DNA of 58,228 bases from Candidatus Omnitrophota bacterium (GTDB taxonomy: Bacteria > Omnitrophota > Gorgyraeia > Zapsychrales > JANLHA01), in the NCBI GenBank assembly GCA_029560465.1, contig JAKQKX010000065.1, positions 69,148 to 127,375 on the forward strand, written 5' to 3'. Positions 1 to 58,228 of the stretch are shown here, one piece after another (within the stretch, counting starts at the first letter, position 1; each line of letters opens with the position of its first letter). Under the pieces are notes generated by a model. That model saw only the letters and a program-made list of their open reading frames with translations. It made no database searches and had not been told where the DNA came from. Position numbers and translations under genes: made by a program.

Positions 1-276
1 CAGCATCAAATCGGCCAGGAGCATGCTGTCCTGGATCGGCACGTGGAACAGGAATTTGAAGTTCACCTCACCGGTCAGGTCGACAAAAGCCCCGACGACA
101 TTCGTGTTCTCGCGGTTAACCCGCTCTGTGATGGAGGTAATATCGGCCAAGAAAGCATCCTCCATTTCAATCCGCGCCCCGGTCTTAATGAGCTTCGAAA
201 AAACCTGTGAAGCTTTATCAATACTAATTTTGGCAACAAGTTTAATCGCCCGGTTTATTTTAGGTTCATTTAACAT
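1..276 (-). CDS. cheC: CheC/CheX-type chemotaxis phosphatase, partial (3' end outside window)
   Basis: Only the first 92 codons are inside the window; the reading frame runs open off the left edge. It starts with ATG at 276, two bases after the cheD stop, with GGAG just upstream, so it is translated from the che mRNA. The visible part is a small alpha/beta protein beginning MLNEPKINRAIKLVAKISID, followed by a helix and the segment TGEVNFKFLFHVPIQDSMLL. CheC-family proteins dephosphorylate CheY-P, and CheC is the usual partner of CheD. Identity rests on this weak family resemblance plus the position directly after cheD. The catalytic E/N helices cannot be checked completely because the gene is cut. 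A CheX-like or other CheC-fold protein is an equally possible subfamily. Confidence 0.7.
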   Translation of the reverse strand, partial: MLNEPKINRAIKLVAKISIDKASQVFSKLIKTGARIEMEDAFLADITSITERVNRENTNVVGAFVDLTGEVNFKFLFHVPIQDSMLLADLML

Positions 277-278
277 GA

Positions 279-773
279 TTACATCTCCTCTGAGGGGCCT
301 CCGAATCTTTGGCACACGACCATCCCGGTTTCCAGAAAAAGAGTCACCCGGCATCCTTTATTCCCTCCGGTCTTAGAAGCCACGATTTTAATCCCGAAAT
401 TTTTCAACTGTTCCCTGGCCGCTGTCTCATTCAGTTCGCCGATATTGAGCGTAAAATCTTTTAAAATCCTCCCGCCGCCGAAAATTTTCGCCACAAAATG
501 GTGCGAATCAATCCCGAAATGAGAAGTCAACTGACGGACCAACTCCGGGACGGCCGTATTGGCATATTTAGCTTTTTTCCCCTGTGCCTTGGAAGAATTC
601 TCATCCGCGTAAGGCATCATAATATGGACCATGCCCCCGACCTGGCGCGCCGCGGCGTACAAACACACAGCAACACATGAGCCCAGTGTCGTTTCAATCA
701 CCTGGGGCGATTGTCCTATTTTTATATCGGCAACACCAACCGTAATTTTATTAATATCCTGATAAGAGTTCAT
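279..773 (-). CDS. cheD: Chemoreceptor glutamine deamidase CheD
   Basis: 164 residues, a normal length for CheD. CheD deamidates specific glutamines of chemoreceptors in the cytoplasm and binds CheC, which tunes adaptation. The catalytic signature is visible: TLGSCVAVCL carries the nucleophilic Cys33, and GGMVHIMMP carries the general-base His50. The conserved KYANTAVPEL segment and the glycine-rich KIFGGGRIL turn follow. It lies one base after cheA and two bases before the CheC-type gene, so it belongs to the che operon. The substrate receptor is not in this window. The assignment is secure. Confidence 0.95.
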   Translation of the reverse strand: MNSYQDINKITVGVADIKIGQSPQVIETTLGSCVAVCLYAAARQVGGMVHIMMPYADENSSKAQGKKAKYANTAVPELVRQLTSHFGIDSHHFVAKIFGGGRILKDFTLNIGELNETAAREQLKNFGIKIVASKTGGNKGCRVTLFLETGMVVCQRFGGPSEEM

Positions 774-774
774 A

Positions 775-3579
775 TTATAACGTCGAACGGATAATAGTAT
801 GGATATCGAGAATCAGCGCCACTCGCCCGTCCGCCAGGATCGATGCCCCGGAAACCCCCTGGACTTTGGCAAAATAACTCGGCAACGATTTAATAACAAT
901 TTCTTCCTTAGACAACAATTCATCAACAACAACCCCGACCCGGTTAATGCCGTCAGAAACAATGACCACATGATAACAATCCTGCTGGGACCGGTCCGCC
1001 CCCGGGATTTGTATGACCTGTTCCAGGCTCACGAGACTGAGTGCGTGTTCCCTTAATCTTACGACAGGGTTGCCATCAATAAAATAAATTTCCGAAGATT
1101 TCACTTTTATGATTTCAAGCACCGTTTCAACCGGAAAAGCATACGCATAGCCTCCGATCTGGACAAGCAGCACCTGGATGATCGCCAGGGTCAAAGGAAT
1201 TTTAATCAGGAACGTTGTCCCGCTCCCGGGCTCGCTCTTGATATCGATCATCCCATTCAACGAATTAATCATGGTTCTTACGGAATCCATCCCGACCCCT
1301 CGACCGGACAGACCGGTCACGGTGTCGCTCGTGCTGAATCCGGGCAGAAAAATAATCCCCATTCTTTCCTGTTCAGTCATAGCCTCAAGCTTTGACTTAT
1401 TGATCAACCCCTTGTGAATCGCCGTCTGAACCACTTTGTCCAAATTAATGCCCTGGCCGTCATCAATAACTTCAATGCACATACTGTTGCCAAGATGAGA
1501 CGCCTTTAGAGTAATATTGCCGACTTCCGGTTTCCCGAGCCGCCTGCGCGTTGCCATGTCCTCAACACCATGATCAACGGCATTGCGGATCATATGCGTT
1601 AAAGGTTCTCCCAGCGTATCGACGATTTTCTTGTCTAATTCCGTTTCCTCGCCTTCGATATGCAACATCACGTCTTTTCCCACCTCTTTAGCGATATCCC
1701 GGATAATACGTTTAAACCGGTTAAAAACGCCTTCAATAGGGACCATCCGGGCATTCATGACGCTGTTCTGGATTTCGGAAGCAATTTTCTCCAAATGATT
1801 CGTGGTTTCATCCAAAAAATTGATATTATTGACAACGTCTTTATCCAGCGCATTCTGCTTCAACTGCTGAAGATATTCATTCAGACTCCCGACAACCTGA
1901 TCCAGGTCGCGCCCGGCTTGGATCCTTTTCTCCGCGGCCTCAAGTTCAGAAATCGCCTTGATGCCCTTCTGAAGGGCGACTATGGACGCAGAAAAATTCT
2001 TAAGCAGCATGTTCATACTGTCTTTCTGCCGGACCGTCTCTTTGAGCAAGTGCCCCAATCGGCTGAATTGCGCGCGGATCGTCACCAATTCTCCCGAAAG
2101 GATCATGAGCTTGTCAATCTTCCTCGCATCGATTTTTAAAATTGAAATACCCTGGTCCCCGCTCTCTTTTCGGGCCTGCGCAGGAGCCGAAACAGGGGCG
2201 GCGTCCTGATCGTCGCCTGGGAGTCCCACCGCCTCGTCACCAGAAGAGCCCCCCTTCTCTATTAACCCATCCAAATCCTCAGCTCCCTGGCGGTCAATCG
2301 CCAGGACTTCCACGCCATCCAAAGTTAGGATTTTCCGGATGCTGTTTTCATTCTCGATCGAACAGAAATAGATCCCCACGTTGACATCCCCTGCTCGCCC
2401 TTCAATTTCAAGCAACGGGGGCTGGATCGCAATGACAAGGCCGCTTTTCCTGAGCCGTTCTTCTATTAAAGCGATTTTCAGAACTTTTTCTCGAATAATT
2501 TTCTTAACCACACAAAACACTTTAAAAAGGTCATACCCCTGATCCAGGGCCTGGAAAAGAATTTTTCTTTCAGCGCCTTTAAGTTGCTTTAAAGTTAACA
2601 AGTCCTCCCTAGGGGGCAAAACGTCCTCTTCCTGAGTCAACACCCATTCATCAATATTAATAGTGTGAAAATCAGGGATGCTTTGCCTGACGTAAACCTG
2701 CAACTTCCCGCTGATCTGAGCGACATCCTCCGGAGGCGTTTTCTTTTCCTTGACGGCCTGAAGGATCATGGACAGAGCATCGACACTTTTCAAAAACAAA
2801 TCCTTGGGGAAAGGGTTGGGGTCCCGCCGGTCCCGCTGGGCAAAAACAATCATAAACATCTTCTTAGCCATATCTTCCAGGGCGGGGGAATTAAGCAATA
2901 CGGAAAAACGGTAAAATTGTTGTGATATCATTAGAAAATTATCCAAAAACGGCTGGTATTCTTCATCCCCCTGCCCCGCCGAATAATGTTCTCGGAGGCG
3001 GGCGACAAGCTGCAAACAGGAATCCAGGATCACTTCATCCGTAAGGAAAACCGGGGAATGGGGGGCTCCGGCAAGGAACGTTGAATCTTGCGCAGCAACA
3101 GGCACGGCGGCAGGTTGAAGAGGCGGCGTTTCCTGCGAGGAAGATTCCTTCTCCTGGCCTAAGAGGACATTCTCCAACCGGGACATCACCGGCTGGAGAT
3201 CGACATGCCCGTCCCTTCTCTCCTTTAACTCAAGCAACAGCTTGGACAAACAGTCAAACGCGACGAATAAAACATCGAAAACATCGGCGTGGAAGTCCAG
3301 GGCGTGATCGCGTATTTTTTGTAAAACTGTTTCCAGCTTATGGGTCAACTGCACAATTTTATCAAGTCCGACGAAAGAGGCCGTGCCTTTAATGGAATGC
3401 GCCGCACGGAAAAGGCTATTGAGAGTCTCCGGATTCAAAAGTTGCTTTTGTTTAAAAGCTTCTTCACATTCCAGAAGTTTTTCATTCAAAATCCGGAGGT
3501 TCTCATCGCTCTCGGACAGGAAATCAGGAATAAACTCCCTGATTTCCTTTGGTATTTTATCGTACTCGTTCTCGCCCAT
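775..3579 (-). CDS. cheA: Chemotaxis histidine kinase CheA (enlarged)
   Basis: 934 residues, longer than the usual 650-700. Residues 10-120 form the phosphotransfer (Hpt) domain, with phospho-accepting His61 in AAHSIKG. A second helical segment (about 175-285) and a mixed alpha/beta segment (about 310-430, containing LDQGYDLFKV) are extra. The dimerisation and ATPase regions follow: N-box HMIRNAVDHG, G1 VIDDGQGI, G2 GRGVGMDSV. The last ~150 residues are a CheW-like regulatory domain. CheA passes phosphate from its His to CheY and CheB under receptor control. The start is ATG with AGGGGA upstream, 23 bp after cheB. The 175-430 region resembles the expanded linker of gliding/pilus-type CheA proteins more than a classic P2 domain; this is inference. 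Confidence 0.95.
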   Translation of the reverse strand: MGENEYDKIPKEIREFIPDFLSESDENLRILNEKLLECEEAFKQKQLLNPETLNSLFRAAHSIKGTASFVGLDKIVQLTHKLETVLQKIRDHALDFHADVFDVLFVAFDCLSKLLLELKERRDGHVDLQPVMSRLENVLLGQEKESSSQETPPLQPAAVPVAAQDSTFLAGAPHSPVFLTDEVILDSCLQLVARLREHYSAGQGDEEYQPFLDNFLMISQQFYRFSVLLNSPALEDMAKKMFMIVFAQRDRRDPNPFPKDLFLKSVDALSMILQAVKEKKTPPEDVAQISGKLQVYVRQSIPDFHTINIDEWVLTQEEDVLPPREDLLTLKQLKGAERKILFQALDQGYDLFKVFCVVKKIIREKVLKIALIEERLRKSGLVIAIQPPLLEIEGRAGDVNVGIYFCSIENENSIRKILTLDGVEVLAIDRQGAEDLDGLIEKGGSSGDEAVGLPGDDQDAAPVSAPAQARKESGDQGISILKIDARKIDKLMILSGELVTIRAQFSRLGHLLKETVRQKDSMNMLLKNFSASIVALQKGIKAISELEAAEKRIQAGRDLDQVVGSLNEYLQQLKQNALDKDVVNNINFLDETTNHLEKIASEIQNSVMNARMVPIEGVFNRFKRIIRDIAKEVGKDVMLHIEGEETELDKKIVDTLGEPLTHMIRNAVDHGVEDMATRRRLGKPEVGNITLKASHLGNSMCIEVIDDGQGINLDKVVQTAIHKGLINKSKLEAMTEQERMGIIFLPGFSTSDTVTGLSGRGVGMDSVRTMINSLNGMIDIKSEPGSGTTFLIKIPLTLAIIQVLLVQIGGYAYAFPVETVLEIIKVKSSEIYFIDGNPVVRLREHALSLVSLEQVIQIPGADRSQQDCYHVVIVSDGINRVGVVVDELLSKEEIVIKSLPSYFAKVQGVSGASILADGRVALILDIHTIIRSTL

Positions 3580-3602
3580 AATCCCCTTTCATGTTTACGG
3601 GT

Positions 3603-4664
3603 TCATCCCGCCGCCCCTAAAAGCATGAGGGCTTCAGGGATCAGCCCCACATCCAGCTCCAAATTCACAACACCAGCCTGCAACGCCACTTTGGCCATGC
3701 CGTAAACAACGCTGCTCCGGGCATCCTGGCCGAGGACAAAGGCCCCTTGGGCATGCATCGCGCCCAACCCCTTTTTCCCGTCATCCCCCATCCCGGTCAA
3801 GATAACGCCTATAGAACGAGCGCCATAAAGCTCGGCCACGGATTCAAACAAGACATCACACGATGGGGCATGCGGGGATCTTTTTCCCGTCTCTTTATAA
3901 AGACAAATCTGAGTCGTTTGATCACGCCGCTGGAGCTTCATCTGCAGCCCCGCTTTGGCGATATAGCAAAATTTGGATTGCAGGACGTCCCCGTTTTCCG
4001 CCTCTTTGACGGTCAGCTTAGATTTCTGATTCAGCCGTTCCGCAAAACTGGCCGTAAAGTTTTCCGGCATGTGTTGCACCCAGACAACCGGCTTGGTGTT
4101 CTCGGGGAGAGAAGACAAAATCTGAATCGCGGCCTGGACCCCTCCGGTTGAAGAGCCGACGGCAATGATATCAACCGGCCGTTTTTTCAAAGACTTTAAG
4201 CTGTCCCGATCCCGGCCCCCAGTCTCGCCGGGGAGCCTAGCCAAGGCATCCTGAACGGCTCCAGCATTCCCGACAATGGCCAAAATTTTCAGGACCAGAT
4301 CTTCTCTGATATCATCAAATTTTTTATCATGCCAGACAGGCTTAGGATAATAATCAACCGCCCCAAATTCCAGGGCCCGTATCGTTTCCGCAGCTCCTTC
4401 CAGGGTCAACGCGCTTAACATCAACACAGGCACCGGGCATTCCTTCATGACGACCTTTAAGACTTCCAACCCGTCCATAACCGGCATCTGATAATCAAGA
4501 ATCAGGATGTCCGGACGCGTCGTCTTGACGAGTTCAACCGTTTCTGCCCCATCGGCGGCAGCCCCCACGACCTTAATGCTGCCGTTTTTCTCCAAGATCT
4601 GCGTTAATACACGCCTAAAGAGGTTGGAGTCATCCGCGATAACAGCTCGTATCATTCTGGCCAC
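3603..4664 (-). CDS. cheB: Receptor methylesterase/glutamine deamidase CheB
   Basis: 353 residues: an N-terminal receiver domain (1-125) and a C-terminal methylesterase domain (165-353). The receiver acid pair is DD at 11-12, and the phosphorylation site is Asp57 in LILDYQMPVMDG. The serine-hydrolase triad is visible as VGSSTGG (Ser172), VQHMPE (His198) and GMGDDG (Asp295). CheB removes methyl groups from receptor glutamates once CheA phosphorylates it, opposing CheR. The start taken is GTG at 4664; an ATG nine bases downstream is the alternative. It sits between cheR and cheA in the operon with short gaps. Confidence 0.95.
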   Translation of the reverse strand: MARMIRAVIADDSNLFRRVLTQILEKNGSIKVVGAAADGAETVELVKTTRPDILILDYQMPVMDGLEVLKVVMKECPVPVLMLSALTLEGAAETIRALEFGAVDYYPKPVWHDKKFDDIREDLVLKILAIVGNAGAVQDALARLPGETGGRDRDSLKSLKKRPVDIIAVGSSTGGVQAAIQILSSLPENTKPVVWVQHMPENFTASFAERLNQKSKLTVKEAENGDVLQSKFCYIAKAGLQMKLQRRDQTTQICLYKETGKRSPHAPSCDVLFESVAELYGARSIGVILTGMGDDGKKGLGAMHAQGAFVLGQDARSSVVYGMAKVALQAGVVNLELDVGLIPEALMLLGAAG

Positions 4665-4690
4665 GATTCTTTCTGGACTTTTAAAATTCT

Positions 4691-5536
4691 TTACCCTGTT
4701 CGGTGATAAATGCCCATCCCGATGAATTCAAACAAAGCCCCCCGATATGGGAGATTTTCCGCAAGACTGATAAAAATATAACTGTAAGACGCCATGTTAT
4801 GGTAAATCCGTTTTAAAACATCCCGTTTGCTGGTATCATCAAAATAAATCATGGCGTTCCGGAAAAACACCACATCAATATGATTAACCACAAACGGTGT
4901 CAGCAAATTATGCTGACGGAATTGCACCTGGCGGATAATATCATCTGTTATTTTGTAACGTTCTTCCTTGCCGTGTGCGGAATCCAATTCCTGCTTCTGA
5001 AAATATTTTTTAAGATATTTTTCCGGCACCTCACGGACGCTGCGGGGGGCATAGACCCCTTGCTGTGCGAACGCCAGGACATCGCTATTAATGTCTGAAG
5101 CATAAATCCTGACCGTCCAGGAGGGGTCATCCCCGAAAAATTCACGGCACAGCATCGCGATCGTGTACGGCTCCTCCCCCGTTGCGCACGCGGCCGACCA
5201 GAAACACAACGATTTCTGCCCTGACTGTGTTTTGTGGGCCCTCAAATCCGGAAGAATTCGGCTTAATAAGAGCTCAAATTGTTTGGGATGCCGGAAAAAA
5301 TTCGTTTCATTCGTCGTGATCGCGTTAATAAAAGTTTCGACTTCCTTTTTATCTCGCGATTTCAGAATCGCGATATATTGCTCAAAATTTGTCAGCCCCA
5401 GATGCGCCAACCGTTTCCGAAGCCGGGCCACGACAAGAGTTTTTTTGGTATCCCGGAGAAAAACCCCCGTTTGTTCGTACATAATTTTACGAATAATTTC
5501 GAACTCTTGATCCGTAATTTTAACTAAATTGTCCAC
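4691..5536 (-). CDS. cheR: Chemoreceptor methyltransferase CheR
   Basis: About 281 residues, the usual CheR length. The N-terminal helical domain (KITDQEFEIIRKIMYEQTG) is followed by a SAM-dependent methyltransferase fold. Visible signatures are FWSAACATGEEPYTIAM (SAM loop), RIYASDINSDVLAFA, and FRNAMIYFDD near the end. CheR methylates receptor glutamates using SAM. The same frame stays open upstream to 5671, but that would overlap the PilZ gene by over 100 bases. I therefore take the GTG at 5536, preceded by GGTGA. A GTG at 5548 is the other candidate. It is the sixth gene of the operon. Confidence 0.92.
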   Translation of the reverse strand: MDNLVKITDQEFEIIRKIMYEQTGVFLRDTKKTLVVARLRKRLAHLGLTNFEQYIAILKSRDKKEVETFINAITTNETNFFRHPKQFELLLSRILPDLRAHKTQSGQKSLCFWSAACATGEEPYTIAMLCREFFGDDPSWTVRIYASDINSDVLAFAQQGVYAPRSVREVPEKYLKKYFQKQELDSAHGKEERYKITDDIIRQVQFRQHNLLTPFVVNHIDVVFFRNAMIYFDDTSKRDVLKRIYHNMASYSYIFISLAENLPYRGALFEFIGMGIYHRTG

Positions 5537-5552
5537 CTTTTCACCCACGGCA

Positions 5553-5975
5553 TCACCGAGCGTACCTTTGAATATATTTGAATAAAGTCCATTTATCACC
5601 TTCGTCAATAGCCGCGAAACAGGCTCCGATATCGAACATCCCGCCCTCCAGGACTTCCAGCCGGACCACATGGGCCAGGACCGTCAAGGGATCCGAAAGC
5701 GGGGTGCTGCCCTCTTTAAAAAATTCTGTTTTAAATTTCTCCCAGCCGGGCAAGGCCAATTCGATCCGCAATAAAATTCCGACATTATATTGGACCCTGG
5801 ACTCAAACAGGACCCCCCCACAGCTGATATTTTTCAATAACCCTTCTGTGATGTTGTCCCGCCCCGGGGACAGAAGATCCTTGGCGGTAAACGGAGAACA
5901 GTGAACGATATACCGCCTCGGTATCCGCACGTATTTCCGATGCTCAATAATTTCATCCTGTTTGTCGTCGCTCAT
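5553..5975 (-). CDS. PilZ domain protein
   Basis: 140 residues from ATG 5975 (AGGA upstream). The frame is also open to a TTG at 6014 that touches the stop of the preceding cheW. The PilZ cyclic-di-GMP signature is present: an N-terminal Arg-rich RKYVRIPRR (RxxxR) and, about 35 residues later, NISCGG matching (D/N)xSxxG, then the beta-barrel. PilZ proteins bind c-di-GMP and pass the signal to a partner by contact. Its place inside a che operon suggests that c-di-GMP levels feed into this chemosensory pathway or its motility output. A second c-di-GMP sensor, a riboswitch, occurs at about 44080. Binding is predicted, not shown. Confidence 0.88.
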   Translation of the reverse strand: MSDDKQDEIIEHRKYVRIPRRYIVHCSPFTAKDLLSPGRDNITEGLLKNISCGGVLFESRVQYNVGILLRIELALPGWEKFKTEFFKEGSTPLSDPLTVLAHVVRLEVLEGGMFDIGACFAAIDEGDKWTLFKYIQRYAR

Positions 5976-6010
5976 GACTCCGGATCCTGGTTGTAAACCT
6001 CTCACCCCGG

Positions 6011-6469
6011 TCAAGCGCTGATCGTCCGGGCGATTTTTTCAAGAGACAGGAGGTAAATAATCCTCCCCTCGATTTTAGCGATACCAAGCACGTAACCTTC
6101 CCGTGCCTGCAATAAATCTGTTGGGACGGAAATATCTTCGGGAGACACCATGTGCAGCTTAACGACATCGGAAACGCCAAAACCAAACATACCCTGCCCG
6201 AACTCGGAAATAATGATACGGCCGACTTTTTCTTCAGCGGCGTGAAGAAATTTTGCCAAGTTGATCAGCGGGAGTATCTTCCCGCGCAAATTTATGGCCC
6301 CGTCAATCGCCGGCAAAGCATCGGGGACCGGGGCGGTCATAATATTGGCAGAGATGATCTCCTTGACTTGGTCAATGGAAACCCCATAGCATGATTGCGC
6401 AACGGAGAATTCAACAACACGCACATTTTCCTGAGAAAAGGCTGGCGGTTTAGGTTTAGGGATTTCCAT
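6011..6469 (-). CDS. cheW: CheW-type coupling protein (second copy in operon)
   Basis: 152 residues consisting essentially of one CheW domain. The recognisable core is VEFSVAQSCYGVSIDQVKEI, then the PAIDGAINLRGKILPLINL segment typical of CheW (G-x-NLRG-x-hhPhh-L), and the C-terminal GIAKIEGRIIYLLSLEKI. CheW couples receptors to CheA at the membrane array. It starts with ATG at 6469, 26 bp after the other cheW. The two CheW proteins differ clearly in sequence, so they are not a recent duplication. They may serve different receptors or one may sit in the CheA/CheW rings of the array. Confidence 0.92.
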   Translation of the reverse strand: MEIPKPKPPAFSQENVRVVEFSVAQSCYGVSIDQVKEIISANIMTAPVPDALPAIDGAINLRGKILPLINLAKFLHAAEEKVGRIIISEFGQGMFGFGVSDVVKLHMVSPEDISVPTDLLQAREGYVLGIAKIEGRIIYLLSLEKIARTISA

Positions 6470-6495
6470 AGTAAGTCAAAACTTCTCCCTTTATT

Positions 6496-6999
6496 TTAGG
6501 TTGACGTCTGTTCTGGGCTCATCCCCTGCAGGATGACATCATACATCTGCTGCAAATCCAGGATGGCAATCATACGGTCATCCACCTGGGCGACCCCGCG
6601 GATATATTCTTTGCCGATTTTCATGGCCAAAAACTTTGTCAGGTCAACTTGCCGGGGATCCACCCGGATATTATCCAATATCTCATCAATAACCAATCCG
6701 ATCACCTCATGGTCAATGGAAGCGATAAGGATTCTTGATTTCGCATTAAAGGGTTTCTGCGGCAACAAAACCTTTTTCCGAAGATCAAAAAGCGGGATAA
6801 TCGTGCCTCGGCAGTTAATGAGGCCGAGGCAAAAATCAGGAACCTGGGGGACCGGGGTGAAAGGGACCACCCTTATCACCTCAGTGATAAGGGTAATATC
6901 CACCGCGTATTCCTCCTCCGCCAATTTAAAACAAACAAACTGCAGATATTCTATGGGGGCCTGGGGGTCCTCAATGGTATCCGCCTGCGTGTTGTTCAT
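6496..6999 (-). CDS. cheW: CheW-type coupling protein (first copy in operon)
   Basis: 167 residues with a short polar N-terminus and a complete CheW domain: LQFVCFKLAEEEYAVDITLI, then LGLINCRGTIIPLFDLRKK, then GVAQVDDRMIAILDLQQM. Start ATG at 6999; it follows cheY by 20 bp. It bridges receptors and CheA. This copy keeps the canonical NxRGxIhPhhDLR motif more closely than the second CheW at 6011-6469, so it is the better candidate for the main receptor adaptor. Confidence 0.93.
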   Translation of the reverse strand: MNNTQADTIEDPQAPIEYLQFVCFKLAEEEYAVDITLITEVIRVVPFTPVPQVPDFCLGLINCRGTIIPLFDLRKKVLLPQKPFNAKSRILIASIDHEVIGLVIDEILDNIRVDPRQVDLTKFLAMKIGKEYIRGVAQVDDRMIAILDLQQMYDVILQGMSPEQTST

Positions 7000-7019
7000 G
7001 GATTCCCTCGTTCCATCAT

Positions 7020-7397
7020 TTATAAAAAAGGAGCGATAACAATTTTCAACTTATCAGCGGTGAAAGGCTTAACAATATATCCCTTCAGGTTGGGATGAAC
7101 ACTGTAGGCTTGTTTCAGTTTCTCTTCGGTCCCAGCCGTCGTCACCATCACAACCGGAATATTCGCCACAGCCGGGACGTTAGCCACTCCCTCAATAAAT
7201 TCGATCCCGTTCATTTCCGGCATGTGCCAATCACACAGGATAAGCCCCACCGTCTTAAAATGGCTCCCTAACACCTGAATGGCCTCTTCCCCATTACCGG
7301 CTTCAAGGATATCGTTGTTAAAGCCTGCCTGACGGATAATCTGGATTATAATTTTCCGTTGAACGGACGAATCATCAACCACCAAAATTTGTTTCAT
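7020..7397 (-). CDS. cheY: CheY-type single-domain response regulator
   Basis: 125 residues, a single receiver domain of standard length. All phosphorylation residues are visible: acidic pair Asp8/Asp9 (LVVDDS), phospho-acceptor Asp56 (LCDWHMPEMNG), Thr86/Thr87 (MVTTAG) and Lys110 (YIVKPF). CheY is phosphorylated by CheA and diffuses to the motor or another output. There is no output domain. It follows the CheX-like phosphatase by 14 bp and precedes cheW by 20 bp. The target cannot be deduced because no flagellar or pilus motor gene lies nearby. Confidence 0.94.
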   Translation of the reverse strand: MKQILVVDDSSVQRKIIIQIIRQAGFNNDILEAGNGEEAIQVLGSHFKTVGLILCDWHMPEMNGIEFIEGVANVPAVANIPVVMVTTAGTEEKLKQAYSVHPNLKGYIVKPFTADKLKIVIAPFL

Positions 7398-7411
7398 AGA
7401 GTCCTTAGCCC

Positions 7412-7996
7412 TTATTCGTTTTTAAATATCGCGGAAAGCGTCAAATCGATGGAAAAAACGTTTTTCCCCCAAATAAAAAAATCTAATTCAATGTACTCGG
7501 CATAATCGCTGTTAAACCTGACCCCGTCTTGGATTTCGTCCATTTGGGTGGACGGAGACGTCATTAATATTTCCTGATACCCTTCGTTGACCACCCGGTT
7601 AATAAACTGGCCTGTGATCATATTACAGAATTCACTGCAAAAATCTGCCACCGCGCCCTGGTTCAGGACATCTTCGCCTGACAACCCGGCTGAATTCATC
7701 AATTTTCGCATATAATATTCGTCCGCATAAAGGATGATGGCCCCACAGGGTTGATTTTGGGTGACATGCCGCTCTGAGAGGAACAACCCTATGCAGGAAA
7801 CAATAGCCCCCTCCGCAAATCCTTTATCCTTGGCGCGGGCAATCATACGGTATTTCTCATTCCACTTAATATGATTCCTTTTCAGCACAGGTTCCTGGCT
7901 GAAGCGTTCCTGACAGGTCGTTGCGACAATACCCTTCACAGCCGCAATCATGGCTTGTTCCTGGACATTAGGAAGGACTAATTTTAACTGTGGCAT
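7412..7996 (-). CDS. CheX/CheC-like chemotaxis phosphatase domain protein
   Basis: 194 residues, the first gene of the che operon. The central region LSGEDVLNQGAVADFCSEFC followed by NMITGQF carries an E-x2-N helix as in the CheX/CheC/FliY phosphatase fold, where that Glu and Asn position water to hydrolyse phospho-Asp on CheY. The N-terminal third starts LKLVLPNVQEQAMIAAVKG and is probably the other half of the pseudo-symmetric fold. The C-terminus (YIELDFFIWGKNVFSIDLTL) is a beta-strand typical of the family. It lies immediately upstream of cheY. I did not see the second E-x2-N motif that two-site CheC proteins have, so a CheX-like one-site protein fits best. Confidence 0.7.
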   Translation of the reverse strand: MPQLKLVLPNVQEQAMIAAVKGIVATTCQERFSQEPVLKRNHIKWNEKYRMIARAKDKGFAEGAIVSCIGLFLSERHVTQNQPCGAIILYADEYYMRKLMNSAGLSGEDVLNQGAVADFCSEFCNMITGQFINRVVNEGYQEILMTSPSTQMDEIQDGVRFNSDYAEYIELDFFIWGKNVFSIDLTLSAIFKNE

Positions 7997-8075
7997 TGGC
8001 CAAAATTCCCTTAACTCATAAAATTATTTTAACATTCAGGCATTGCCAGAAACACGACGACATTCCCGACAGCCA

Positions 8076-8158
8076 AACCCGGGAAAGACAAAAAGGTTCC
8101 GTTATCGTGAATAAATCAATGGGCGAGTATAAGTTGTAAAACAAAAGACACCCGGGTT
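8076..8158 (-). other. Inverted repeat in the che operon leader
   Basis: AACCCGGG (8076-8083) is perfectly complementary to CCCGGGTT (8151-8158), 67 bases apart. Both lie in the ~165-nt untranslated leader between the predicted transcription start (about 8164) and the first che gene (7996). The 5' arm would be within the first dozen nucleotides of the RNA. The arms could close a structured leader domain. The enclosed sequence matches no riboswitch class I recognise. Confidence 0.35.
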
Positions 8159-8170
8159 GACTTTCAGCGT

Positions 8171-8200
8171 ATTATTGCATTCTGTTAATTTGATTGTCAA
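8171..8200 (-). promoter_or_regulatory. Sigma-70-type promoter of the che operon
   Basis: On the minus strand there is a perfect -35 TTGACA (8200-8195), an 18-bp spacer and a -10 AATAAT (8176-8171). This places the start of transcription near 8164, leaving a leader of about 165 nt before the CheX-like start codon at 7996. No other promoter of comparable quality was seen within the operon. Confidence 0.7.
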
Positions 8201-8267
8201 CGACCAACTCATATTTTTTCTAGAATCCCAAAAATAACATAAACAGGAACCGCCCCGGGCTCACCTC

Positions 8268-8915
8268 TTATACAATTTTGGATAAAATATCAATCCATTG
8301 GTCAAATCCCGAACGATGCAAGCTGTCAAGTTCGCATATATAAGCTGCCGAGTTAAGCCGATTGACACAACTTTTCATCACCCCCAAGTCTGTATCAACA
8401 TACGGGAGCAGCCCAGTCTTGGAAAACACCACCACCTGGGCGTCTTTAAAAATACCGGGATATTTATCCGCAAGATTCTGCCCTGCCGCGACATCCACAA
8501 CCACAACTTTTGTAAATTCTCCGATATCATAATCCGAAGGACAACAGAGATTGCCAATATTCTCAACAAAAATCAAATCCAACGTTTGCTGCGCACATAA
8601 AACCTGAAGCGCCTCATGAATGAGGTGAGCCGGCAGAAGCCCCTCTTGTTCAAGCTGAATAAGGCACACCGGCACACCGAGTCCGGACAACTTTTCGGCG
8701 TCCTGGGCTCCGGTCAGCTGGCCCGCAATGACCCCGATGGAGATTCGGTCTTTCAACTGCCGGATTGTCTCCTCTATAAACGCTGTCTTCCCGGCTCCCG
8801 GGATCCCCATCACATTGAACATTTTTATGCCCCGGCTGTTGAGGAGCTGCTTGTTTTCCTTCGCCCACAAGGTCAAAGGGCTGTCCTCATTTTTGATAAT
8901 TTTTAATATGTTCAT
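8268..8915 (-). CDS. hypB: HypB-like nickel-incorporation GTPase with altered active-site motifs
   Basis: 215 residues from ATG 8915 (GAGGTGG upstream); the frame stays open to a GTG at 8960. The SIMIBI-class P-loop is GIPGAGKT, and the HypB hallmark ENIGNLCCPSDYDIGE is conserved, as is the SKTGLLPYVD region. HypB normally binds GTP and Ni and loads [NiFe]-hydrogenase with HypA. Several usual residues are changed: the switch GDxxT is GQLTG, the metal-site Cys-His (CHLDA) reads AHLIHEA, and the guanine motif NKxD reads SKTG. No hydrogenase or other hyp gene is in the window; the partners are an FNR-type reductase and rubredoxin upstream. It may be a repurposed or failing paralogue. Confidence 0.82.
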   Translation of the reverse strand: MNILKIIKNEDSPLTLWAKENKQLLNSRGIKMFNVMGIPGAGKTAFIEETIRQLKDRISIGVIAGQLTGAQDAEKLSGLGVPVCLIQLEQEGLLPAHLIHEALQVLCAQQTLDLIFVENIGNLCCPSDYDIGEFTKVVVVDVAAGQNLADKYPGIFKDAQVVVFSKTGLLPYVDTDLGVMKSCVNRLNSAAYICELDSLHRSGFDQWIDILSKIV

Positions 8916-8978
8916 CTCCACCTCACCAGTTTCATACTTAACATGCCCCCCGGAAAACACGCTGCCAGGGACACCGCC

Positions 8979-9701
8979 TTATCCCGTTTCTGGGTAGCCG
9001 ACAAAAATTTCTGTCTTGAGGTTCTCAGGCCGGCAGCCCAAATTCAAGCAAAGGCACTTCATCGCGTTGACCATCGCAGGCGGGCCGAATGAAAAAATGA
9101 CCCGTTCCCGCGCATCCGGCATGACTTTTGCCACAAGCTCCCCGTCTATCCGTCCGAAACGAATACCGGGCGCCTGCGGCGGGAAATCGTCAACCGTTAA
9201 ACAAACCTGCCAATTTCGCCCTCGAGAAAGACGCCGGAGCTCTTCCTTAAAAGCGATTTCATGTTCGTTCCGGTTCACATACAACAAACACACATCCACT
9301 AAAAAATTTTTAAAAACAATATGTTCCAGGATCGAAATCACCGGCGTGATTCCGATTCCCCCGATCAGAAACCCGATTTTTTGATATTCATCTTTAAACA
9401 CGCATCGCCCATAAGGACCCTGGAAGAAAACCGTGTCGTTATTTTTAAGCCGTTTCAATTGATCAGAAAAGACGCTCTGGGACAAACGCTTGGTCACTTC
9501 TATATAAGGCGCCTGCGGGCCCGAAGAAAATGACAAAATTTTATTCAGGTCCCGGTTGTTAAGGTTCTGCGTGTCAAAAAGGACTCTCAAGGATTGCCCC
9601 GGAGAAAAATCCGGCCGGCTTTCAAACCGGAAACGGAAACTCTCGATCGTTTCCGTCCTCTTGATCCTTTCGACAAATGTTCCCGGAATCGGCATCAGCA
9701 T
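8979..9701 (-). CDS. FNR-family flavin/NAD(P)-binding oxidoreductase
   Basis: 240 residues. The N-terminal half is the flavin-binding beta-barrel (FSPGQSLRVLF, then KILSFSSGPQ in place of the usual RxYS). The C-terminal half is a Rossmann nucleotide domain with GGIGITP (114-120), FSFGPPAMVNAM and a final EIFVGY. No Cys cluster is visible, so it is the simple ferredoxin-NADP reductase/cytochrome b5 reductase type. It moves electrons between NAD(P)H and a one-electron carrier. The rubredoxin gene 30 bp upstream in the same operon is the obvious partner. Substrate direction cannot be read from sequence. It resembles the gamma subunits of hydrogenases as well as stand-alone reductases. Confidence 0.85.
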   Translation of the reverse strand: MLMPIPGTFVERIKRTETIESFRFRFESRPDFSPGQSLRVLFDTQNLNNRDLNKILSFSSGPQAPYIEVTKRLSQSVFSDQLKRLKNNDTVFFQGPYGRCVFKDEYQKIGFLIGGIGITPVISILEHIVFKNFLVDVCLLYVNRNEHEIAFKEELRRLSRGRNWQVCLTVDDFPPQAPGIRFGRIDGELVAKVMPDARERVIFSFGPPAMVNAMKCLCLNLGCRPENLKTEIFVGYPETG

Positions 9702-9731
9702 ACACTTAAAAGAGGTTCCATCGCCCCGTGT

Positions 9732-9890
9732 TTAAATGACATCAAAATAGGATTTTCCAACCCCGCACTTCGGGCAGACCCATGTTTCAGGCAAATCTTC
9801 AAAAGCCGTGCCCGGAGGGATATTTTGTTCCGGGTCTCCCAAGGCCGGATCATATTCATACTCACAAACGGTGCAAACGTATTTTTTCAT
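9732..9890 (-). CDS. Rubredoxin
   Basis: A 52-residue protein with the full rubredoxin pattern. [12 protein letters not shown] holds Cys6 and Cys9, and WVCPKCG holds Cys39 and Cys42. Together they coordinate one iron with four thiolates. The acidic loop between them ([20 protein letters not shown]) is also typical. It is a cytoplasmic one-electron carrier, often used in oxygen or superoxide reduction in anaerobes. Start ATG 9890 has GAGGGG six bases upstream, and a promoter lies at 9921-9948. It is the first gene of a three-gene operon with the FNR-type reductase and the HypB-like protein. The tail GKSYFDVI is normal. Confidence 0.96.
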
Positions 9891-9920
9891 TGTCCCCTCG
9901 CTTTGTGTTAACTTACCAGA

Positions 9921-9948
9921 ATTATAAACGCGACACTAAAAATTTCCA
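9921..9948 (-). promoter_or_regulatory. Predicted promoter for the rubredoxin operon
   Basis: Minus strand: TGGAAA (9948-9943), 16-bp spacer, perfect TATAAT (9926-9921). Transcription would start near 9914, giving a leader of about 24 nt with the GAGGGG ribosome site. The -35 matches the consensus at four of six bases. Confidence 0.5.
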
Positions 9949-10002
9949 GGCTTTTTCCAGATAAAAACACGCACCGGTTCCCATGACCCGAGAGGGCTGT
10001 CC

Positions 10003-10250
10003 TCAAGCCCGCGGCATTCCCTGAAAATCTACCCGCGTCAAACCCGACTCCCGGCCCCACTGAACAACGTGCTCATACCCCTCGGCTGAAATCCACGGGC
10101 TATTTCAGGATGCAGAATACCGGCTCGACTTGGAAGCAGCGGCATATTTAAAATCCGGGAGGTCAATATCGGTCATCCCGTCCAAATGTTTAATAATTTC
10201 CGTCCGCTCCCATCCTCCCGTGTTATAAGCCAGCGGCAGGCACAAACCAT
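10003..10250 (-). pseudogene. Remnant of a PflX-type radical SAM activating-enzyme gene
   Basis: There is no intact gene in this 379-bp gap. Reading the minus strand from 10248 gives GLCLPLAYNTGGWERTEIIK, then HLDGMTDIDLPDFKYA. This is the conserved second half of PflX-like radical SAM proteins (PhVYNtxGYExxExhxxLxGhhDhYhPDFKY). After this the frame is lost. About 100 bp later a different frame reads SAEGYEHVVQWGRESGLTRV and then a stop, matching the C-terminal end of the same family. The N-terminal half with the Cys cluster is missing. It is a deletion- and frameshift-degraded relic. Confidence 0.75.
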
Positions 10251-10269
10251 GCCGACCGCTTCATCAAAC

Positions 10270-11499
10270 TTATGGAAAAACCGGAAGGCCGGACAGTCTG
10301 AATATCCCTATGCCCAGCCAAAGGAAAGAGGAAAAACATAATATCATGGCTCCCTTCCTGAACTTTTCTTCAGCCCTATCGCTCGGCGTTTCCTCTGTAA
10401 TCCTCACTCGGACATAAGACCCCTCCAAAGGATACAGCTTTTGGGAAGCCGGGGTAGGATCACTGGAGGGGGACGCCTCGCGGACAAGATCATCCGATGG
10501 CCCCTTGAAAAAAGAACGCCAATCCTCTAGAAAATAATACCAGGAAGGTTTGTCCCGGGTCAGCTGCACTTTTCGCCTTAACCACGATGGTTGATGGCAC
10601 CCCACGTTCCCATAAACATCGCAGTTAAGACCGTAAATAAAATCATAAACGTCCGCATCCAGCCCCCCCTGATCCCTAGCCTGGGTCAATGCGTCATCAA
10701 TGAGCTCAACGTATTTTTTCAAAACATCGACAAGCAACGGGTCCGCATTATCCTGCAATGCCAGCCGCAGTAATTCATGGATCAATGTCGGGTCTTTTTC
10801 GACCGCAAAATTTTGTATGACCTGATCATTTTGAATCAATTCATAAAATATAAGCGTGCCGTTTTCCCGAACAATCGTTTCTCTATGGATAATTTTTACA
10901 GTTTCAATCCCCTCCAAGGTTCTGACGTTCGCGATTTCCGAAAGAAGGAATTCCCGAAAAACCGGTTCCAAAGGAAGCAGCTGATAGTAAGCGGCCGTGC
11001 CCCACGGATTCTGCACTTCCATGGCTAAATACCATTCGTAAAGATTCTGGAGGGGGGCATCCCGGCCCCAGCGGTGCGATCTCAGTTGCGGGAGCCCGGA
11101 AAACAACTGTTCAACAAGGGGTTGAACCCCGGGGAGGACCTCATAAATATCCGGGAAAGAATAAATGACCCCAAGCCATTTATCCGCGACATCCTCATAC
11201 CGAGCGCTCACTTCATCCGGAGGCAGGGTTTCCACATCCATAGACGCTTGAATCAGATCATCCAAAAATTCCTGGATACGAGACCGGGTCTGTTCCTCCC
11301 ACTGGCCGATGGCCGCCAGCTCCTGTTCATCTTTAACAAGTTGGACTTCCTGGCTCACGGCCTCGATGAATGCCGGAACGGCCTGCTGATAAGGGATATC
11401 CTTCGTAAACAAATCGGCCTCACTTCGAAGGACAAAAACAATGGCCGCGAACGTCACGCCAAAAGATATCGCGCTTATTTGAAAGCACTTCCTCAACAT
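10270..11499 (-). CDS. Unknown membrane-anchored protein with terminal transmembrane helices
   Basis: 409 residues from ATG 11499, chosen because AGGAG lies nine bases upstream; the frame continues to a TTG at 11529. I do not recognise the family. A hydrophobic helix at about 7-24 (SAISFGVTFAAIVFVL) and another near 385-402 (MILCFSSFLWLGIGIF) flank a ~350-residue polar, mostly helical domain rich in Glu/Asp and Leu. A CDVYGNVGC segment has two Cys that could form a disulfide. The topology suggests a large periplasmic domain anchored at both ends. It has its own predicted promoter and no clear operon partner. Confidence 0.75.
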   Translation of the reverse strand: MLRKCFQISAISFGVTFAAIVFVLRSEADLFTKDIPYQQAVPAFIEAVSQEVQLVKDEQELAAIGQWEEQTRSRIQEFLDDLIQASMDVETLPPDEVSARYEDVADKWLGVIYSFPDIYEVLPGVQPLVEQLFSGLPQLRSHRWGRDAPLQNLYEWYLAMEVQNPWGTAAYYQLLPLEPVFREFLLSEIANVRTLEGIETVKIIHRETIVRENGTLIFYELIQNDQVIQNFAVEKDPTLIHELLRLALQDNADPLLVDVLKKYVELIDDALTQARDQGGLDADVYDFIYGLNCDVYGNVGCHQPSWLRRKVQLTRDKPSWYYFLEDWRSFFKGPSDDLVREASPSSDPTPASQKLYPLEGSYVRVRITEETPSDRAEEKFRKGAMILCFSSFLWLGIGIFRLSGLPVFP

Positions 11500-11540
11500 T
11501 AGCCTGGCTCCTAAATGTTGGGACACCAATCTTTATTTTC

Positions 11541-11569
11541 ATTATACATGAACTCATAAAATATTTAAG
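11541..11569 (-). promoter_or_regulatory. Possible promoter for the membrane-anchored unknown
   Basis: Minus strand: perfect TATAAT (11546-11541) with CTTAAA 17 bp upstream (11569-11564). The -35 is poor (three of six). The predicted start near 11534 gives a leader of about 35 nt before ATG 11499. Confidence 0.4.
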
Positions 11570-11634
11570 GTAAATATTCGTATTCGGGAAGAAATTAGCC
11601 ATATCAGTGAAAAAATATGAATAGCCCATAATAG

Positions 11635-11678
11635 CCATGGGGCTTATCCGCTCCCTGGATAGCCAGGAATTCCCATGG
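11635..11678. repeat. Nested inverted repeat downstream of the TamB-like gene
   Basis: CCATGGG (11635-11641) pairs with CCCATGG (11672-11678), and inside it CCTGG (11654-11658) pairs with CCAGG (11663-11667). There is no T-run on either strand, so it is not a standard intrinsic terminator. It lies just past the stop of the minus-strand TamB-like gene and could be an RNA 3' end structure or a relic. Confidence 0.35.
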
Positions 11679-11706
11679 TTTGATGTTCCAGGCCAATCCG
11701 GAGGAG

Positions 11707-13008
11707 TTAAAAATTCGTCTTATATTTTATAAAAATTTTATCGGTGGTCTGGGTTTGGGGATTTTGGGATGACGTTTCGGGTTGGGATAGTTCATTTATA
11801 AACTGCCGTTCGGCGCCAACGGATATTTTATCGTTCACCTTAACTTCCCCTCCGACTTTTTGTTTCGTCATTTCTTCTCCGGGCGTTGTTTTAGTCTGTT
11901 CCACCGCGTAAGTCGCATCGATATTTTCTGAAATGGATTTCGTGATCCCAAGCCCCTGGGTTTCTTTTTCTAAGGTCACGGAAAAATCCTTAATCCCGAG
12001 TTTCTTCGCCAATTGATTGCCGGTTCCCCCCAGCACAAAATAATCAATAAAATCCTTGGCCGTATCCGTGGTGATGCGGCCGCTATTCAAATCAGAAGCC
12101 GTCCCTGTCCAGTCTTTCCCGGTTACCAGCATCACAAGCAATTGTTGCTCGGGCAAAGGCGGGGTTGAAGACAACGTGATCTCCGGTTGCTTTAAAGTGC
12201 CGGAACATAACAACTTTATGTTAGCCCCTCCGACAACAGCGCGGCCTTTAATATCCAGTTCGGGATTATCCGTTTCCTGACTGAAACGGATAACACTTTC
12301 CTCCAGTTGAATCTCCGCCGTTTTTCTGGCAGAAATTGTCCCGTCATGGATCCGCACAATCCCGCTCACCCCTGGCACTCCCGAGAGAGCATGCGGGAAT
12401 TCCAGGTCAAAACTCACATGGCTGTCCTTCATCCGGGCCATCCGATTCGCGAGCTTTTGCACAAAAATTTTCCCGGTCAGCCGAGGCCTGGACAAGGATC
12501 CGGACCCAAAAATATCAACCGGGCCAATATCCCCCTCCATGGATCTTAAGAAAACATTGTCAAGGCTTAAGGATCCAGCATCCTTAAAGCTCACATAATT
12601 GGAAAAGATATTGAGACTGAGGAGCCCAGACAGAATTTCCCCATGAATCACAACAGGATCAGAAAATGGCAAAAAAAGACGCGCCTGATCGATCCGGGCG
12701 TTAACTCCATCCATATTGAGGGCCGTAAAAGACACCGAAGCGGTTTTAATTCTCAAAATAGCCCCAGCCGGCAAATAAGGCAGGTCCCTGACCTCGATAT
12801 CTTTATAATAAACCTGATCGTTCACCGCCCCGGATATTTCTTCAATCACAATATCCTGGTCATCCCAAAAATGATCCAAAGACATTTTGGTAAGGAATTT
12901 CGCACCCCAAGTCGTCCCGAAAAGCGCAAAGAGAAGACCCGCGGACAGAACCCCGCAGACAGCGAGCCCCCCCCCCAATAAGCGTATGCCCCCCTTAAAC
13001 GACACCAT
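11707..13008 (-). CDS. TamB/AsmA-like (DUF490) translocation-assembly domain protein, short form
   Basis: 433 residues from ATG 13008 with GGGAGG seven bases upstream. An N-terminal signal anchor (GGGLAVCGVLSAGLLFALFG) is followed by repetitive beta-rich sequence. The C-terminal part carries the TamB/DUF490 signature: DNPELDIKGRAVVGGANIKL, then SGTLKQPEITLSSTPPLPEQ with LLVMLVTGKD, and it ends in KYKTNF. TamB spans the periplasm and helps move lipids or outer-membrane proteins. Typical TamB has over 1000 residues, so this version is much shorter with few groove repeats. No TamA/BamA partner is adjacent. Assignment to the domain family is fairly sure; the exact function is not. Confidence 0.75.
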   Translation of the reverse strand: MVSFKGGIRLLGGGLAVCGVLSAGLLFALFGTTWGAKFLTKMSLDHFWDDQDIVIEEISGAVNDQVYYKDIEVRDLPYLPAGAILRIKTASVSFTALNMDGVNARIDQARLFLPFSDPVVIHGEILSGLLSLNIFSNYVSFKDAGSLSLDNVFLRSMEGDIGPVDIFGSGSLSRPRLTGKIFVQKLANRMARMKDSHVSFDLEFPHALSGVPGVSGIVRIHDGTISARKTAEIQLEESVIRFSQETDNPELDIKGRAVVGGANIKLLCSGTLKQPEITLSSTPPLPEQQLLVMLVTGKDWTGTASDLNSGRITTDTAKDFIDYFVLGGTGNQLAKKLGIKDFSVTLEKETQGLGITKSISENIDATYAVEQTKTTPGEEMTKQKVGGEVKVNDKISVGAERQFINELSQPETSSQNPQTQTTDKIFIKYKTNF

Positions 13009-13092
13009 TAATTCCCTCCCAATTTTCTTCTGGACTGGAAAGCACATATGAACACGCGGAAAAGATGACAGCGGAAACCGGCGGGCCCCTTC

Positions 13093-13848
13093 CTAGCGAG
13101 AATCAGCGTCGACAGAACCTTCAATCCGGTCAATAATATCGACAACGTCATTCAAAGCAAAAGGCTTTTTCAACGAAAAATTAGCCTCTCCCCCGGTTTT
13201 GGAAAGGATCTTCTCGAATTTTTCATCCGATCCGGTAAATAAAACAATTTTCGTTTGTGGAGAAATTTTCCGGCATTCATCATACAGTTCAAACCCGCTG
13301 ATACCCGGAAGAATAATATCAATAAAACAAATATCATACGCACCTGTCACGAGGGAGTTCAGGGCTCCCTGCGCATCACAAACAGCGGACACCGTATATT
13401 TCGGATCAGAATTCAACTTCAGGAACAGCTTCCGGAAGATCTCGTCATCATCCACAACCAAAATCTTCAAAGGCGCGTCCAGCACCACGCCAACATTCTG
13501 AGCAATAATATTTTTGATTTCTTCAATATGAAACGGCTTTTTCAGGCAGGTGATCGCCCCTTCCTGAAGCGCCGCAAAAAGCCGTTCGTCTTCCGCATAG
13601 CCGGTAATAATGACCACACAGACTTCTGGATGAATCTTTTTAAGCGCCCGCAGAGTATCCAGTCCGTCCATCCCCGGCATTCTCATGTCTAGAAACACGA
13701 CATCAAATTTCTGCTGCCGCGCCATTTCAACGGCTTCTTCCCCTGTCCCGACACCCACTGCGTAGTGCATTTTAGAAAGGAAACGGACAAGGAGGGTTTG
13801 AATCGACTCCTCATCATCGACAACAAGGATATTGAATTTCTTGGCCAT
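13093..13848 (-). CDS. Tandem double receiver-domain response regulator
   Basis: 251 residues: two complete receiver domains and no output domain. The first (1-125) has DDEE and phospho-Asp in VVFLDMRMPGMDG, with KKPF. The second (128-251) has VVDDDE, Asp in CFIDIILPGISG, TGSDE and KKPF. Both look able to accept phosphate. Such proteins act as phospho-sinks or relay nodes, or signal by protein contact. No kinase is adjacent. A protein of similar design, with a degenerate second domain, lies at 43200-44006, and hybrid-kinase receivers occur at 38135-39874. The ATG at 13848 is used. Confidence 0.92.
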   Translation of the reverse strand: MAKKFNILVVDDEESIQTLLVRFLSKMHYAVGVGTGEEAVEMARQQKFDVVFLDMRMPGMDGLDTLRALKKIHPEVCVVIITGYAEDERLFAALQEGAITCLKKPFHIEEIKNIIAQNVGVVLDAPLKILVVDDDEIFRKLFLKLNSDPKYTVSAVCDAQGALNSLVTGAYDICFIDIILPGISGFELYDECRKISPQTKIVLFTGSDEKFEKILSKTGGEANFSLKKPFALNDVVDIIDRIEGSVDADSR

Positions 13849-13971
13849 ACGCGACCCTCAACAGGATGTTTTGATTCCGGCGAACCCGGGCCGGGATGAT
13901 CATTTTAACCCCTCAAACACACATCTTTTATTTAACACACATTTAGGACTCGGGATAGTAAAAAATGTTAT

Positions 13972-14817
13972 TTATCGTTCCCGGGAGACATCCCGTCCGC
14001 TATCGCCAGCAAGCCCAGGGCTCGCATAACAGTACAAGCACCCGTGATGACAGGCCAAAGCGTAGCTGCCGATATCGACGCTTTTTGTGCAATGACATTG
14101 AGGCCGTTGGCCAACGTCCCTCGCCTGTGAGCATTTTCCAAGGAACAACTCCTGCAAATAAGCGCCATCGATACACCGGGCCACAGAAACATTTTCAATG
14201 CCGGCTAAACCGCTCTGGCTGCAAGCGAAAAGTTCGATTCCGAAATCACGGGCGATCCGTCCAAGACGAGCCGCGGTTTCCCGTTTGACGTCCAACGGCG
14301 GGTCATACAACGGGACTCCGGCAGTCCGGGTTCTCGCAACAGTTTTACGGTAATGCGTGCAAAAGGAGAACGTACACCGGTGAATCCCGATCCCGGCCAT
14401 TTTTTCTGCGATGTACGCAAACCGTCCAGTATTATTTCTTCGGCCTTTATCCCAGAAAACCACGGGATCAAAGCGCCAGTTGACGCATCCCGGACCGTAA
14501 CTCTCGGCCAGCGCCTTGCCCTGCGCCAACCGTTCCTTGAGGCTCGGGATGTTCGGCTCCAATTCCAGGCAGTCATTCAGGGTAAAATGAAAATAAAGGT
14601 TATAATCTTGGAATGCGTCTTTCCGGCTTAAGAAATGGCGGAAATTTTTTGACCAAAGCACAATGGCATGCACACGGTCAGGATGAAGGTCAACGCGCTT
14701 TTTCATCCCCCGGGGTGTCACGATATCCGCAAACCCCATTTGAATACTGTGGATCAACCAAGGCAAATAAAAAGCGGGGATATCAGTCCGGCGAGAAGCG
14801 GAAATAACGGTTTTCAT
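13972..14817 (-). CDS. DUF1848 family protein with C-terminal CX3CX2C motif
   Basis: 281 residues from ATG 14817 (AAGAAG upstream). The N-terminus VISASRRTDIPAFYLPWL is the DUF1848 signature, followed by VHAIVLWSKNFRHFL. The fold is TIM-barrel-like. Near the C-terminus LACHHGCLYCYA gives Cys-X3-Cys-X2-Cys, the spacing used for a [4Fe-4S] cluster in radical SAM enzymes, though here it sits at the end rather than the start of the barrel. The biochemical function of DUF1848 is not known to me. There is no operon partner: gaps are 123 bp on one side and about 70 bp on the other. Confidence 0.88.
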   Translation of the reverse strand: MKTVISASRRTDIPAFYLPWLIHSIQMGFADIVTPRGMKKRVDLHPDRVHAIVLWSKNFRHFLSRKDAFQDYNLYFHFTLNDCLELEPNIPSLKERLAQGKALAESYGPGCVNWRFDPVVFWDKGRRNNTGRFAYIAEKMAGIGIHRCTFSFCTHYRKTVARTRTAGVPLYDPPLDVKRETAARLGRIARDFGIELFACSQSGLAGIENVSVARCIDGAYLQELFLGKCSQARDVGQRPQCHCTKSVDIGSYALACHHGCLYCYASPGLAGDSGRDVSRER

Positions 14818-14888
14818 GGATCTTCTTAAAAACAACGTTAACTCAGACAAGAGGCGACACCAAGAGAAGAAACCAGCCCCTCGCTTCC

Positions 14889-15188
14889 TTAAATATCACG
14901 GAGTCTGATCGGCCTTCTTAGATCAGACAAACTCCGCTGGTCTCGTAACCGGTCCTTGCGGCTTTCCAGAAGAAGTTTCTGCTTTTGCATGATGATCTTG
15001 GCCCTTTCTGATGATTGCTCGGCGATAGGGCGGCCCAAAAAATCTATTTTAGCCGTGTCGGAAGACGTCTTGTAAGCACCGGTGTTAAAAAAATAAAGAA
15101 AAAGATACAAAAGTAAAGAAACGACAAGCAAGACAAGGAGATACGGCAGGAACTCATCAAAAAAATCTGATTCATGATAGGACGGCAT
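14889..15188 (-). CDS. Small single-span membrane protein, unknown
   Basis: 99 residues. After an acidic N-terminus (SDFFDEF) there is one long hydrophobic helix, about residues 15-33 (YLLVLLVVSLLLYLFLYFF). The remaining ~65 residues are charged, with a Lys/Arg-rich tail (RDQRSLSDLRRPIRLRDI) predicted to be cytoplasmic. I recognise no family. It has a strong promoter of its own at 15260-15288, so it is likely expressed. The basic tail could contact nucleic acid or lipid headgroups, but this is speculation. Confidence 0.6.
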   Translation of the reverse strand: MPSYHESDFFDEFLPYLLVLLVVSLLLYLFLYFFNTGAYKTSSDTAKIDFLGRPIAEQSSERAKIIMQKQKLLLESRKDRLRDQRSLSDLRRPIRLRDI

Positions 15189-15259
15189 TGTTATTTCCTT
15201 TTCTTAAAAAACTTCTCGAAATTATCTGTTTCGCCCCACAACATGTTTCTTACACCTTT

Positions 15260-15288
15260 ATTATACCGGGATCCCAAGGGATTGTCTA
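15260..15288 (-). promoter_or_regulatory. Strong sigma-70-type promoter
   Basis: Minus strand: TAGACA (15288-15283), exactly 17-bp spacer, TATAAT (15265-15260). This is five of six and six of six matches to consensus. The start near 15253 gives a leader of about 65 nt for the small membrane protein gene at 14889-15188. It sits just past the stop of the TPR gene. Confidence 0.7.
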
Positions 15289-15295
15289 ATGAAGA

Positions 15296-15916
15296 TTATT
15301 CCTCCGGAGAAAACCTAGGCCGCTGCTTATTCCGCAGCTTGGTCATCCGTTCCTGAATCTCTTCTCTGATCCCAGGATAGTGGGGCTTCACAAAATCAAG
15401 CGCCTTTTGGTAAGCGGCGACGGCTTCTTCCATTCGGCCTAAATTTTCAAGGGAGAATCCTAAGTTTTCATATGTCACGGCCCGCTGGGGGTCAAGCGAC
15501 AACGCTTTTGAGAAAAGAGCAATGGCTTCCGAATAATGACCGAGATGAGACAGCAACCACCCTTTATTATGATAGATGTTGGGATAATCAGGCTCCACGC
15601 TGATACCTTTATCAAAAAACAACAAGGCTTCCTGGATCATTCCCAGCTCCGTCAGGCACAAGGCCATATCATTAAAAGCCGCCCCGTCTTTTGTGTTGAT
15701 CGAGACGGTTCGGGAAAGATAAATAATAGCCTGCGTGTAATTCTGCTCCAGCATTTCCAATTGCGCTTTAAAATAGAACATCTCCCCCAGGTTCTCGTGC
15801 TTTTCGGCTAAATGCAGAGCCAAATCCGCGATTTTCTCGGCCAAAGAAAAATCCTGGAATGTCAGCGCTTCATCAAGTTGTAAACGGTAATGAAGCAAAT
15901 CTTTCTCTAAGCTCAT
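15296..15916 (-). CDS. Tetratricopeptide repeat (TPR) protein
   Basis: 206 residues from ATG 15916 (AAGGA upstream); an in-frame ATG at 15964 lies only a dozen bases after a possible transcription start and has no ribosome site. At least four TPR units can be seen in series: FNDMALCLTELGMIQEALLF, YHNKGWLLSHLGHYSEAIAL, YENLGFSLENLGRMEEAVAA, and a weaker one before them. Small TPR proteins are scaffolds for protein complexes. There is no signal peptide, so it is cytoplasmic. A TATAAT at 15983-15988 suggests an own promoter, but no good -35 is present. Confidence 0.85.
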   Translation of the reverse strand: MSLEKDLLHYRLQLDEALTFQDFSLAEKIADLALHLAEKHENLGEMFYFKAQLEMLEQNYTQAIIYLSRTVSINTKDGAAFNDMALCLTELGMIQEALLFFDKGISVEPDYPNIYHNKGWLLSHLGHYSEAIALFSKALSLDPQRAVTYENLGFSLENLGRMEEAVAAYQKALDFVKPHYPGIREEIQERMTKLRNKQRPRFSPEE

Positions 15917-16079
15917 GATAGTCTTATCCTTATAACCGAAAATGGCCCGGTTGTTTAACCGCATGGCATAACGATTACTTTTATTATAATGGGAATGCCA
16001 GTTAAAGTACAGGATAAATCCTCCCTAAAACCGAGGTTAAGCCTGAATAGGGCGGGGAGAATTCGCGGAGGACATCCGG

Positions 16080-16610
16080 TTATGGTGACTTTCGCAAACG
16101 GTCGATCTTCGTCTGGACATAATGTGAAAAGAATCCTGCGTAACGCTGCTGCAGGGCAGGGCTCTGCCAGTCTTGAGTCGTCACAATTTTACGGCAGCGG
16201 GGGGAACCGCAATGACATTCAAAAGAATAGTCTTCAAAATCCGCGTCGGTCATAACATAATCATACGTAATCTCCTCGCCCGGCTGGATATCCCGCAGAG
16301 CGACAAAAAGCAGGTGCCCTTGCATGCCGGCGTTAGGATCACAACTGTGGTTAAAATAATCACCGTCTTCCAAGGTGCCATCCTTGCTGCCGATGATAAA
16401 AAATCCGTCCGCCACCGCAATCACATAATTATCAATCTCCGGGAAAGTCGTGTTAGCCAAATCCTGCAATTCCTGAAAAGAAATAATATAACCACCCCAA
16501 ATCGAAATCACTTCCCTAGCAGAGATATTTTCAATGGCAAAAACACCTTTGCGGTTAATCCCGGAACTGCGGACCTCCACTTTCTCGGACATGTACGAAT
16601 GTTCAATCAT
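16080..16610 (-). CDS. SET-domain protein lysine methyltransferase
   Basis: 176 residues covering a complete SET domain plus post-SET region. Visible motifs are GVFAIENISAREVISIWGG (SET-N), YFNHSCDPNA (the pseudoknot NHSC motif), PGEEITYDYVM (catalytic Tyr), and CHCGSPRCRKIV, whose three Cys with the NHSC Cys would bind zinc. These enzymes transfer methyl groups from SAM to lysine side chains of proteins. They are common in eukaryotes and scattered in bacteria. The gene overlaps the end of the saccharopine-dehydrogenase-like gene by eight bases, so it is co-transcribed with it and with spermidine synthase. The substrate is unknown; a free or small-molecule amine would fit the neighbours but is speculative. 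Confidence 0.93.
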   Translation of the reverse strand: MIEHSYMSEKVEVRSSGINRKGVFAIENISAREVISIWGGYIISFQELQDLANTTFPEIDNYVIAVADGFFIIGSKDGTLEDGDYFNHSCDPNAGMQGHLLFVALRDIQPGEEITYDYVMTDADFEDYSFECHCGSPRCRKIVTTQDWQSPALQQRYAGFFSHYVQTKIDRLRKSP

Positions 16611-17637
16611 TTCGGCAACCTTTCTTTATACGGGTTACACTCACCCCTCTGGCCTTCAGGCCTTTCATGAGCGCAGGCAGGACCGCCGGGTCCGCGCATA
16701 AATCTTCCAGAAACACTAAGCCCGCCTGAGGAATCCTCTTTTCCAAAAACAACTGCCCCATGGTAACGGCCACAGAAGCCGTAATCATTTGCATGGAGTT
16801 CAGCGGCGCGGCGCGGTGGGCATGGCTTTTTAAAATCCAGGCAACTTTTTCCTTGCGGGTATGGACCCGGACTTCGGCCAATGTGTAATTTGATTCTTTC
16901 CGTTTTTCTAAAATCTCCTTTGAGACAAGAAAATTTTCGCGCTCCAGGTATCCCATGCCTTCCAGGAACAGAAAAAACTCCCGGAACCCCCGGGGCCGGA
17001 CAACCCGGCAGACAAGGGTTTTCACGTTCACATGATCCAGGATATTCTCAAACCCGCTCGCGCAATAATAACTCTCGGCCTGAATACCATCATAAACCTC
17101 TTCCCGGTACCCGGCAAAAGGGGCGAACTTTCTTTTTTCACCGGAAATAATCTGAAAAGACGGAATACGGTGTTCGTTGATCAGGTCTTCAAAACACCAT
17201 AAGAAAGGGAAATAGTGGTCACGGTCAGACAGGGACCCGGCCAAAATTTCAACCTCTTGAACCTGGCCTGGCAAAGCCCGGATTTCCTGTGCCAACAAAA
17301 AATTAACGATTCCCGGGCAGAGTCCGCATCCCGGCATAACGAGAATTTCTTTTTGAGAAATAAGTTTCCTCTGGCGAATATAAAATGGCGGGTCAATATC
17401 AGAAATATCCAGAAACGGCACCCGGTATTTCAAGGCGAGTTTGAGCCCTTTCTCTCCAAGCTCGCCTGGCAAAGCGCCGATAAGCAAGTGGCTTTCTTTT
17501 AAGGAACGCTCATCGGAAAGGAACTCCGCCTTACCGATTCCAGGCGTCTTCTTAAAATAGTAGCGGACCGCCTGCCCGATACGCCCGTCCCCCAAGATGG
17601 AAACCTGATATCCTTTGGCCATGCTCAAAGCTGCCAT
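16603..17637 (-). CDS. Saccharopine dehydrogenase-like oxidoreductase
   Basis: 344 residues. The N-terminal Rossmann domain opens YQVSILGDGRIGQAVRYYF and continues with LLIGALPGELGEKGLKLAL. The MPGCGLCPGIVNFLLAQEI segment is typical of the saccharopine dehydrogenase/carboxynorspermidine dehydrogenase family. The C-terminal part is the substrate domain (HAHRAAPLNSMQMITASVAV). The start used is ATG 17637, overlapping the spermidine synthase stop by 13 bases; an ATG at 17622 is the alternative. Members reduce imines between an amino acid and an aldehyde or act in polyamine synthesis. Adjacency to spermidine synthase favours a polyamine or amino-acid conjugate product. The exact reaction is inferred only. 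Confidence 0.82.
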   Translation of the reverse strand: MAALSMAKGYQVSILGDGRIGQAVRYYFKKTPGIGKAEFLSDERSLKESHLLIGALPGELGEKGLKLALKYRVPFLDISDIDPPFYIRQRKLISQKEILVMPGCGLCPGIVNFLLAQEIRALPGQVQEVEILAGSLSDRDHYFPFLWCFEDLINEHRIPSFQIISGEKRKFAPFAGYREEVYDGIQAESYYCASGFENILDHVNVKTLVCRVVRPRGFREFFLFLEGMGYLERENFLVSKEILEKRKESNYTLAEVRVHTRKEKVAWILKSHAHRAAPLNSMQMITASVAVTMGQLFLEKRIPQAGLVFLEDLCADPAVLPALMKGLKARGVSVTRIKKGCRND

Positions 17638-18512
17638 AAACGGGGCATCACCAAGCTCGCGCTATGGACCTCCGGAGTATAATACTTCAATGTCTTGGCT
17701 TTCCTTCCCAAACGCGCCTTAAGCCGTTTATCAATAACGGAACTCTTGATTTTCTTGAGGTCCGTTTGTTTGGAAGCCGCCATAAAACAATATTCGGAAC
17801 CACAACTGTAAGAGGGCATGCAAAGCCGGACAGGGTGAATGCTGGCGAAAAGCTTTTTGAGCTTTTTAGCGCTGTCTTCAACAAAAAGGTCAAAATCCAA
17901 AAACGGGCCGAGCTGGAACATAGCGATCCCGTCTTTTTTTAAAGCCGCAAAAAGTTTTTTGTAAAAATCCATCCCGAACAGAACTTTCCCCGGGCCGATC
18001 GGATCCGTGCAGTCCACGATGATGACATCAAAATAGTCCGAATATTGCTCTATAAACTTGATCCCGTCCTCAAAAAACAGCCGCAAACGTTTGTCAGAGA
18101 AACTTCCCGCCGAGACAAACGGAAGGTACTGTTTAGAGATGTCAACAACCCCTTTGTCCAGGTCGACCATAACGATCTCTTGGACAGGATGCTTGCTGAT
18201 CTCACGCAGCGTTCCGCCATCCCCCCCGCCGATAATGAGAACCCGTTGCGCATTGCGGTGGGACAAAAGCGGGACATGCACGATCATCTCATGATAAATA
18301 AACTCATCGCATTCCGACAACTGCACGATCCCGTCCAGCGTCATGATCCGCCCGAAGCCGAGGCTCCTGAAAATATAAATATCCTGGAATTGCGTCTTCC
18401 CCCTGTAAATCTCCTCTTCAATCCGGAACCCGTCCCTTTTACACCGGCGGATCCCCGGGAAAGTGGTTTCAAAAAACCACTCTTTCGTATTGAAAGAAAT
18501 CAGATTCTCCAT
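17625..18512 (-). CDS. speE: Spermidine synthase (aminopropyltransferase)
   Basis: 295 residues from ATG 18512, chosen because GGAGG is immediately upstream and a promoter -10 lies between it and the earlier ATG at 18554. The family pattern is complete: YHEMIVHVPLLSH, the SAM-site IGGGDGGTLREISKH, VDLDKGVVDISKQYLP, and VDCTDPIGPGKVLF with both catalytic-region Asp residues. It transfers an aminopropyl group from decarboxylated SAM to putrescine or a similar amine. It heads an operon with the saccharopine-dehydrogenase-like and SET genes. No SAM decarboxylase is in the window. The acceptor amine could differ from putrescine. Confidence 0.92.
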   Translation of the reverse strand: MENLISFNTKEWFFETTFPGIRRCKRDGFRIEEEIYRGKTQFQDIYIFRSLGFGRIMTLDGIVQLSECDEFIYHEMIVHVPLLSHRNAQRVLIIGGGDGGTLREISKHPVQEIVMVDLDKGVVDISKQYLPFVSAGSFSDKRLRLFFEDGIKFIEQYSDYFDVIIVDCTDPIGPGKVLFGMDFYKKLFAALKKDGIAMFQLGPFLDFDLFVEDSAKKLKKLFASIHPVRLCMPSYSCGSEYCFMAASKQTDLKKIKSSVIDKRLKARLGRKAKTLKYYTPEVHSASLVMPRLWQL

Positions 18513-18537
18513 TACCTCCATCTCCTTCTTGTGTGGT

Positions 18538-18567
18538 ATTATAAAATGTTTCAAATAAAATCGTCAG
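18538..18567 (-). promoter_or_regulatory. Predicted promoter for the speE operon
   Basis: Minus strand: CTGACG (18567-18562), 18-bp spacer, TATAAT (18543-18538). Start near 18531 leaves about 20 nt before ATG 18512, with the AAGGAGATGGAGG ribosome-binding stretch inside. The -35 is four of six. Confidence 0.45.
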
Positions 18568-18732
18568 ACGGCACCGATCAAGGAGAAATCCCTCAAGGGA
18601 GAGCTCGTCTGCGAAGAAATAATAATATCATAAATTAAAAGATAGACAAATATATTTTAACCCGCTCCAGAAGGCCGGGGCCCCGGGAAGCATCAGCCCC
18701 GGGCGCACCGGGGAGGGTTCATCGCGCAGACC

Positions 18733-20655
18733 ATGAAATCATCCGACCATCCTCTTGTAGACTCCCTGGAAATCCTCCATTCTTTTTTTTTAGCGGTCTT
18801 TATCCCCTTTATCCTTGAAATTCCGGTCATAAGCCTTTTTTTCAGCGCACAATCTTTACAATTCCTGCTCCCGTTTATTTTTCTAATTTTATTACCCGTA
18901 AAAATCGCCGTATACGCCGGGATATACGGCGGCCTGGCTGTTTTGGCATCACAAAAAGAATATATTCTCACTGGCCCGCTGTTTCGGGTTCAAGTCAAGA
19001 AATTCTGGGGCCCCTACGCAGCCCTGCAATCTTTTCTGTTCCTCATTCAATTCCTCTCCTTCATACTCCTTCCCTCTCTGGATTACACCTATTGGAACAT
19101 CTTTCTGGAGCCCGTTGGCGTCATGGCCCTCTGCGTCTTTATCCTCAAGCGGGATTACTTTACCGAAAAACAGCCGTCCCTTCTCAGGGTACAGGTTCCT
19201 ATCCGTTCCGCCCTGTGGCTGCTGATCCTTGTCGCCATGCAGATATCCTGTCAATTATTATTGAAACAGTGGCATCTCAAGCCCCCGATGCCGGCCGTGT
19301 TCCTTTCTCTGGCATCAAAATATATTCATGCCCTGATGATCATATTTTTCTATTCCCTCATTTTCCAAGCAAGCTCCTACCGCGACCAGCACCCCCAACC
19401 CAAAAAAGAACTCTTGCTTATTAATCCCTTGGGGGGCGGGTCCATCCTCGAACTGCTGACATCTGTTATCCTGCGGTTTTATCCTCCGGTATTTGTCGTC
19501 CTCTCGGCCCTGACCCCGCCGGATTATACCGTCCGGAGTTTCTCGAGAGTTTTCTGGCGCTCCCGTTATGTCCGTTCCGGGCGTCTGGTGGCTATCACCT
19601 GTTTCACAAGCAACTGCTTTGAAGCGTACAAGATCGCCAAAGAATTCCGGGCCGCCGGCTCCACTGTCATCATGGGGGGCCCGCATGTTTCCTTTATCCC
19701 TCAGGAGGCCCTGGAATTCTGTGACAGCGTCGTGATCGGCGAAGTAGAAGGCATCTGGCGGGAGATCGTTGCCGACCATGAAAATAACCGCCTCCAGAAA
19801 ATTTATCAAAGCCGCCCTGCGGATAAAACGGTCCACGAAGAAATTTATAAAAAACTCCTCACGGCCCCTCCGGAAATCATCCATAATTATCTGGAAGCCA
19901 CCCACGGGTGCAAATTCCGCTGCTCTTTTTGTTGCGTGTCTGCGCTCTGCCAGGGCCAGGTGGGGCACAAGACCGTGGAACAGGTGATCGCCCTGATCAA
20001 AAGACTCCAGGCCAAATATAAGGTGATTACTTTTATTGACAACAACATTTATTCTGACCCCGCGTATGCCAAACAGCTTTTTACGGCCATAAAGCCCCTC
20101 AAGATTAAATGGATCGCAAACTGCAGCATTGATATCGCCGCCAATGAGCCCGTTTTAAAACTCGCCAGGGAAAGCGGATGCCAGGCGCTGCTGGTCGGAT
20201 ATGAAATCAGCAATTATTCACTCGAAAAAGCGCAGGGCGAAAAATTCGCCCTGGCTGAAAGGTATGTGGAATTGACAAGAAGGATCCATAAAACAGGGAT
20301 CCGCGTGGAAGGGCACTTCATTATCGGCTTCGACTCTGACCGGCCGCAAGATCTCTTGAAATACTGGCGCTGCTGTTTCCGAATTTTCCCGCACTGGACC
20401 AGCCTGTCTGTGCTAACGCCACTGCCGGGCACCAGGCTCTACCGGGAACTCCTTGAGGAAGAACGTATCCTGAACCTGAACTGGAGGAACTACTCTTGTT
20501 ACTGGCCCGTGTTCCAGGCCAAGCATTTTTCTCATACACTCTTAAGCTGGCTGCACCCGGTCCTGTTTTTCATTTTTCTTTTCACGACCTGCCGGGCGGG
20601 GATGTTCCTTCTCCTTATCCTGGTGGCCACGGTCCTGGGAAGCAGGGTTTTCTAA
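18733..20655 (+). CDS. Membrane-embedded B12-binding radical SAM protein (module copy 1)
   Basis: 640 residues. The first ~215 residues hold about six hydrophobic helices. Residues 230-350 are a B12-binding-like Rossmann domain (SGRLVAITCFTSNCFEAYK, then STVIMGGPHVSFIPQEAL, VVIGEVEGIW). The radical SAM core follows, with C393-X3-C397-X2-C400 in THGCKFRCSFCC and FIDNNIYSD and GHFIIGFDSD downstream. The last ~50 residues return to the membrane (LLSWLHPVLFFIFLF). Such enzymes methylate or rearrange unactivated carbons; membrane anchoring points to a lipid or membrane-bound substrate. The gene converges on a small membrane protein whose stop overlaps it by four bases. A close paralogue with the same partner is at 44894-46846. 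Confidence 0.88.
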   Translation: MKSSDHPLVDSLEILHSFFLAVFIPFILEIPVISLFFSAQSLQFLLPFIFLILLPVKIAVYAGIYGGLAVLASQKEYILTGPLFRVQVKKFWGPYAALQSFLFLIQFLSFILLPSLDYTYWNIFLEPVGVMALCVFILKRDYFTEKQPSLLRVQVPIRSALWLLILVAMQISCQLLLKQWHLKPPMPAVFLSLASKYIHALMIIFFYSLIFQASSYRDQHPQPKKELLLINPLGGGSILELLTSVILRFYPPVFVVLSALTPPDYTVRSFSRVFWRSRYVRSGRLVAITCFTSNCFEAYKIAKEFRAAGSTVIMGGPHVSFIPQEALEFCDSVVIGEVEGIWREIVADHENNRLQKIYQSRPADKTVHEEIYKKLLTAPPEIIHNYLEATHGCKFRCSFCCVSALCQGQVGHKTVEQVIALIKRLQAKYKVITFIDNNIYSDPAYAKQLFTAIKPLKIKWIANCSIDIAANEPVLKLARESGCQALLVGYEISNYSLEKAQGEKFALAERYVELTRRIHKTGIRVEGHFIIGFDSDRPQDLLKYWRCCFRIFPHWTSLSVLTPLPGTRLYRELLEEERILNLNWRNYSCYWPVFQAKHFSHTLLSWLHPVLFFIFLFTTCRAGMFLLLILVATVLGSRVF

Positions 20656-21281
20656 GCTATCCCGTGCATCGACGGGAGCCGCTGGTGTCTTTTTCGGATC
20701 CCCTCATACACAACCGCCGTGTTCAGCCCGTACTTGCAGGAAAAATAAACCAGGCAGAAAACCAGCAAACTACGGGCGACATCGGGCCAAGGCAATAAAT
20801 AGCCGACTAGAAATAATTTGCGAAGAAAATTATCCGACATGGATATCGCATCCACAAAGGAGAAGACTCCGTAACGGCGGGATAACTGCTCGGATATCTG
20901 AAAAAGGCTCATCGTCCTAAAATCTCCCGGAGAAAATTGGTACCGGAGCAACGCGGAAGACAAAAAAACTAAACGCTTTTTTTGGACGCTGCCAATATAT
21001 TGAAACGCCAAAAACATTAAGAAACTCACCGCATAGAGAAAAAAACTCCCCCGCACCCAGGCGACAGCGGAAAAAACAACGGCCACAAGGAAGACCGAAT
21101 CGGCCAACCGGGTCCAATTCCGGTAGGCCGCATATTGCCCCGCGTGGATGGCCAGGTCGCCGCCAAAAACCTTCTGCATCCCGGTTGACCTGATAAAATA
21201 ATGGAACCAGCGTCCCGCATAAAAATCGTAACGGATCGATTTCTGCAGGGTTTCAAGACTGCTGATGGGTTCTAAAGACAT
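20652..21281 (-). CDS. Small multi-span membrane partner protein (module copy 1)
   Basis: 209 residues, no recognised family. The N-terminal part starts SLETLQKSIRYDFYAGRWFH. There are two hydrophobic helices at about 63-95 (LADSVFLVAVVFSAVAW, FFLYAVSFLMFLAFQYI) and one or two at 155-185 (FLVGYLLPWPDVARSLLVFC). Between them is an amphipathic stretch YQFSPGDFRTMSLFQISEQL. The protein at 46874-47473 is homologous: it has LRSSILVDKYVSRWF at the same place and FPPDVLAKTTLYQIGEIYGE in the middle. Both genes lie tail-to-tail with membrane radical SAM genes. The conserved pairing suggests a shared pathway or complex. Function unknown. Confidence 0.75.
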   Translation of the reverse strand: MSLEPISSLETLQKSIRYDFYAGRWFHYFIRSTGMQKVFGGDLAIHAGQYAAYRNWTRLADSVFLVAVVFSAVAWVRGSFFLYAVSFLMFLAFQYIGSVQKKRLVFLSSALLRYQFSPGDFRTMSLFQISEQLSRRYGVFSFVDAISMSDNFLRKLFLVGYLLPWPDVARSLLVFCLVYFSCKYGLNTAVVYEGIRKRHQRLPSMHGIA

Positions 21282-21367
21282 AATGGGAACCTTATCAAAT
21301 CACGCACACCCAGGCCCTCCCCATAATTTCATTGTGAACGCCCCAGATTCCTTTTCAACAACAAACC

Positions 21368-22291
21368 TCATGGAAACGCACAATGGTACTCGTTTTTTTC
21401 CGTAATTTTCATGGAGGGCATCCCCGGGACAGCCTCCGGGGCCGCGACTTCAATAATTTTCTGGCTGATTTCCGAATGAATCATCATCGTGTCCGGCTCC
21501 AGGACCCTGGACCCGAACCCCCTGATTTTTAGCCCCGGCCTCGCCTCATCCTTGTCAATCAGGGCCGAAGGTTTTCGTGTCACCGTCTGGCCGGGCGCTT
21601 CCAAATCACCCGCTTCAGTGGAATACCGGAACACGATCTTGACGCAATCCCGTCCTCCGCAGGGCTGCTTGCTTTCAATCTTCGTGCGGGCGTAATACAC
21701 CACGGTTTCGCCTGTGGGGAGATGATACTCCCGGGCATCAATCCAGGCATCCCCAAGCCGCGAATCCGTCCCCACCAGTCCTTCCATGCGGGATTCCCAC
21801 TCTGCCGCGGCCTTGCTGGAAAGTTCCTGCACCTTGATCAGGGCTGTCAACGCCTGCACTTTTTCAGCTGGAATTTTTTCGCGGATATTCTTTTCTAAAT
21901 TCTCATATCCTGACAGCGAAACAACCTTTCCCTCCCGGTCCGCTTCAACCGAGACAACGCTCTCCTGAATCAACTGCGTTAAGGGATCCCGGATGACATC
22001 CCCGTTGCGTTTAATCACAACAGACACCGGTTCCGTGACAAACAGATATCCCCCCTCTGTCTTGGATATTTTAATATTGGATACAACCGTGCCCTCACTG
22101 CTCTGCTGGCCGGCCATTCCCATATCCATAGTGATATGGGAATACGCCGTGGACTGGTACAGCACGTCCACCGGGGGGTTGAACTGAAAACGGATCCCTT
22201 CTGCCGGGGCGTCAGCAGCCCAAGCCTGTCCTGGCCAGGACTGCAAAGCCGCCCAAAGAAATAGAACCGGCATTAAATGTGTATTGTTCAC
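21368..22291 (-). CDS. Secreted protein of unknown function, DUF6263-like
   Basis: 307 residues from a GTG at 22291 with AAGGAGG nine bases upstream; the frame remains open to 22357. The N-terminus is a Sec signal peptide (MPVLFLWAALQSWPGQAWA, cleavage after AWA). The mature protein is beta-rich: RFQFNPPVDVLYQSTAYSHI, then TMDMGMAGQQSSEG, resembling secreted DUF6263-like proteins that begin with a strand of the type LRFKFKxGDxYxY. Two Cys in KQPCGGRDCVKIVF could form a disulfide. It lies about 70 bp after corA and is probably co-transcribed. It has no enzymatic motif and may be a periplasmic or surface protein. Confidence 0.7.
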   Translation of the reverse strand: MNNTHLMPVLFLWAALQSWPGQAWAADAPAEGIRFQFNPPVDVLYQSTAYSHITMDMGMAGQQSSEGTVVSNIKISKTEGGYLFVTEPVSVVIKRNGDVIRDPLTQLIQESVVSVEADREGKVVSLSGYENLEKNIREKIPAEKVQALTALIKVQELSSKAAAEWESRMEGLVGTDSRLGDAWIDAREYHLPTGETVVYYARTKIESKQPCGGRDCVKIVFRYSTEAGDLEAPGQTVTRKPSALIDKDEARPGLKIRGFGSRVLEPDTMMIHSEISQKIIEVAAPEAVPGMPSMKITEKNEYHCAFP

Positions 22292-22360
22292 GGCGCACAC
22301 CCTCCTTATCTTAAAAAGCGGCACCTCTCGTCCACGTTTTGCGCCTGCGGGCCACACCGC

Positions 22361-23419
22361 CTACAACCACTTCTTATTCTTAAAAAACATGATCATGCCC
22401 ACCGTGATGCCGACCATCAGGCCCAGCACTCCGAAATACCCCCACCGCCAGTTCAGCTCCGGCATATATTTAAAATTCATCCCATACACTCCGGCCAAAA
22501 ATGTCATCGGGATAAAAATCGCGGAAAACATGGTCAACATCTTCATGATTTCATTCAGGCGGTTGCTGATACTGGAGAGGTAAATGTCATGCATGCCCGT
22601 TATCATATCGCGGAAAGACTCGATCGAGTCTATCACCTGAATCGTGTGGTCGTAAACGTTGCGCAAGTAAACCTGTGTCGGGGCCGTGATCAAAGAGGAT
22701 TCGCTCCTCTGAAGTGCGCTGACCACTTCACGCAACGGCCAGACCTGCTTTCTTAAATAAATGATTTCTTTCTTAAACTGGTGGATGTCCTGCAAGACGC
22801 CCGAACCGGACTCGTCCAGGATACCCTCCTCCAGTCTCTCCAGGTCTTCCCCGCGCTTTTCCAGGACCAGGAAATAATTGTCAACAATGGCATCCAGCAA
22901 GGAATACGCCAAATAATCAGCACCCTCTCCCCGGATTCTTCCCTTGCCTTCCCGGATCCGCCTCCGGATCGGGCCGAACACATCCCCCGGTTTTTCCTGG
23001 AAGGACATGACGTACCCCGGCCCCAAAATCAGGCTGACCTGTTCGTCGGTAATCTCATCCGTTCCATCCTGGAAATAAATCATTTTTAATACAATAAAAA
23101 TATACTGGTCATACACTTCCATCTTGGGGCGCTGACCGCTGTGCATAATATCTTCCGAAACCAACGGATGGATCTGAAAATGCCCATTCAGGCTTTTGAT
23201 AACGGACGGGTTCACCCCTTCAAGATTAATCCACGTCACCGAAGGAGACTGCTGAAAGGGGAGGCATTCTTCAATATGCTGGACCAACTTTTCGTGGCAA
23301 TGTTGAAGGCTGTAATCCGTTAACGTGATCTCGACGGTTCGGGAAGACGCCGCGGTTTCCCGGACCGTTCCCGGCGGCAGCCCTATGTTTTCTGATTGGT
23401 TATAAATGAATCTCCGCAT
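22361..23419 (-). CDS. corA: Magnesium/cobalt transporter CorA
   Basis: 352 residues from ATG 23419 (GGAGG five bases upstream). The large cytoplasmic domain begins after a short N-terminus, with VTWINLEGVNPSVIKSLNGH. The hallmark GMN motif is in LAGVYGMNFKYMPELNWRWG between the two C-terminal transmembrane helices (FSAIFIPMTFLAGVYGMN and FGVLGLMVGITVGMIMFF), followed by a basic KNKKWL tail. CorA is a pentameric inner-membrane channel for Mg2+ and sometimes Co2+. The length and order of parts are normal. The downstream secreted protein and the upstream beta-sandwich protein have no obvious link to ion transport. Confidence 0.95.
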   Translation of the reverse strand: MRRFIYNQSENIGLPPGTVRETAASSRTVEITLTDYSLQHCHEKLVQHIEECLPFQQSPSVTWINLEGVNPSVIKSLNGHFQIHPLVSEDIMHSGQRPKMEVYDQYIFIVLKMIYFQDGTDEITDEQVSLILGPGYVMSFQEKPGDVFGPIRRRIREGKGRIRGEGADYLAYSLLDAIVDNYFLVLEKRGEDLERLEEGILDESGSGVLQDIHQFKKEIIYLRKQVWPLREVVSALQRSESSLITAPTQVYLRNVYDHTIQVIDSIESFRDMITGMHDIYLSSISNRLNEIMKMLTMFSAIFIPMTFLAGVYGMNFKYMPELNWRWGYFGVLGLMVGITVGMIMFFKNKKWL

Positions 23420-23470
23420 CACACCCTCCGGGGACACCCCCGTTCGTGGCCCATCCCCTCCCTGAATTTC

Positions 23471-24091
23471 TTATATCCGAGACACCCGCACACAATCAAA
23501 ATACAGCACCCCTTGGCCAACGCTTTTCGGTTCCCACTGAAAACTCTTGACCGGGAAATCCAACTTCTTATTCCCGTCCGCTGACTGCGGCTGCCAGTCC
23601 TCCCGGGCTTTAAACTGCGAAAACGGGATCACAATCTCCTTCCATCCTGAAAAATCATCCTGGATTAAATACCGATGGAGTTCCCCCCCGGCATCTTTAA
23701 TGTCAAAAGCCACGGTCCCGGTCTGATTTCCATACATCTGAAACCCTATCGCGTTATATTGATCCCAGGGGATTGTCTGAAAATCCTTTTCCCAGACCGC
23801 ATTTAAGACGTCCAAGCCGTACCCGCGCGCACACCACATATAGCCCCCGGCTTCCAGGGTATATTGAAGCTTGAGGGACTGTGCACCACACATTTTTATG
23901 TCTTGGGCAGCATCCACTGCTAAGAGGGAATTATCTGAAGATCCGTAATCGACAGTCTTATGGTCGAGACGGCCCTCAAAACTATCCAGCGTCACAAACC
24001 CGGCGGCCCTCCTTGACGCAATAAAATAATAACTCAACACACCTGAAACGACGAGGACAACCCCCATGATGAATACACCTTTTTTATTCAC
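23471..24091 (-). CDS. Membrane-anchored beta-sandwich (carbohydrate-binding-like) protein
   Basis: 206 residues from a GTG at 24091 with AAGGAG six bases upstream. One N-terminal helix (FIMGVVLVVSGVLSYYFIA) anchors or exports it. The rest resembles a CBM11/CIA30-type jelly roll: VTLDSFEGRLDHKTVDYGSS, AQSLKLQYTLEAGGYMW, FDIKDAGGELHRY, SGWKEIVIPFSQF and VLYFDCVRV at the end. Such domains bind sugars or form protein surfaces. It follows the CHAT gene by about 120 bp. A second secreted protein of the same general build lies at 27651-28487 on the other side of the sigma/CHAT genes. The fold assignment is inferred from pattern only. Confidence 0.65.
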   Translation of the reverse strand: MNKKGVFIMGVVLVVSGVLSYYFIASRRAAGFVTLDSFEGRLDHKTVDYGSSDNSLLAVDAAQDIKMCGAQSLKLQYTLEAGGYMWCARGYGLDVLNAVWEKDFQTIPWDQYNAIGFQMYGNQTGTVAFDIKDAGGELHRYLIQDDFSGWKEIVIPFSQFKAREDWQPQSADGNKKLDFPVKSFQWEPKSVGQGVLYFDCVRVSRI

Positions 24092-24210
24092 TGATGACTC
24101 CTTTCATAAAAATAAACCGTCAAGGGACCCGGCAATATCCTCACAGCCGGCATCCCCGATTCCAAAGCCCTTTTCCTTTTAAACACGCACGCCGGCCCTG
24201 GGCCCCATCC

Positions 24211-26331
24211 CTATCCCTGCTCCAAAGATAAAGACAGCTTGTTATAAACCTGCAAGGCATCTTCATAAAATTGGGTTGTTGCCAAACCATCCTGGCGCAG
24301 CGCCCAAAGGAAAAGCTCAAATTTTCTTATTACTGTTCTTATAAGAACCCGGTCTTCAAGGGGTAAATACGTGTCCCCGGGAAACTGGTCTCCAAGATGC
24401 ATCAGGAAATCATGCGCCTTCTTGAAATTCCTCTGGTCCTGCACATAAAGGGTTGCCAGCTCCACATAAGAATTGGCCAGCTGATAGCGTTCATTCACCG
24501 ACAAAACAGGGGCCTGTTCCCAAATTTTAACCGCCTGTTCATAACTTTGAATGGCTGGTTGAATGCTGCCGCGGATTTTATGCCCGCGGGCCATCCCGGC
24601 TAAAAGTCGGGCACGGATCCGCAACAGATCTTCAGGGTCCTGATCTGTTATAAGCTGGAGTCCCCGCTGATAAAGGTCCAAACTCAGCGCAAACCCACGG
24701 CTTTCCTTCCATCCAGACAAAGGTGCCGAAACACTGGGCAGACGTGCGAAAAGGTCGGAAAACAGGTACTCCTCCAAGAGCACGTCCGCACTTTCGGCAT
24801 AATATTCCACCGCGATTCTCTTATTCTTGACCGCATGAGCGTCAGCCCATTCCACCAAAGCCGTCGCATACAGCGCTGCCAAACGGTACTGCCGCAAAGA
24901 CGCATAGGTATTGACCAAAAAACGGAGATGTTCTTGTTGATCCGGAGCGCCTTCCCCGGAAGCCTGTTGCAGGTTTCGAAAAGCCAGCAGCTGATTGACG
25001 CGAGCAACAGGCGGCCAAAGAACCGCCCGGACATTATCCCGTGTTATAACCGGGCGGACAACTGTTCGGGCCGGTTCAGGCTTGGGCGTGGGGACAACAG
25101 CTTCCGTTATTTCAAACGGGACAGCCTTGTGAGAAAACTGTCTTCGAAGAAAATTCTCTGACAACGCCAAGGCCAATAAAACCAGTAAGCCGGCAAGCCA
25201 ATAAAGGGCGGCTGGTTTTTTCCCTGGGATCAGAGCTGTGGCGAGTTGTTCCAATGCGGCGTTGGGATCCTCCCGGGAAACAAGACAGGCAGAAGGATCC
25301 CCGTAAAGGATATACGTTGCCCAGAAAACCGTGTCCTCGGACGGCTGGAGTAATCTTAACCGGGCCTCCCGGACGGCTGCGCCGACCGGTTTCCCGTTGC
25401 TGATTTGCAGATAAAATTCCAGAGAAAATTCAGCGGCCACCTGATCCGGGATTTCCAGCAGAGTTCCCAGGAAATGCTTGACCCCCGTGTATAAAAAAGC
25501 ATTGGCGATGCTGCAGAACGCCCGTTCCGTATCCGCGATAACCATCTTCGCGGGGGAAAGACTGGCGGACTGGCAGGCATTAGCAAAGACCAAAAGCGGC
25601 AAAGGCGCACCACCGCGCATCTGAATAACATCCACGGCGCGCAAAACCCCGTCATCGAGTTTCCATCCGCTTTTAACCGGCTCCTCATAATTGTATTCAT
25701 TATGTCCGGCCAAATGAAGGATATCATAATCCCTGATATTTTTGACCACATAATCCGTTGTGATGTGTTTGATCTTCGTCGTGACTTGAAAAGAATTCTC
25801 CGCCTGGTCAAGGGCTTGGCGGATGTTATACGCTTCCGTCCGGGCCTCTGGGAGGTCCCCCACCGGATCCGCCAGGACCAGCATCTTCAAAGGCAACTCG
25901 GCCCTCCGCGAAATCGCCGAGAAAGACGGGTGCTTGGTCCGCACCGATCGTCCGATATTGTACTTTAAGGCCAAAAATTCCTTACCGTCATGCAGAATTT
26001 CCCAAGGAATCTGGATCAGGGCCTCATCCAGAAGAATGATGAGATTCTGAATCTCTTCTTCCCCAAGCCGGGCCTTCACCTCCTCGCTTAAAAGCTGGTC
26101 GAAAAGCGCCCGCCCCACCTTTTTCAATTCCACGGCCAAACCAGAAGCCAGCGGGCCCGCCTCCAGGCTCTTATTCATCAAACGAACGGCATCGCTGCAT
26201 AACCGTTCCACCATCATCTTATTTAAAGAAACCTCATCAAAATGATGCATGGTGGAACCGCTCTCGTAGAGGCTGACCGTCAACGAATTGCGGGTGAGGA
26301 TAACTTCCAAAACATGAGTTACGTTGGCCAT
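24211..26331 (-). CDS. CHAT-domain (caspase-like) protease with transmembrane helix and C-terminal helical repeats
   Basis: 706 residues. Residues 95-350 form a CHAT domain, a caspase/separase-like cysteine peptidase: DILHLAGHNEYN supplies the His (206/210) and LLVFANACQSA the Cys (253). One transmembrane helix follows at 376-392 (LYWLAGLLVLLALALSE). The C-terminal ~300 residues are alpha-helical TPR-like repeats (YTSLRQYRLAALYATALVEW type). The start overlaps the anti-sigma-like gene by 13 bases, so the two are coupled. In bacteria CHAT proteases act in signal-triggered cleavage, including in defence and sigma regulation. Here a membrane-bound protease that senses a signal through its repeats and acts on the anti-sigma-like protein is a plausible model. 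Confidence 0.88.
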   Translation of the reverse strand: MANVTHVLEVILTRNSLTVSLYESGSTMHHFDEVSLNKMMVERLCSDAVRLMNKSLEAGPLASGLAVELKKVGRALFDQLLSEEVKARLGEEEIQNLIILLDEALIQIPWEILHDGKEFLALKYNIGRSVRTKHPSFSAISRRAELPLKMLVLADPVGDLPEARTEAYNIRQALDQAENSFQVTTKIKHITTDYVVKNIRDYDILHLAGHNEYNYEEPVKSGWKLDDGVLRAVDVIQMRGGAPLPLLVFANACQSASLSPAKMVIADTERAFCSIANAFLYTGVKHFLGTLLEIPDQVAAEFSLEFYLQISNGKPVGAAVREARLRLLQPSEDTVFWATYILYGDPSACLVSREDPNAALEQLATALIPGKKPAALYWLAGLLVLLALALSENFLRRQFSHKAVPFEITEAVVPTPKPEPARTVVRPVITRDNVRAVLWPPVARVNQLLAFRNLQQASGEGAPDQQEHLRFLVNTYASLRQYRLAALYATALVEWADAHAVKNKRIAVEYYAESADVLLEEYLFSDLFARLPSVSAPLSGWKESRGFALSLDLYQRGLQLITDQDPEDLLRIRARLLAGMARGHKIRGSIQPAIQSYEQAVKIWEQAPVLSVNERYQLANSYVELATLYVQDQRNFKKAHDFLMHLGDQFPGDTYLPLEDRVLIRTVIRKFELFLWALRQDGLATTQFYEDALQVYNKLSLSLEQG

Positions 26332-26999
26332 GAAACGTTTTCCAAACAGAGAGCAATGCCAGCCCGCTGCGTATGATCCTCTGAAATAATGACGTCATAT
26401 TTTCCGGGAAGGATATCTTCAAAGACAACGCCTTCCCCGGTATAATCCTGCGACCCCAATTCCCCCTCTTCATCCTTCAGCGTGACTCGAAGGCGTTTTG
26501 AATCAGGCCAAGTCTGGCCGGGTTGCAGGGTTACCACCAACGTTGAACGGTTATGCTCACCGACCGTCAATTCTCCCCTGACCAGCAATTCCGCAAACTT
26601 CTTCTGAAATACGGAAGTGTGCATCGCGCTTTTTTTGCCGTTTCTCAAAGTGTGCTCCATCGCTATATGGGGCCCGACCAGCAGTTCCCCGGTTGTTCTC
26701 ACTGTCCGCAATACGCCTTCAGCTATGACAGCGACAACATGAAGAACCCCAGGCCGGAGGCATTGCCGGACACGGTCCTTGACCGTTTGGCTGAAACCAT
26801 CCGGTGGAGGCTGAAGCCCCCCTGTTTCCTGCTCCCGGCAGATATCCATAAGCGCGCGCACCTCCTCGCGCAGACGGTCGTCCCCGGCCATCAGTTGCTC
26901 GATCTTCTCCTTGTCTTGAGGCAGGAGAAGACCTTGAACGTACGCGGCCATCCATTCATCGCTCACGTCAGCCTCCCGTTTGAAGGACTTATGTTTCAC
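26319..26999 (-). CDS. Anti-sigma-factor-like protein encoded between sigma factor and CHAT protease
   Basis: 226 residues from a GTG at 26999 (GGGGGAA upstream). The N-terminal ~60 residues are a helical segment with the layout of anti-sigma domains: DEWMAAYVQGLLLPQDKEKI, then QLMAGDDRLREEVRALM. The usual zinc-binding HxxxCxxC is not present. The C-terminal ~90 residues are a small beta domain (LRVTLKDEEGELGSQDYTGE, then LPGKYDVIISE) of a kind seen in proteins associated with CHAT genes. There is no clear transmembrane helix. The gene is 36 bp after the ECF sigma gene and overlaps the CHAT gene. The anti-sigma role is inferred from position and the helical start. Confidence 0.62.
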   Translation of the reverse strand: MKHKSFKREADVSDEWMAAYVQGLLLPQDKEKIEQLMAGDDRLREEVRALMDICREQETGGLQPPPDGFSQTVKDRVRQCLRPGVLHVVAVIAEGVLRTVRTTGELLVGPHIAMEHTLRNGKKSAMHTSVFQKKFAELLVRGELTVGEHNRSTLVVTLQPGQTWPDSKRLRVTLKDEEGELGSQDYTGEGVVFEDILPGKYDVIISEDHTQRAGIALCLENVSWPT

Positions 27000-27035
27000 T
27001 GGCGTTCCCCCTCATTGCCCCCTTCTCCATTCCGC

Positions 27036-27641
27036 TCAATACGTCAGGCTCTGGTTTTTGATTCGTTGCCTCATTTTCTTGAGAAGCCTTTGTTTCCGCA
27101 CGTAAAAACACGGTACGGATATACCGAGGCAACCGGCAATCTCCCTGGGTTTCATGTTCTCAGCAAAAAACATCCGGTATAGTTCACGCTCGTCCTGGTT
27201 CAGGTCCGCCAAAAGAAGCTGAGCCGCCTGTTCTGAAAAAAAACTGTCCCTGTCCCGTTTGAAAGCGTCTTCCGAAATGGCATCCAAGACTTCCACGCTT
27301 TCAATTGATTCCATGCGATGACTGTACAAACCGGACATTTGCCGGTGCCTTGTTCGCAGAAAATCAATGGTCTTACGGATCACCACCGTTCGAACATAAT
27401 GCCTCAGCTGGCAACCATTGCGTCCCTCGTACGCCCGGAGAATCGCATAATCATTTTCCAACAGACAAAGGAAAAAATCATGATATAAGTCCGCCAGGGT
27501 TCCAGAAGAATCCTGATAAGCAAACCGGCGGAATGTTCTAAGGATCGAGTCGTAAATCAAAGGAGAAAACTGTTCGACAAAGATATCCCAGCTTTGTGCG
27601 TCTCCCAACAGGCAGTTTTTTAAAAGGATATGGTCATCCAT
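27036..27641 (-). CDS. ECF-type RNA polymerase sigma factor
   Basis: 201 residues with sigma-70 regions 2 and 4 only. Region 2 is LADLYHDFFLCLLENDYAIL with CQLRHYVRTVVIRKTIDFLR, and region 4 is LNQDERELYRMFFAENMKPR then EIAGCLGISVPCFYVRKQRL, the -35 recognition helix-turn-helix. It directs RNA polymerase to a small regulon. The gene starts at ATG 27641, ten bases after the upstream secreted-protein gene, and is followed by the anti-sigma-like and CHAT genes. That order makes a membrane-signal-to-transcription circuit likely. Targets cannot be identified without promoter data. Confidence 0.88.
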   Translation of the reverse strand: MDDHILLKNCLLGDAQSWDIFVEQFSPLIYDSILRTFRRFAYQDSSGTLADLYHDFFLCLLENDYAILRAYEGRNGCQLRHYVRTVVIRKTIDFLRTRHRQMSGLYSHRMESIESVEVLDAISEDAFKRDRDSFFSEQAAQLLLADLNQDERELYRMFFAENMKPREIAGCLGISVPCFYVRKQRLLKKMRQRIKNQSLTY

Positions 27642-27650
27642 CGGGCCGTC

Positions 27651-28487
27651 TTACTTTAACGCTTCGTCCATGTCGCGTAAATCATGAAATGTTCTTACAT
27701 GACGTTCGCCCTGCATAAACATATAATCCAGAACAAGGTCACGGCGGCCTGAATAAACAGACACACACGGCGCCCCCACCTCTTGCTGAACTAACGGGTC
27801 AAATTCACATACGGCATACCCTTCGGCTTCCAGGCACGCGGTGTCTTCATTCTCGCCGTTTGGTGATGCGATCAGGATATCATCATAGTAATAAATGCCA
27901 TCCCAGTAATTAAAAAATTCAATTTTATCAACCCGGGAGAAGTCGAAATCTTCCGGGAGCTGGCTGAATAAAATCATCAACTGAACCCATTGCCCCGGAA
28001 TGGCCCTATCAAGGGTCCAAACCCCTATCCCCTGTTCATGATATAAGCCATGGTCAAAGAATTTGACCATAACCGTATGCGCCCCGGGATGCATGGGTTC
28101 AGACCAAATCCAGAATGTCAGGCGGTCAAAACAAGCCGGGATAAAATTCATATTATACGTTTGTGCCATGGACGCGATTCCAGTCCCTGATTTAAGAGTT
28201 TCAGCATCGGGAATAGCGACCCGCCAGGAATATTGGCCGGAATGGACCGGGTATCCTTCTTGGGTTAAAGCCGCGGATGCCGATCCAAAGGCCCATCCAT
28301 ATTCCGGAGTGTCGGTGGTATCCGAAGAAAATTTTGGAGGGGTTCCATTGTCAGGCTCAAAATCCTGATAAGGAATTGCGGCCAAGCCGTTAATTGGCAC
28401 ACATCCCAGGATAATCGTGACAATAACGGCCAAAAACAGCGCATTTTTTCTAAAAAATATTTGTATTAAATTTAATAATATTTTCAT
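27651..28487 (-). CDS. Secreted beta-sandwich protein (carbohydrate-binding-like)
   Basis: 278 residues. A Sec-type signal peptide (ALFLAVIVTIILGCVPINGLA, ending ...LAA) leads into a mature beta-rich domain. Segments such as YQDFEPDNGTPPKFSS, HSGQYSWRVAIPD, ACFDRLTFWIWSE, GQWVQLMILFSQL and YYYDDILIASPNG match the jelly-roll arrangement of secreted carbohydrate-binding modules. About 60 C-terminal residues follow, with Cys at CLEAEGYAVCEF and PCVSVY. It lies just upstream of the sigma gene and may share its transcript. The protein at 23471-24091 has a similar build. The function is unproven; it could be a signal-sensing surface protein. Confidence 0.65.
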   Translation of the reverse strand: MKILLNLIQIFFRKNALFLAVIVTIILGCVPINGLAAIPYQDFEPDNGTPPKFSSDTTDTPEYGWAFGSASAALTQEGYPVHSGQYSWRVAIPDAETLKSGTGIASMAQTYNMNFIPACFDRLTFWIWSEPMHPGAHTVMVKFFDHGLYHEQGIGVWTLDRAIPGQWVQLMILFSQLPEDFDFSRVDKIEFFNYWDGIYYYDDILIASPNGENEDTACLEAEGYAVCEFDPLVQQEVGAPCVSVYSGRRDLVLDYMFMQGERHVRTFHDLRDMDEALK

Positions 28488-28649
28488 TATTTAATAGAGG
28501 GCCCACCCGTTACAGATTCAAGTCATAAATGTAGTTTAAACTATAAATTCCAATTCGAAAAGCAATTTATTTCAAAGCTTTGATGAAAAAAGGATAGCCT
28601 CCCCTGCGCGAGGATAATGATAGGAGCCCGGGTTAAAGGACAGGGACAA

Positions 28650-29966
28650 TCAGAAGCTATACACGACCGAAGTCATCACGCGGCTTAAATCGCCCCCGTC
28701 TTTCTGCTTGTATTTGGTTATAATACGCTGAAATTCCAACCCGAGATAAAGATTATCCGTGAGGTTATAGGCCACGCTGTGATAATTGGAAAAATTATAG
28801 TCCCAGGTTGACGTGTCCAGTGAAGAAAGCATCGTGACCACGTCTTCCTTCCCGATTCCATTAATAAACTCCCATTTGCTCTCCCGCGGCTTATAAGATA
28901 ATTGCAGCCATCCTCCCGCCCCCATCAAAGATTTCGCCTTATCATCAGAAGAATTGCTGACCTCCGTTGGACCGATACCCCTGTAATTTGTCAACCCCGC
29001 CCCCTGGAACCCCTCCATTTTCAGGCTCAATTCTCTGGTGATATCATACGTGATGTGCCCGGTGACCGCCCAAATATCAACATTACGGTCAACGGTATCA
29101 GACGTGTTTTGCCGGCCGCACAAACCGCCGGCGCCGATTTGAAACGGACGGTCGAGAATTTTCGTCCCATAAGTGATGTATCCGGCGAAATCAGGCGAAC
29201 CGGTGTCAGCGTTTAAATCCGTGGTTTCCAGCATCCCCAACTGGGTTTTCAGGGTGTCCTCCCCGAATCCTGGCCACGTGTTGGTAAGGACTACCTGTGG
29301 ATGCCGATAACCAATATTACCCGTCCTGCGCATATCGTTGGTGCTCAACATATCCGCATTCAGCGGAGAAAAGAAATCATCGGTCTGCCCGGCCAGGACA
29401 TTCCAACTGGGAAAAACAAATTGGGCGTAAACCTTCCGGAAACGCGGGTAAGAAACCAGGGAATGGTCATCCGAACTGCCGTAAAAGTCAAACTCAATCT
29501 TGCCCTTGGCCTTGCCGTCTTCAAAAACAGCAGGACCGGAAAAATCAAACCCGATCCGAGTATCTCTGACATTAAACATAAATTCATTGTCGTCCCGGGC
29601 CCCTTCACTTTCAGAAGGAGCGGACACGCCATCTTCCCCGCTCTGGGAATCATTGTAAATCAAATCCGTTTTAATAAAGCCGTACATTCCGATATCAAAA
29701 GGTGTTTTATGCGTGACCGGCTGCATATCGGCGACCGGACTTCCGGATAAGGCTTTTAAATTCCGTGTCTCGCCTTCAACCCCTTCTATTTTTTCATTCA
29801 GCCGCTTCACCTCCGCTTTTAAATCAGTATTCTCCTGCTCCAGTTTATCAAAACGCTCGGAAAGCTCCCTGATAACATCATCCGAAGTTTCCCCTGTCAA
29901 GGGAAAGGCCGTCAGGAAAACGGCGACCAGCAAGACCACGAAACAGCTTCTTCCAGCTCTTTTCAT
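28650..29966 (-). CDS. Outer-membrane porin, DcaP-like, with N-terminal coiled coil
   Basis: 438 residues. A signal peptide (FVVLLVAVFLTAFPLTGE) is followed by a coiled coil at about 30-65 (LSERFDKLEQENTDLKAEVK) and then a beta-barrel with alternating hydrophobic strands: PFDIGMYGFIKTDLIYND, DTRIGFDFSGP, GKIEFDFYG, LAGQTDDFFSPL, YNLTDNLYLGLEFQRI. It ends in SVVYSF, with the terminal aromatic residue typical of barrels inserted by BamA. DcaP-type porins pass dicarboxylates or similar small acids. The start ATG 29966 has AAAGGAG. It stands alone between two intergenic gaps, which supports a diderm envelope. Confidence 0.88.
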   Translation of the reverse strand: MKRAGRSCFVVLLVAVFLTAFPLTGETSDDVIRELSERFDKLEQENTDLKAEVKRLNEKIEGVEGETRNLKALSGSPVADMQPVTHKTPFDIGMYGFIKTDLIYNDSQSGEDGVSAPSESEGARDDNEFMFNVRDTRIGFDFSGPAVFEDGKAKGKIEFDFYGSSDDHSLVSYPRFRKVYAQFVFPSWNVLAGQTDDFFSPLNADMLSTNDMRRTGNIGYRHPQVVLTNTWPGFGEDTLKTQLGMLETTDLNADTGSPDFAGYITYGTKILDRPFQIGAGGLCGRQNTSDTVDRNVDIWAVTGHITYDITRELSLKMEGFQGAGLTNYRGIGPTEVSNSSDDKAKSLMGAGGWLQLSYKPRESKWEFINGIGKEDVVTMLSSLDTSTWDYNFSNYHSVAYNLTDNLYLGLEFQRIITKYKQKDGGDLSRVMTSVVYSF

Positions 29967-30144
29967 TTCCCGCTCCTTTTAAAATATTTCAAAAACAATT
30001 CTGATTAAAGAGTGTTACTTTAATTAGATTTAAACTAACATAAGACAAGGACTTACAAAATATGTTTTATATTTATTTTCCGGCTGTACCGGGAACGCGC
30101 ACCCCTCCTAAAAGGGGCCGAGCGGAAGGACAAAGACTGTTGAC

Positions 30145-33100
30145 TTAAGATTCCAGACCAGTCAAAAGCAGAAGGTCAACCGGGACAACATAAAAGATAA
30201 CAGGAAAAAAGCCGTCCACCTGTATATCCATCAAAGGTTGTTGCGGCAGAGGAAGCGGAAGGCCGTGTTCGTCACGCCGGATTTTAAGATTCATCAATTC
30301 CGCGTTAAGATTAATACCCCCGAGATCCTGCGAAAGATCAGAGGAACCCTGCCGAGTGGCATCCGAGGACAAAGTATCTGTTACCGTGGGCCCCGAGGTT
30401 CCCAGCGGAGATGACGCATTCTTTATTTGTCCGGCAGACAGAATTTTCATATAGGCGGCCAAGGGCAACGCCACACTCCAAGCCTGGGCATCCGTGCCCC
30501 GAGGCCGATGGGGATAATTCCCGTCGCGCACTTCGGAAATGCTTCCCACCCCGGCTTGCTTAAGATGCTCATCCAGAGGAGCGAAATACGGCAAAACATG
30601 GCGGATGCTCTCCGGCGAAAAATTGTACGCGGTGACGTATGCCAAAGCCCAGTCTCCAAAAAGATGCGGCCATACCGTCCCGTTATGATAGGCCTGTTTA
30701 CGGCCATTGTCGTCACTGCCTTCATACGTGCCGCGGTAGGGGAACTCCTCGCTGGACTGGGTGTCTTCCGAGAGCGTGCGTAGCCCTGTTGGGACCAGCA
30801 ATTTTTCTGCGACGATCTCCACGACCTTTTGCCGGCGTTCCGTGGATAAAAGCCCATACGCGGAAAGCACCGCGATCAATTGATTGGGCCGGATAGACAG
30901 GTCCTGCCGTCCGGCTTGCGCGCTCACTCCCTGTCCAGCGACCACAGTGTCCGCGAGATAGCCACTTTTTTCATTCCAAAAATACATATTGAAACTTTCT
31001 TCCACCCGTGCTGCCAGCCGGGCATAAGTCTCGGCCTTGGGTAAATCATTGTCCCTTCTGGCGAGCTCGGCAAGCCAACTTAAAACATCAAACCATCGGG
31101 CGTTGTTCTCAACCGTGTAGCCTTCCCGGGGCGTGGCCGCCGGATAATTGGTATCCATCCAAGTAAAGTGCGGCGGGGAATAAATCAGCCCTGATTCGGC
31201 ATCCATGCGGATTCCGTTTTTCGTGCCTTCCTGGTACCCTTCTGCGATGGATTCGATGATCGCCCTCACGGTCCGATCCCCGGTTTTCGTTTCCAAAATG
31301 CCAGTGTCCCCTGTGCTTTGAATGTAATTCCGGACAGCCAGCACATACAATAACGGCGCGTCCACCGTATCCCAGTTGCCGGCTTCCGCTCCCGTGATGA
31401 TATTGGGCAACATTCCTTTATTCCCGTCTTTCCCCTCGAACTTGCCGAACGCCAGGATTAACCCCCGGGCCACGTCGTTCATGCCCGCGGCTAAAATTCC
31501 GTCAAACGCGATGAATGTATCCCGGCCCCAGTCCGAGAACCACGGATGCCCGGCGATGACGGTATAAAATTCATCCCTCTCAACAATAAACTCCCACATG
31601 GCCAGGACCAGTTTCTGCACAAAGGGATCGGCCTGCGCCATTTTATTTTGGATCAAGGCCAAGCGTTCTTTGATCAGCGCCGTGGTGTCCTGAACCAGGG
31701 CCGTGACATTTTGTTCCTCGTACGCCCTGGCCGGAGTGTTGGTGTCCTCACTTGAGAGAACCAAACTGGTGCTGTCCCCAGCTTTTAATATGGCGGAAAA
31801 GAATCCCGGGCTGTAACTGTCACTATAATTTTGCTGTCCCCGCTCGGCTTCCAGAGGATTTTCACTATAATGGCGTTCGGGGGATTCCTGATACCGGCCG
31901 CGGGTGATCGTCATCCGCACGCCGGCAAAACCCGGATACCATTGACTCCAGGCTTCATCAATGGAGCGCAGCTCAAACCCAACGGATTGGCCGGCCTGGT
32001 CCGCCATAACACGGTGTTTCCCGTGCCACCAGCCCAGACTTTCCGGCGTGATCGCGGTGGTTTCATGATGGGAGCGCTGGTCCATATCGGGGCGGACGAA
32101 TAACTCTGCCGCATCAACGCCGCGGGTCATGGAAACGATGCGGTATTGAAACGCGAAGGTGTTTTCACCCTGTTTAATGACGGCGGTCTTTTCTATGACA
32201 ATCTGTTCAGGTCCTTTCTTTATAATATAGGTCCAGGCGGGCAACGGATAGCGCTCAAAATGCTGAAAGGTGGTGGTATCCAAGGGGAACAATTGCTCGC
32301 TTCCGTCGCCAAATCGAACGCGCACGTCATCCACCGTGCCCCGGAAAACAACCCGTTTGGTCTCATCCGGGGTTCCCCGTTTCATGAGATTCACCAGGAA
32401 GCCGTCATATTTACTCACATAGCCGCCCACGCGGATGCCGCCGTCATGCTGGTCACGATTTAACGGACGGACCGGCAGTCTCAGAATTGTGCCGATTCCG
32501 TTCGACAGCGTAACCGTGTTATGCGGGTACGTGTCTAAATCGTCCTTATTCAAACGAATGGATAATCCGGATTCCCGCCTGGGCAAGGACTCCGGCAGCA
32601 CTTTAAAATGATAGAAACGGATTCCCTGTTCGCCTTCCCACCCGTCGTTCTCTGTTTTTGCCGGCCACCGAAACGTCAGCGCGTAATCCCCCGCGGGCAA
32701 GCCTGATAATTCAATCTGATAAACTCCGCCTGCGGCTTTACGTTGGGAAAGGATCATGTGCCGGCGGCCTGTGTTCTCATCAACAAGGTGCGCTTCAAAA
32801 AGGGCCTCGTTCTCAATCAACAGAACGTCTCCCGGGGACACCATCAACGCCTTGTTTTTATTCTCCGTCCAGTTCCATTCCTGAATCACGGGAGAGGAAA
32901 CCTGCTCCGGTCTCTGCACAGATTCCAGCTTCAAGACCACCAACTGCCCGGGAGCGAGGGGACAGGTCAGTTTCCCTTGTTCCACCCGGACTTCTTCCTC
33001 TGGATTAAGGGCATCCCGGAATACCGCCACATCCTCTGCGGCGATTCCGAATCCCGATAATTGAGAAACAGGCAATTCCATGGTTTGGGCCTCTTTATAA

Positions 33101-36100
33101 AAATTTCCAATAATTAATAATTTGTTATCCTGAAACACTTTGGCTACAGACACCATGTTCTTGGGACTATTATTAGAAAGCACCACCATTTCCGAGCGGC
33201 TGACCGCCGGGTTCTCCTCCCTGAGCGGGATGAAACGTTTGACCCAGGCCGATAAATCGACCCGCCCCAGCGCCGAAGTGCCCCATGCCGACCCAATGAC
33301 CGATTCCCCTTTCTCATCCCGGAACTCCCTTTTGATGGGAGCCTGTGTCGCAAATTCCCCAAGGCTGAGCAAAACGGTTTCCAATCTCGGGCCGAGCATT
33401 AAAAGCCCCAGAAAAATCGGCCCGGCCAGGTTTAAGATGCTTTCCTGTGCAGCCCGGTCATCCGGGCGCGTCATTTTAAGCCCCGTAACGTCTTCAAACA
33501 TGCGGAAATATTCTTCCGCCCAACGGGCGCTGTCATGCGTGTCGACAACGGTAACCGCCAGCCCTCTGGAAATCCAAGCAAGGTCAGACAGAAATGCCTC
33601 CAAATTTTTCCCCTTTAGGTCCAGAATAAAGGCGTTCTGTAAGAAACCTAACCTTTGAAAATGATAATACGCGTGGGCGTCCCCGCCTAGCTGTTCGGCC
33701 ATAAGGAACAAATCATTGGCTTTAAAATAACGGGCGAATTCCTCCCACAGGTGCGTGCCCCAAATTAACCTGGCGGCGCTGTCTTTGGATGAACCCCGGC
33801 CGTACATGTGAAATGCGTCAATCCTCCAGCCATGGATCTGGGTGCGGCGGTCCAGGAACACCTTGTTGAAAAGATTGTTCCAATATTCAAACGGGAGGAT
33901 CCTCGGATCTTTCTCCCCGTTCTGCACGCGCTGATCGATCGCGCGTTCATCCCAGGCCGCCAAATCCCGCACCTTTTTATTCCCCATAAAACCCGGATTA
34001 TCAATGTTGTCCCCATCATGAGCGAAGTTATCCGGCTCATACCGGGCCTCGACGCCAACGATAGAACGAAAAAATGGCAAATCCCCGACCACATGATTCC
34101 CCTGTTCCTGCTGGGATTTTAAAAGGGCGTAGAGCTGTTCCAGATTAACAAACTGCTCATAAATTAAATACTCTGAAATTTCTTCTGAATTAAGATACGC
34201 GAAGTCTGAATAATTCACCCCGTAGACAGTCACATCCCGGCGGTTTTGAATCCTGTCCCGGATCAAATCAGCGTATTGCTGAATCGGGAGGTTATCGTGC
34301 CGGAACCGCTCAAACGCTTCCCGGCGGGCTTGAGAGGCATTCTGTTGAAAATCGCGGAATTTCTCAAAAGGATGCTCGCCCCGGTCTTCCACCGCCTGCC
34401 AATCGATCAGACGCGGAGAAAGGGCGTAAACCGACACCGGGGCAAACGGGCTTTCCGCCTGGGTCGGGAAAAACGGCGATATCATAAAAAAATTCTTTCC
34501 GGTCTCTTCAGCGGTCTGCTTAAGATAAGCATTCAGCCCGGTCCAATTCACAGGAAAATTCCGCAACTTTACGTCATCCTGAAAAATATACATCGGGTGC
34601 GTCTGAGCCTTTTCAAGCCATGTGGGCAAAAGATCCACCTGGACGGTTGTGTTCTCCCCTGATACCCAAACAGGCTGGTCCTGCTGACGTGTCCGGGCGT
34701 TGACTTTAAAAGCGTATGTCCCGGTCCGGGTGGGGACAATTTCCACCTTAGCGTTAAAAACATTGGGAATGATCCGGCCGGATTTGTCTGTCGCCGGGGT
34801 AATCTTTTCGGGAGGCACCACGACGTCCCGCCAGGGGATGGTCCCCTCGTCCGGCCTTATAAAGTCCCCTGCCTCTTCGGTAAACAACTCGGTATGAAGC
34901 GTAACAATCAGGTCATTGATATCCAACGGCACTTGCGTCTTTTGAATCCGAACGCGCACGTCCACCTCCAGAGGCGCGTTCAAATCGGCAGTGACATATC
35001 CGCCAGCCAACGGGGTCGCTTCCACCGCTTCGACAATGGGGGACGAGGCGTTTTCTGCCAGCCAGACGTTTAATAAATCCTGATCAGCCCCGGCCAGGAC
35101 CAGGCCGACAGCCACCTTCTGGTTTTGGCCCAAAGGCGACGCAAAGGCCTCCCGGACACGATCGGGCTGCTGTTGAATCGGCCCGGACAACACCGATAAA
35201 TTTTTCTCCGTGATGGCGCTGGAACGCACATCAATACCGCCGGAGAAATATTTCCTGGGAACGTTCTTGCGCTCGACCTGATCGTAATCTTCCTTAATAT
35301 AATTGAAGACGCCTTTTTTGAACGCTTCAATATATTGATTATAGATTTTTTGTTTAAGCTCTTTGTCCTCGACATCCACGCCTTTTGTTTTCGCCTGATC
35401 AACATAGACCTGCCCTAAAAGCGAGGCTTTCAGCGTCTTTTTATACCAAGTAGCCAGGATCATGGCGCTGAAAATCTGCCGGAGTTTCGCGAAATTCTTC
35501 CCGTGGTTCACTTCTCTCTCTATCTCCGGGATCAGCACCTCCCGCACAATCTCGGCTGTCGTGTCCTGCAGGATCACCGCGTCTTCTTCGCGAATGTTCT
35601 CCATGCCCAGCTGTTTGTTTTCAAGATGGCTTTTGAAAACTTTATAATCCTCTTCCAGCAGCACTTTCAGATGCTGCGTGACGATAAACGCGTTTTCACC
35701 TTTTTCATAGACTTCCGCCTGATCCGGGAGTATCCACACCTTATTAAAGGTGTTAACCGGGACGTTTATGTGCCCGTAGAGGGCATAGACTTTTTTATAA
35801 ATCCTTGCCCAGAAATCCCGGCCCAGGTCATTCTCAGGATAAATCATCGACGCCGTCAATTGTTTTAAAAGGTAATCTTGGGCCAGCATGTCGACTCCCA
35901 AACCGGTGGAGCCGAGATTCTCCGGGATGACCCGGTCTTTTTCCTCCGGGGACAAATTGACCCACATGTCTTCTTCCGGGGTCGTTAAAGAGGCCAGGAA
36001 ATACGAGATTAAAAGCCGTGATTCAGCCTTGAACGCTTCACCCTCCAGCCCGGAATTCCCGGTGTTCATGATGAAATCAAATTTAAAAGGGTCTTCCGGA

Positions 36101-36309
36101 TAGATCGTGATGCCTTTGATCGTCATCGGGGTATATTCTGAGGTGGGAAGGACCATCGTGCCCGGAGAGGGCAACGCGACACTGGCTCTAAGCATCTCCT
36201 GTGCAGACACCGGACAAACACCACAGAAGGATGTCAGCAAGAAAATAAACGCCAGGTTGAGCGTAAAAAATCCTCGAAATAATTTGATATTTTTATGAAG
36301 AATAAACAT
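30145..36309 (-). CDS. Giant secreted glucanotransferase / glycogen-debranching protein with clade-type terminal domains
   Basis: 2054 residues. A signal peptide (about 1-36, ending PVSAQ) precedes a ~340-residue N-terminal domain (LLKQLTASMIYPENDLGRDF; VPVNTFNKVWILPD) that I recall from Omnitrophota proteins. Next come an Ig-like/DUF3416-like region (about 450-590) and a GH13-type barrel (about 600-1090). The barrel has GWRIDAFHMYG (nucleophile Asp ~829), FLMAEQLGGD (acid Glu ~871) and VVDTHDSAR. After a linker with CBM-like strands there is an amylo-alpha-1,6-glucosidase-like domain (about 1300-1990; HPWFSDWGRDTF at ~1583, GTVWPHLFG at ~1873). The tail GGINLNAELMNLKIRRDEHG ends the protein. 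It probably cuts and transfers alpha-glucans outside the cytoplasm. A strong promoter precedes it. Confidence 0.85.
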   Translation of the reverse strand: MFILHKNIKLFRGFFTLNLAFIFLLTSFCGVCPVSAQEMLRASVALPSPGTMVLPTSEYTPMTIKGITIYPEDPFKFDFIMNTGNSGLEGEAFKAESRLLISYFLASLTTPEEDMWVNLSPEEKDRVIPENLGSTGLGVDMLAQDYLLKQLTASMIYPENDLGRDFWARIYKKVYALYGHINVPVNTFNKVWILPDQAEVYEKGENAFIVTQHLKVLLEEDYKVFKSHLENKQLGMENIREEDAVILQDTTAEIVREVLIPEIEREVNHGKNFAKLRQIFSAMILATWYKKTLKASLLGQVYVDQAKTKGVDVEDKELKQKIYNQYIEAFKKGVFNYIKEDYDQVERKNVPRKYFSGGIDVRSSAITEKNLSVLSGPIQQQPDRVREAFASPLGQNQKVAVGLVLAGADQDLLNVWLAENASSPIVEAVEATPLAGGYVTADLNAPLEVDVRVRIQKTQVPLDINDLIVTLHTELFTEEAGDFIRPDEGTIPWRDVVVPPEKITPATDKSGRIIPNVFNAKVEIVPTRTGTYAFKVNARTRQQDQPVWVSGENTTVQVDLLPTWLEKAQTHPMYIFQDDVKLRNFPVNWTGLNAYLKQTAEETGKNFFMISPFFPTQAESPFAPVSVYALSPRLIDWQAVEDRGEHPFEKFRDFQQNASQARREAFERFRHDNLPIQQYADLIRDRIQNRRDVTVYGVNYSDFAYLNSEEISEYLIYEQFVNLEQLYALLKSQQEQGNHVVGDLPFFRSIVGVEARYEPDNFAHDGDNIDNPGFMGNKKVRDLAAWDERAIDQRVQNGEKDPRILPFEYWNNLFNKVFLDRRTQIHGWRIDAFHMYGRGSSKDSAARLIWGTHLWEEFARYFKANDLFLMAEQLGGDAHAYYHFQRLGFLQNAFILDLKGKNLEAFLSDLAWISRGLAVTVVDTHDSARWAEEYFRMFEDVTGLKMTRPDDRAAQESILNLAGPIFLGLLMLGPRLETVLLSLGEFATQAPIKREFRDEKGESVIGSAWGTSALGRVDLSAWVKRFIPLREENPAVSRSEMVVLSNNSPKNMVSVAKVFQDNKLLIIGNFYKEAQTMELPVSQLSGFGIAAEDVAVFRDALNPEEEVRVEQGKLTCPLAPGQLVVLKLESVQRPEQVSSPVIQEWNWTENKNKALMVSPGDVLLIENEALFEAHLVDENTGRRHMILSQRKAAGGVYQIELSGLPAGDYALTFRWPAKTENDGWEGEQGIRFYHFKVLPESLPRRESGLSIRLNKDDLDTYPHNTVTLSNGIGTILRLPVRPLNRDQHDGGIRVGGYVSKYDGFLVNLMKRGTPDETKRVVFRGTVDDVRVRFGDGSEQLFPLDTTTFQHFERYPLPAWTYIIKKGPEQIVIEKTAVIKQGENTFAFQYRIVSMTRGVDAAELFVRPDMDQRSHHETTAITPESLGWWHGKHRVMADQAGQSVGFELRSIDEAWSQWYPGFAGVRMTITRGRYQESPERHYSENPLEAERGQQNYSDSYSPGFFSAILKAGDSTSLVLSSEDTNTPARAYEEQNVTALVQDTTALIKERLALIQNKMAQADPFVQKLVLAMWEFIVERDEFYTVIAGHPWFSDWGRDTFIAFDGILAAGMNDVARGLILAFGKFEGKDGNKGMLPNIITGAEAGNWDTVDAPLLYVLAVRNYIQSTGDTGILETKTGDRTVRAIIESIAEGYQEGTKNGIRMDAESGLIYSPPHFTWMDTNYPAATPREGYTVENNARWFDVLSWLAELARRDNDLPKAETYARLAARVEESFNMYFWNEKSGYLADTVVAGQGVSAQAGRQDLSIRPNQLIAVLSAYGLLSTERRQKVVEIVAEKLLVPTGLRTLSEDTQSSEEFPYRGTYEGSDDNGRKQAYHNGTVWPHLFGDWALAYVTAYNFSPESIRHVLPYFAPLDEHLKQAGVGSISEVRDGNYPHRPRGTDAQAWSVALPLAAYMKILSAGQIKNASSPLGTSGPTVTDTLSSDATRQGSSDLSQDLGGINLNAELMNLKIRRDEHGLPLPLPQQPLMDIQVDGFFPVIFYVVPVDLLLLTGLES

Positions 36310-36411
36310 ACAGATTCGTCATTAGTTTAAAATAGGCATAAAATTAAGAAATGCGCTTGATGAAAAGAAACACCAAGCGTAAGACAGGGACGGGTGAGTA
36401 TTGCTATAACA

Positions 36412-36440
36412 AATATACCTAAATATTTATGATCTGTCAA
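36412..36440 (-). promoter_or_regulatory. Strong promoter of the giant glucan-active gene
   Basis: Minus strand: perfect TTGACA (36440-36435), 17-bp spacer, TATATT (36417-36412, five of six). The start near 36405 gives a leader of about 95 nt before ATG 36309. Confidence 0.72.
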
Positions 36441-36505
36441 TAAGCGCAACCGTATTTTTCTCCAGACCGGCTACGCATCTCCGATTTTTAAGAAACACTT
36501 AACGC

Positions 36506-38128
36506 TTAATCTGGATTAAATTCATAAATAACCGCATTTTTCCCCCTAAACTTAACCTCCAAAGTTCCATAACGGGTTAAAAAGGCTTTCATGAACACCT
36601 CCACATCTTCCTGATAATGAAGAAGAATCAGCCACACCCTGCCACAGGCCTCAAAAAACAACGGGCCCGAGATACGGACAGGGCTCCCTTCTCCCGCAAG
36701 ATCAAACAAAACACGGTCATTCGGCCTATAGAGGAAGACAGGGACATACATCCGCTCACCGTCAGACCGGACATCATGGCCCAGTCGGAAGACAGGGCTC
36801 CGGCGTAAATCCTCCATCGTGTTCGTCTTTTTCCCCCCCCGGATACGGGAGGCACCGTCGAAATACCGCAAATAGTACATATATATTTGCAGGCCGTATT
36901 CGGAAAGGACAATTGTATCCCCTGGTTCATAGAGAGACAAAAACGTCTCCAACGCCTTTCGATTATCTTCCTTAACAGGCGGGCGCCAAAGAAAATCCAG
37001 AGATTGCCAGAAGGGATAACATAACACAACTGCGATCAGAAAACCCGCTACCCACGCCTTCTTTTTTCCGGTTTTTTCCGCCAATGACATAATTCCTTCC
37101 GACAGTAGCATATACAACGCCGGGGCGAGAAAAAGCAAAGATCGCGGGAAAGAGGGATATATTTGCCAAGCCACGGTAGCGATTAAAAACAGAAACGGCA
37201 AAATCAAAAACAGCGTTTTCACCTTATGTTCTTTATAGGCATTCACGCAACCCCATGCTGTTAGCATCCCAACCAGGGGGAGGGCTAGCATCCTCAAAGA
37301 TTGAGAAAAGAACACCTGCCCGAGGTGACCGACCAGCCCCACCCAGCCGGAAACACCGTTCACCCGGGGGAAATGCATCATTCGATCACCCAGCAAGGAC
37401 GGGGACCCCAAAGTCGGGAACGCATAATAGTGTGCCAGCCGCAAAACACTGGCGAAACACCAAACAATCATGATCCCAAACGAAAGCAACCCCGCCCGGT
37501 CTTTTCTTCTCAGCAATTGGCCAAGAACCACAATGGCGGCCGGCATCCAGATGAGCAGGGACGAATAGGACAACCAGGGTGCCAGCATCCCAACCCACCC
37601 AAACGCATAAATCAAATCTTTCCGATAATTTGCCTCATCAAGAACGGCAAAAACCTCGTACAGGACCAAAGCCGTCAGGATATCGCTGGCATAAGTATTG
37701 ACTTCAGCGGAAAAAAAGATCACGGATGGCGAAAACACAAAAAAGGCTAACGCGAGGACCGCCCGCCGATTGGATAAATACCGGCAAGCGACCGCATAAA
37801 AAAACGGAACGGAAAGGCATCCGGCCGCAACCGGCCACAGGCGCGCGCTCCATTCGGCGCACCCGAACACAGTAAGGGCGGTTTTAAGAAAAACATTAAA
37901 CAACGCCGGTTTGATCGGCACTGTCGGGTGAGAAAACCCGCCTCTTAAGAGCCCACGAAACGGCACAAACAACGCCGGGAGGGTCACATTAATTTCATCA
38001 AGCCACAAAGACTGGTTCTGGAAAAAATACGCCAGCCGCAGGCCGACCCCGACGAAGATCAACAGCAAGGCACACCGATGCCTCACCATATTATTGCGGG
38101 AGTGTGTCAGGACGGGATAAACAGGCAT
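36506..38128 (-). CDS. GT39-like polytopic membrane glycosyltransferase
   Basis: 540 residues. About ten hydrophobic helices run from LLLIFVGVGLRLAYFF near the N-terminus. The first luminal loop carries NQSLWLDEINVTLPAL, the Asp-Glu motif of the GT-C superfamily (ArnT/PMT/GT39), where the acidic pair binds metal and activates the acceptor. A soluble C-terminal domain of ~150 residues follows the last helix (KKAWVAGFLIAVVLCYPFW). Such enzymes transfer a sugar from a polyprenyl carrier to protein or lipid at the outer face of the inner membrane. The gene starts only six bases after the histidine kinase stop, so it is probably in the same operon. The donor and acceptor are unknown. Confidence 0.82.
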   Translation of the reverse strand: MPVYPVLTHSRNNMVRHRCALLLIFVGVGLRLAYFFQNQSLWLDEINVTLPALFVPFRGLLRGGFSHPTVPIKPALFNVFLKTALTVFGCAEWSARLWPVAAGCLSVPFFYAVACRYLSNRRAVLALAFFVFSPSVIFFSAEVNTYASDILTALVLYEVFAVLDEANYRKDLIYAFGWVGMLAPWLSYSSLLIWMPAAIVVLGQLLRRKDRAGLLSFGIMIVWCFASVLRLAHYYAFPTLGSPSLLGDRMMHFPRVNGVSGWVGLVGHLGQVFFSQSLRMLALPLVGMLTAWGCVNAYKEHKVKTLFLILPFLFLIATVAWQIYPSFPRSLLFLAPALYMLLSEGIMSLAEKTGKKKAWVAGFLIAVVLCYPFWQSLDFLWRPPVKEDNRKALETFLSLYEPGDTIVLSEYGLQIYMYYLRYFDGASRIRGGKKTNTMEDLRRSPVFRLGHDVRSDGERMYVPVFLYRPNDRVLFDLAGEGSPVRISGPLFFEACGRVWLILLHYQEDVEVFMKAFLTRYGTLEVKFRGKNAVIYEFNPD

Positions 38129-38134
38129 GCTATT

Positions 38135-39874
38135 TTATCTTTTAATAAGATCCTTAAGAAGCGAGCAGAGCTCGTCATATTTAAACGGCTTCACCAGCAC
38201 CCCTTTAAAACCGTATTCCTGATAACACGCCATGACCGGGTCATTCGAGTACCCGCTGAAAGCCACCGCCTTAACCCCGGGGTCAAGTTTCAAAAGGTTC
38301 CCCAACGTGTCCCTTCCCCCCATCCCGCCCCGTATCGTCAGGTCAAGGATAACCACATCAAAGTCCGCCTTTTGATCCATGGCCTCCTTATAACGCCGAA
38401 GCGCTTCTTCCCCATTGTTGGCCACTTCAACCTCATACCCGATATTCCTCAAAATCCTGCCGAGCACGGCTCTTAAGGACTCCTCATCATCCATAAGCAA
38501 AATTTTCCCGGAATGCGTGTAAATCGGGACTCCCACAGGGAGAGGCTCGGCGTCAGGAGAAAAGCCAGCCGCCGGGATATAAAGATAAAATGTCGTGCCT
38601 TTCCCCACCGCCGAATCTACGGTGATATAGCCGTCATGCCGTTCAATGATCGAAAAAACCGTAGCCAACCCCAACCCGTTCCCGGATTTTTTGGTTGTAA
38701 AATATGGGTCAAAAATTTTAGAAAGAAATTCTTCCGGAATCCCCTCCCCAGTATCCGTAAAGGATATCCGGATATACTGCCCCTTCTCTAAAGGCAGGGC
38801 CCCTTTACGGTCGATGATCAAATTCTTCGCCTCAACCGTGAGGCGCCCGCCCTGGAGCATGGCCTGTTTGGCATTCAAAACAATATTTTGAATAACCTGG
38901 TTAAACTGCCCTTTGTCAACTTCAACGGACCACAGGTCGTCCGGTAAAATAAACGTCGCAAGCACATTTGAACCGTGCAAGACAAAGGAGGCTGATTCCC
39001 TGATCAGCTCGCCGGCCGACGCGATTTTCTTAACCGGAGTCCCGCCCTTGGAAAAAGTTAAAAGCTGTTGTGTCAGGCCCTGGGCACGCAAAGCCTGGGT
39101 TTCGATTTCACCCAGGAGAACTTGGACCTCATTCGGCGAAACCATGGCCATTTTCAAAAGCGTCAGATTCCCCAAGACAGCCGTCAGGACATTATTAAAA
39201 TCATGGGCGATCCCACCGGCCAAAGTGCCTAGGGATTCTAGCTTCCGTTTTTTGAAAATTTCATCTTCCATTTTCCGTTTTTCGGTGATGTCTCTAAACA
39301 CCAAAACCGCACCGATGATGTTACTGTCGAAATCCCGGATCGCCGCGATGCTATCCGTTATAAAATACTCCTTCCCGTCCCTGGACGTGAGCAATCCCAA
39401 CGAAATTTCGATCAGCCCCCCGTGGCTCAACACGCTATTCATCAACCCGGTCTTGCGCTGTTTGGTCTTAGGGTCCACCAGGACAAAAATCTCATCAAAC
39501 GCCTTACCCACAGCGTCCTGCTGAGGCCAGCCAGTCAGGGTTTCCGCGACGTTATTAATAAAGGTAACCCGTTGTTGCCGGTCAATCGTGATAACTCCGT
39601 CCCCGATGGAACGCAGGGTGACGGAAAGGCGCTCTTTCTCCGATGCGATGGACTTTTCGACCCGTTTCCTCTCTTCAATCTCCGCCCGAAGACGGTTGTT
39701 AATGTCAGAAATTTCATGCGAACTGATTTCAAAGGCCCTTTCGGTCAATTTACGGTCCGCATCGAACCCCTCATAAGCATCATCCACGGCTTTCAAAAAG
39801 CCCTCCCATTCAAGAGGAATTTTATAGCCGGGGCCCAGGTACTTTCTCAGCTGTCGCATAAGCAGTTTATTCAT
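38135..39874 (-). CDS. Cytoplasmic hybrid histidine kinase (PAS-HisKA-HATPase-REC)
   Basis: 579 residues from ATG 39874 (GGGGAAGAGG upstream); ATG 39898 would overlap the FIST gene. After a coiled-coil start (SSHEISDINNRLRAEIEERK) comes a PAS domain (SIGDGVITIDRQQRVTFINN). The dimerisation box is GGIAHDFNNVLTAVLGNL, with the His to be phosphorylated. The ATPase has QNIVLNAKQA, FTDTGEGIPEEF and SGNGLGLATV. The C-terminal receiver has LMDDEES and the phospho-Asp in VVILDLTIRGGMGG. No transmembrane segment is visible, so it senses an intracellular signal or a partner. The FIST sensor protein immediately upstream, overlapping or 10 bp away, is the likely input. Confidence 0.9.
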   Translation of the reverse strand: MNKLLMRQLRKYLGPGYKIPLEWEGFLKAVDDAYEGFDADRKLTERAFEISSHEISDINNRLRAEIEERKRVEKSIASEKERLSVTLRSIGDGVITIDRQQRVTFINNVAETLTGWPQQDAVGKAFDEIFVLVDPKTKQRKTGLMNSVLSHGGLIEISLGLLTSRDGKEYFITDSIAAIRDFDSNIIGAVLVFRDITEKRKMEDEIFKKRKLESLGTLAGGIAHDFNNVLTAVLGNLTLLKMAMVSPNEVQVLLGEIETQALRAQGLTQQLLTFSKGGTPVKKIASAGELIRESASFVLHGSNVLATFILPDDLWSVEVDKGQFNQVIQNIVLNAKQAMLQGGRLTVEAKNLIIDRKGALPLEKGQYIRISFTDTGEGIPEEFLSKIFDPYFTTKKSGNGLGLATVFSIIERHDGYITVDSAVGKGTTFYLYIPAAGFSPDAEPLPVGVPIYTHSGKILLMDDEESLRAVLGRILRNIGYEVEVANNGEEALRRYKEAMDQKADFDVVILDLTIRGGMGGRDTLGNLLKLDPGVKAVAFSGYSNDPVMACYQEYGFKGVLVKPFKYDELCSLLKDLIKR

Positions 39875-39884
39875 CCTCTTCCCC

Positions 39885-41033
39885 TCATTCCCGGACATCT
39901 TCGTAAAAGGTCGTGATTGTCATCGTTTGATTGTGCAATTCACAGCATTTTTCAGTCGAAGCCCCAGGACAAATCTCCCCATACGAATAAAAACCGGTCA
40001 AAACCGCCTGCGGGCCCAGTTTTTCCTGGACAGCCTCAATTTCTTCTTCAACCCGTTGTTTCAACACCAGCTTCCGGCCGACACAGCTGATCAGGACGGC
40101 CAACTCCGTTCGAGCCGCAGAAGACGTTTCGAAACACATCTCCGCCGCCCCTGAAGCCCCGTCGACCAGCCTTTCCAGATTCGCTTTCATAAGCTGCGCG
40201 TGACTTCCTTGCGGGATGTCCCCGGCAAAGGTCATGCTGCCGGTTTTGTCATCCACAGATAAAATCGTGCGGACCAGCCGCTGTTCATTATTTTCTATCC
40301 GAACGCTTAACGGGAACAACAAGCCCGTTGCCGGAAGCCCCTGCGCGTGCGGCCCCAAATATTTTTTGTATAATTCCAGGGCGGAGCACCCGTCCAGCTC
40401 ATAAAGCACATTTCCTTTAGAGCAGGTCACAAGGCGTTCCGGGCCGAAGCTATCCCATCCCCCCATGGACCCGTATCCGATTTCCACGGCATCCCCATAA
40501 AAACCCACCGCGGCGACCAGGTCTCTTTCAGCCTGTCCGTCAAACAGAATCAGGGTTTCTTGAAACAAATCCTGGTCTCCGGCCAGGCCCCCGGTCACCA
40601 CCACAGGAGCAGGAAGGACATCAGAAAAAGCTTTGACCAATTCGGTCCCGTTCACGTTAAGCCCTTCGGACAAAAGAAAAACATGTTTTAAACGATTTTT
40701 ATCGAACCTCCCGGCCAGTTGCTCGCCGACCATGCGGCTTCCACCGGGTGTCATCTTGATTTTCTCAACCTGTAAAGCCGTATTTTCAAAATAGACCGCG
40801 GTTAAAACTAAAGCGTTGTCGTAAACCTGCGTCCCCAGGATTTGTCCGGCTGTCGAGCACCCCAAAAGATGGGCGCGCGGATAAAAACCCCGGATATCCT
40901 GTATCAGCTTTGTATTTTTCAGAAGCGGCCGTTCTCCAAACAGCAAGATCAACTGGGCTTTATCCGACAATCCTTTTCCAGGCTCGGACGCCCATCCGGA
41001 AGATGGTCTCCAGCAATTTTGTTCAACCTTCAC
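39885..41033 (-). CDS. FIST-domain (FIST_N + FIST_C) sensory protein
   Basis: 382 residues from a GTG at 41033 with AAGGAGG six bases upstream; a longer open frame reaches 41108. The FIST_N domain occupies about 25-190 (RAHLLGCSTAGQILGTQVYD; VVVTGGLAGDQD), and FIST_C about 210-370 (CSALELYKKYLG; LPATGLLFPLSVRIEN; GFYSYGEICPG). FIST is a predicted small-molecule-sensing domain, usually attached to or next to kinases, diguanylate cyclases or methyl-accepting proteins. Here it is free-standing and immediately precedes a cytoplasmic hybrid kinase, which suggests a sensor-kinase pair. The ligand is unknown; amino acids have been proposed for the family. Confidence 0.88.
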   Translation of the reverse strand: MKVEQNCWRPSSGWASEPGKGLSDKAQLILLFGERPLLKNTKLIQDIRGFYPRAHLLGCSTAGQILGTQVYDNALVLTAVYFENTALQVEKIKMTPGGSRMVGEQLAGRFDKNRLKHVFLLSEGLNVNGTELVKAFSDVLPAPVVVTGGLAGDQDLFQETLILFDGQAERDLVAAVGFYGDAVEIGYGSMGGWDSFGPERLVTCSKGNVLYELDGCSALELYKKYLGPHAQGLPATGLLFPLSVRIENNEQRLVRTILSVDDKTGSMTFAGDIPQGSHAQLMKANLERLVDGASGAAEMCFETSSAARTELAVLISCVGRKLVLKQRVEEEIEAVQEKLGPQAVLTGFYSYGEICPGASTEKCCELHNQTMTITTFYEDVRE

Positions 41034-41061
41034 GGTTCCCTCCTTAAACTCGTTTGACGAT

Positions 41062-41301
41062 ATGAAACATTTTAACACAGCAAAAAATTTTTTGCACCAG
41101 AAGGTCATAAAAAACTGGCTCTGCGTTCATCAGAATCAACCGGTGAAATCCGCCAAAACACCAGCCGCATCCAGGAGGAAATCCATTGAAACGATCCCCC
41201 GTAAAGTTTCATCCCTGATCGGAAGCACATCCGCTTCCGCCAAGGATCTTGACAGGCTCGCACAGGAACAAAACAAGATGTTAGCCCAAATTCCCCTGTA
41301 G
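41062..41301 (+). CDS. Possible small protein, unknown
   Basis: A 79-codon open frame from ATG 41062 in the 448-bp gap between divergent genes. The C-terminal half (GSTSASAKDLDRLAQEQNKM) looks like a plausible amphipathic helix. No ribosome-binding site precedes the ATG, there is no family resemblance, and the frame sits within about 30 bp of the FIST start on the other strand. It could equally be chance. The rest of the gap holds a promoter at 41384-41412 and nothing else I can name. Confidence 0.25.
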   Translation: MKHFNTAKNFLHQKVIKNWLCVHQNQPVKSAKTPAASRRKSIETIPRKVSSLIGSTSASAKDLDRLAQEQNKMLAQIPL

Positions 41302-41383
41302 CTGTATAACATCCGAACCCGCGGACACTAGGGCTAAACAACTTTCTCCCCGCAGCAACTTCGAATACTTCGCCGGTATTTCA

Positions 41384-41412
41384 TTGCTTCCCCGCCCAAA
41401 AAATAATATAAT
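41384..41412 (+). promoter_or_regulatory. Predicted promoter for B12 radical SAM gene 41482
   Basis: Plus strand: TTGCTT (41384-41389), 17-bp spacer, perfect TATAAT (41407-41412). Start near 41419 gives a leader of about 63 nt. The -35 is weak (three of six), the -10 perfect. Confidence 0.5.
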
Positions 41413-41481
41413 GTCCCCCACGGGATTCATCTTTCTATTTCCATAAACCGGACCACGGGTTCAATCCCTGGAGTTTTTGTC

Positions 41482-43125
41482 ATGCGCGTCATGTTTGTCG
41501 CAATCGCTTACGAACAACTCGGCATCAGCATGCTCTCGGCCCTGGCTAAACAGCGCGGCCATGACGTGCGGCTTGCTTTCAGCGTGGCGCTCTTCAATGA
41601 CCGGAAACATACCAGCTGGAACCCGCTCCCCCGTTTCTTTGATGACACGCGCGATGTCCTGAATGATATCGAACGTTTTCACCCCGACGTACTGGCGTTT
41701 TCCCCATTATCCGGGTCTTACCGATGGTGCCTTCATATCGCCCAGAACGCCAAAGCCCTGCTCCCGAAGGTCAAAATTCTGTTTGGCGGCGTCCACACGA
41801 CAGCCGTGCCGGACCGGGTTATCGCCCGCCCCGAGGTGGATTATATCTGCCAAGGGGAAGGGGACGTGGCCTTCCTAGAAATACTGTCGGCGATCGAACA
41901 AGGGGATTTCTCCTCCCCTTTGCCCAACACGCGTTACAAAACACCGGAGGGCCGGATCATCCAAGGCCCCCAGACTGGCTTTATCCAAAATCTCGACGCC
42001 CTGCCCTTCTTCGACAAATCATTATGGGAAGACTATTTCAACATGTCCGACTATTACATCACTATGGCGTCCCGGGGGTGTCCGTTGCGTTGCACGTTCT
42101 GTTTTAACAGTTTCTTTGCCAATCTTCCAGGACAGGGGAAAGGGAAATATGTCCGCTACCGCTCTCCGGCACACATGCTGGCAGAACTGCGTTGGGCCAA
42201 AAAACGCTATCAGACAAAAATGATCGGCTTCTTTGACGACGTTTTCACTCTGGACAAGACATGGCTGAAAATATTCCTTGAGGGATACAAAAAAGATATT
42301 CACACGCCATTCCAGATTTTCACCCACGTCAATCATATGGACGAGGAAACCGTACGATGGCTCGCCGAAGCCGGCTGTGACGCGGCGGAAATCGGGATGG
42401 AAACGTTGGACGAGGAATACAAAAACAAATATCTAAAACGACACGAGTCCAAAGAAACGACCGCGGAGGTGATCCGGCTAACCCGAAAGCATCATATCCG
42501 TTCCAGGATGGACCATATGCTGGGCCTGCCTGGAGAACCCCTCGAAGCCCAGGAAACGGCCCGACAATTTTATATCGAAAATCCGCCGGCGCGGATCAAC
42601 TCATACTGGGTCAATTATTTTCCTGGCACAGAATTGCAAAAAACCGCGATTCGATTCGGAGTCATTACCGAGGCCGATGCGGAGTCTCTCAATGAAGGAT
42701 TTTCTTTTGACCTGGATTCGTATAACCGCAGTCATAAACTTTTCACACGGGAACAGCTCCGACACTGCCGGACATATCAGGTTATTTTTAAGCTCATCCC
42801 ATTTTTCCCAAAGAAAATCCTCTCCCGGCTTAACCCCGGACTCTTCAAATCCCTGCCGGCGTTTATGAGCGAAGGACTGGCGTCTATGACCGATATCTTC
42901 GGCGGGATTGCGACCGGGGAAGCGGAATTTCTTATTTACACAAAACACCTCGTCTTTCATATATACCGCACGCTGCTGGGGAAACTGGGGTTCCCAAAAC
43001 CCCGCAGAATGCGTCATCTTGCCCCCGACACGCAAGCGGTGTGCGTTCACACTGCGGACGGGTCCGGCCATAAAAACTCTTGTGATTGTCAACGGTTTTT
43101 CCGGGAAGGGCAAACAACGGGATAG
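41482..43125 (+). CDS. B12-binding radical SAM protein
   Basis: 547 residues, soluble. Residues 1-130 form the B12-binding Rossmann domain (RVMFVAIAYEQLGISMLSAL; VKILFGGVHTTAVPDRVI; DYICQGEGDVAFLEIL). The radical SAM core has Cys200-X3-Cys204-X2-Cys207 in ASRGCPLRCTFCFN, then IGFFDDVFTLDKTWLK and the MDHMLGLPGEP region. The C-terminal ~150 residues are helical (ILSRLNPGLFKSLPAFMSEG) and may bind substrate or a membrane. The start ATG 41482 has GGAG eight bases upstream. The enzyme probably does a C-methylation or ring/bond rearrangement using cobalamin and SAM. The substrate is unknown. A bidirectional hairpin follows. Confidence 0.88.
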   Translation: MRVMFVAIAYEQLGISMLSALAKQRGHDVRLAFSVALFNDRKHTSWNPLPRFFDDTRDVLNDIERFHPDVLAFSPLSGSYRWCLHIAQNAKALLPKVKILFGGVHTTAVPDRVIARPEVDYICQGEGDVAFLEILSAIEQGDFSSPLPNTRYKTPEGRIIQGPQTGFIQNLDALPFFDKSLWEDYFNMSDYYITMASRGCPLRCTFCFNSFFANLPGQGKGKYVRYRSPAHMLAELRWAKKRYQTKMIGFFDDVFTLDKTWLKIFLEGYKKDIHTPFQIFTHVNHMDEETVRWLAEAGCDAAEIGMETLDEEYKNKYLKRHESKETTAEVIRLTRKHHIRSRMDHMLGLPGEPLEAQETARQFYIENPPARINSYWVNYFPGTELQKTAIRFGVITEADAESLNEGFSFDLDSYNRSHKLFTREQLRHCRTYQVIFKLIPFFPKKILSRLNPGLFKSLPAFMSEGLASMTDIFGGIATGEAEFLIYTKHLVFHIYRTLLGKLGFPKPRRMRHLAPDTQAVCVHTADGSGHKNSCDCQRFFREGQTTG

Positions 43126-43127
43126 CC

Positions 43128-43164
43128 AAAAAGAAACCCGTCCCGCTTTCAATAGCGGGACGGG
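43128..43164 (-). terminator. Intrinsic terminator of the twin-receiver gene
   Basis: A perfect 11-bp stem, CCCGTCCCGCT (43137-43147) with AGCGGGACGGG (43154-43164), closes a six-base loop. On the minus strand it is followed by TTTCTTTTT (43136-43128). It lies between the convergent ends of the radical SAM and twin-receiver genes. The plus-strand side lacks a T-run. Confidence 0.85.
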
Positions 43165-43199
43165 ACAATGTTAAAGGGACCTCTGCGCGGCGGGAGATA

Positions 43200-44006
43200 T
43201 CAGCCGCCGTATTCAGCAATCACGGAAAACAGGGCATCCTGGGTGAGGGGGCCGATAAAGGATGTCGCCCCGGCTTCTAAACATTGCGTCCGGATTTTTT
43301 CAAGCTGCGATTCTTTGACGTTCTTCTTTTTAGGATCTTCCGGTTGATTCGCATAAACCAATATTGTCAGATTTTTTAAAAACGGATAACTGCGCAATGT
43401 TTTAACGGTTTTATACGTTGGGATATCGGGCCACAGGGCATCGAGAAAAAGAATGTCCGGAGGCGCTTTTAACACTTCGTTGAGCAGTTCATCCTGATGG
43501 CCGACTGTTTTAATTGCGATTTTAGAATCCGGGGCCTGGATCAATGTGAGCAAATCCTGGATAAACTGGCTCTGCTCAACCTGTATAACAATCCGGCGGC
43601 TGATCCCTTGTTCCTTGACTGTTTCGATCGTTTTCTGAAGGCTGCTGCGTTTTAATATCCGTTCGACCGTGTCCAACAGGGCCTGTCCGTCAAAAGGTTT
43701 GGCCAAAAAATCTGAAGCGCCAAGCTCCCTAAAAGTCTGTTCGTGGTTCGCGTAAGCGCTGAACACCACGATAGGCGTATTCGCGTTCTTTTTGGATTCC
43801 CTCAATTTCTTAAAGAAATTGTAGCCGTCCAGCCCCGGCATGACAATGTCCGTAAAAATAATATCAATATCCTGAACCAGGGCGATATCAAACCCGTCCT
43901 GACCGTCGAAAGCAATAAAAGGCATATAATTCGCCCTCTCGAGCTTCCGGCTCATAAACTGCACCACATCCCTCTCGTCATCCACGACCAAAATCTTTTT
44001 TTTCAT
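43200..44006 (-). CDS. Response regulator with one intact and one degenerate receiver domain
   Basis: 268 residues. The N-terminal receiver (1-125) is intact: VVDDERD, phospho-Asp in IIFTDIVMPGLDG, SAYAN and LAKPFDG. The second half (about 140-268) keeps the alternating alpha/beta pattern but not the acidic pocket; the position of the phospho-Asp reads ILFLDALWPDIPTYK, and GPLTQ stands where KPF would be. It therefore probably works as a partner-binding domain. The gene is preceded by a c-di-GMP-I riboswitch and a hairpin, so its expression should follow c-di-GMP. ATG 44006 has GGAGGG five bases upstream. No kinase is adjacent. Confidence 0.9.
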   Translation of the reverse strand: MKKKILVVDDERDVVQFMSRKLERANYMPFIAFDGQDGFDIALVQDIDIIFTDIVMPGLDGYNFFKKLRESKKNANTPIVVFSAYANHEQTFRELGASDFLAKPFDGQALLDTVERILKRSSLQKTIETVKEQGISRRIVIQVEQSQFIQDLLTLIQAPDSKIAIKTVGHQDELLNEVLKAPPDILFLDALWPDIPTYKTVKTLRSYPFLKNLTILVYANQPEDPKKKNVKESQLEKIRTQCLEAGATSFIGPLTQDALFSVIAEYGG

Positions 44007-44026
44007 GTTTTTCCCTCCAAATGTAA

Positions 44027-44058
44027 ACGCCTAATCCCTTCATAGCAGGATTAGGCGT
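44027..44058 (-). terminator. Hairpin between riboswitch aptamer and start codon (expression platform)
   Basis: In the transcript, ACGCCTAATCC (44058-44048) pairs perfectly with GGATTAGGCGT (44037-44027): an 11-bp stem with a ten-base loop, followed by TTTACATTT. It lies after the c-di-GMP aptamer and 8 nt before the GGAGGG ribosome site. This fits the switching element of a riboswitch acting by premature termination or by masking the ribosome site. No classical long T-run is present, so I cannot decide between them. Confidence 0.65.
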
Positions 44059-44077
44059 AAAGTTGCTGCACGATGTT

Positions 44078-44164
44078 GTGATTCGGTAGCCAGGCTATCC
44101 TAACTACTATAGGATCCTTCAGCTTTGCGTCCCCATCTCGCGATGGGTTTGCCTTTTCGTCATA
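44078..44164 (-). ncRNA. Cyclic-di-GMP-I (GEMM-I) riboswitch aptamer
   Basis: The minus-strand transcript contains the fixed elements of the GEMM-I aptamer in order. These are AGGCAAACC, the stem CCATC with a GCGA (GNRA) tetraloop and GATGG, GGGACGCAAAGC (the tetraloop-receptor and ligand-facing part), a second stem GGATCC...GGATAGCC, and GGCTACCGA at the 3' side. This is the consensus of natural c-di-GMP-I sensors upstream of motility, pilus and signalling genes. It begins within a few nucleotides of the predicted transcript start and leads, via the hairpin at 44027-44058, to the twin-receiver gene. Ligand binding is predicted by consensus match. Confidence 0.92.
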
Positions 44165-44174
44165 TTATAAAACC

Positions 44175-44180
44175 ATTATA
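44175..44180 (-). promoter_or_regulatory. Probable -10 box for the riboswitch transcript
   Basis: A perfect TATAAT on the minus strand (44180-44175) would start transcription near 44168, just before the aptamer. A second TATAAT (44169-44164) is too close to leave the aptamer complete. No convincing -35 was found in this AT-rich stretch. Confidence 0.4.
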
Positions 44181-44211
44181 ATTCGGTTAAAATATAAAAC
44201 ATTTTTTTCAA

Positions 44212-44246
44212 AAAAACAAGGGCCGCTAAAATAGCGGCCCTTGTTT
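44212..44246 (-). terminator. Strong intrinsic terminator of the lipoprotein gene
   Basis: A perfect 15-bp stem: AAACAAGGGCCGCTA (44214-44228) pairs with TAGCGGCCCTTGTTT (44232-44246), loop of three. On the minus strand the stem ends in a run of T. It lies between the lipoprotein stop (44265) and the riboswitch promoter and insulates the two units. Confidence 0.9.
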
Positions 44247-44264
44247 AAGAATCCTCCACTCGAT

Positions 44265-44711
44265 TTACCGTCTCACACGGCCGAGTTTCCCCTGAATGTC
44301 TCCGTAAATATCTTCCAGCAGGCGGGTGTCATACCCAAGAATCCACCCTTTGCTATCCAGCCAATTCGACTCGCATTTAACCTGGACAGTATCCCATTCC
44401 GGAGTCCCCTTGACTTTAACAACAATCCGAGAACGGTAACGGTCGATGACTTGTTGCCCGGAAAAATAGGAATATTTCCAAGAAGAGCGGATATAGCCCG
44501 CATCCCGTTCCAGGACTTCCAAATCATATTTCTGGCTTAATGTATCCACAAGGACTTCCCATATCTTGTCATTTTCCATCTCTTCTCTAATTTCAACCGT
44601 TTTCCAGATTCCCGGCTCATCATGTGTCCTCATAAACGTCTTAGGAGCCGTCGTGCATCCAGCCAAAAGCAGTGCTAAAAGAACTCCTATACCCATACGT
44701 AATTTTTTCAT
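44265..44711 (-). CDS. Small lipoprotein, unknown function
   Basis: 148 residues from ATG 44711; an ATG nine bases upstream directly follows AAAGGAG and is the alternative. The N-terminus KKLRMGIGVLLALLLAGC is a lipoprotein signal peptide with lipobox LAGC, so Cys is lipidated and the mature part (about 130 residues) sits in the periplasm or outer membrane. The mature part resembles secreted alpha/beta stress or assembly lipoproteins (NDKIWEVLVDTLSQKYDLEV; SSWKYSYFSGQQVIDRYRSR; IVVKVKG). It is flanked by its own strong promoter and a strong terminator, so it is monocistronic. The function is not recognised. Confidence 0.8.
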   Translation of the reverse strand: MKKLRMGIGVLLALLLAGCTTAPKTFMRTHDEPGIWKTVEIREEMENDKIWEVLVDTLSQKYDLEVLERDAGYIRSSWKYSYFSGQQVIDRYRSRIVVKVKGTPEWDTVQVKCESNWLDSKGWILGYDTRLLEDIYGDIQGKLGRVRR

Positions 44712-44797
44712 ACAATTCATCTCCTTTGTTGCTCGACAACGATTTTACCGGGAACGCCTAATCTCCCCACATGGAATCTTTTTCTAAATGAATCCTT

Positions 44798-44826
44798 ACT
44801 ATAAAGGACATTTGAACTTTTGTCAA
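44798..44826 (-). promoter_or_regulatory. Strong promoter of the lipoprotein gene
   Basis: Minus strand: perfect TTGACA (44826-44821), 17-bp spacer, TATAGT (44803-44798, five of six). The start near 44791 leaves a leader of about 80 nt. Confidence 0.75.
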
Positions 44827-44893
44827 TATCACCCCCGCCAAGGTACTTTTCAACTCCAAATTTGCCAATTCTCCAATTGCCTCCACGGATGTA

Positions 44894-46846
44894 ATGAAGT
44901 ATATTATCCCTATGGGAAAATATACGGGTTCTATTTTATCCAAAACATTCGACATGCTCCACTCGATCCTCCTTTGTATCGTTTTGGCATGTGTCATCAA
45001 TTCCCTTTACGTGGATCCCCCCGACTTTATTCAGGGGCTGCCGCTCCTCCAGATTATTTATATCCTGGGCTTGATCAGCCTTAAAATATATTTGTTGAGC
45101 GGTATCTATGGAAGCCTGGTTGGGGTAGCGGCTCAAGAAGAGCCGGCTGTTGACAGAAAATCTTTTTTTAAAAACGCCCGGCGATATTGGAAACTTTACT
45201 TCGTATGCCTTGCCTTTCACTTCCTGTCCAACGTCCTGCTGGCCGTCATGTTCGACCACTGGAACCTGCCCCGGAATTTTGAAAACTTTTTTTTTGATTT
45301 CCTATTGCTCTACTTTATGGGCTTCTTCCTCATTAAGGACAAATATTCGAAAACCGCTCCCTTACGGCATTCCCGCATCCTGGTCACGCCCAAACAATCC
45401 TGCGGCGTGCTCCTGTTGTTTGTTCTCAATGCTCTGATCATCAATTTGAATCATCTCCTGCCCCTTAAAGACAGCTGGTTATCCAACGAACCGGTCTTTC
45501 TTTATACATACATTCATTTTCTCACATTTACATTTTTTATCACCCTCATCCTCAACTCTTATCCGGAAATCGAACAATCTTACGACAAGCCCCGCGAAAT
45601 ATACCTTGTCAACCCTGTATCAGGAGGCATTATTCTCGGCTCATTTTTCTTCCGGTTTTACCCCCCAATCTTCGTGACACTGAAAGCCCTAACCCCTTCG
45701 GGTTATCATTTTAGAGAATTTAATAAAATCACCTGGAAAAAAAGGTTTTTTAAAAAAGGGAAGTTGGTTGCCATAACGTGCTTTACTTCGAACAGTTATG
45801 AAGCCTACAAAATCGCCAAAGAATTCCGGAGGCATGGTTCAACGGTCATCATGGGCGGGCCGCATGTCACCCACCTCCCGGATGAAGCCTTACAATTCTG
45901 CGACGCGGTGGTTATCGGTGAAGTGGAAAACGTTTGGGAAAATATTATTCTCGATTATGAGCGAGGGACGCTGAAACGTGTTTACCAGGGGGTTCCCTCC
46001 GAAGATTATTATCAAAACGTCCATGCCGCGCTATTGAAATCCCCACCGGATGTCATCGCGAACTTTCTGGAAACGACCCGGGGCTGCAAATACCACTGTC
46101 ATTTTTGTTCCATCCCCCATCTCACCAAGGGGCGTATCCGAAACAAGCCTCTCGGACAGATTGTGGAGTTAATTCAAAAAATCAACCCGCGCAAAGGACA
46201 AGTTCTCCTGTTTATTGACAACAACATTATTTCCGACCGGGAATACGCCAAGAACCTCTTTGAAGCCATGATCCCACTAAAAATAACCTGGTGCAGCCAA
46301 TGCTCCATTGATATCGCCAAGGATGAAGAATTGTTGAACTTAGCCCGCAAAAGCGGCTGCGCCCAGTTGTTGGTCGGCTACGAAATAACCAGCTATGCCG
46401 ACGCCAAAAGCAGAAAAGGTAAGCTGTCTATGGCTGATCAATACATCGCGCTCACAAAGAAAGTGAAACGCCTGGGGATATCCGTCAAAGCCCATTTTAT
46501 TATCGGGTTTGACTCCGACACATACAGAACCTTGTGGGATTTGTGGAGATTCTGCTTTCAACTCATGCCCTATGTCACGGTCGTTTCCGTGTTAACACCC
46601 TTACCGGGATCGCAACTGTTTCAGAGCATGCTAAAGGAAAACCGAATCACAAATTATAACTGGCGTTACTACGGCTTGAACAATCTGGTTTTCCGGCACC
46701 CGAAATTCGACCACACCTGTTTTCAGCTCATGTTCCCGCTGCTATTTACCCTGTACCTGGCGACCACATGCACGTTCGGGCTATTCGTTACGGCCATCAT
46801 CCTTCTTGACGCCTACTTCTTCAACCTCCGTCATTTTCTCTTTTAA
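44894..46846 (+). CDS. Membrane-embedded B12-binding radical SAM protein (module copy 2)
   Basis: 650 residues, a clear paralogue of 18733-20655 with the same layout: ~220 residues of membrane helices at the N-terminus, a B12-binding domain (LVAITCFTSNSYEAYKIAKE; STVIMGGPHVTHLPDEAL; VVIGEVENVW), a radical SAM core with Cys398-X3-Cys402-X2-Cys405 in TRGCKYHCHFCS, FIDNNIISD and AHFIIGFDSD, and a C-terminal membrane hairpin (FPLLFTLYLATTCTFGLFVT). The cytosolic domains of the two copies match nearly residue by residue in these motifs, while the membrane parts are more diverged. This suggests a common reaction on related but different substrates. ATG 44894 lacks a good ribosome site; ATG 44912 aligns with the paralogue start. 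Confidence 0.87.
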   Translation: MKYIIPMGKYTGSILSKTFDMLHSILLCIVLACVINSLYVDPPDFIQGLPLLQIIYILGLISLKIYLLSGIYGSLVGVAAQEEPAVDRKSFFKNARRYWKLYFVCLAFHFLSNVLLAVMFDHWNLPRNFENFFFDFLLLYFMGFFLIKDKYSKTAPLRHSRILVTPKQSCGVLLLFVLNALIINLNHLLPLKDSWLSNEPVFLYTYIHFLTFTFFITLILNSYPEIEQSYDKPREIYLVNPVSGGIILGSFFFRFYPPIFVTLKALTPSGYHFREFNKITWKKRFFKKGKLVAITCFTSNSYEAYKIAKEFRRHGSTVIMGGPHVTHLPDEALQFCDAVVIGEVENVWENIILDYERGTLKRVYQGVPSEDYYQNVHAALLKSPPDVIANFLETTRGCKYHCHFCSIPHLTKGRIRNKPLGQIVELIQKINPRKGQVLLFIDNNIISDREYAKNLFEAMIPLKITWCSQCSIDIAKDEELLNLARKSGCAQLLVGYEITSYADAKSRKGKLSMADQYIALTKKVKRLGISVKAHFIIGFDSDTYRTLWDLWRFCFQLMPYVTVVSVLTPLPGSQLFQSMLKENRITNYNWRYYGLNNLVFRHPKFDHTCFQLMFPLLFTLYLATTCTFGLFVTAIILLDAYFFNLRHFLF

Positions 46847-46873
46847 TAAATACTGGGCGCACCGGGTGGGCCC

Positions 46874-47473
46874 CTAGCGAAAACGCCGGTAGAAAAAAGG
46901 CTGATTCACGACAAAAGCGACCCCAAAAAAAAGCGCGAAAAAAGCGATCTGTCTGAATATAAAAACGTTGATATTAGTAATATACGCGACCCAAAAGAAA
47001 GAAAACACCAGGGCGACCCTGTAAATCCTATCCAAGTGGTATATCGTGTCAACAAGCGAGGGGATTTTGTAGGCTTCGCCGTAAATCTCGCCAATCTGAT
47101 ACAACGTAGTCTTAGCGAGAACATCCGGCGGGAAATCCTGTTCAATAAAATACAGGCTGACATCGGCGATCTGCTTCTTCTTGGCCCTTAATGTTCTAGA
47201 AAAAATGACCGCCCCGGCCAAGGCTGGCACCGCAAAAACATAATTCTTCGTCTCAAAAGCCCAAAAACACGAAACACAAATTCCGGCGGCAAGGCCCCAC
47301 AGCAGAAGTTCACGCCGCCGGATAATCCGATAAGATGACTGAAGGCCGGGAAGCCCAACGGCCCTCGCCTTAAAAGAAGGCTGCTGGATCAAAAAAAGAA
47401 ACCAACGGCTGACATATTTATCGACCAAAATCGAGCTCCTCAGCCCTTCCATGGTACAAAGCGCTACGTCCAT
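46874..47473 (-). CDS. Small multi-span membrane partner protein (module copy 2)
   Basis: 199 residues, homologous to 20652-21281. The shared parts are the N-terminal helix with SILVDKYVSRWF, a pair of hydrophobic helices (LLLWGLAAGICVSCFWAF; YVFAVPALAGAVIFS), the middle FPPDVLAKTTLYQIGEIYGE, IPSLVDTIYHL, and two C-terminal helices (VALVFSFFWVAYITNINVFI; IAFFALFFGVAFVVN). It starts at ATG 47473 with GGGAGG upstream and ends 27 bp from the convergent membrane radical SAM gene. The family is unknown to me. Its repeated pairing with a membrane radical SAM enzyme is the main clue to its role. Confidence 0.75.
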   Translation of the reverse strand: MDVALCTMEGLRSSILVDKYVSRWFLFLIQQPSFKARAVGLPGLQSSYRIIRRRELLLWGLAAGICVSCFWAFETKNYVFAVPALAGAVIFSRTLRAKKKQIADVSLYFIEQDFPPDVLAKTTLYQIGEIYGEAYKIPSLVDTIYHLDRIYRVALVFSFFWVAYITNINVFIFRQIAFFALFFGVAFVVNQPFFYRRFR

Positions 47474-47686
47474 TTCCCGTTTGCCTCCCCAAGTCTATCG
47501 TGTTTGAGTCGTTCTCGTACAAGGATGTCCCCGTAAAATCCAGCATTTATTATAAAGGAATCGCCTCTCAAGCGCCACCCTATTCTGTTCAACATGAAAA
47601 CTTGGCCATGCGCACGAACTCATTTTATCGGAAGGCTCCCCGCCTTCTGAATTTTCCGTGTGAGCCGTGTAACTTTTTAAAAAGAC

Positions 47687-47715
47687 TGGAAAATTTCTCC
47701 CGCTGTGATTATAAT
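47687..47715 (+). promoter_or_regulatory. Promoter for the TadZ-TadA fusion genes
   Basis: Plus strand: TGGAAA (47687-47692), 17-bp spacer, perfect TATAAT (47710-47715). The start near 47722 leaves a leader of about 44 nt before ATG 47766. The remaining intergenic DNA (47474-47686) holds one small hairpin (GAAGGC with GCCTTC near 47630-47648) and nothing else I can identify. Confidence 0.6.
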
Positions 47716-47765
47716 GATGGATATTTAAATTTTAGTAATCGCAATCAACTACGAGACGGTACTTC

Positions 47766-49943
47766 ATGGATTCTAGAATTATCTCCGTGTTCAGCAATAA
47801 AGGCGGAGTCGGAAAAACTTTCTTTGCCGTTAACCTGGCTACCGCCCTCTCCGTATCCGGAAGGAGGGTTCTTCTTTTGGATTTTGACATCCAGGCAGGT
47901 GACGAGATGCCACGGATGCTCGGAGTTTCCCCCCAACAATCCCTTGTTCAGCTTTTCAAAGAGCACCAGGACCCCAGCTCTCTCAGCATTAATGCCATCA
48001 GAAAGTTTGTGACTTCGCACTCGTCCGGGCTTGATTTCCTGCCGGCAATTCTCACGACACAGGAAATCAGCGCCCTCACAGCCAAAGACCTCAAGCCATT
48101 CTTTAAGATGGCCTCTCAAATTTACGATTACGTCATTATTGACTTGGGCCAGTCCTTCAGCGAAACCATGCTCGGCGTTTTGGATCAGTCGAGTTTAATC
48201 CTGCTTTTGGCCACCCCGGACATTTTGGCCGTTTACCAGTTGCGCTGGTGCATCAAAATTCTGGAAGACATGCACTTCCCTCTGAAAATGGTCAAGCTGG
48301 TCTTAAACCGGTCTGAAAGCCAGGGGGGCGTCGCCTGGCAGGAAGTGAGAGACGCGGTGGACATCGATATCATCGGCCGCATTCCTTCCGACGGAATTGG
48401 CGTCGGCAAAGCGCTGGAGCACGGGATTCCCTCCGTGATTGACAGCCCCAAAAGCCCCGTTGCGGACGCGTTCCGGAAAATTATCAATGAATTAAAAAAA
48501 TCGGATTTATACCTTCAGACAACAGAGACTGAACGGAGCCATGTCCCAACGGACAAATTTGAGGAGCCCCATGAATTTTGGGACCAATTCAGCGCTGAGA
48601 AGAAAACAAACGAGGCAGAAACCCAGGAAGCCATCGCCCTGAAAGAGCTGTTGGCGCTTAAACGGAGGATCCAGCACCGCCTTATCTCCAAGTTAAACCT
48701 CGAATCCCTGACTCCCGAGCATTTCACCGACCCTGTGAAAGCCCAAGAACTAAAAGAGGCAGGGAAAAAGATCGTCAGTTCCCTGCTGTTGGAAGAAAAA
48801 GGGGCGTTCATTTCTTCCCATGAGGAACGGTCAAAAATCGTTAACGACATTGTCAACGAAACGTTCGGCTTAGGCGTTCTAGAAGTGGTTATGGAAGACC
48901 CCGGCGTATCAGATATTATGGTCAACAGCTGTAGTGAAATTTATATCGAGAAAGAAGGCCGGCTCCTGCTGACCGATCATCGGTTCGTATCAGACCAGCA
49001 ATTAAGGGCGATTATAAACCGCATTATCGCTCCTCTGGGCCGCCGCATCGACGAGTCCAACCCAATGGTGGATGCCCGTCTCCCGGACGGTTCCCGTTTT
49101 AACGCGATTATTCCCCCGCTGTGTTTAACAGGGGCGGCCGTCACGATCAGAAAATTCGGCGCGGAAAAACTGTCCGTTGACGATATCGTCAAAAAATTCA
49201 ACAGCTTATCCGTCCCGATCCGCGACTTCCTGTACGCGTGCGTTCTCGGCCGCATGAACGTCATCATTTCCGGCGGGACAGGCTCGGGGAAAACGACACT
49301 CCTAAACGTCCTGTCAGAGTTTATACCCGACGGGGAGCGCATTATCACCATTGAAGACGCCGCGGAATTGCAGTTAAAGAAAGAACACTGGTGCCGCCTG
49401 GAATCCCGGCCGGCCAACGTGGAGGGCGTCGGGGAAGTGACGTTGCGGGATTTATTTGTGAACACCCTCCGTATGCGCCCGGACCGGATCGTGATCGGGG
49501 AATGCCGCGGCCCGGAAGTCCTGGACATGCTGCAGGCGATGAATACCGGCCACGACGGATCTATGACCACCCTTCACGCGAACTCGACACGGGATGTCTT
49601 AATCAGGATGAGTTCCATGATCCTGTTAAGCGGAATTGAACTGCCCATGCGGGCTATCAACGAAATGATGTCATCCGCCATCAATGTTGTCGTCCATATG
49701 GCCCGATTCACGGATGGCTCCCGGAAAATCACCGGCGTCACTGAAATCGCCGGGATAGACTCCGAGCACGAATTAATCCTCAAGGACATCTTTCGCTTCA
49801 GGCAAACGGGACGGGACCCGGCCGGAAAAGTTCTCGGTGTTTATGAAAACTGCAACTATGTCCCCAAGTGTGCGGAAGAGATCATCACCAAGGGGATCAA
49901 ACTGGACAAAAACATTTTCCTTGCCACCCCGGGAGCGGCATAA
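47766..49943 (+). CDS. Fused MinD/ParA-like (TadZ-like) and CpaF/TadA-type secretion ATPase, copy 1
   Basis: 725 residues in two parts. Residues 1-240 are a ParA/MinD-type ATPase with deviant Walker A NKGGVGKT (11-18), LLLDFDIQAGDEM and YVIIDLGQS. This is similar to TadZ/CpaE, which places Tad pilus machines. After a charged linker, residues 330-725 are a CpaF/TadA motor: DARLPDGSRFNAIIPP, Walker A SGGTGSGKTT (~502-510), ITIEDAAEL, Walker B RPDRIVIGECRG, and MTTLHAN. TadA ATPases power pilus assembly or type II/IV-like secretion. In known systems these are separate proteins, so the fusion is unusual. A second, homologous fusion follows 15 bp downstream. No TadB/TadC, pilin or peptidase gene is in the window. 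Confidence 0.9.
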   Translation: MDSRIISVFSNKGGVGKTFFAVNLATALSVSGRRVLLLDFDIQAGDEMPRMLGVSPQQSLVQLFKEHQDPSSLSINAIRKFVTSHSSGLDFLPAILTTQEISALTAKDLKPFFKMASQIYDYVIIDLGQSFSETMLGVLDQSSLILLLATPDILAVYQLRWCIKILEDMHFPLKMVKLVLNRSESQGGVAWQEVRDAVDIDIIGRIPSDGIGVGKALEHGIPSVIDSPKSPVADAFRKIINELKKSDLYLQTTETERSHVPTDKFEEPHEFWDQFSAEKKTNEAETQEAIALKELLALKRRIQHRLISKLNLESLTPEHFTDPVKAQELKEAGKKIVSSLLLEEKGAFISSHEERSKIVNDIVNETFGLGVLEVVMEDPGVSDIMVNSCSEIYIEKEGRLLLTDHRFVSDQQLRAIINRIIAPLGRRIDESNPMVDARLPDGSRFNAIIPPLCLTGAAVTIRKFGAEKLSVDDIVKKFNSLSVPIRDFLYACVLGRMNVIISGGTGSGKTTLLNVLSEFIPDGERIITIEDAAELQLKKEHWCRLESRPANVEGVGEVTLRDLFVNTLRMRPDRIVIGECRGPEVLDMLQAMNTGHDGSMTTLHANSTRDVLIRMSSMILLSGIELPMRAINEMMSSAINVVVHMARFTDGSRKITGVTEIAGIDSEHELILKDIFRFRQTGRDPAGKVLGVYENCNYVPKCAEEIITKGIKLDKNIFLATPGAA

Positions 49944-49958
49944 CACAGGTTCGATATT

Positions 49959-52142
49959 ATGAGCGCAAAAACAATCACATTTTTCAGCAATAAGGGCGGA
50001 GAAGGAAAAACATTTATAGCCGCCAATACAGCCACGGCATTGGCTTTATCGAAACACAAGGTTCTGTTGTTGGAATTAAATTTCCAATCGGCCCATGACA
50101 TCGACAAGATATTGCACCTCCCCTGCCGTTACGGTTTAGTCAATATCATGAACCAGATTGAAACCACGGACAATCCGGAGCTCATCCGGAAAGTCGTCGT
50201 CACCCATTCCAGCGGGCTGGATTTTCTGCCGACGATATTAAACACGTCTCAAATCTCTCATTTTACCCCATCTAATATCAAGGCTTTCTTCAAAATGGCG
50301 GTCGGGATTTACGACTTTATTATTGTGGACGCGCCCCGCGCTTTCAGTGAAGCGCTCGTAACCGTGTTGCAGAATTCCAATCTTATCCTTCTGGTTTCAA
50401 CCCCTGACGAACTCTCTATTCATAAACTGCAGAGAAGCCTGGGGATGCTCAAGCGGACGCAGCTGCCCGATGAAATGATCAAGCTCGTGCTCAACCGGGC
50501 CGCCAGCCGCAACGCCACGGATGACGAAACGGTCAAGCAACAGCTGGGCGTGAACGTCCTGGCCCACATCCCTTCTGACGGAAAAACCGTCGGGCTGGCT
50601 TTAAACCGCGGGGTGCCTTGCGTGATGGACAGCCCCAACAGCGAAGTGAGCCAGGCCATTAAAAGATTGGCCACAGAACTGGAACGGGAAGACATTTTTG
50701 CCGAAATCCAGGGGACGACGAATATTGACATATCCCAGCATATGAAGCCCGCCGCCAACCTTTGGGAAAAACTGGGGGTCTCCCAAACAGGGGCGACGGA
50801 CATGGATCAAAAGGTTGAAATCGATGAAGAAGACGAAGAGACAAAACTGAAAAAGGAAATTCACGAAAAACTCATTCAGGTGATGAACGTCGACCACCTG
50901 AGTCCGGAAGCCCTGCAGGACAAGCAACAAGCCCAGGAACTTCGGAAAAAAGCCAATACGGTGGTGAACGAACTGCTTAAAGAAGCCCGGCCGGAGATGG
51001 CTCAAAAGGAAGACGAGCGCAAACGTTTAGCCCTCATCATCGTCAGCGAGGCCTTTGGTCTGGGGCCTCTGGAAGAATTCCTGGAAGACAGCGACATCTC
51101 CGACATTATGGTGAACAGCCAGAGGCAAACGTTTATTGAAAAGAAGGGGAAACTGACCCGTACGGACGCGAAATTTGTTTCCGAAATGCAGATGCGCTCG
51201 ATCATTGACCGTATCATCGCGCCGTTAGGCCGCCGCATCGATGAGTCGACCCCCATGGTGGACGCGCGTCTCCAGGACGGTTCACGTTTTAACGCGATCA
51301 TCCCCCCACTCTCCTTAACCGGCCCGGTGATCACGATCCGGAAATTCGGGCGTGAACGCCCCACGGTTGATGATCTCCTGAATAAATATCAAAGCATCAA
51401 CCTCGATATGAGGACCTTCCTGGAGGCATGCGTTAAAGGCCGGAAAAACATTATTGTATCCGGAGGGACCGGGTCCGGAAAAACAACGCTCCTGAATATC
51501 ATATCCACCTTTATCCCCGATCAAGAACGCATTGTCACGATCGAAGACGCCGCGGAGCTCAGGATAAACAAACGCCACTGGATCCGCCTTGAGTCCCGCC
51601 CAGCAAACATCGAGGGGAAAGGCCGCGTCCCCATCCGGACACTGTTCATGAACAGCCTGCACATGCGCCCGGACCGCATCATCGTTGGGGAATGCCGCGG
51701 CCCTGAAATCCTGGACATGCTCCAAGCCATGAATACCGGGCATGACGGTTCCATGACCACCCTACACGCCAACTCCACGAAAGACGTGCTGGTGCGTATG
51801 AGCTCCATGATCCTTTTAGCTGGGGTGGATCTGCCGATGCGGGCTATCAATGAAATGATCTCGACCGCGCTTGACATCATTGTGCATGTCAACCGTTTCG
51901 CCGATGGGACCCGTAAAGTCGTCGAAATCACGGAAGTCACGGGGCTCAATGAAGACCATTACCTGGAACTCAAGGATATTTTTCTTTTTAACCAGCGCGG
52001 GACCGATGCGAACGGGACAATTATGGGGAGCTATGAGGCGACCGGATATGTACCGCGATGCTATGAAGAATTTAAAATCATGGGGCTTGACCTCGACCCT
52101 GCCGTCTTTAAAGCTAAACCCCGGGCGCAGGGCTCTATTTGA
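49959..52142 (+). CDS. Fused MinD/ParA-like (TadZ-like) and CpaF/TadA-type secretion ATPase, copy 2
   Basis: 727 residues with the same architecture as copy 1. The N-terminal ATPase has NKGGEGKT (11-18), where the usual Val or Ile of the deviant Walker A is Glu, then YDFIIVDAPRAF. The motor part has DARLQDGSRFNAIIPP, SGGTGSGKTT, ITIEDAAEL, RPDRIIVGECRG and MTTLHAN, all intact. The linker is strongly acidic/basic (KVEIDEEDEETKLKKEIHEK). The two copies are similar throughout, which points to tandem duplication followed by divergence. They may form a hetero-hexamer or drive opposite steps, such as extension and retraction. It starts 15 bp after copy 1 and shares its promoter. Confidence 0.9.
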   Translation: MSAKTITFFSNKGGEGKTFIAANTATALALSKHKVLLLELNFQSAHDIDKILHLPCRYGLVNIMNQIETTDNPELIRKVVVTHSSGLDFLPTILNTSQISHFTPSNIKAFFKMAVGIYDFIIVDAPRAFSEALVTVLQNSNLILLVSTPDELSIHKLQRSLGMLKRTQLPDEMIKLVLNRAASRNATDDETVKQQLGVNVLAHIPSDGKTVGLALNRGVPCVMDSPNSEVSQAIKRLATELEREDIFAEIQGTTNIDISQHMKPAANLWEKLGVSQTGATDMDQKVEIDEEDEETKLKKEIHEKLIQVMNVDHLSPEALQDKQQAQELRKKANTVVNELLKEARPEMAQKEDERKRLALIIVSEAFGLGPLEEFLEDSDISDIMVNSQRQTFIEKKGKLTRTDAKFVSEMQMRSIIDRIIAPLGRRIDESTPMVDARLQDGSRFNAIIPPLSLTGPVITIRKFGRERPTVDDLLNKYQSINLDMRTFLEACVKGRKNIIVSGGTGSGKTTLLNIISTFIPDQERIVTIEDAAELRINKRHWIRLESRPANIEGKGRVPIRTLFMNSLHMRPDRIIVGECRGPEILDMLQAMNTGHDGSMTTLHANSTKDVLVRMSSMILLAGVDLPMRAINEMISTALDIIVHVNRFADGTRKVVEITEVTGLNEDHYLELKDIFLFNQRGTDANGTIMGSYEATGYVPRCYEEFKIMGLDLDPAVFKAKPRAQGSI

Positions 52143-52165
52143 ATCTTTCCCACGCCTTTTTAAAT

Positions 52166-52181
52166 CCGGGAAGGTTCCCGG
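52166..52181. terminator. Weak bidirectional hairpin between convergent genes
   Basis: CCGGGAAGGTTCCCGG is a self-complementary 16-mer between the stops of TadZ-TadA copy 2 (52142) and the M15 peptidase (52191). T-rich sequence follows loosely on the plus strand. It is a possible terminator but lacks a clean T-run. Confidence 0.4.
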
Positions 52182-52190
52182 CTCATAAAA

Positions 52191-53054
52191 TTATTTCTTT
52201 CTTGGTTCCAGGGAAGGCAGGGGTCCGGTTTCTTGAACAAGCCCCTCCTCAAAATGCCAGTGCCAGGGCTCATAAGAAATACCCTGGGGAGAATCCTTCG
52301 GATAAGACAACACAAAGCCAAAACGCCTGGCATTTTTGACAAGCCATCGGTATTCTTCCAGCTTTTCGAATTCGACGGGGTTCTCCTTCCCGTTAATCCC
52401 ATCCCGGTTAATAAAATCAACCCCCTGAAATCTGGGCGCCCCATGCTCGCTATACCCGGGCAAGGCCACAAATTTAACGGTTTCCCGAATGGAATAACCG
52501 TGATTCCTCAGATAAAAAATAAACAAGTACAGCTGGTAAGCGCTGGACCGGTAACCAGACTCAATAAACAGCCGCTTGCCAATATCCTTCTCCATGTTTT
52601 TCATCATCGCCAAATACTGCTGATAAACCCGCGTCGGTAAAAATTGCGGTGACAGCTCCCGTTCATCTTTATCTGTCCCTTCCTTTTTGTGATCACGCAC
52701 CTTGACTTTCTGTCCTATGATAAGGACTAAGTCCTCCTCCCCAGTCGCAATCCCGCGGAACGGGATTTTCACACCAAGTTCCTTAGCGTTAAGATTTTCA
52801 AATCGCTTTAAAAAGGCCCTCTGTTCCGCGCTCAAGGGGGCGTAAAGTTCTTTGAATGTCAGTTTAGCCCGGTCTCTTGTCCTGTCCCGTTCAATGATCA
52901 GCGGTTCTAAGACCGAAACGAGTCCTTTGACTTTCTGAATGTCAGAATCCGATAGTTTGTCCAGATTAAGTTCCGCGCATGACGGAGAAGACAACAGGCA
53001 GAAAAAACAGGACACAAAAAAGAAAAAATGTGAAACGATTCGGGATAGTTTCAT
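52191..53054 (-). CDS. Secreted M15-family (VanY-like) D-Ala-D-Ala carboxypeptidase
   Basis: 287 residues from ATG 53054 (AAAGG upstream), placing the start after the stop of the preceding gene. A signal peptide (SHFFFFVSCFFCLLSSPSCA) leads to a ~130-residue helical region and then the M15 zinc-peptidase domain: ESGYRSSAYQLYLF, GYSEHGAPRFQGVDF (zinc His and Asp), and YEPWHWHFEE (catalytic Glu and zinc His). These enzymes trim D-alanine from peptidoglycan in the periplasm. All metal ligands are present. The N-terminal region (PLIIERDRTRDRAKLTFKEL) is not part of the minimal peptidase and is unrecognised. Confidence 0.88.
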   Translation of the reverse strand: MKLSRIVSHFFFFVSCFFCLLSSPSCAELNLDKLSDSDIQKVKGLVSVLEPLIIERDRTRDRAKLTFKELYAPLSAEQRAFLKRFENLNAKELGVKIPFRGIATGEEDLVLIIGQKVKVRDHKKEGTDKDERELSPQFLPTRVYQQYLAMMKNMEKDIGKRLFIESGYRSSAYQLYLFIFYLRNHGYSIRETVKFVALPGYSEHGAPRFQGVDFINRDGINGKENPVEFEKLEEYRWLVKNARRFGFVLSYPKDSPQGISYEPWHWHFEEGLVQETGPLPSLEPRKK

Positions 53055-53071
53055 AAAAGGGCCTTTGACAC

Positions 53072-54067
53072 CTAAGCTGTCATTCGCCAGCACCGGTGAA
53101 CCTGGCGGTTCCGGTAATCTTCCGGGATTGTTGCCGGGGTCAACTCTTTTAAATCCTTCACGGGGAGGCCGTCAAGCCGGGGTTCAAACCGCTGGTGATT
53201 CGTTGAGAAGAACAGCCATGAGCCCGGGGCCATAACCTGCAGGACCTTCTCCAACAACTCCGGGTGCGCACGATTGATATCAAAGACCTTCCCCTGTTTT
53301 CGGTCCCTGAAAAACGAAGGCGGATCAACAAAAGCTAACGTAAAACGCCGTCCGGAACGAATCGTTTTATCAAGAAATTTCTCCACATCAGATTGAACGA
53401 GGGCCTGCTGGGGCCCGTCAAGGCCATTTAATTCCAAATTCTCCCTCGCCCATTTTAAATACGTCGCCGACCGATCCACGGTGACCGTGCTTCTGGCCCC
53501 GCCGAGCGCCGCCGCGCAGCTAAAGGTTCCCGTGTACCCATACAAATTCAGGAAATCTTTACCTTCGGCAAGGTCCCGGATCATCACCCGGGTTTCCCTG
53601 TGATCGGGGAAAAGGCCGGTGTCCAGGGCCCCATCCAAATCCACGAGAAACTGAAGATCCCTTTCCCTCACCTTAAATACGCGCCCTCTCTGGGCCATGG
53701 GACGATACCGGGGCCGCCCTTCTGCCGTGCCGGTGATCCGGCGTTTCACATGCAAATTTTCCGAAGGGATACCCAAAACCGCGGCCACGGCCGCAGCCAT
53801 TTGGGGAAGCCATTGCGGGCCGGTCTGCCAGCGGACGTATTCCCCGACGACCAAATGTCCGGCGTACCAATCAACCACCGCCCGGACTTCGGGGATGTCC
53901 CAGTCATACAACCGGAAACATTCGATGTTTTGCCGGGCGAACCGCTTTCGCATATGGTTATAACGTTTCAGTACGCGATTTGACAAAATCTCAGCGTGAT
54001 GCCGGGTTTTTTCCGGAGTCACCGAATGCGGCTGTGATTTCAAAACAGGTTTCTGGAAATGCGGCAT
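53072..54067 (-). CDS. RlmK/RlmI-like 23S rRNA methyltransferase
   Basis: 331 residues. The N-terminal part (SNRVLKRYNHMRKRFARQNI, then ECFRLYDWDIPEVRAVVDWY) matches the C-terminal (RlmK) half of RlmL-type enzymes. The SAM-dependent methyltransferase core has LVDLDGALDTGLFPDHRETR, LNLYGYTGTFSCAAALGGA (motif I), VTVDRSATYLKWARENLELN, and LAFVDPPSFF (motif IV DPPS). It methylates a base of 23S rRNA; RlmK makes m7G2069 in E. coli numbering. No THUMP domain is present, so it is the stand-alone form. It is located just upstream of the M15 gene on the minus strand. The exact site methylated is unproven. Confidence 0.85.
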   Translation of the reverse strand: MPHFQKPVLKSQPHSVTPEKTRHHAEILSNRVLKRYNHMRKRFARQNIECFRLYDWDIPEVRAVVDWYAGHLVVGEYVRWQTGPQWLPQMAAAVAAVLGIPSENLHVKRRITGTAEGRPRYRPMAQRGRVFKVRERDLQFLVDLDGALDTGLFPDHRETRVMIRDLAEGKDFLNLYGYTGTFSCAAALGGARSTVTVDRSATYLKWARENLELNGLDGPQQALVQSDVEKFLDKTIRSGRRFTLAFVDPPSFFRDRKQGKVFDINRAHPELLEKVLQVMAPGSWLFFSTNHQRFEPRLDGLPVKDLKELTPATIPEDYRNRQVHRCWRMTA

Positions 54068-54147
54068 ACGGCTTGACCTAACAATCTCACATAAAAATAA
54101 AAGTTATTATTAAATTAAACATCCGACGCGGCGGGTCCAAGCGGCTA

Positions 54148-54423
54148 TCAGCGGCCTGCGTTGCGGCGCATTTCCTCAGCCAGCAGCTGGTCCGCCACAT
54201 TGCGACGGAACCCTTTCTTTCGAATGAACGCCAACTTTGCATTATAATCTGAACCCTGACAGCTCATCTGGTGGATCTCTTCAATGACCGCCTCCCGGGT
54301 CGTGTCATCCGGCATATTCTTTCTATCCATCCAGATGCGGCAGCCATAGCCAATCAACCCGATCACCGCCCCAATGGCGACAAGGACGGCCTGCACGGCC
54401 ATAATCCCTAAAAAATCATCCAA
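54148..54423 (-). CDS. Small membrane protein with one N-terminal helix, unknown
   Basis: 91 residues taking TTG 54423, which follows AAGGAGG by nine bases and the upstream stop by one base. An ATG at 54447 would overlap the previous gene by 23 bases and leave no ribosome site. One transmembrane helix (MAVQAVLVAIGAVIGLIGYG) is followed by a charged cytoplasmic tail of ~65 residues (MPDDTTREAVIEEIHQMSCQ; NAKLAFIRKKGFRRNVADQL). I recognise no family. It appears co-transcribed with the two-span protein at 54425-54856. Confidence 0.6.
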   Translation of the reverse strand: MDDFLGIMAVQAVLVAIGAVIGLIGYGCRIWMDRKNMPDDTTREAVIEEIHQMSCQGSDYNAKLAFIRKKGFRRNVADQLLAEEMRRNAGR

Positions 54424-54424
54424 A

Positions 54425-54856
54425 TCAATTCGCCTCCTTTTCAACATTATGGACATTCTTTTCAACCGCAGCACTGATATACGGCAATCCCTCAATAGCC
54501 GCCGGGATCTTCAACTGTGTCCCATCCACCGTGTGAAGGATAATCACCGGGTCCATGCCAAAACGCAACCCGTTGAGCCTGGCCTTCTGAATATTGTTCC
54601 ACGGCACCAAAGGATTGTTCTGGATCTGCACGCCTTCCGGGTGAAGGGTCACATGAAACTTAAAGGCTTTGACAAAACGCAATATCTCATAACCCAGCCA
54701 TCCCAGCAGACCGAGGATAATAAGCGGGGCCTGATCCGTAAACGAAAAATCCGCGAATACGACCAGCGCGATAATCCCGCCCAGGGCCACAATGGGATAT
54801 AAAATTTCACATCCCCGAGAGATTAACAGCGCTTTTCTTAACTTAAACACATCCAT
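54425..54856 (-). CDS. Two-span membrane protein with PH-like C-terminal domain, unknown
   Basis: 143 residues from ATG 54856 with AAGGAGG eight bases upstream. Two hydrophobic helices (about 15-37 LYPIVALGGIIALVVFAD and 45-62 PLIILGLLGWLGYEIL) are followed by a ~75-residue beta-rich domain: FKFHVTLHPEGVQIQNNPLV, PWNNIQKARLNGL, PVIILHTVDGTQLKIP. This order, two helices then a small bacterial-PH-like beta domain with a PWxxI strand, is common in bacterial membrane proteins of unknown function. It directly precedes the TTG-start gene above. Confidence 0.65.
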   Translation of the reverse strand: MDVFKLRKALLISRGCEILYPIVALGGIIALVVFADFSFTDQAPLIILGLLGWLGYEILRFVKAFKFHVTLHPEGVQIQNNPLVPWNNIQKARLNGLRFGMDPVIILHTVDGTQLKIPAAIEGLPYISAAVEKNVHNVEKEAN

Positions 54857-54913
54857 GGGCTCCTCCTTGTCGTGGACCGCCTTGTGCCGCACCCGTCCTG
54901 TCTGCCGGGCTCC

Positions 54914-55567
54914 TCAACTTTCTTGCTCCTTATCATCCATCCGTGTTACTTTAAATTTCACTTTCCCTCCGTCCGGGCAAGTGATCCCGGTTTTGCAATC
55001 CGGATTCTTTTCAAAATTAAATTTCGCCCCAAAATTCATTTCAAACAAAACCGGGAACAACAAATGATACGCCGCCCCGCACATTCCAAGGGGCGTTTTC
55101 AGTCCCTTGACCTCCCATTTATCACCGACCTTATAGCCGTAGGAGCACGTGTTATCGCTGTATTCCACTTCAATAATCATATTTTTCGGATTCGGCCCCT
55201 TGGGCTTCTCCTTTTGCGGCTCCACAACGACCTGGCCGTTTTCATCAAGCAATTCAACCTTGAACGCCATCTTACCGCCATCCGGGCAGGTCATGCACAG
55301 GGACGCCGTGTTTTCCATAAAAGGAAACCGGCCGCCGAAGGTCAGGGCGTGCATGCATGGGAACGCCGCGTGCGTGATCGCCAGGCAAAAATGCTCGGGC
55401 GCGTGGGTGAAGTCATCCAGGATAAACTCCTCCCCAACTTTATAATGATGATAACAAAACCCCTCATCGTTCTTTAAAACCGTAAATTTTAATTTCGGGA
55501 AACGGGTCCGGGCCAGCTTCACATCCTTATCTTTCTGCGCTCCGGACATCTGCTGTTCACACATCAT
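54914..55567 (-). CDS. Tandem TIGR04076-family repeat protein
   Basis: 217 residues made of two copies of a TIGR04076-type domain (about 22-105 and 122-207). Each copy contains a strand KFTVLKNDEG or IEVEYSDN, then YKVGEEF or YKVGDKW, a Cys-containing helix (HFCLAITHAAFPC; GMCGAAYHLLFPV), an FGGRFPF or FGAKFNF turn, and the closing CPDGGKMAFKVEL or CPDGGKVKFKVTR. Six or more Cys are conserved between copies, suggesting metal binding or redox activity. The family usually has one domain; a tandem is unusual. Function unknown. No signal peptide. GGGAGG precedes the ATG at 55567. Confidence 0.82.
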   Translation of the reverse strand: MMCEQQMSGAQKDKDVKLARTRFPKLKFTVLKNDEGFCYHHYKVGEEFILDDFTHAPEHFCLAITHAAFPCMHALTFGGRFPFMENTASLCMTCPDGGKMAFKVELLDENGQVVVEPQKEKPKGPNPKNMIIEVEYSDNTCSYGYKVGDKWEVKGLKTPLGMCGAAYHLLFPVLFEMNFGAKFNFEKNPDCKTGITCPDGGKVKFKVTRMDDKEQES

Positions 55568-55710
55568 AACCTCCCTTTTTTATATCCCATGACAAACTGT
55601 GGCGGACATGTAATAAATTGCCTCCAACGAAACGCAGTAATATGGTATCATTGATTATTTCCAAAGACAAAGATTATCGCAATAGAAATTTTAGGGGGGA
55701 CATCGAAAGC

Positions 55711-56139
55711 ATGAAAAATTTCTTCAACCTTCATTGCGGAAAACTGGACCTCCCGGGATATTTCAGGAAAGCCGATGCCAAGGGGAAATTCCTTCAGGCC
55801 TGGAAAAAACACGGGCTCGCTATCCTGGAATCACTCCAGATGAACCATGACCCGAATATCTGCTTAGACGGGGTCCATGAATATTACGCTAAACAGGCCT
55901 GGCCCCGGGATGCCACGAAAATGATGGCCCGGATTTCCTATTTCCTTGAAACCCGGAGCGCATCACACGCATTGTCTGTCCATTTCGAACTCTCCATTGA
56001 CGGGTCCAGTCTGTGCATCATCTGCCAACGCCAGTACCGAACCTGGAATGAAGGGGAAAGTTTACGGGTTATCCGGGTGGAAGCCGACGATTTTCGAGGG
56101 TGTATCAGCGATAACAACTCGGCCTGTCACCTTGAATAA
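55711..56139 (+). CDS. Hypothetical protein
   Basis: 142 residues from ATG 55711, the ATG with a purine-rich GGGGGGAC ten bases upstream; an earlier in-frame ATG at 55642 is possible. No domain is recognised. The sequence has a helical first half (FNLHCGKLDLPGYFRKADAK; FLQAWKKHGLAILESLQ) and a beta-rich second half (ALSVHFELSIDGSSLCIICQ; GESLRVIRVEADDF), with no signal peptide or membrane helix. It stands alone, divergent from the TIGR04076-type gene and convergent with the radical SAM gene. Confidence 0.6.
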   Translation: MKNFFNLHCGKLDLPGYFRKADAKGKFLQAWKKHGLAILESLQMNHDPNICLDGVHEYYAKQAWPRDATKMMARISYFLETRSASHALSVHFELSIDGSSLCIICQRQYRTWNEGESLRVIRVEADDFRGCISDNNSACHLE

Positions 56140-56177
56140 ATTCCCGCCCCCCAGAGGAATTTTCGCCCGGAGAAAAC

Positions 56178-57611
56178 TCAGGCGGATTGCGCCATAAACA
56201 ATCCCTTGGTCAAACGGATCCACAATAACGGCACCATAAACGGCAAAGTCCCGGGAGCGGGGTAATCCTTAAGAATACGGCATACCCGGTGAGGGTCCAG
56301 GTAAAACCGGCTGTGTGCCTGGCGCTGGCATGCGAACAAGACATCATCCGGAACAGTTGAAATATTGCAGCGGATCGTCGCATACTCCATGTCATCATAA
56401 CGGATATCCGAAAGTTTTTCCGGCGTGGCGCGCATAACGTGACGATAAACTTCCGTGTTGGGAAACGGCGTTACGGTGAAAAAAGACGCGGTGTGCAGGC
56501 GGGAGCGGCAGACCACGTCAATGGTCTGCTTCATCTCGGCCTCGGTTTCCGTTGGAAACCCCAGCATGGAATACCCGTTGCAGAAGATCCCGCGGGAAAC
56601 GGCCAACTCAACGTTCTCAAGGAATTTCTCAATATCCAGGTTCCTTCCGATCAACTTTTGTATCCGCGGCGAGCCGCTTTCCAGGGCAAAGCTGCAGAAA
56701 TATAACCCCGCATCCCGCAAAGCCCGCAATTCGTGTTCGGTTAAAATATCAGTGCGGACGCCGTTAGGGAATGAAAGTTTCAGGCGCATCCCCTTCTTTT
56801 TTAAAAGATCACAAAACTCAAAAATCCGGGTGTGATTCAGGTTAAAAATATCATCCAAAAATTCAATATCATTAACATTGTAAAATTTTTGAAGATATTC
56901 TATCTCTTCGATAATCCGGCCGGCTGAATGAAAACGGAACTTCTGACCAAAAATACGGTGACAATAAACGCAATTGTAAGGGCACCCCCGGCTGCTGAAC
57001 AGAGACGCGTACCGTTTTTTAATAATGGACGAAAAGGAAGGATATTTCCAGTAAGCGGGCAAGTCAATCAAATCATAAGCCGGGAAAGGAAGCGCGTCCA
57101 AGTCCTCAATATAAAGCCGCTCCCCGGGATTCGAGACGATGTCTCCATGCCTGTCCCGCCAGAAGATCCCCGGGATAGAAGCCAAATCCCCATCACCGTC
57201 AAAACGGCTCCGGAGGATCTCCTCAAAAGGCCGTTCCCCTTCCCCGGGAACCGCCGCGTGGGCTGTTGTTTCACGCAATGCCTCTTGCGCGAAAGAGGAC
57301 ACATACCCACCGCCAAGCAGTACCAAGGATTGCGGCAAAGCGGCATGGATCATCCGGGTGAGGTCCGGGAGATTATGGGCGGTCGGGACCATGGCGCTCA
57401 AGCCCACGACATCCGGGTTAAAATCAACGATTTTCTTAACCAGCTGCTGGTTGAACGAATTATCCAACAGCTGATCCATAATCCTCACTTCGGCGTTAAA
57501 CGTGGCCCGAAGATACGCCCCCAAAGACATAATCCCCAAGGGGGGAGACAGGGACTGTGCAACCTGCGCCCGGCGTCCAGCATGAACCAAAATTATCCGT
57601 AATTTCTTCAT
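56178..57611 (-). CDS. B12-binding radical SAM protein
   Basis: 477 residues. A B12-binding domain at 1-150 (RIILVHAGRRAQVAQSLSPP; PDVVGLSAMVPTAHNLPDL; VLLGGGYVSSFAQEAL) is followed by the radical SAM core with Cys210-X3-Cys214-X2-Cys217 in SSRGCPYNCVYCHR, IEFLDDIFNLNHTRIF and CNGYSMLGFPTETEAEM. The Cys of the loop is used for the [4Fe-4S] cluster that cleaves SAM. It is one of four B12 radical SAM proteins in this window, but is soluble and not a close match to the membrane pair. It lies 27 bp downstream of the YdbL-family gene on the same strand. Substrate unknown. Confidence 0.88.
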   Translation of the reverse strand: MKKLRIILVHAGRRAQVAQSLSPPLGIMSLGAYLRATFNAEVRIMDQLLDNSFNQQLVKKIVDFNPDVVGLSAMVPTAHNLPDLTRMIHAALPQSLVLLGGGYVSSFAQEALRETTAHAAVPGEGERPFEEILRSRFDGDGDLASIPGIFWRDRHGDIVSNPGERLYIEDLDALPFPAYDLIDLPAYWKYPSFSSIIKKRYASLFSSRGCPYNCVYCHRIFGQKFRFHSAGRIIEEIEYLQKFYNVNDIEFLDDIFNLNHTRIFEFCDLLKKKGMRLKLSFPNGVRTDILTEHELRALRDAGLYFCSFALESGSPRIQKLIGRNLDIEKFLENVELAVSRGIFCNGYSMLGFPTETEAEMKQTIDVVCRSRLHTASFFTVTPFPNTEVYRHVMRATPEKLSDIRYDDMEYATIRCNISTVPDDVLFACQRQAHSRFYLDPHRVCRILKDYPAPGTLPFMVPLLWIRLTKGLFMAQSA

Positions 57612-57638
57612 CCCAAGCCGCGTGTCATAAAATCCCGA

Positions 57639-58046
57639 TTACTTTGTGATCCAGGAACCGTCCCCATTCTGAATTTTAAAGCCGGGCTGGGCCCGGTCAC
57701 GCTGTTCCTGAGCGAAAACCCTCTCAATCGTGGCTAACGCGCCCGTCAGTCCGTTCTGCTGGGCGATCGTCGTATAAATAATCTTGCGGTCATGGTTTTC
57801 ATCCGCGACGATCCCCTGGACATCCTCCCTGTCGCTAAAAGCCTCCACATACCCGCGGTTGTTCTCCCCGACCAACCCTTCTCTTTTCAAATCGGTCAGT
57901 TGCACATACCGGCTCCGCCTGCCGTCCAAAGCCGCCTGCACTTCGGGTGTCATCTGTTTGATCGCGTATTGCTCCGCCGCGGCCGGCGGCACCCCCTTTG
58001 CCCCGGTTAACAATATTACGGATAATAAAATCATAAAATATTTCAT
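57639..58046 (-). CDS. YdbL-family (DUF1318) periplasmic protein
   Basis: 135 residues from ATG 58046 with GGAGGAGGGAG upstream; the frame also runs to 58076. A signal peptide (MKYFMILLSVILLTGAKG, then PPAAAEQ) is followed by the DUF1318 pattern: ALDGRRSRYVQLTDLKREGL, VGENNRGYVEAF, DENHDRKIIYTTIAQQNGL, then QPGFKIQNGDGSWI at the end. In E. coli ydbL sits with ydbA/ynbE-type envelope lipid-transport genes. That neighbourhood is not preserved here. The family's exact function is unknown. Confidence 0.85.
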   Translation of the reverse strand: MKYFMILLSVILLTGAKGVPPAAAEQYAIKQMTPEVQAALDGRRSRYVQLTDLKREGLVGENNRGYVEAFSDREDVQGIVADENHDRKIIYTTIAQQNGLTGALATIERVFAQEQRDRAQPGFKIQNGDGSWITK

Positions 58047-58159
58047 TGCTCCCTCCTCCTTTTCTCTAGAAGCCATTTCAAAACCTAAAAATTATGCTGT
58101 TTAACATATTCTGATGTAAATAGTTATGCGAGAATAGCCATGGGAAAGGAGAATTCCTT

Positions 58160-58228
58160 ATGGCTAAAACACGCTGGAAGTTGACGGACGAACACTGGGC
58201 AAGGCTTGCACCGTTGTTGCCCGAACCC
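58160..58228 (+). CDS. IS5-type transposase, partial (continues beyond window)
   Basis: Twenty-three codons from ATG 58160, preceded by AAAGGAG. The residues MAKTRWKLTDEHWARLAPLL are the DUF4096-type start of IS5-family transposases (LTDEQWxxhxPLLP). The gene runs off the right edge, so the element boundary, inverted repeats and integrity cannot be judged. The IS left end lies somewhere in 58080-58150. Confidence 0.85.
   Translation, partial: MAKTRWKLTDEHWARLAPLLPEP

Follow-up and report, generated by a model that had tools for sequence, protein, structure and literature searches.

The window analysed here, a stretch of 58,228 nucleotides from Candidatus Omnitrophota bacterium (contig JAKQKX010000065.1), holds two copies of a two-gene module in which a B12-type radical SAM enzyme with membrane helices faces a gene for a smaller membrane protein, here called the partner (Table 1). 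In pair 1 the reading frames overlap tail-to-tail at CTAA, in which TAA is the end of the plus-strand gene and TAG the end of the minus-strand gene; the coordinates, the opposed orientation and the four-base overlap had all been given in the original prediction, made from the letters of the window, and were confirmed in the sequence. In pair 2 there is no overlap, and 27 bases separate the enzyme stop from the partner. Aligned from end to end, the two enzymes share 41% identity, and the two partners are 26% identical (E=3e-7). In copy 1 the Radical_SAM and B12-binding matches both exceed the Pfam gathering scores, and in copy 2 the B12-binding match (31.5 bits) falls slightly under the gathering score of 32.1.

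Table 1. Features of the two enzyme-partner pairs (positions in the window; residue numbers refer to the copy 1 enzyme).
Feature	Position	Strand	Basis
Membrane B12-type radical SAM enzyme, copy 1, 640 aa	18733..20655	+	ORF; Pfam Radical_SAM 1.2e-12, B12-binding 2.2e-8
Six-helix N-terminal membrane domain, residues ~1-214, no Pfam family	18733..19374	+	Family hydropathy, positive-inside rule
Cobalamin-type Rossmann domain, residues ~225-355, motif MGGPHVSF	19405..19797	+	Pfam B12-binding 284-344; fold matches
Radical SAM core, residues ~385-575	19885..20457	+	Pfam PF04055 389-540
CxxxCxxC [4Fe-4S] motif, C393, C397, C400	19909..19932	+	Invariant in 39 aligned members
Two short C-terminal hydrophobic helices	20524..20643	+	Hydropathy peak 618-638; AlphaFold model of fusion
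Partner membrane protein, copy 1, 209 aa, four membrane helices	20652..21281	-	ORF; AlphaFold
Four-base stop-codon overlap CTAA	20652..20655	.	Sequence
Membrane B12-type radical SAM enzyme, copy 2, 650 aa	44894..46846	+	ORF; Radical_SAM 1.2e-13
CxxxCxxC motif, copy 2	46085..46108	+	Sequence and alignment
Partner membrane protein, copy 2, 199 aa	46874..47473	-	ORF; homologous to partner 1

The recurrence of the pair, which had been noted as a second copy at 44894-47473, is real but extends beyond the two pairs then recognised: the host genome (2.77 Mb in 103 contigs) encodes five membrane enzymes and four partners, and each of the four partners lies tail-to-tail with an enzyme. On contig C2 of the host, two further enzymes in tandem have one common partner, again with a four-base overlap. 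A degenerate partner fragment of 60 residues with a stop codon (L213, G000:C68:129624-129803, plus strand; E 3e-9) has no enzyme nearby and is probably what is left of a pair that has been lost.

By motif, domains and fold, the large protein belongs to the B12-binding radical SAM superfamily. A Pfam scan found PF04055 in 39 of 39 members of the enzyme family and PF02310 in all 39 at E≤0.05. An MGGPH-type motif is conserved across the 39 aligned members, and the radical SAM barrel carries GCK(F/Y)xCxFC plus an NxNW motif in the family alignment. The N-terminal membrane domain, for which no recurrent Pfam family was found in the 39 members scanned, shows hydropathy peaks at residues ~27, 60, 103-113, 129, 168 and 202 in the average of the 39 enzymes. 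At the C-terminus the same average gives one long peak at 618-638, which the AlphaFold model of a natural fusion protein (see below) splits into two helices. Six helices before the B12 domain and about two after the core had been proposed at the outset, and hydropathy and AlphaFold bear this out, the last two helices being short; the transmembrane character of the N-terminal region, set beforehand as a test, is likewise seen in the hydropathy peaks and in the positive-inside counts. Lysine and arginine number 2.4, 3.9 and 5.2 per loop on the side assigned to the inside, versus 0.4, 0.3 and 1.1 outside. With an internal N terminus the positively charged loops would be the cytosolic ones; the enzyme is accordingly predicted to have a cytosolic N terminus and a cytosolic catalytic head.

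The partner is predicted, from positive-inside counts and AlphaFold, to have four membrane helices arranged as two hairpins with both termini inside. An invariant Asp and Trp lie near its N terminus, and a conserved segment, TLYQ-x2-E ... IPSLVD, is placed in the cytosol between the hairpins. Its AlphaFold model (mean pLDDT 91.5, pTM 0.84) has no fold match in the PDB (best E 1.7), and no recurrent Pfam match was found over 34 members, nor any family in NCBIfam (one chance match at E=0.32), PADLOC, PHROGs or the PDB sequences. Derivation by duplication of the membrane domain within the enzyme was ruled out (hhalign probability 0.5%). The partner represents a new protein family whose fold is modelled with confidence, and together with the enzyme's membrane domain it defines a new variant within the B12-binding radical SAM superfamily. 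The earlier statement that no recognised family was matched stands for the partner and for the membrane domain, but not for the catalytic head, which has its Pfam matches.

Enzyme and partner occur together with great regularity. Among 111 related genomes, the 23 that encode a full membrane enzyme are the same 23 that encode the partner (E below 1e-6), and four more give nothing beyond weak fragments (E 3e-4 to 5e-3). Of 384 genomes drawn evenly from the phylum, 19 have the partner; all 19 have the membrane enzyme as well, and the partner is absent from genomes with soluble relatives alone. The genomes surveyed are metagenome-assembled, with some short contigs. In 36 cases out of 41 distinct partners the gene converges on an enzyme gene, L080 included, which is flanked by enzymes on both sides and converges on one; two are co-directional (L076, L077), two are fused to the enzyme (L075/L130) and one is cut by a contig end. 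The fusions are single open reading frames of 847 and 865 aa with the partner at the enzyme N terminus; one of them lies at L130:2541-5081. Tandem enzymes with one partner are found on G045:C27 (three enzymes) as well as on the host contig described above. Three membrane enzymes lack an adjacent partner (L111/L215, L112/L216, L135/L214), and each of their genomes has one elsewhere. Partner homologues, whose scattering without a link to the radical SAM gene had been set beforehand as a refuting result, were never found away from the membrane enzyme, save for the one degenerate 60-residue remnant.

The two proteins have also diverged together. Distances in the enzyme and partner trees are correlated with a Mantel r=0.77, where the maximum over 2000 permutations was 0.33. 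When partners were swapped within genomes, the mean r was 0.62 and the observed value was reached in 0.02% of shuffles; because re-pairing within a genome lowers the correlation, the match between the trees goes beyond host phylogeny. An AlphaFold model of a natural fusion, built on an alignment that was unpaired except for the two natural fusions, has a pLDDT of 82.6 and a pTM of 0.83. As the enzyme part makes up 642/847=0.76 of the chain length, a pTM of this size suggests that the partner, too, is placed with some confidence. Enzyme and partner very probably form a two-subunit membrane complex, and this physical association is the best-supported step of our interpretation because of the obligate pairing, the fusions, the co-divergence and the fusion model. 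The core of the original prediction, that a B12-type radical SAM protein sits in the membrane and has a membrane partner of its own, is thereby supported by domains, topology and co-occurrence.

Among the best 80 loci of a pattern scan, the membrane form is found only in Omnitrophota; one contig is labelled Elusimicrobia in its record (L121), and a genome search placed the same contig (G041) in the host's order. The nearest soluble relatives among these 80 loci come from Omnitrophota and one Woesearchaeota contig (42% identity, L134). They retain the C-terminal hydrophobic stretch, and soluble relatives outside Omnitrophota have no partner. In Clostridia, Planctomycetes, Gastranaerophilales and others, soluble relatives of the head stand in tandem, two to five in a row (L151-L172). 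No member of the membrane enzyme family was found in viral sequences, and an origin in phage or defence systems was rejected, the enzyme giving generic radical-SAM matches alone in PADLOC and PHROGs. No description of the enzyme-partner pair was found in the open-access literature.

The genes around the pair are highly variable. The 103 proteins that flank membrane enzymes match 131 Pfam families, the commonest of which was seen three times, and neither a conserved neighbour gene nor a pointer to a lipid pathway was found among them. The gene directly upstream differs from locus to locus, often with a gap of 0-8 bases, and encodes for example ThiF-like, Methyltransf_30 or laccase-like proteins or response regulators. 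As the flanking genes are not conserved, the pair behaves like a module complete in itself.

Work on B12 radical SAM enzymes has mostly dealt with soluble proteins, and to our knowledge the solved class B enzymes are all soluble single proteins. The class B enzymes MgmA, TsrM, TokK and CysS share with the present family a Rossmann domain followed by a CxxxCxxC barrel (fold E 1.9e-7 to 4e-4); the Omnitrophota form differs in its six N-terminal and two C-terminal membrane helices and its dedicated membrane partner. By sequence, the best curated neighbours of the catalytic head in NCBIfam include lipid enzymes of the HpnJ, HpnR and ladderane type, all far below their cut-offs and represented by models that have neither a membrane domain nor a partner. 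The two copies score 72.3 and 82.2 bits against HpnJ (TIGR03471; equivalog cut-off 577.6), 48 and 64 bits against the ladderane-type model (TIGR04072; cut-off 360) and far below the 650-bit cut-off of HpnR, and by model cut-off neither is a member of BchE. At 1e-10, HpnJ and MJ_1487 each match 39 of 39 members, PhpK 38 and AprD4 three. The radical SAM diol dehydratase AprD4 is the top PDB match by both sequence and fold, at ~14% identity, and is soluble; against its family model (NF033070; cut-off 500) the copies score 23.1 and 31.5 bits.

Other membrane-associated systems bear a more distant likeness. HgcA belongs to the corrinoid proteins and is not known to be a radical SAM enzyme. The mercury methylation complex HgcA-HgcB is membrane-associated and handles a methyl-corrinoid (PMC11588087), a likeness to the pair that was drawn by description only. 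Tes and Mss apply radical SAM chemistry to membrane lipids, whereas a B12 domain and membrane helices belong to the enzyme of the pair. Mss homologues have been reported in some Omnitrophota and Woesearchaeia MAGs (PMC11868695), and a model of Mss superposes on Tes (PMC13274423). Membership in Tes/Mss was ruled out by the score against the Tes model (NF045702), which is 13.2 bits for copy 1 against a cut-off of 450. None of the 111 genomes holds a protein above this cut-off; proteins at 206-292 bits occur in six of them (G002, G029, G040, G045, G097, G084), four of which carry the pair.

Fold, topology, obligate pairing, co-divergence and natural fusion are the supported steps from which a mechanism can be proposed. 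The two genes would encode subunits of one inner-membrane enzyme, in which the large subunit is seated in the membrane by its six helices, exposes the Rossmann domain and barrel on the cytosolic face and is capped by the short C-terminal membrane hairpin, and the small subunit packs against it. Cobalamin and a [4Fe-4S] cluster would bind in the cytosolic head, to which the membrane helices and the partner may present a membrane-resident substrate. Radical chemistry would then alter an unactivated carbon, most likely by C-methylation via methylcobalamin, or otherwise remodel a lipid or polyprenyl; divergent copies within one genome may act on different substrates or positions. The architecture of the enzyme makes a membrane-resident substrate probable, whereas C-methylation or remodelling of a lipid or isoprenoid in particular falls somewhat short of an even chance; we favour this guess over others since lipid-acting enzymes (HpnJ, ladderane) are among the best curated neighbours of the head. 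Taken as a whole, a two-subunit membrane B12/radical-SAM enzyme with a membrane-resident substrate, most plausibly a lipid or polyprenyl that is C-methylated or remodelled, is our best explanation, and we regard the chances for and against it as evenly balanced. Methylation, cross-linking or other remodelling of a lipid or membrane-bound isoprenoid had already been suggested in the original prediction, and its hopanoid version is contradicted: squalene-hopene cyclase (PF13249) occurs in two of the 111 genomes, neither of them pair-bearing, which makes a hopanoid substrate unlikely, and the 103 flanking proteins offer no lipid-pathway neighbours.

The nature of the substrate and of the chemistry leaves room for two other readings of the same architecture. 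The complex could act on a membrane protein or exported peptide, such as a pilin or an envelope protein, rather than on a lipid, since proteins or peptides are the targets of many B12 radical SAM enzymes (MgmA, RiPP enzymes) and MgmA, a protein methylase, is structurally as close to the head as the lipid-acting neighbours, with AprD4 closest of all. Copy 2 in the window adjoins two ParA-T2SSE fusion genes, a PilT-like gene precedes the enzyme at one locus (L087) and some soluble relatives adjoin secretin or RcpC genes; however, T2SSE occurs in just three of the 103 neighbouring proteins, two of them the window's own, and no conserved gene for a small substrate accompanies the pair, so that we consider a protein substrate a minority prospect. 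Slightly less likely still is a B12 fold that is non-functional, as reported for AprD4, and a cobalamin-independent radical reaction (dehydration, oxidation or C-C coupling) on a membrane substrate. AprD4 is a B12-fold enzyme that works without cobalamin, and because it is the best structural match, the use of cobalamin is not guaranteed; the B12-binding scores, too, lie near the cut-off (34.4 and 31.5 versus 32.1). Against this, the AprD4 family model scores poorly across the 39 members and the MGGPH-type motif is conserved in the family.

The relationship between the two proteins has also been read in other ways. Strict pairing and conserved polar residues would fit a partner that is the substrate of the enzyme rather than its subunit, but the tandem enzymes that have one common partner (G045:C27, G000:C2) and the two fusions into a single chain make this improbable, and co-divergence would be expected under either reading. 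That the convergent pair is a frozen neighbourhood without functional interaction is more improbable again: genes that converge are not transcribed together and the arrangement has for the most part been inherited, yet adjacency persists in several arrangements, fusion included, the co-occurrence of 23 in 23 is joined by co-divergence within genomes, and the surrounding genes are completely shuffled.

If the preferred reading of a two-subunit membrane enzyme holds, a membrane-built form with an obligate membrane subunit would show that B12 radical SAM chemistry is feasible at the bilayer. In its broadest and more speculative version, which we put forward tentatively, the family would be a new class of cobalamin radical SAM enzymes, confined to Omnitrophota, whose two integral-membrane subunits edit bilayer lipids or polyprenyls in place and whose several divergent copies per genome lead to undescribed lipids. 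The preferred reading would also make the pair a specific genetic entry point to the membrane chemistry of Omnitrophota, a phylum with few cultured members, and the natural fusions offer a single-chain version fit for expression and structure work.

Several further features of the window and the host genome may be recorded. No cobalamin riboswitch was found in the window, and there is one in the host genome. A c-di-GMP-I-GGC riboswitch (44081-44162, minus strand; 60.3 bits, gathering 59) lies just upstream of a response-regulator gene (43200-44006, minus strand). Adjoining pair 2, two genes on the plus strand (47766-49943 and 49959-52142) encode fusions of a ParA/MinD-like ATPase with a T2SSE-type (TadA/CpaF-like) secretion ATPase; a link of the family to pili was dropped, since no more than a few loci show it. 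A soluble B12-binding radical SAM protein of a different type (41482-43125, plus strand; 547 aa) is encoded ~1.8 kb from enzyme copy 2, and a 2054-aa protein (30145-36309, minus strand) combines a 4-alpha-glucanotransferase-like region with glycogen debranching enzyme domains. Elsewhere in the host genome, roughly a dozen radical SAM genes that belong to other types, of which several are distantly Tes-like, lie at about 27-100 kb of contig C14 (G000:C14).
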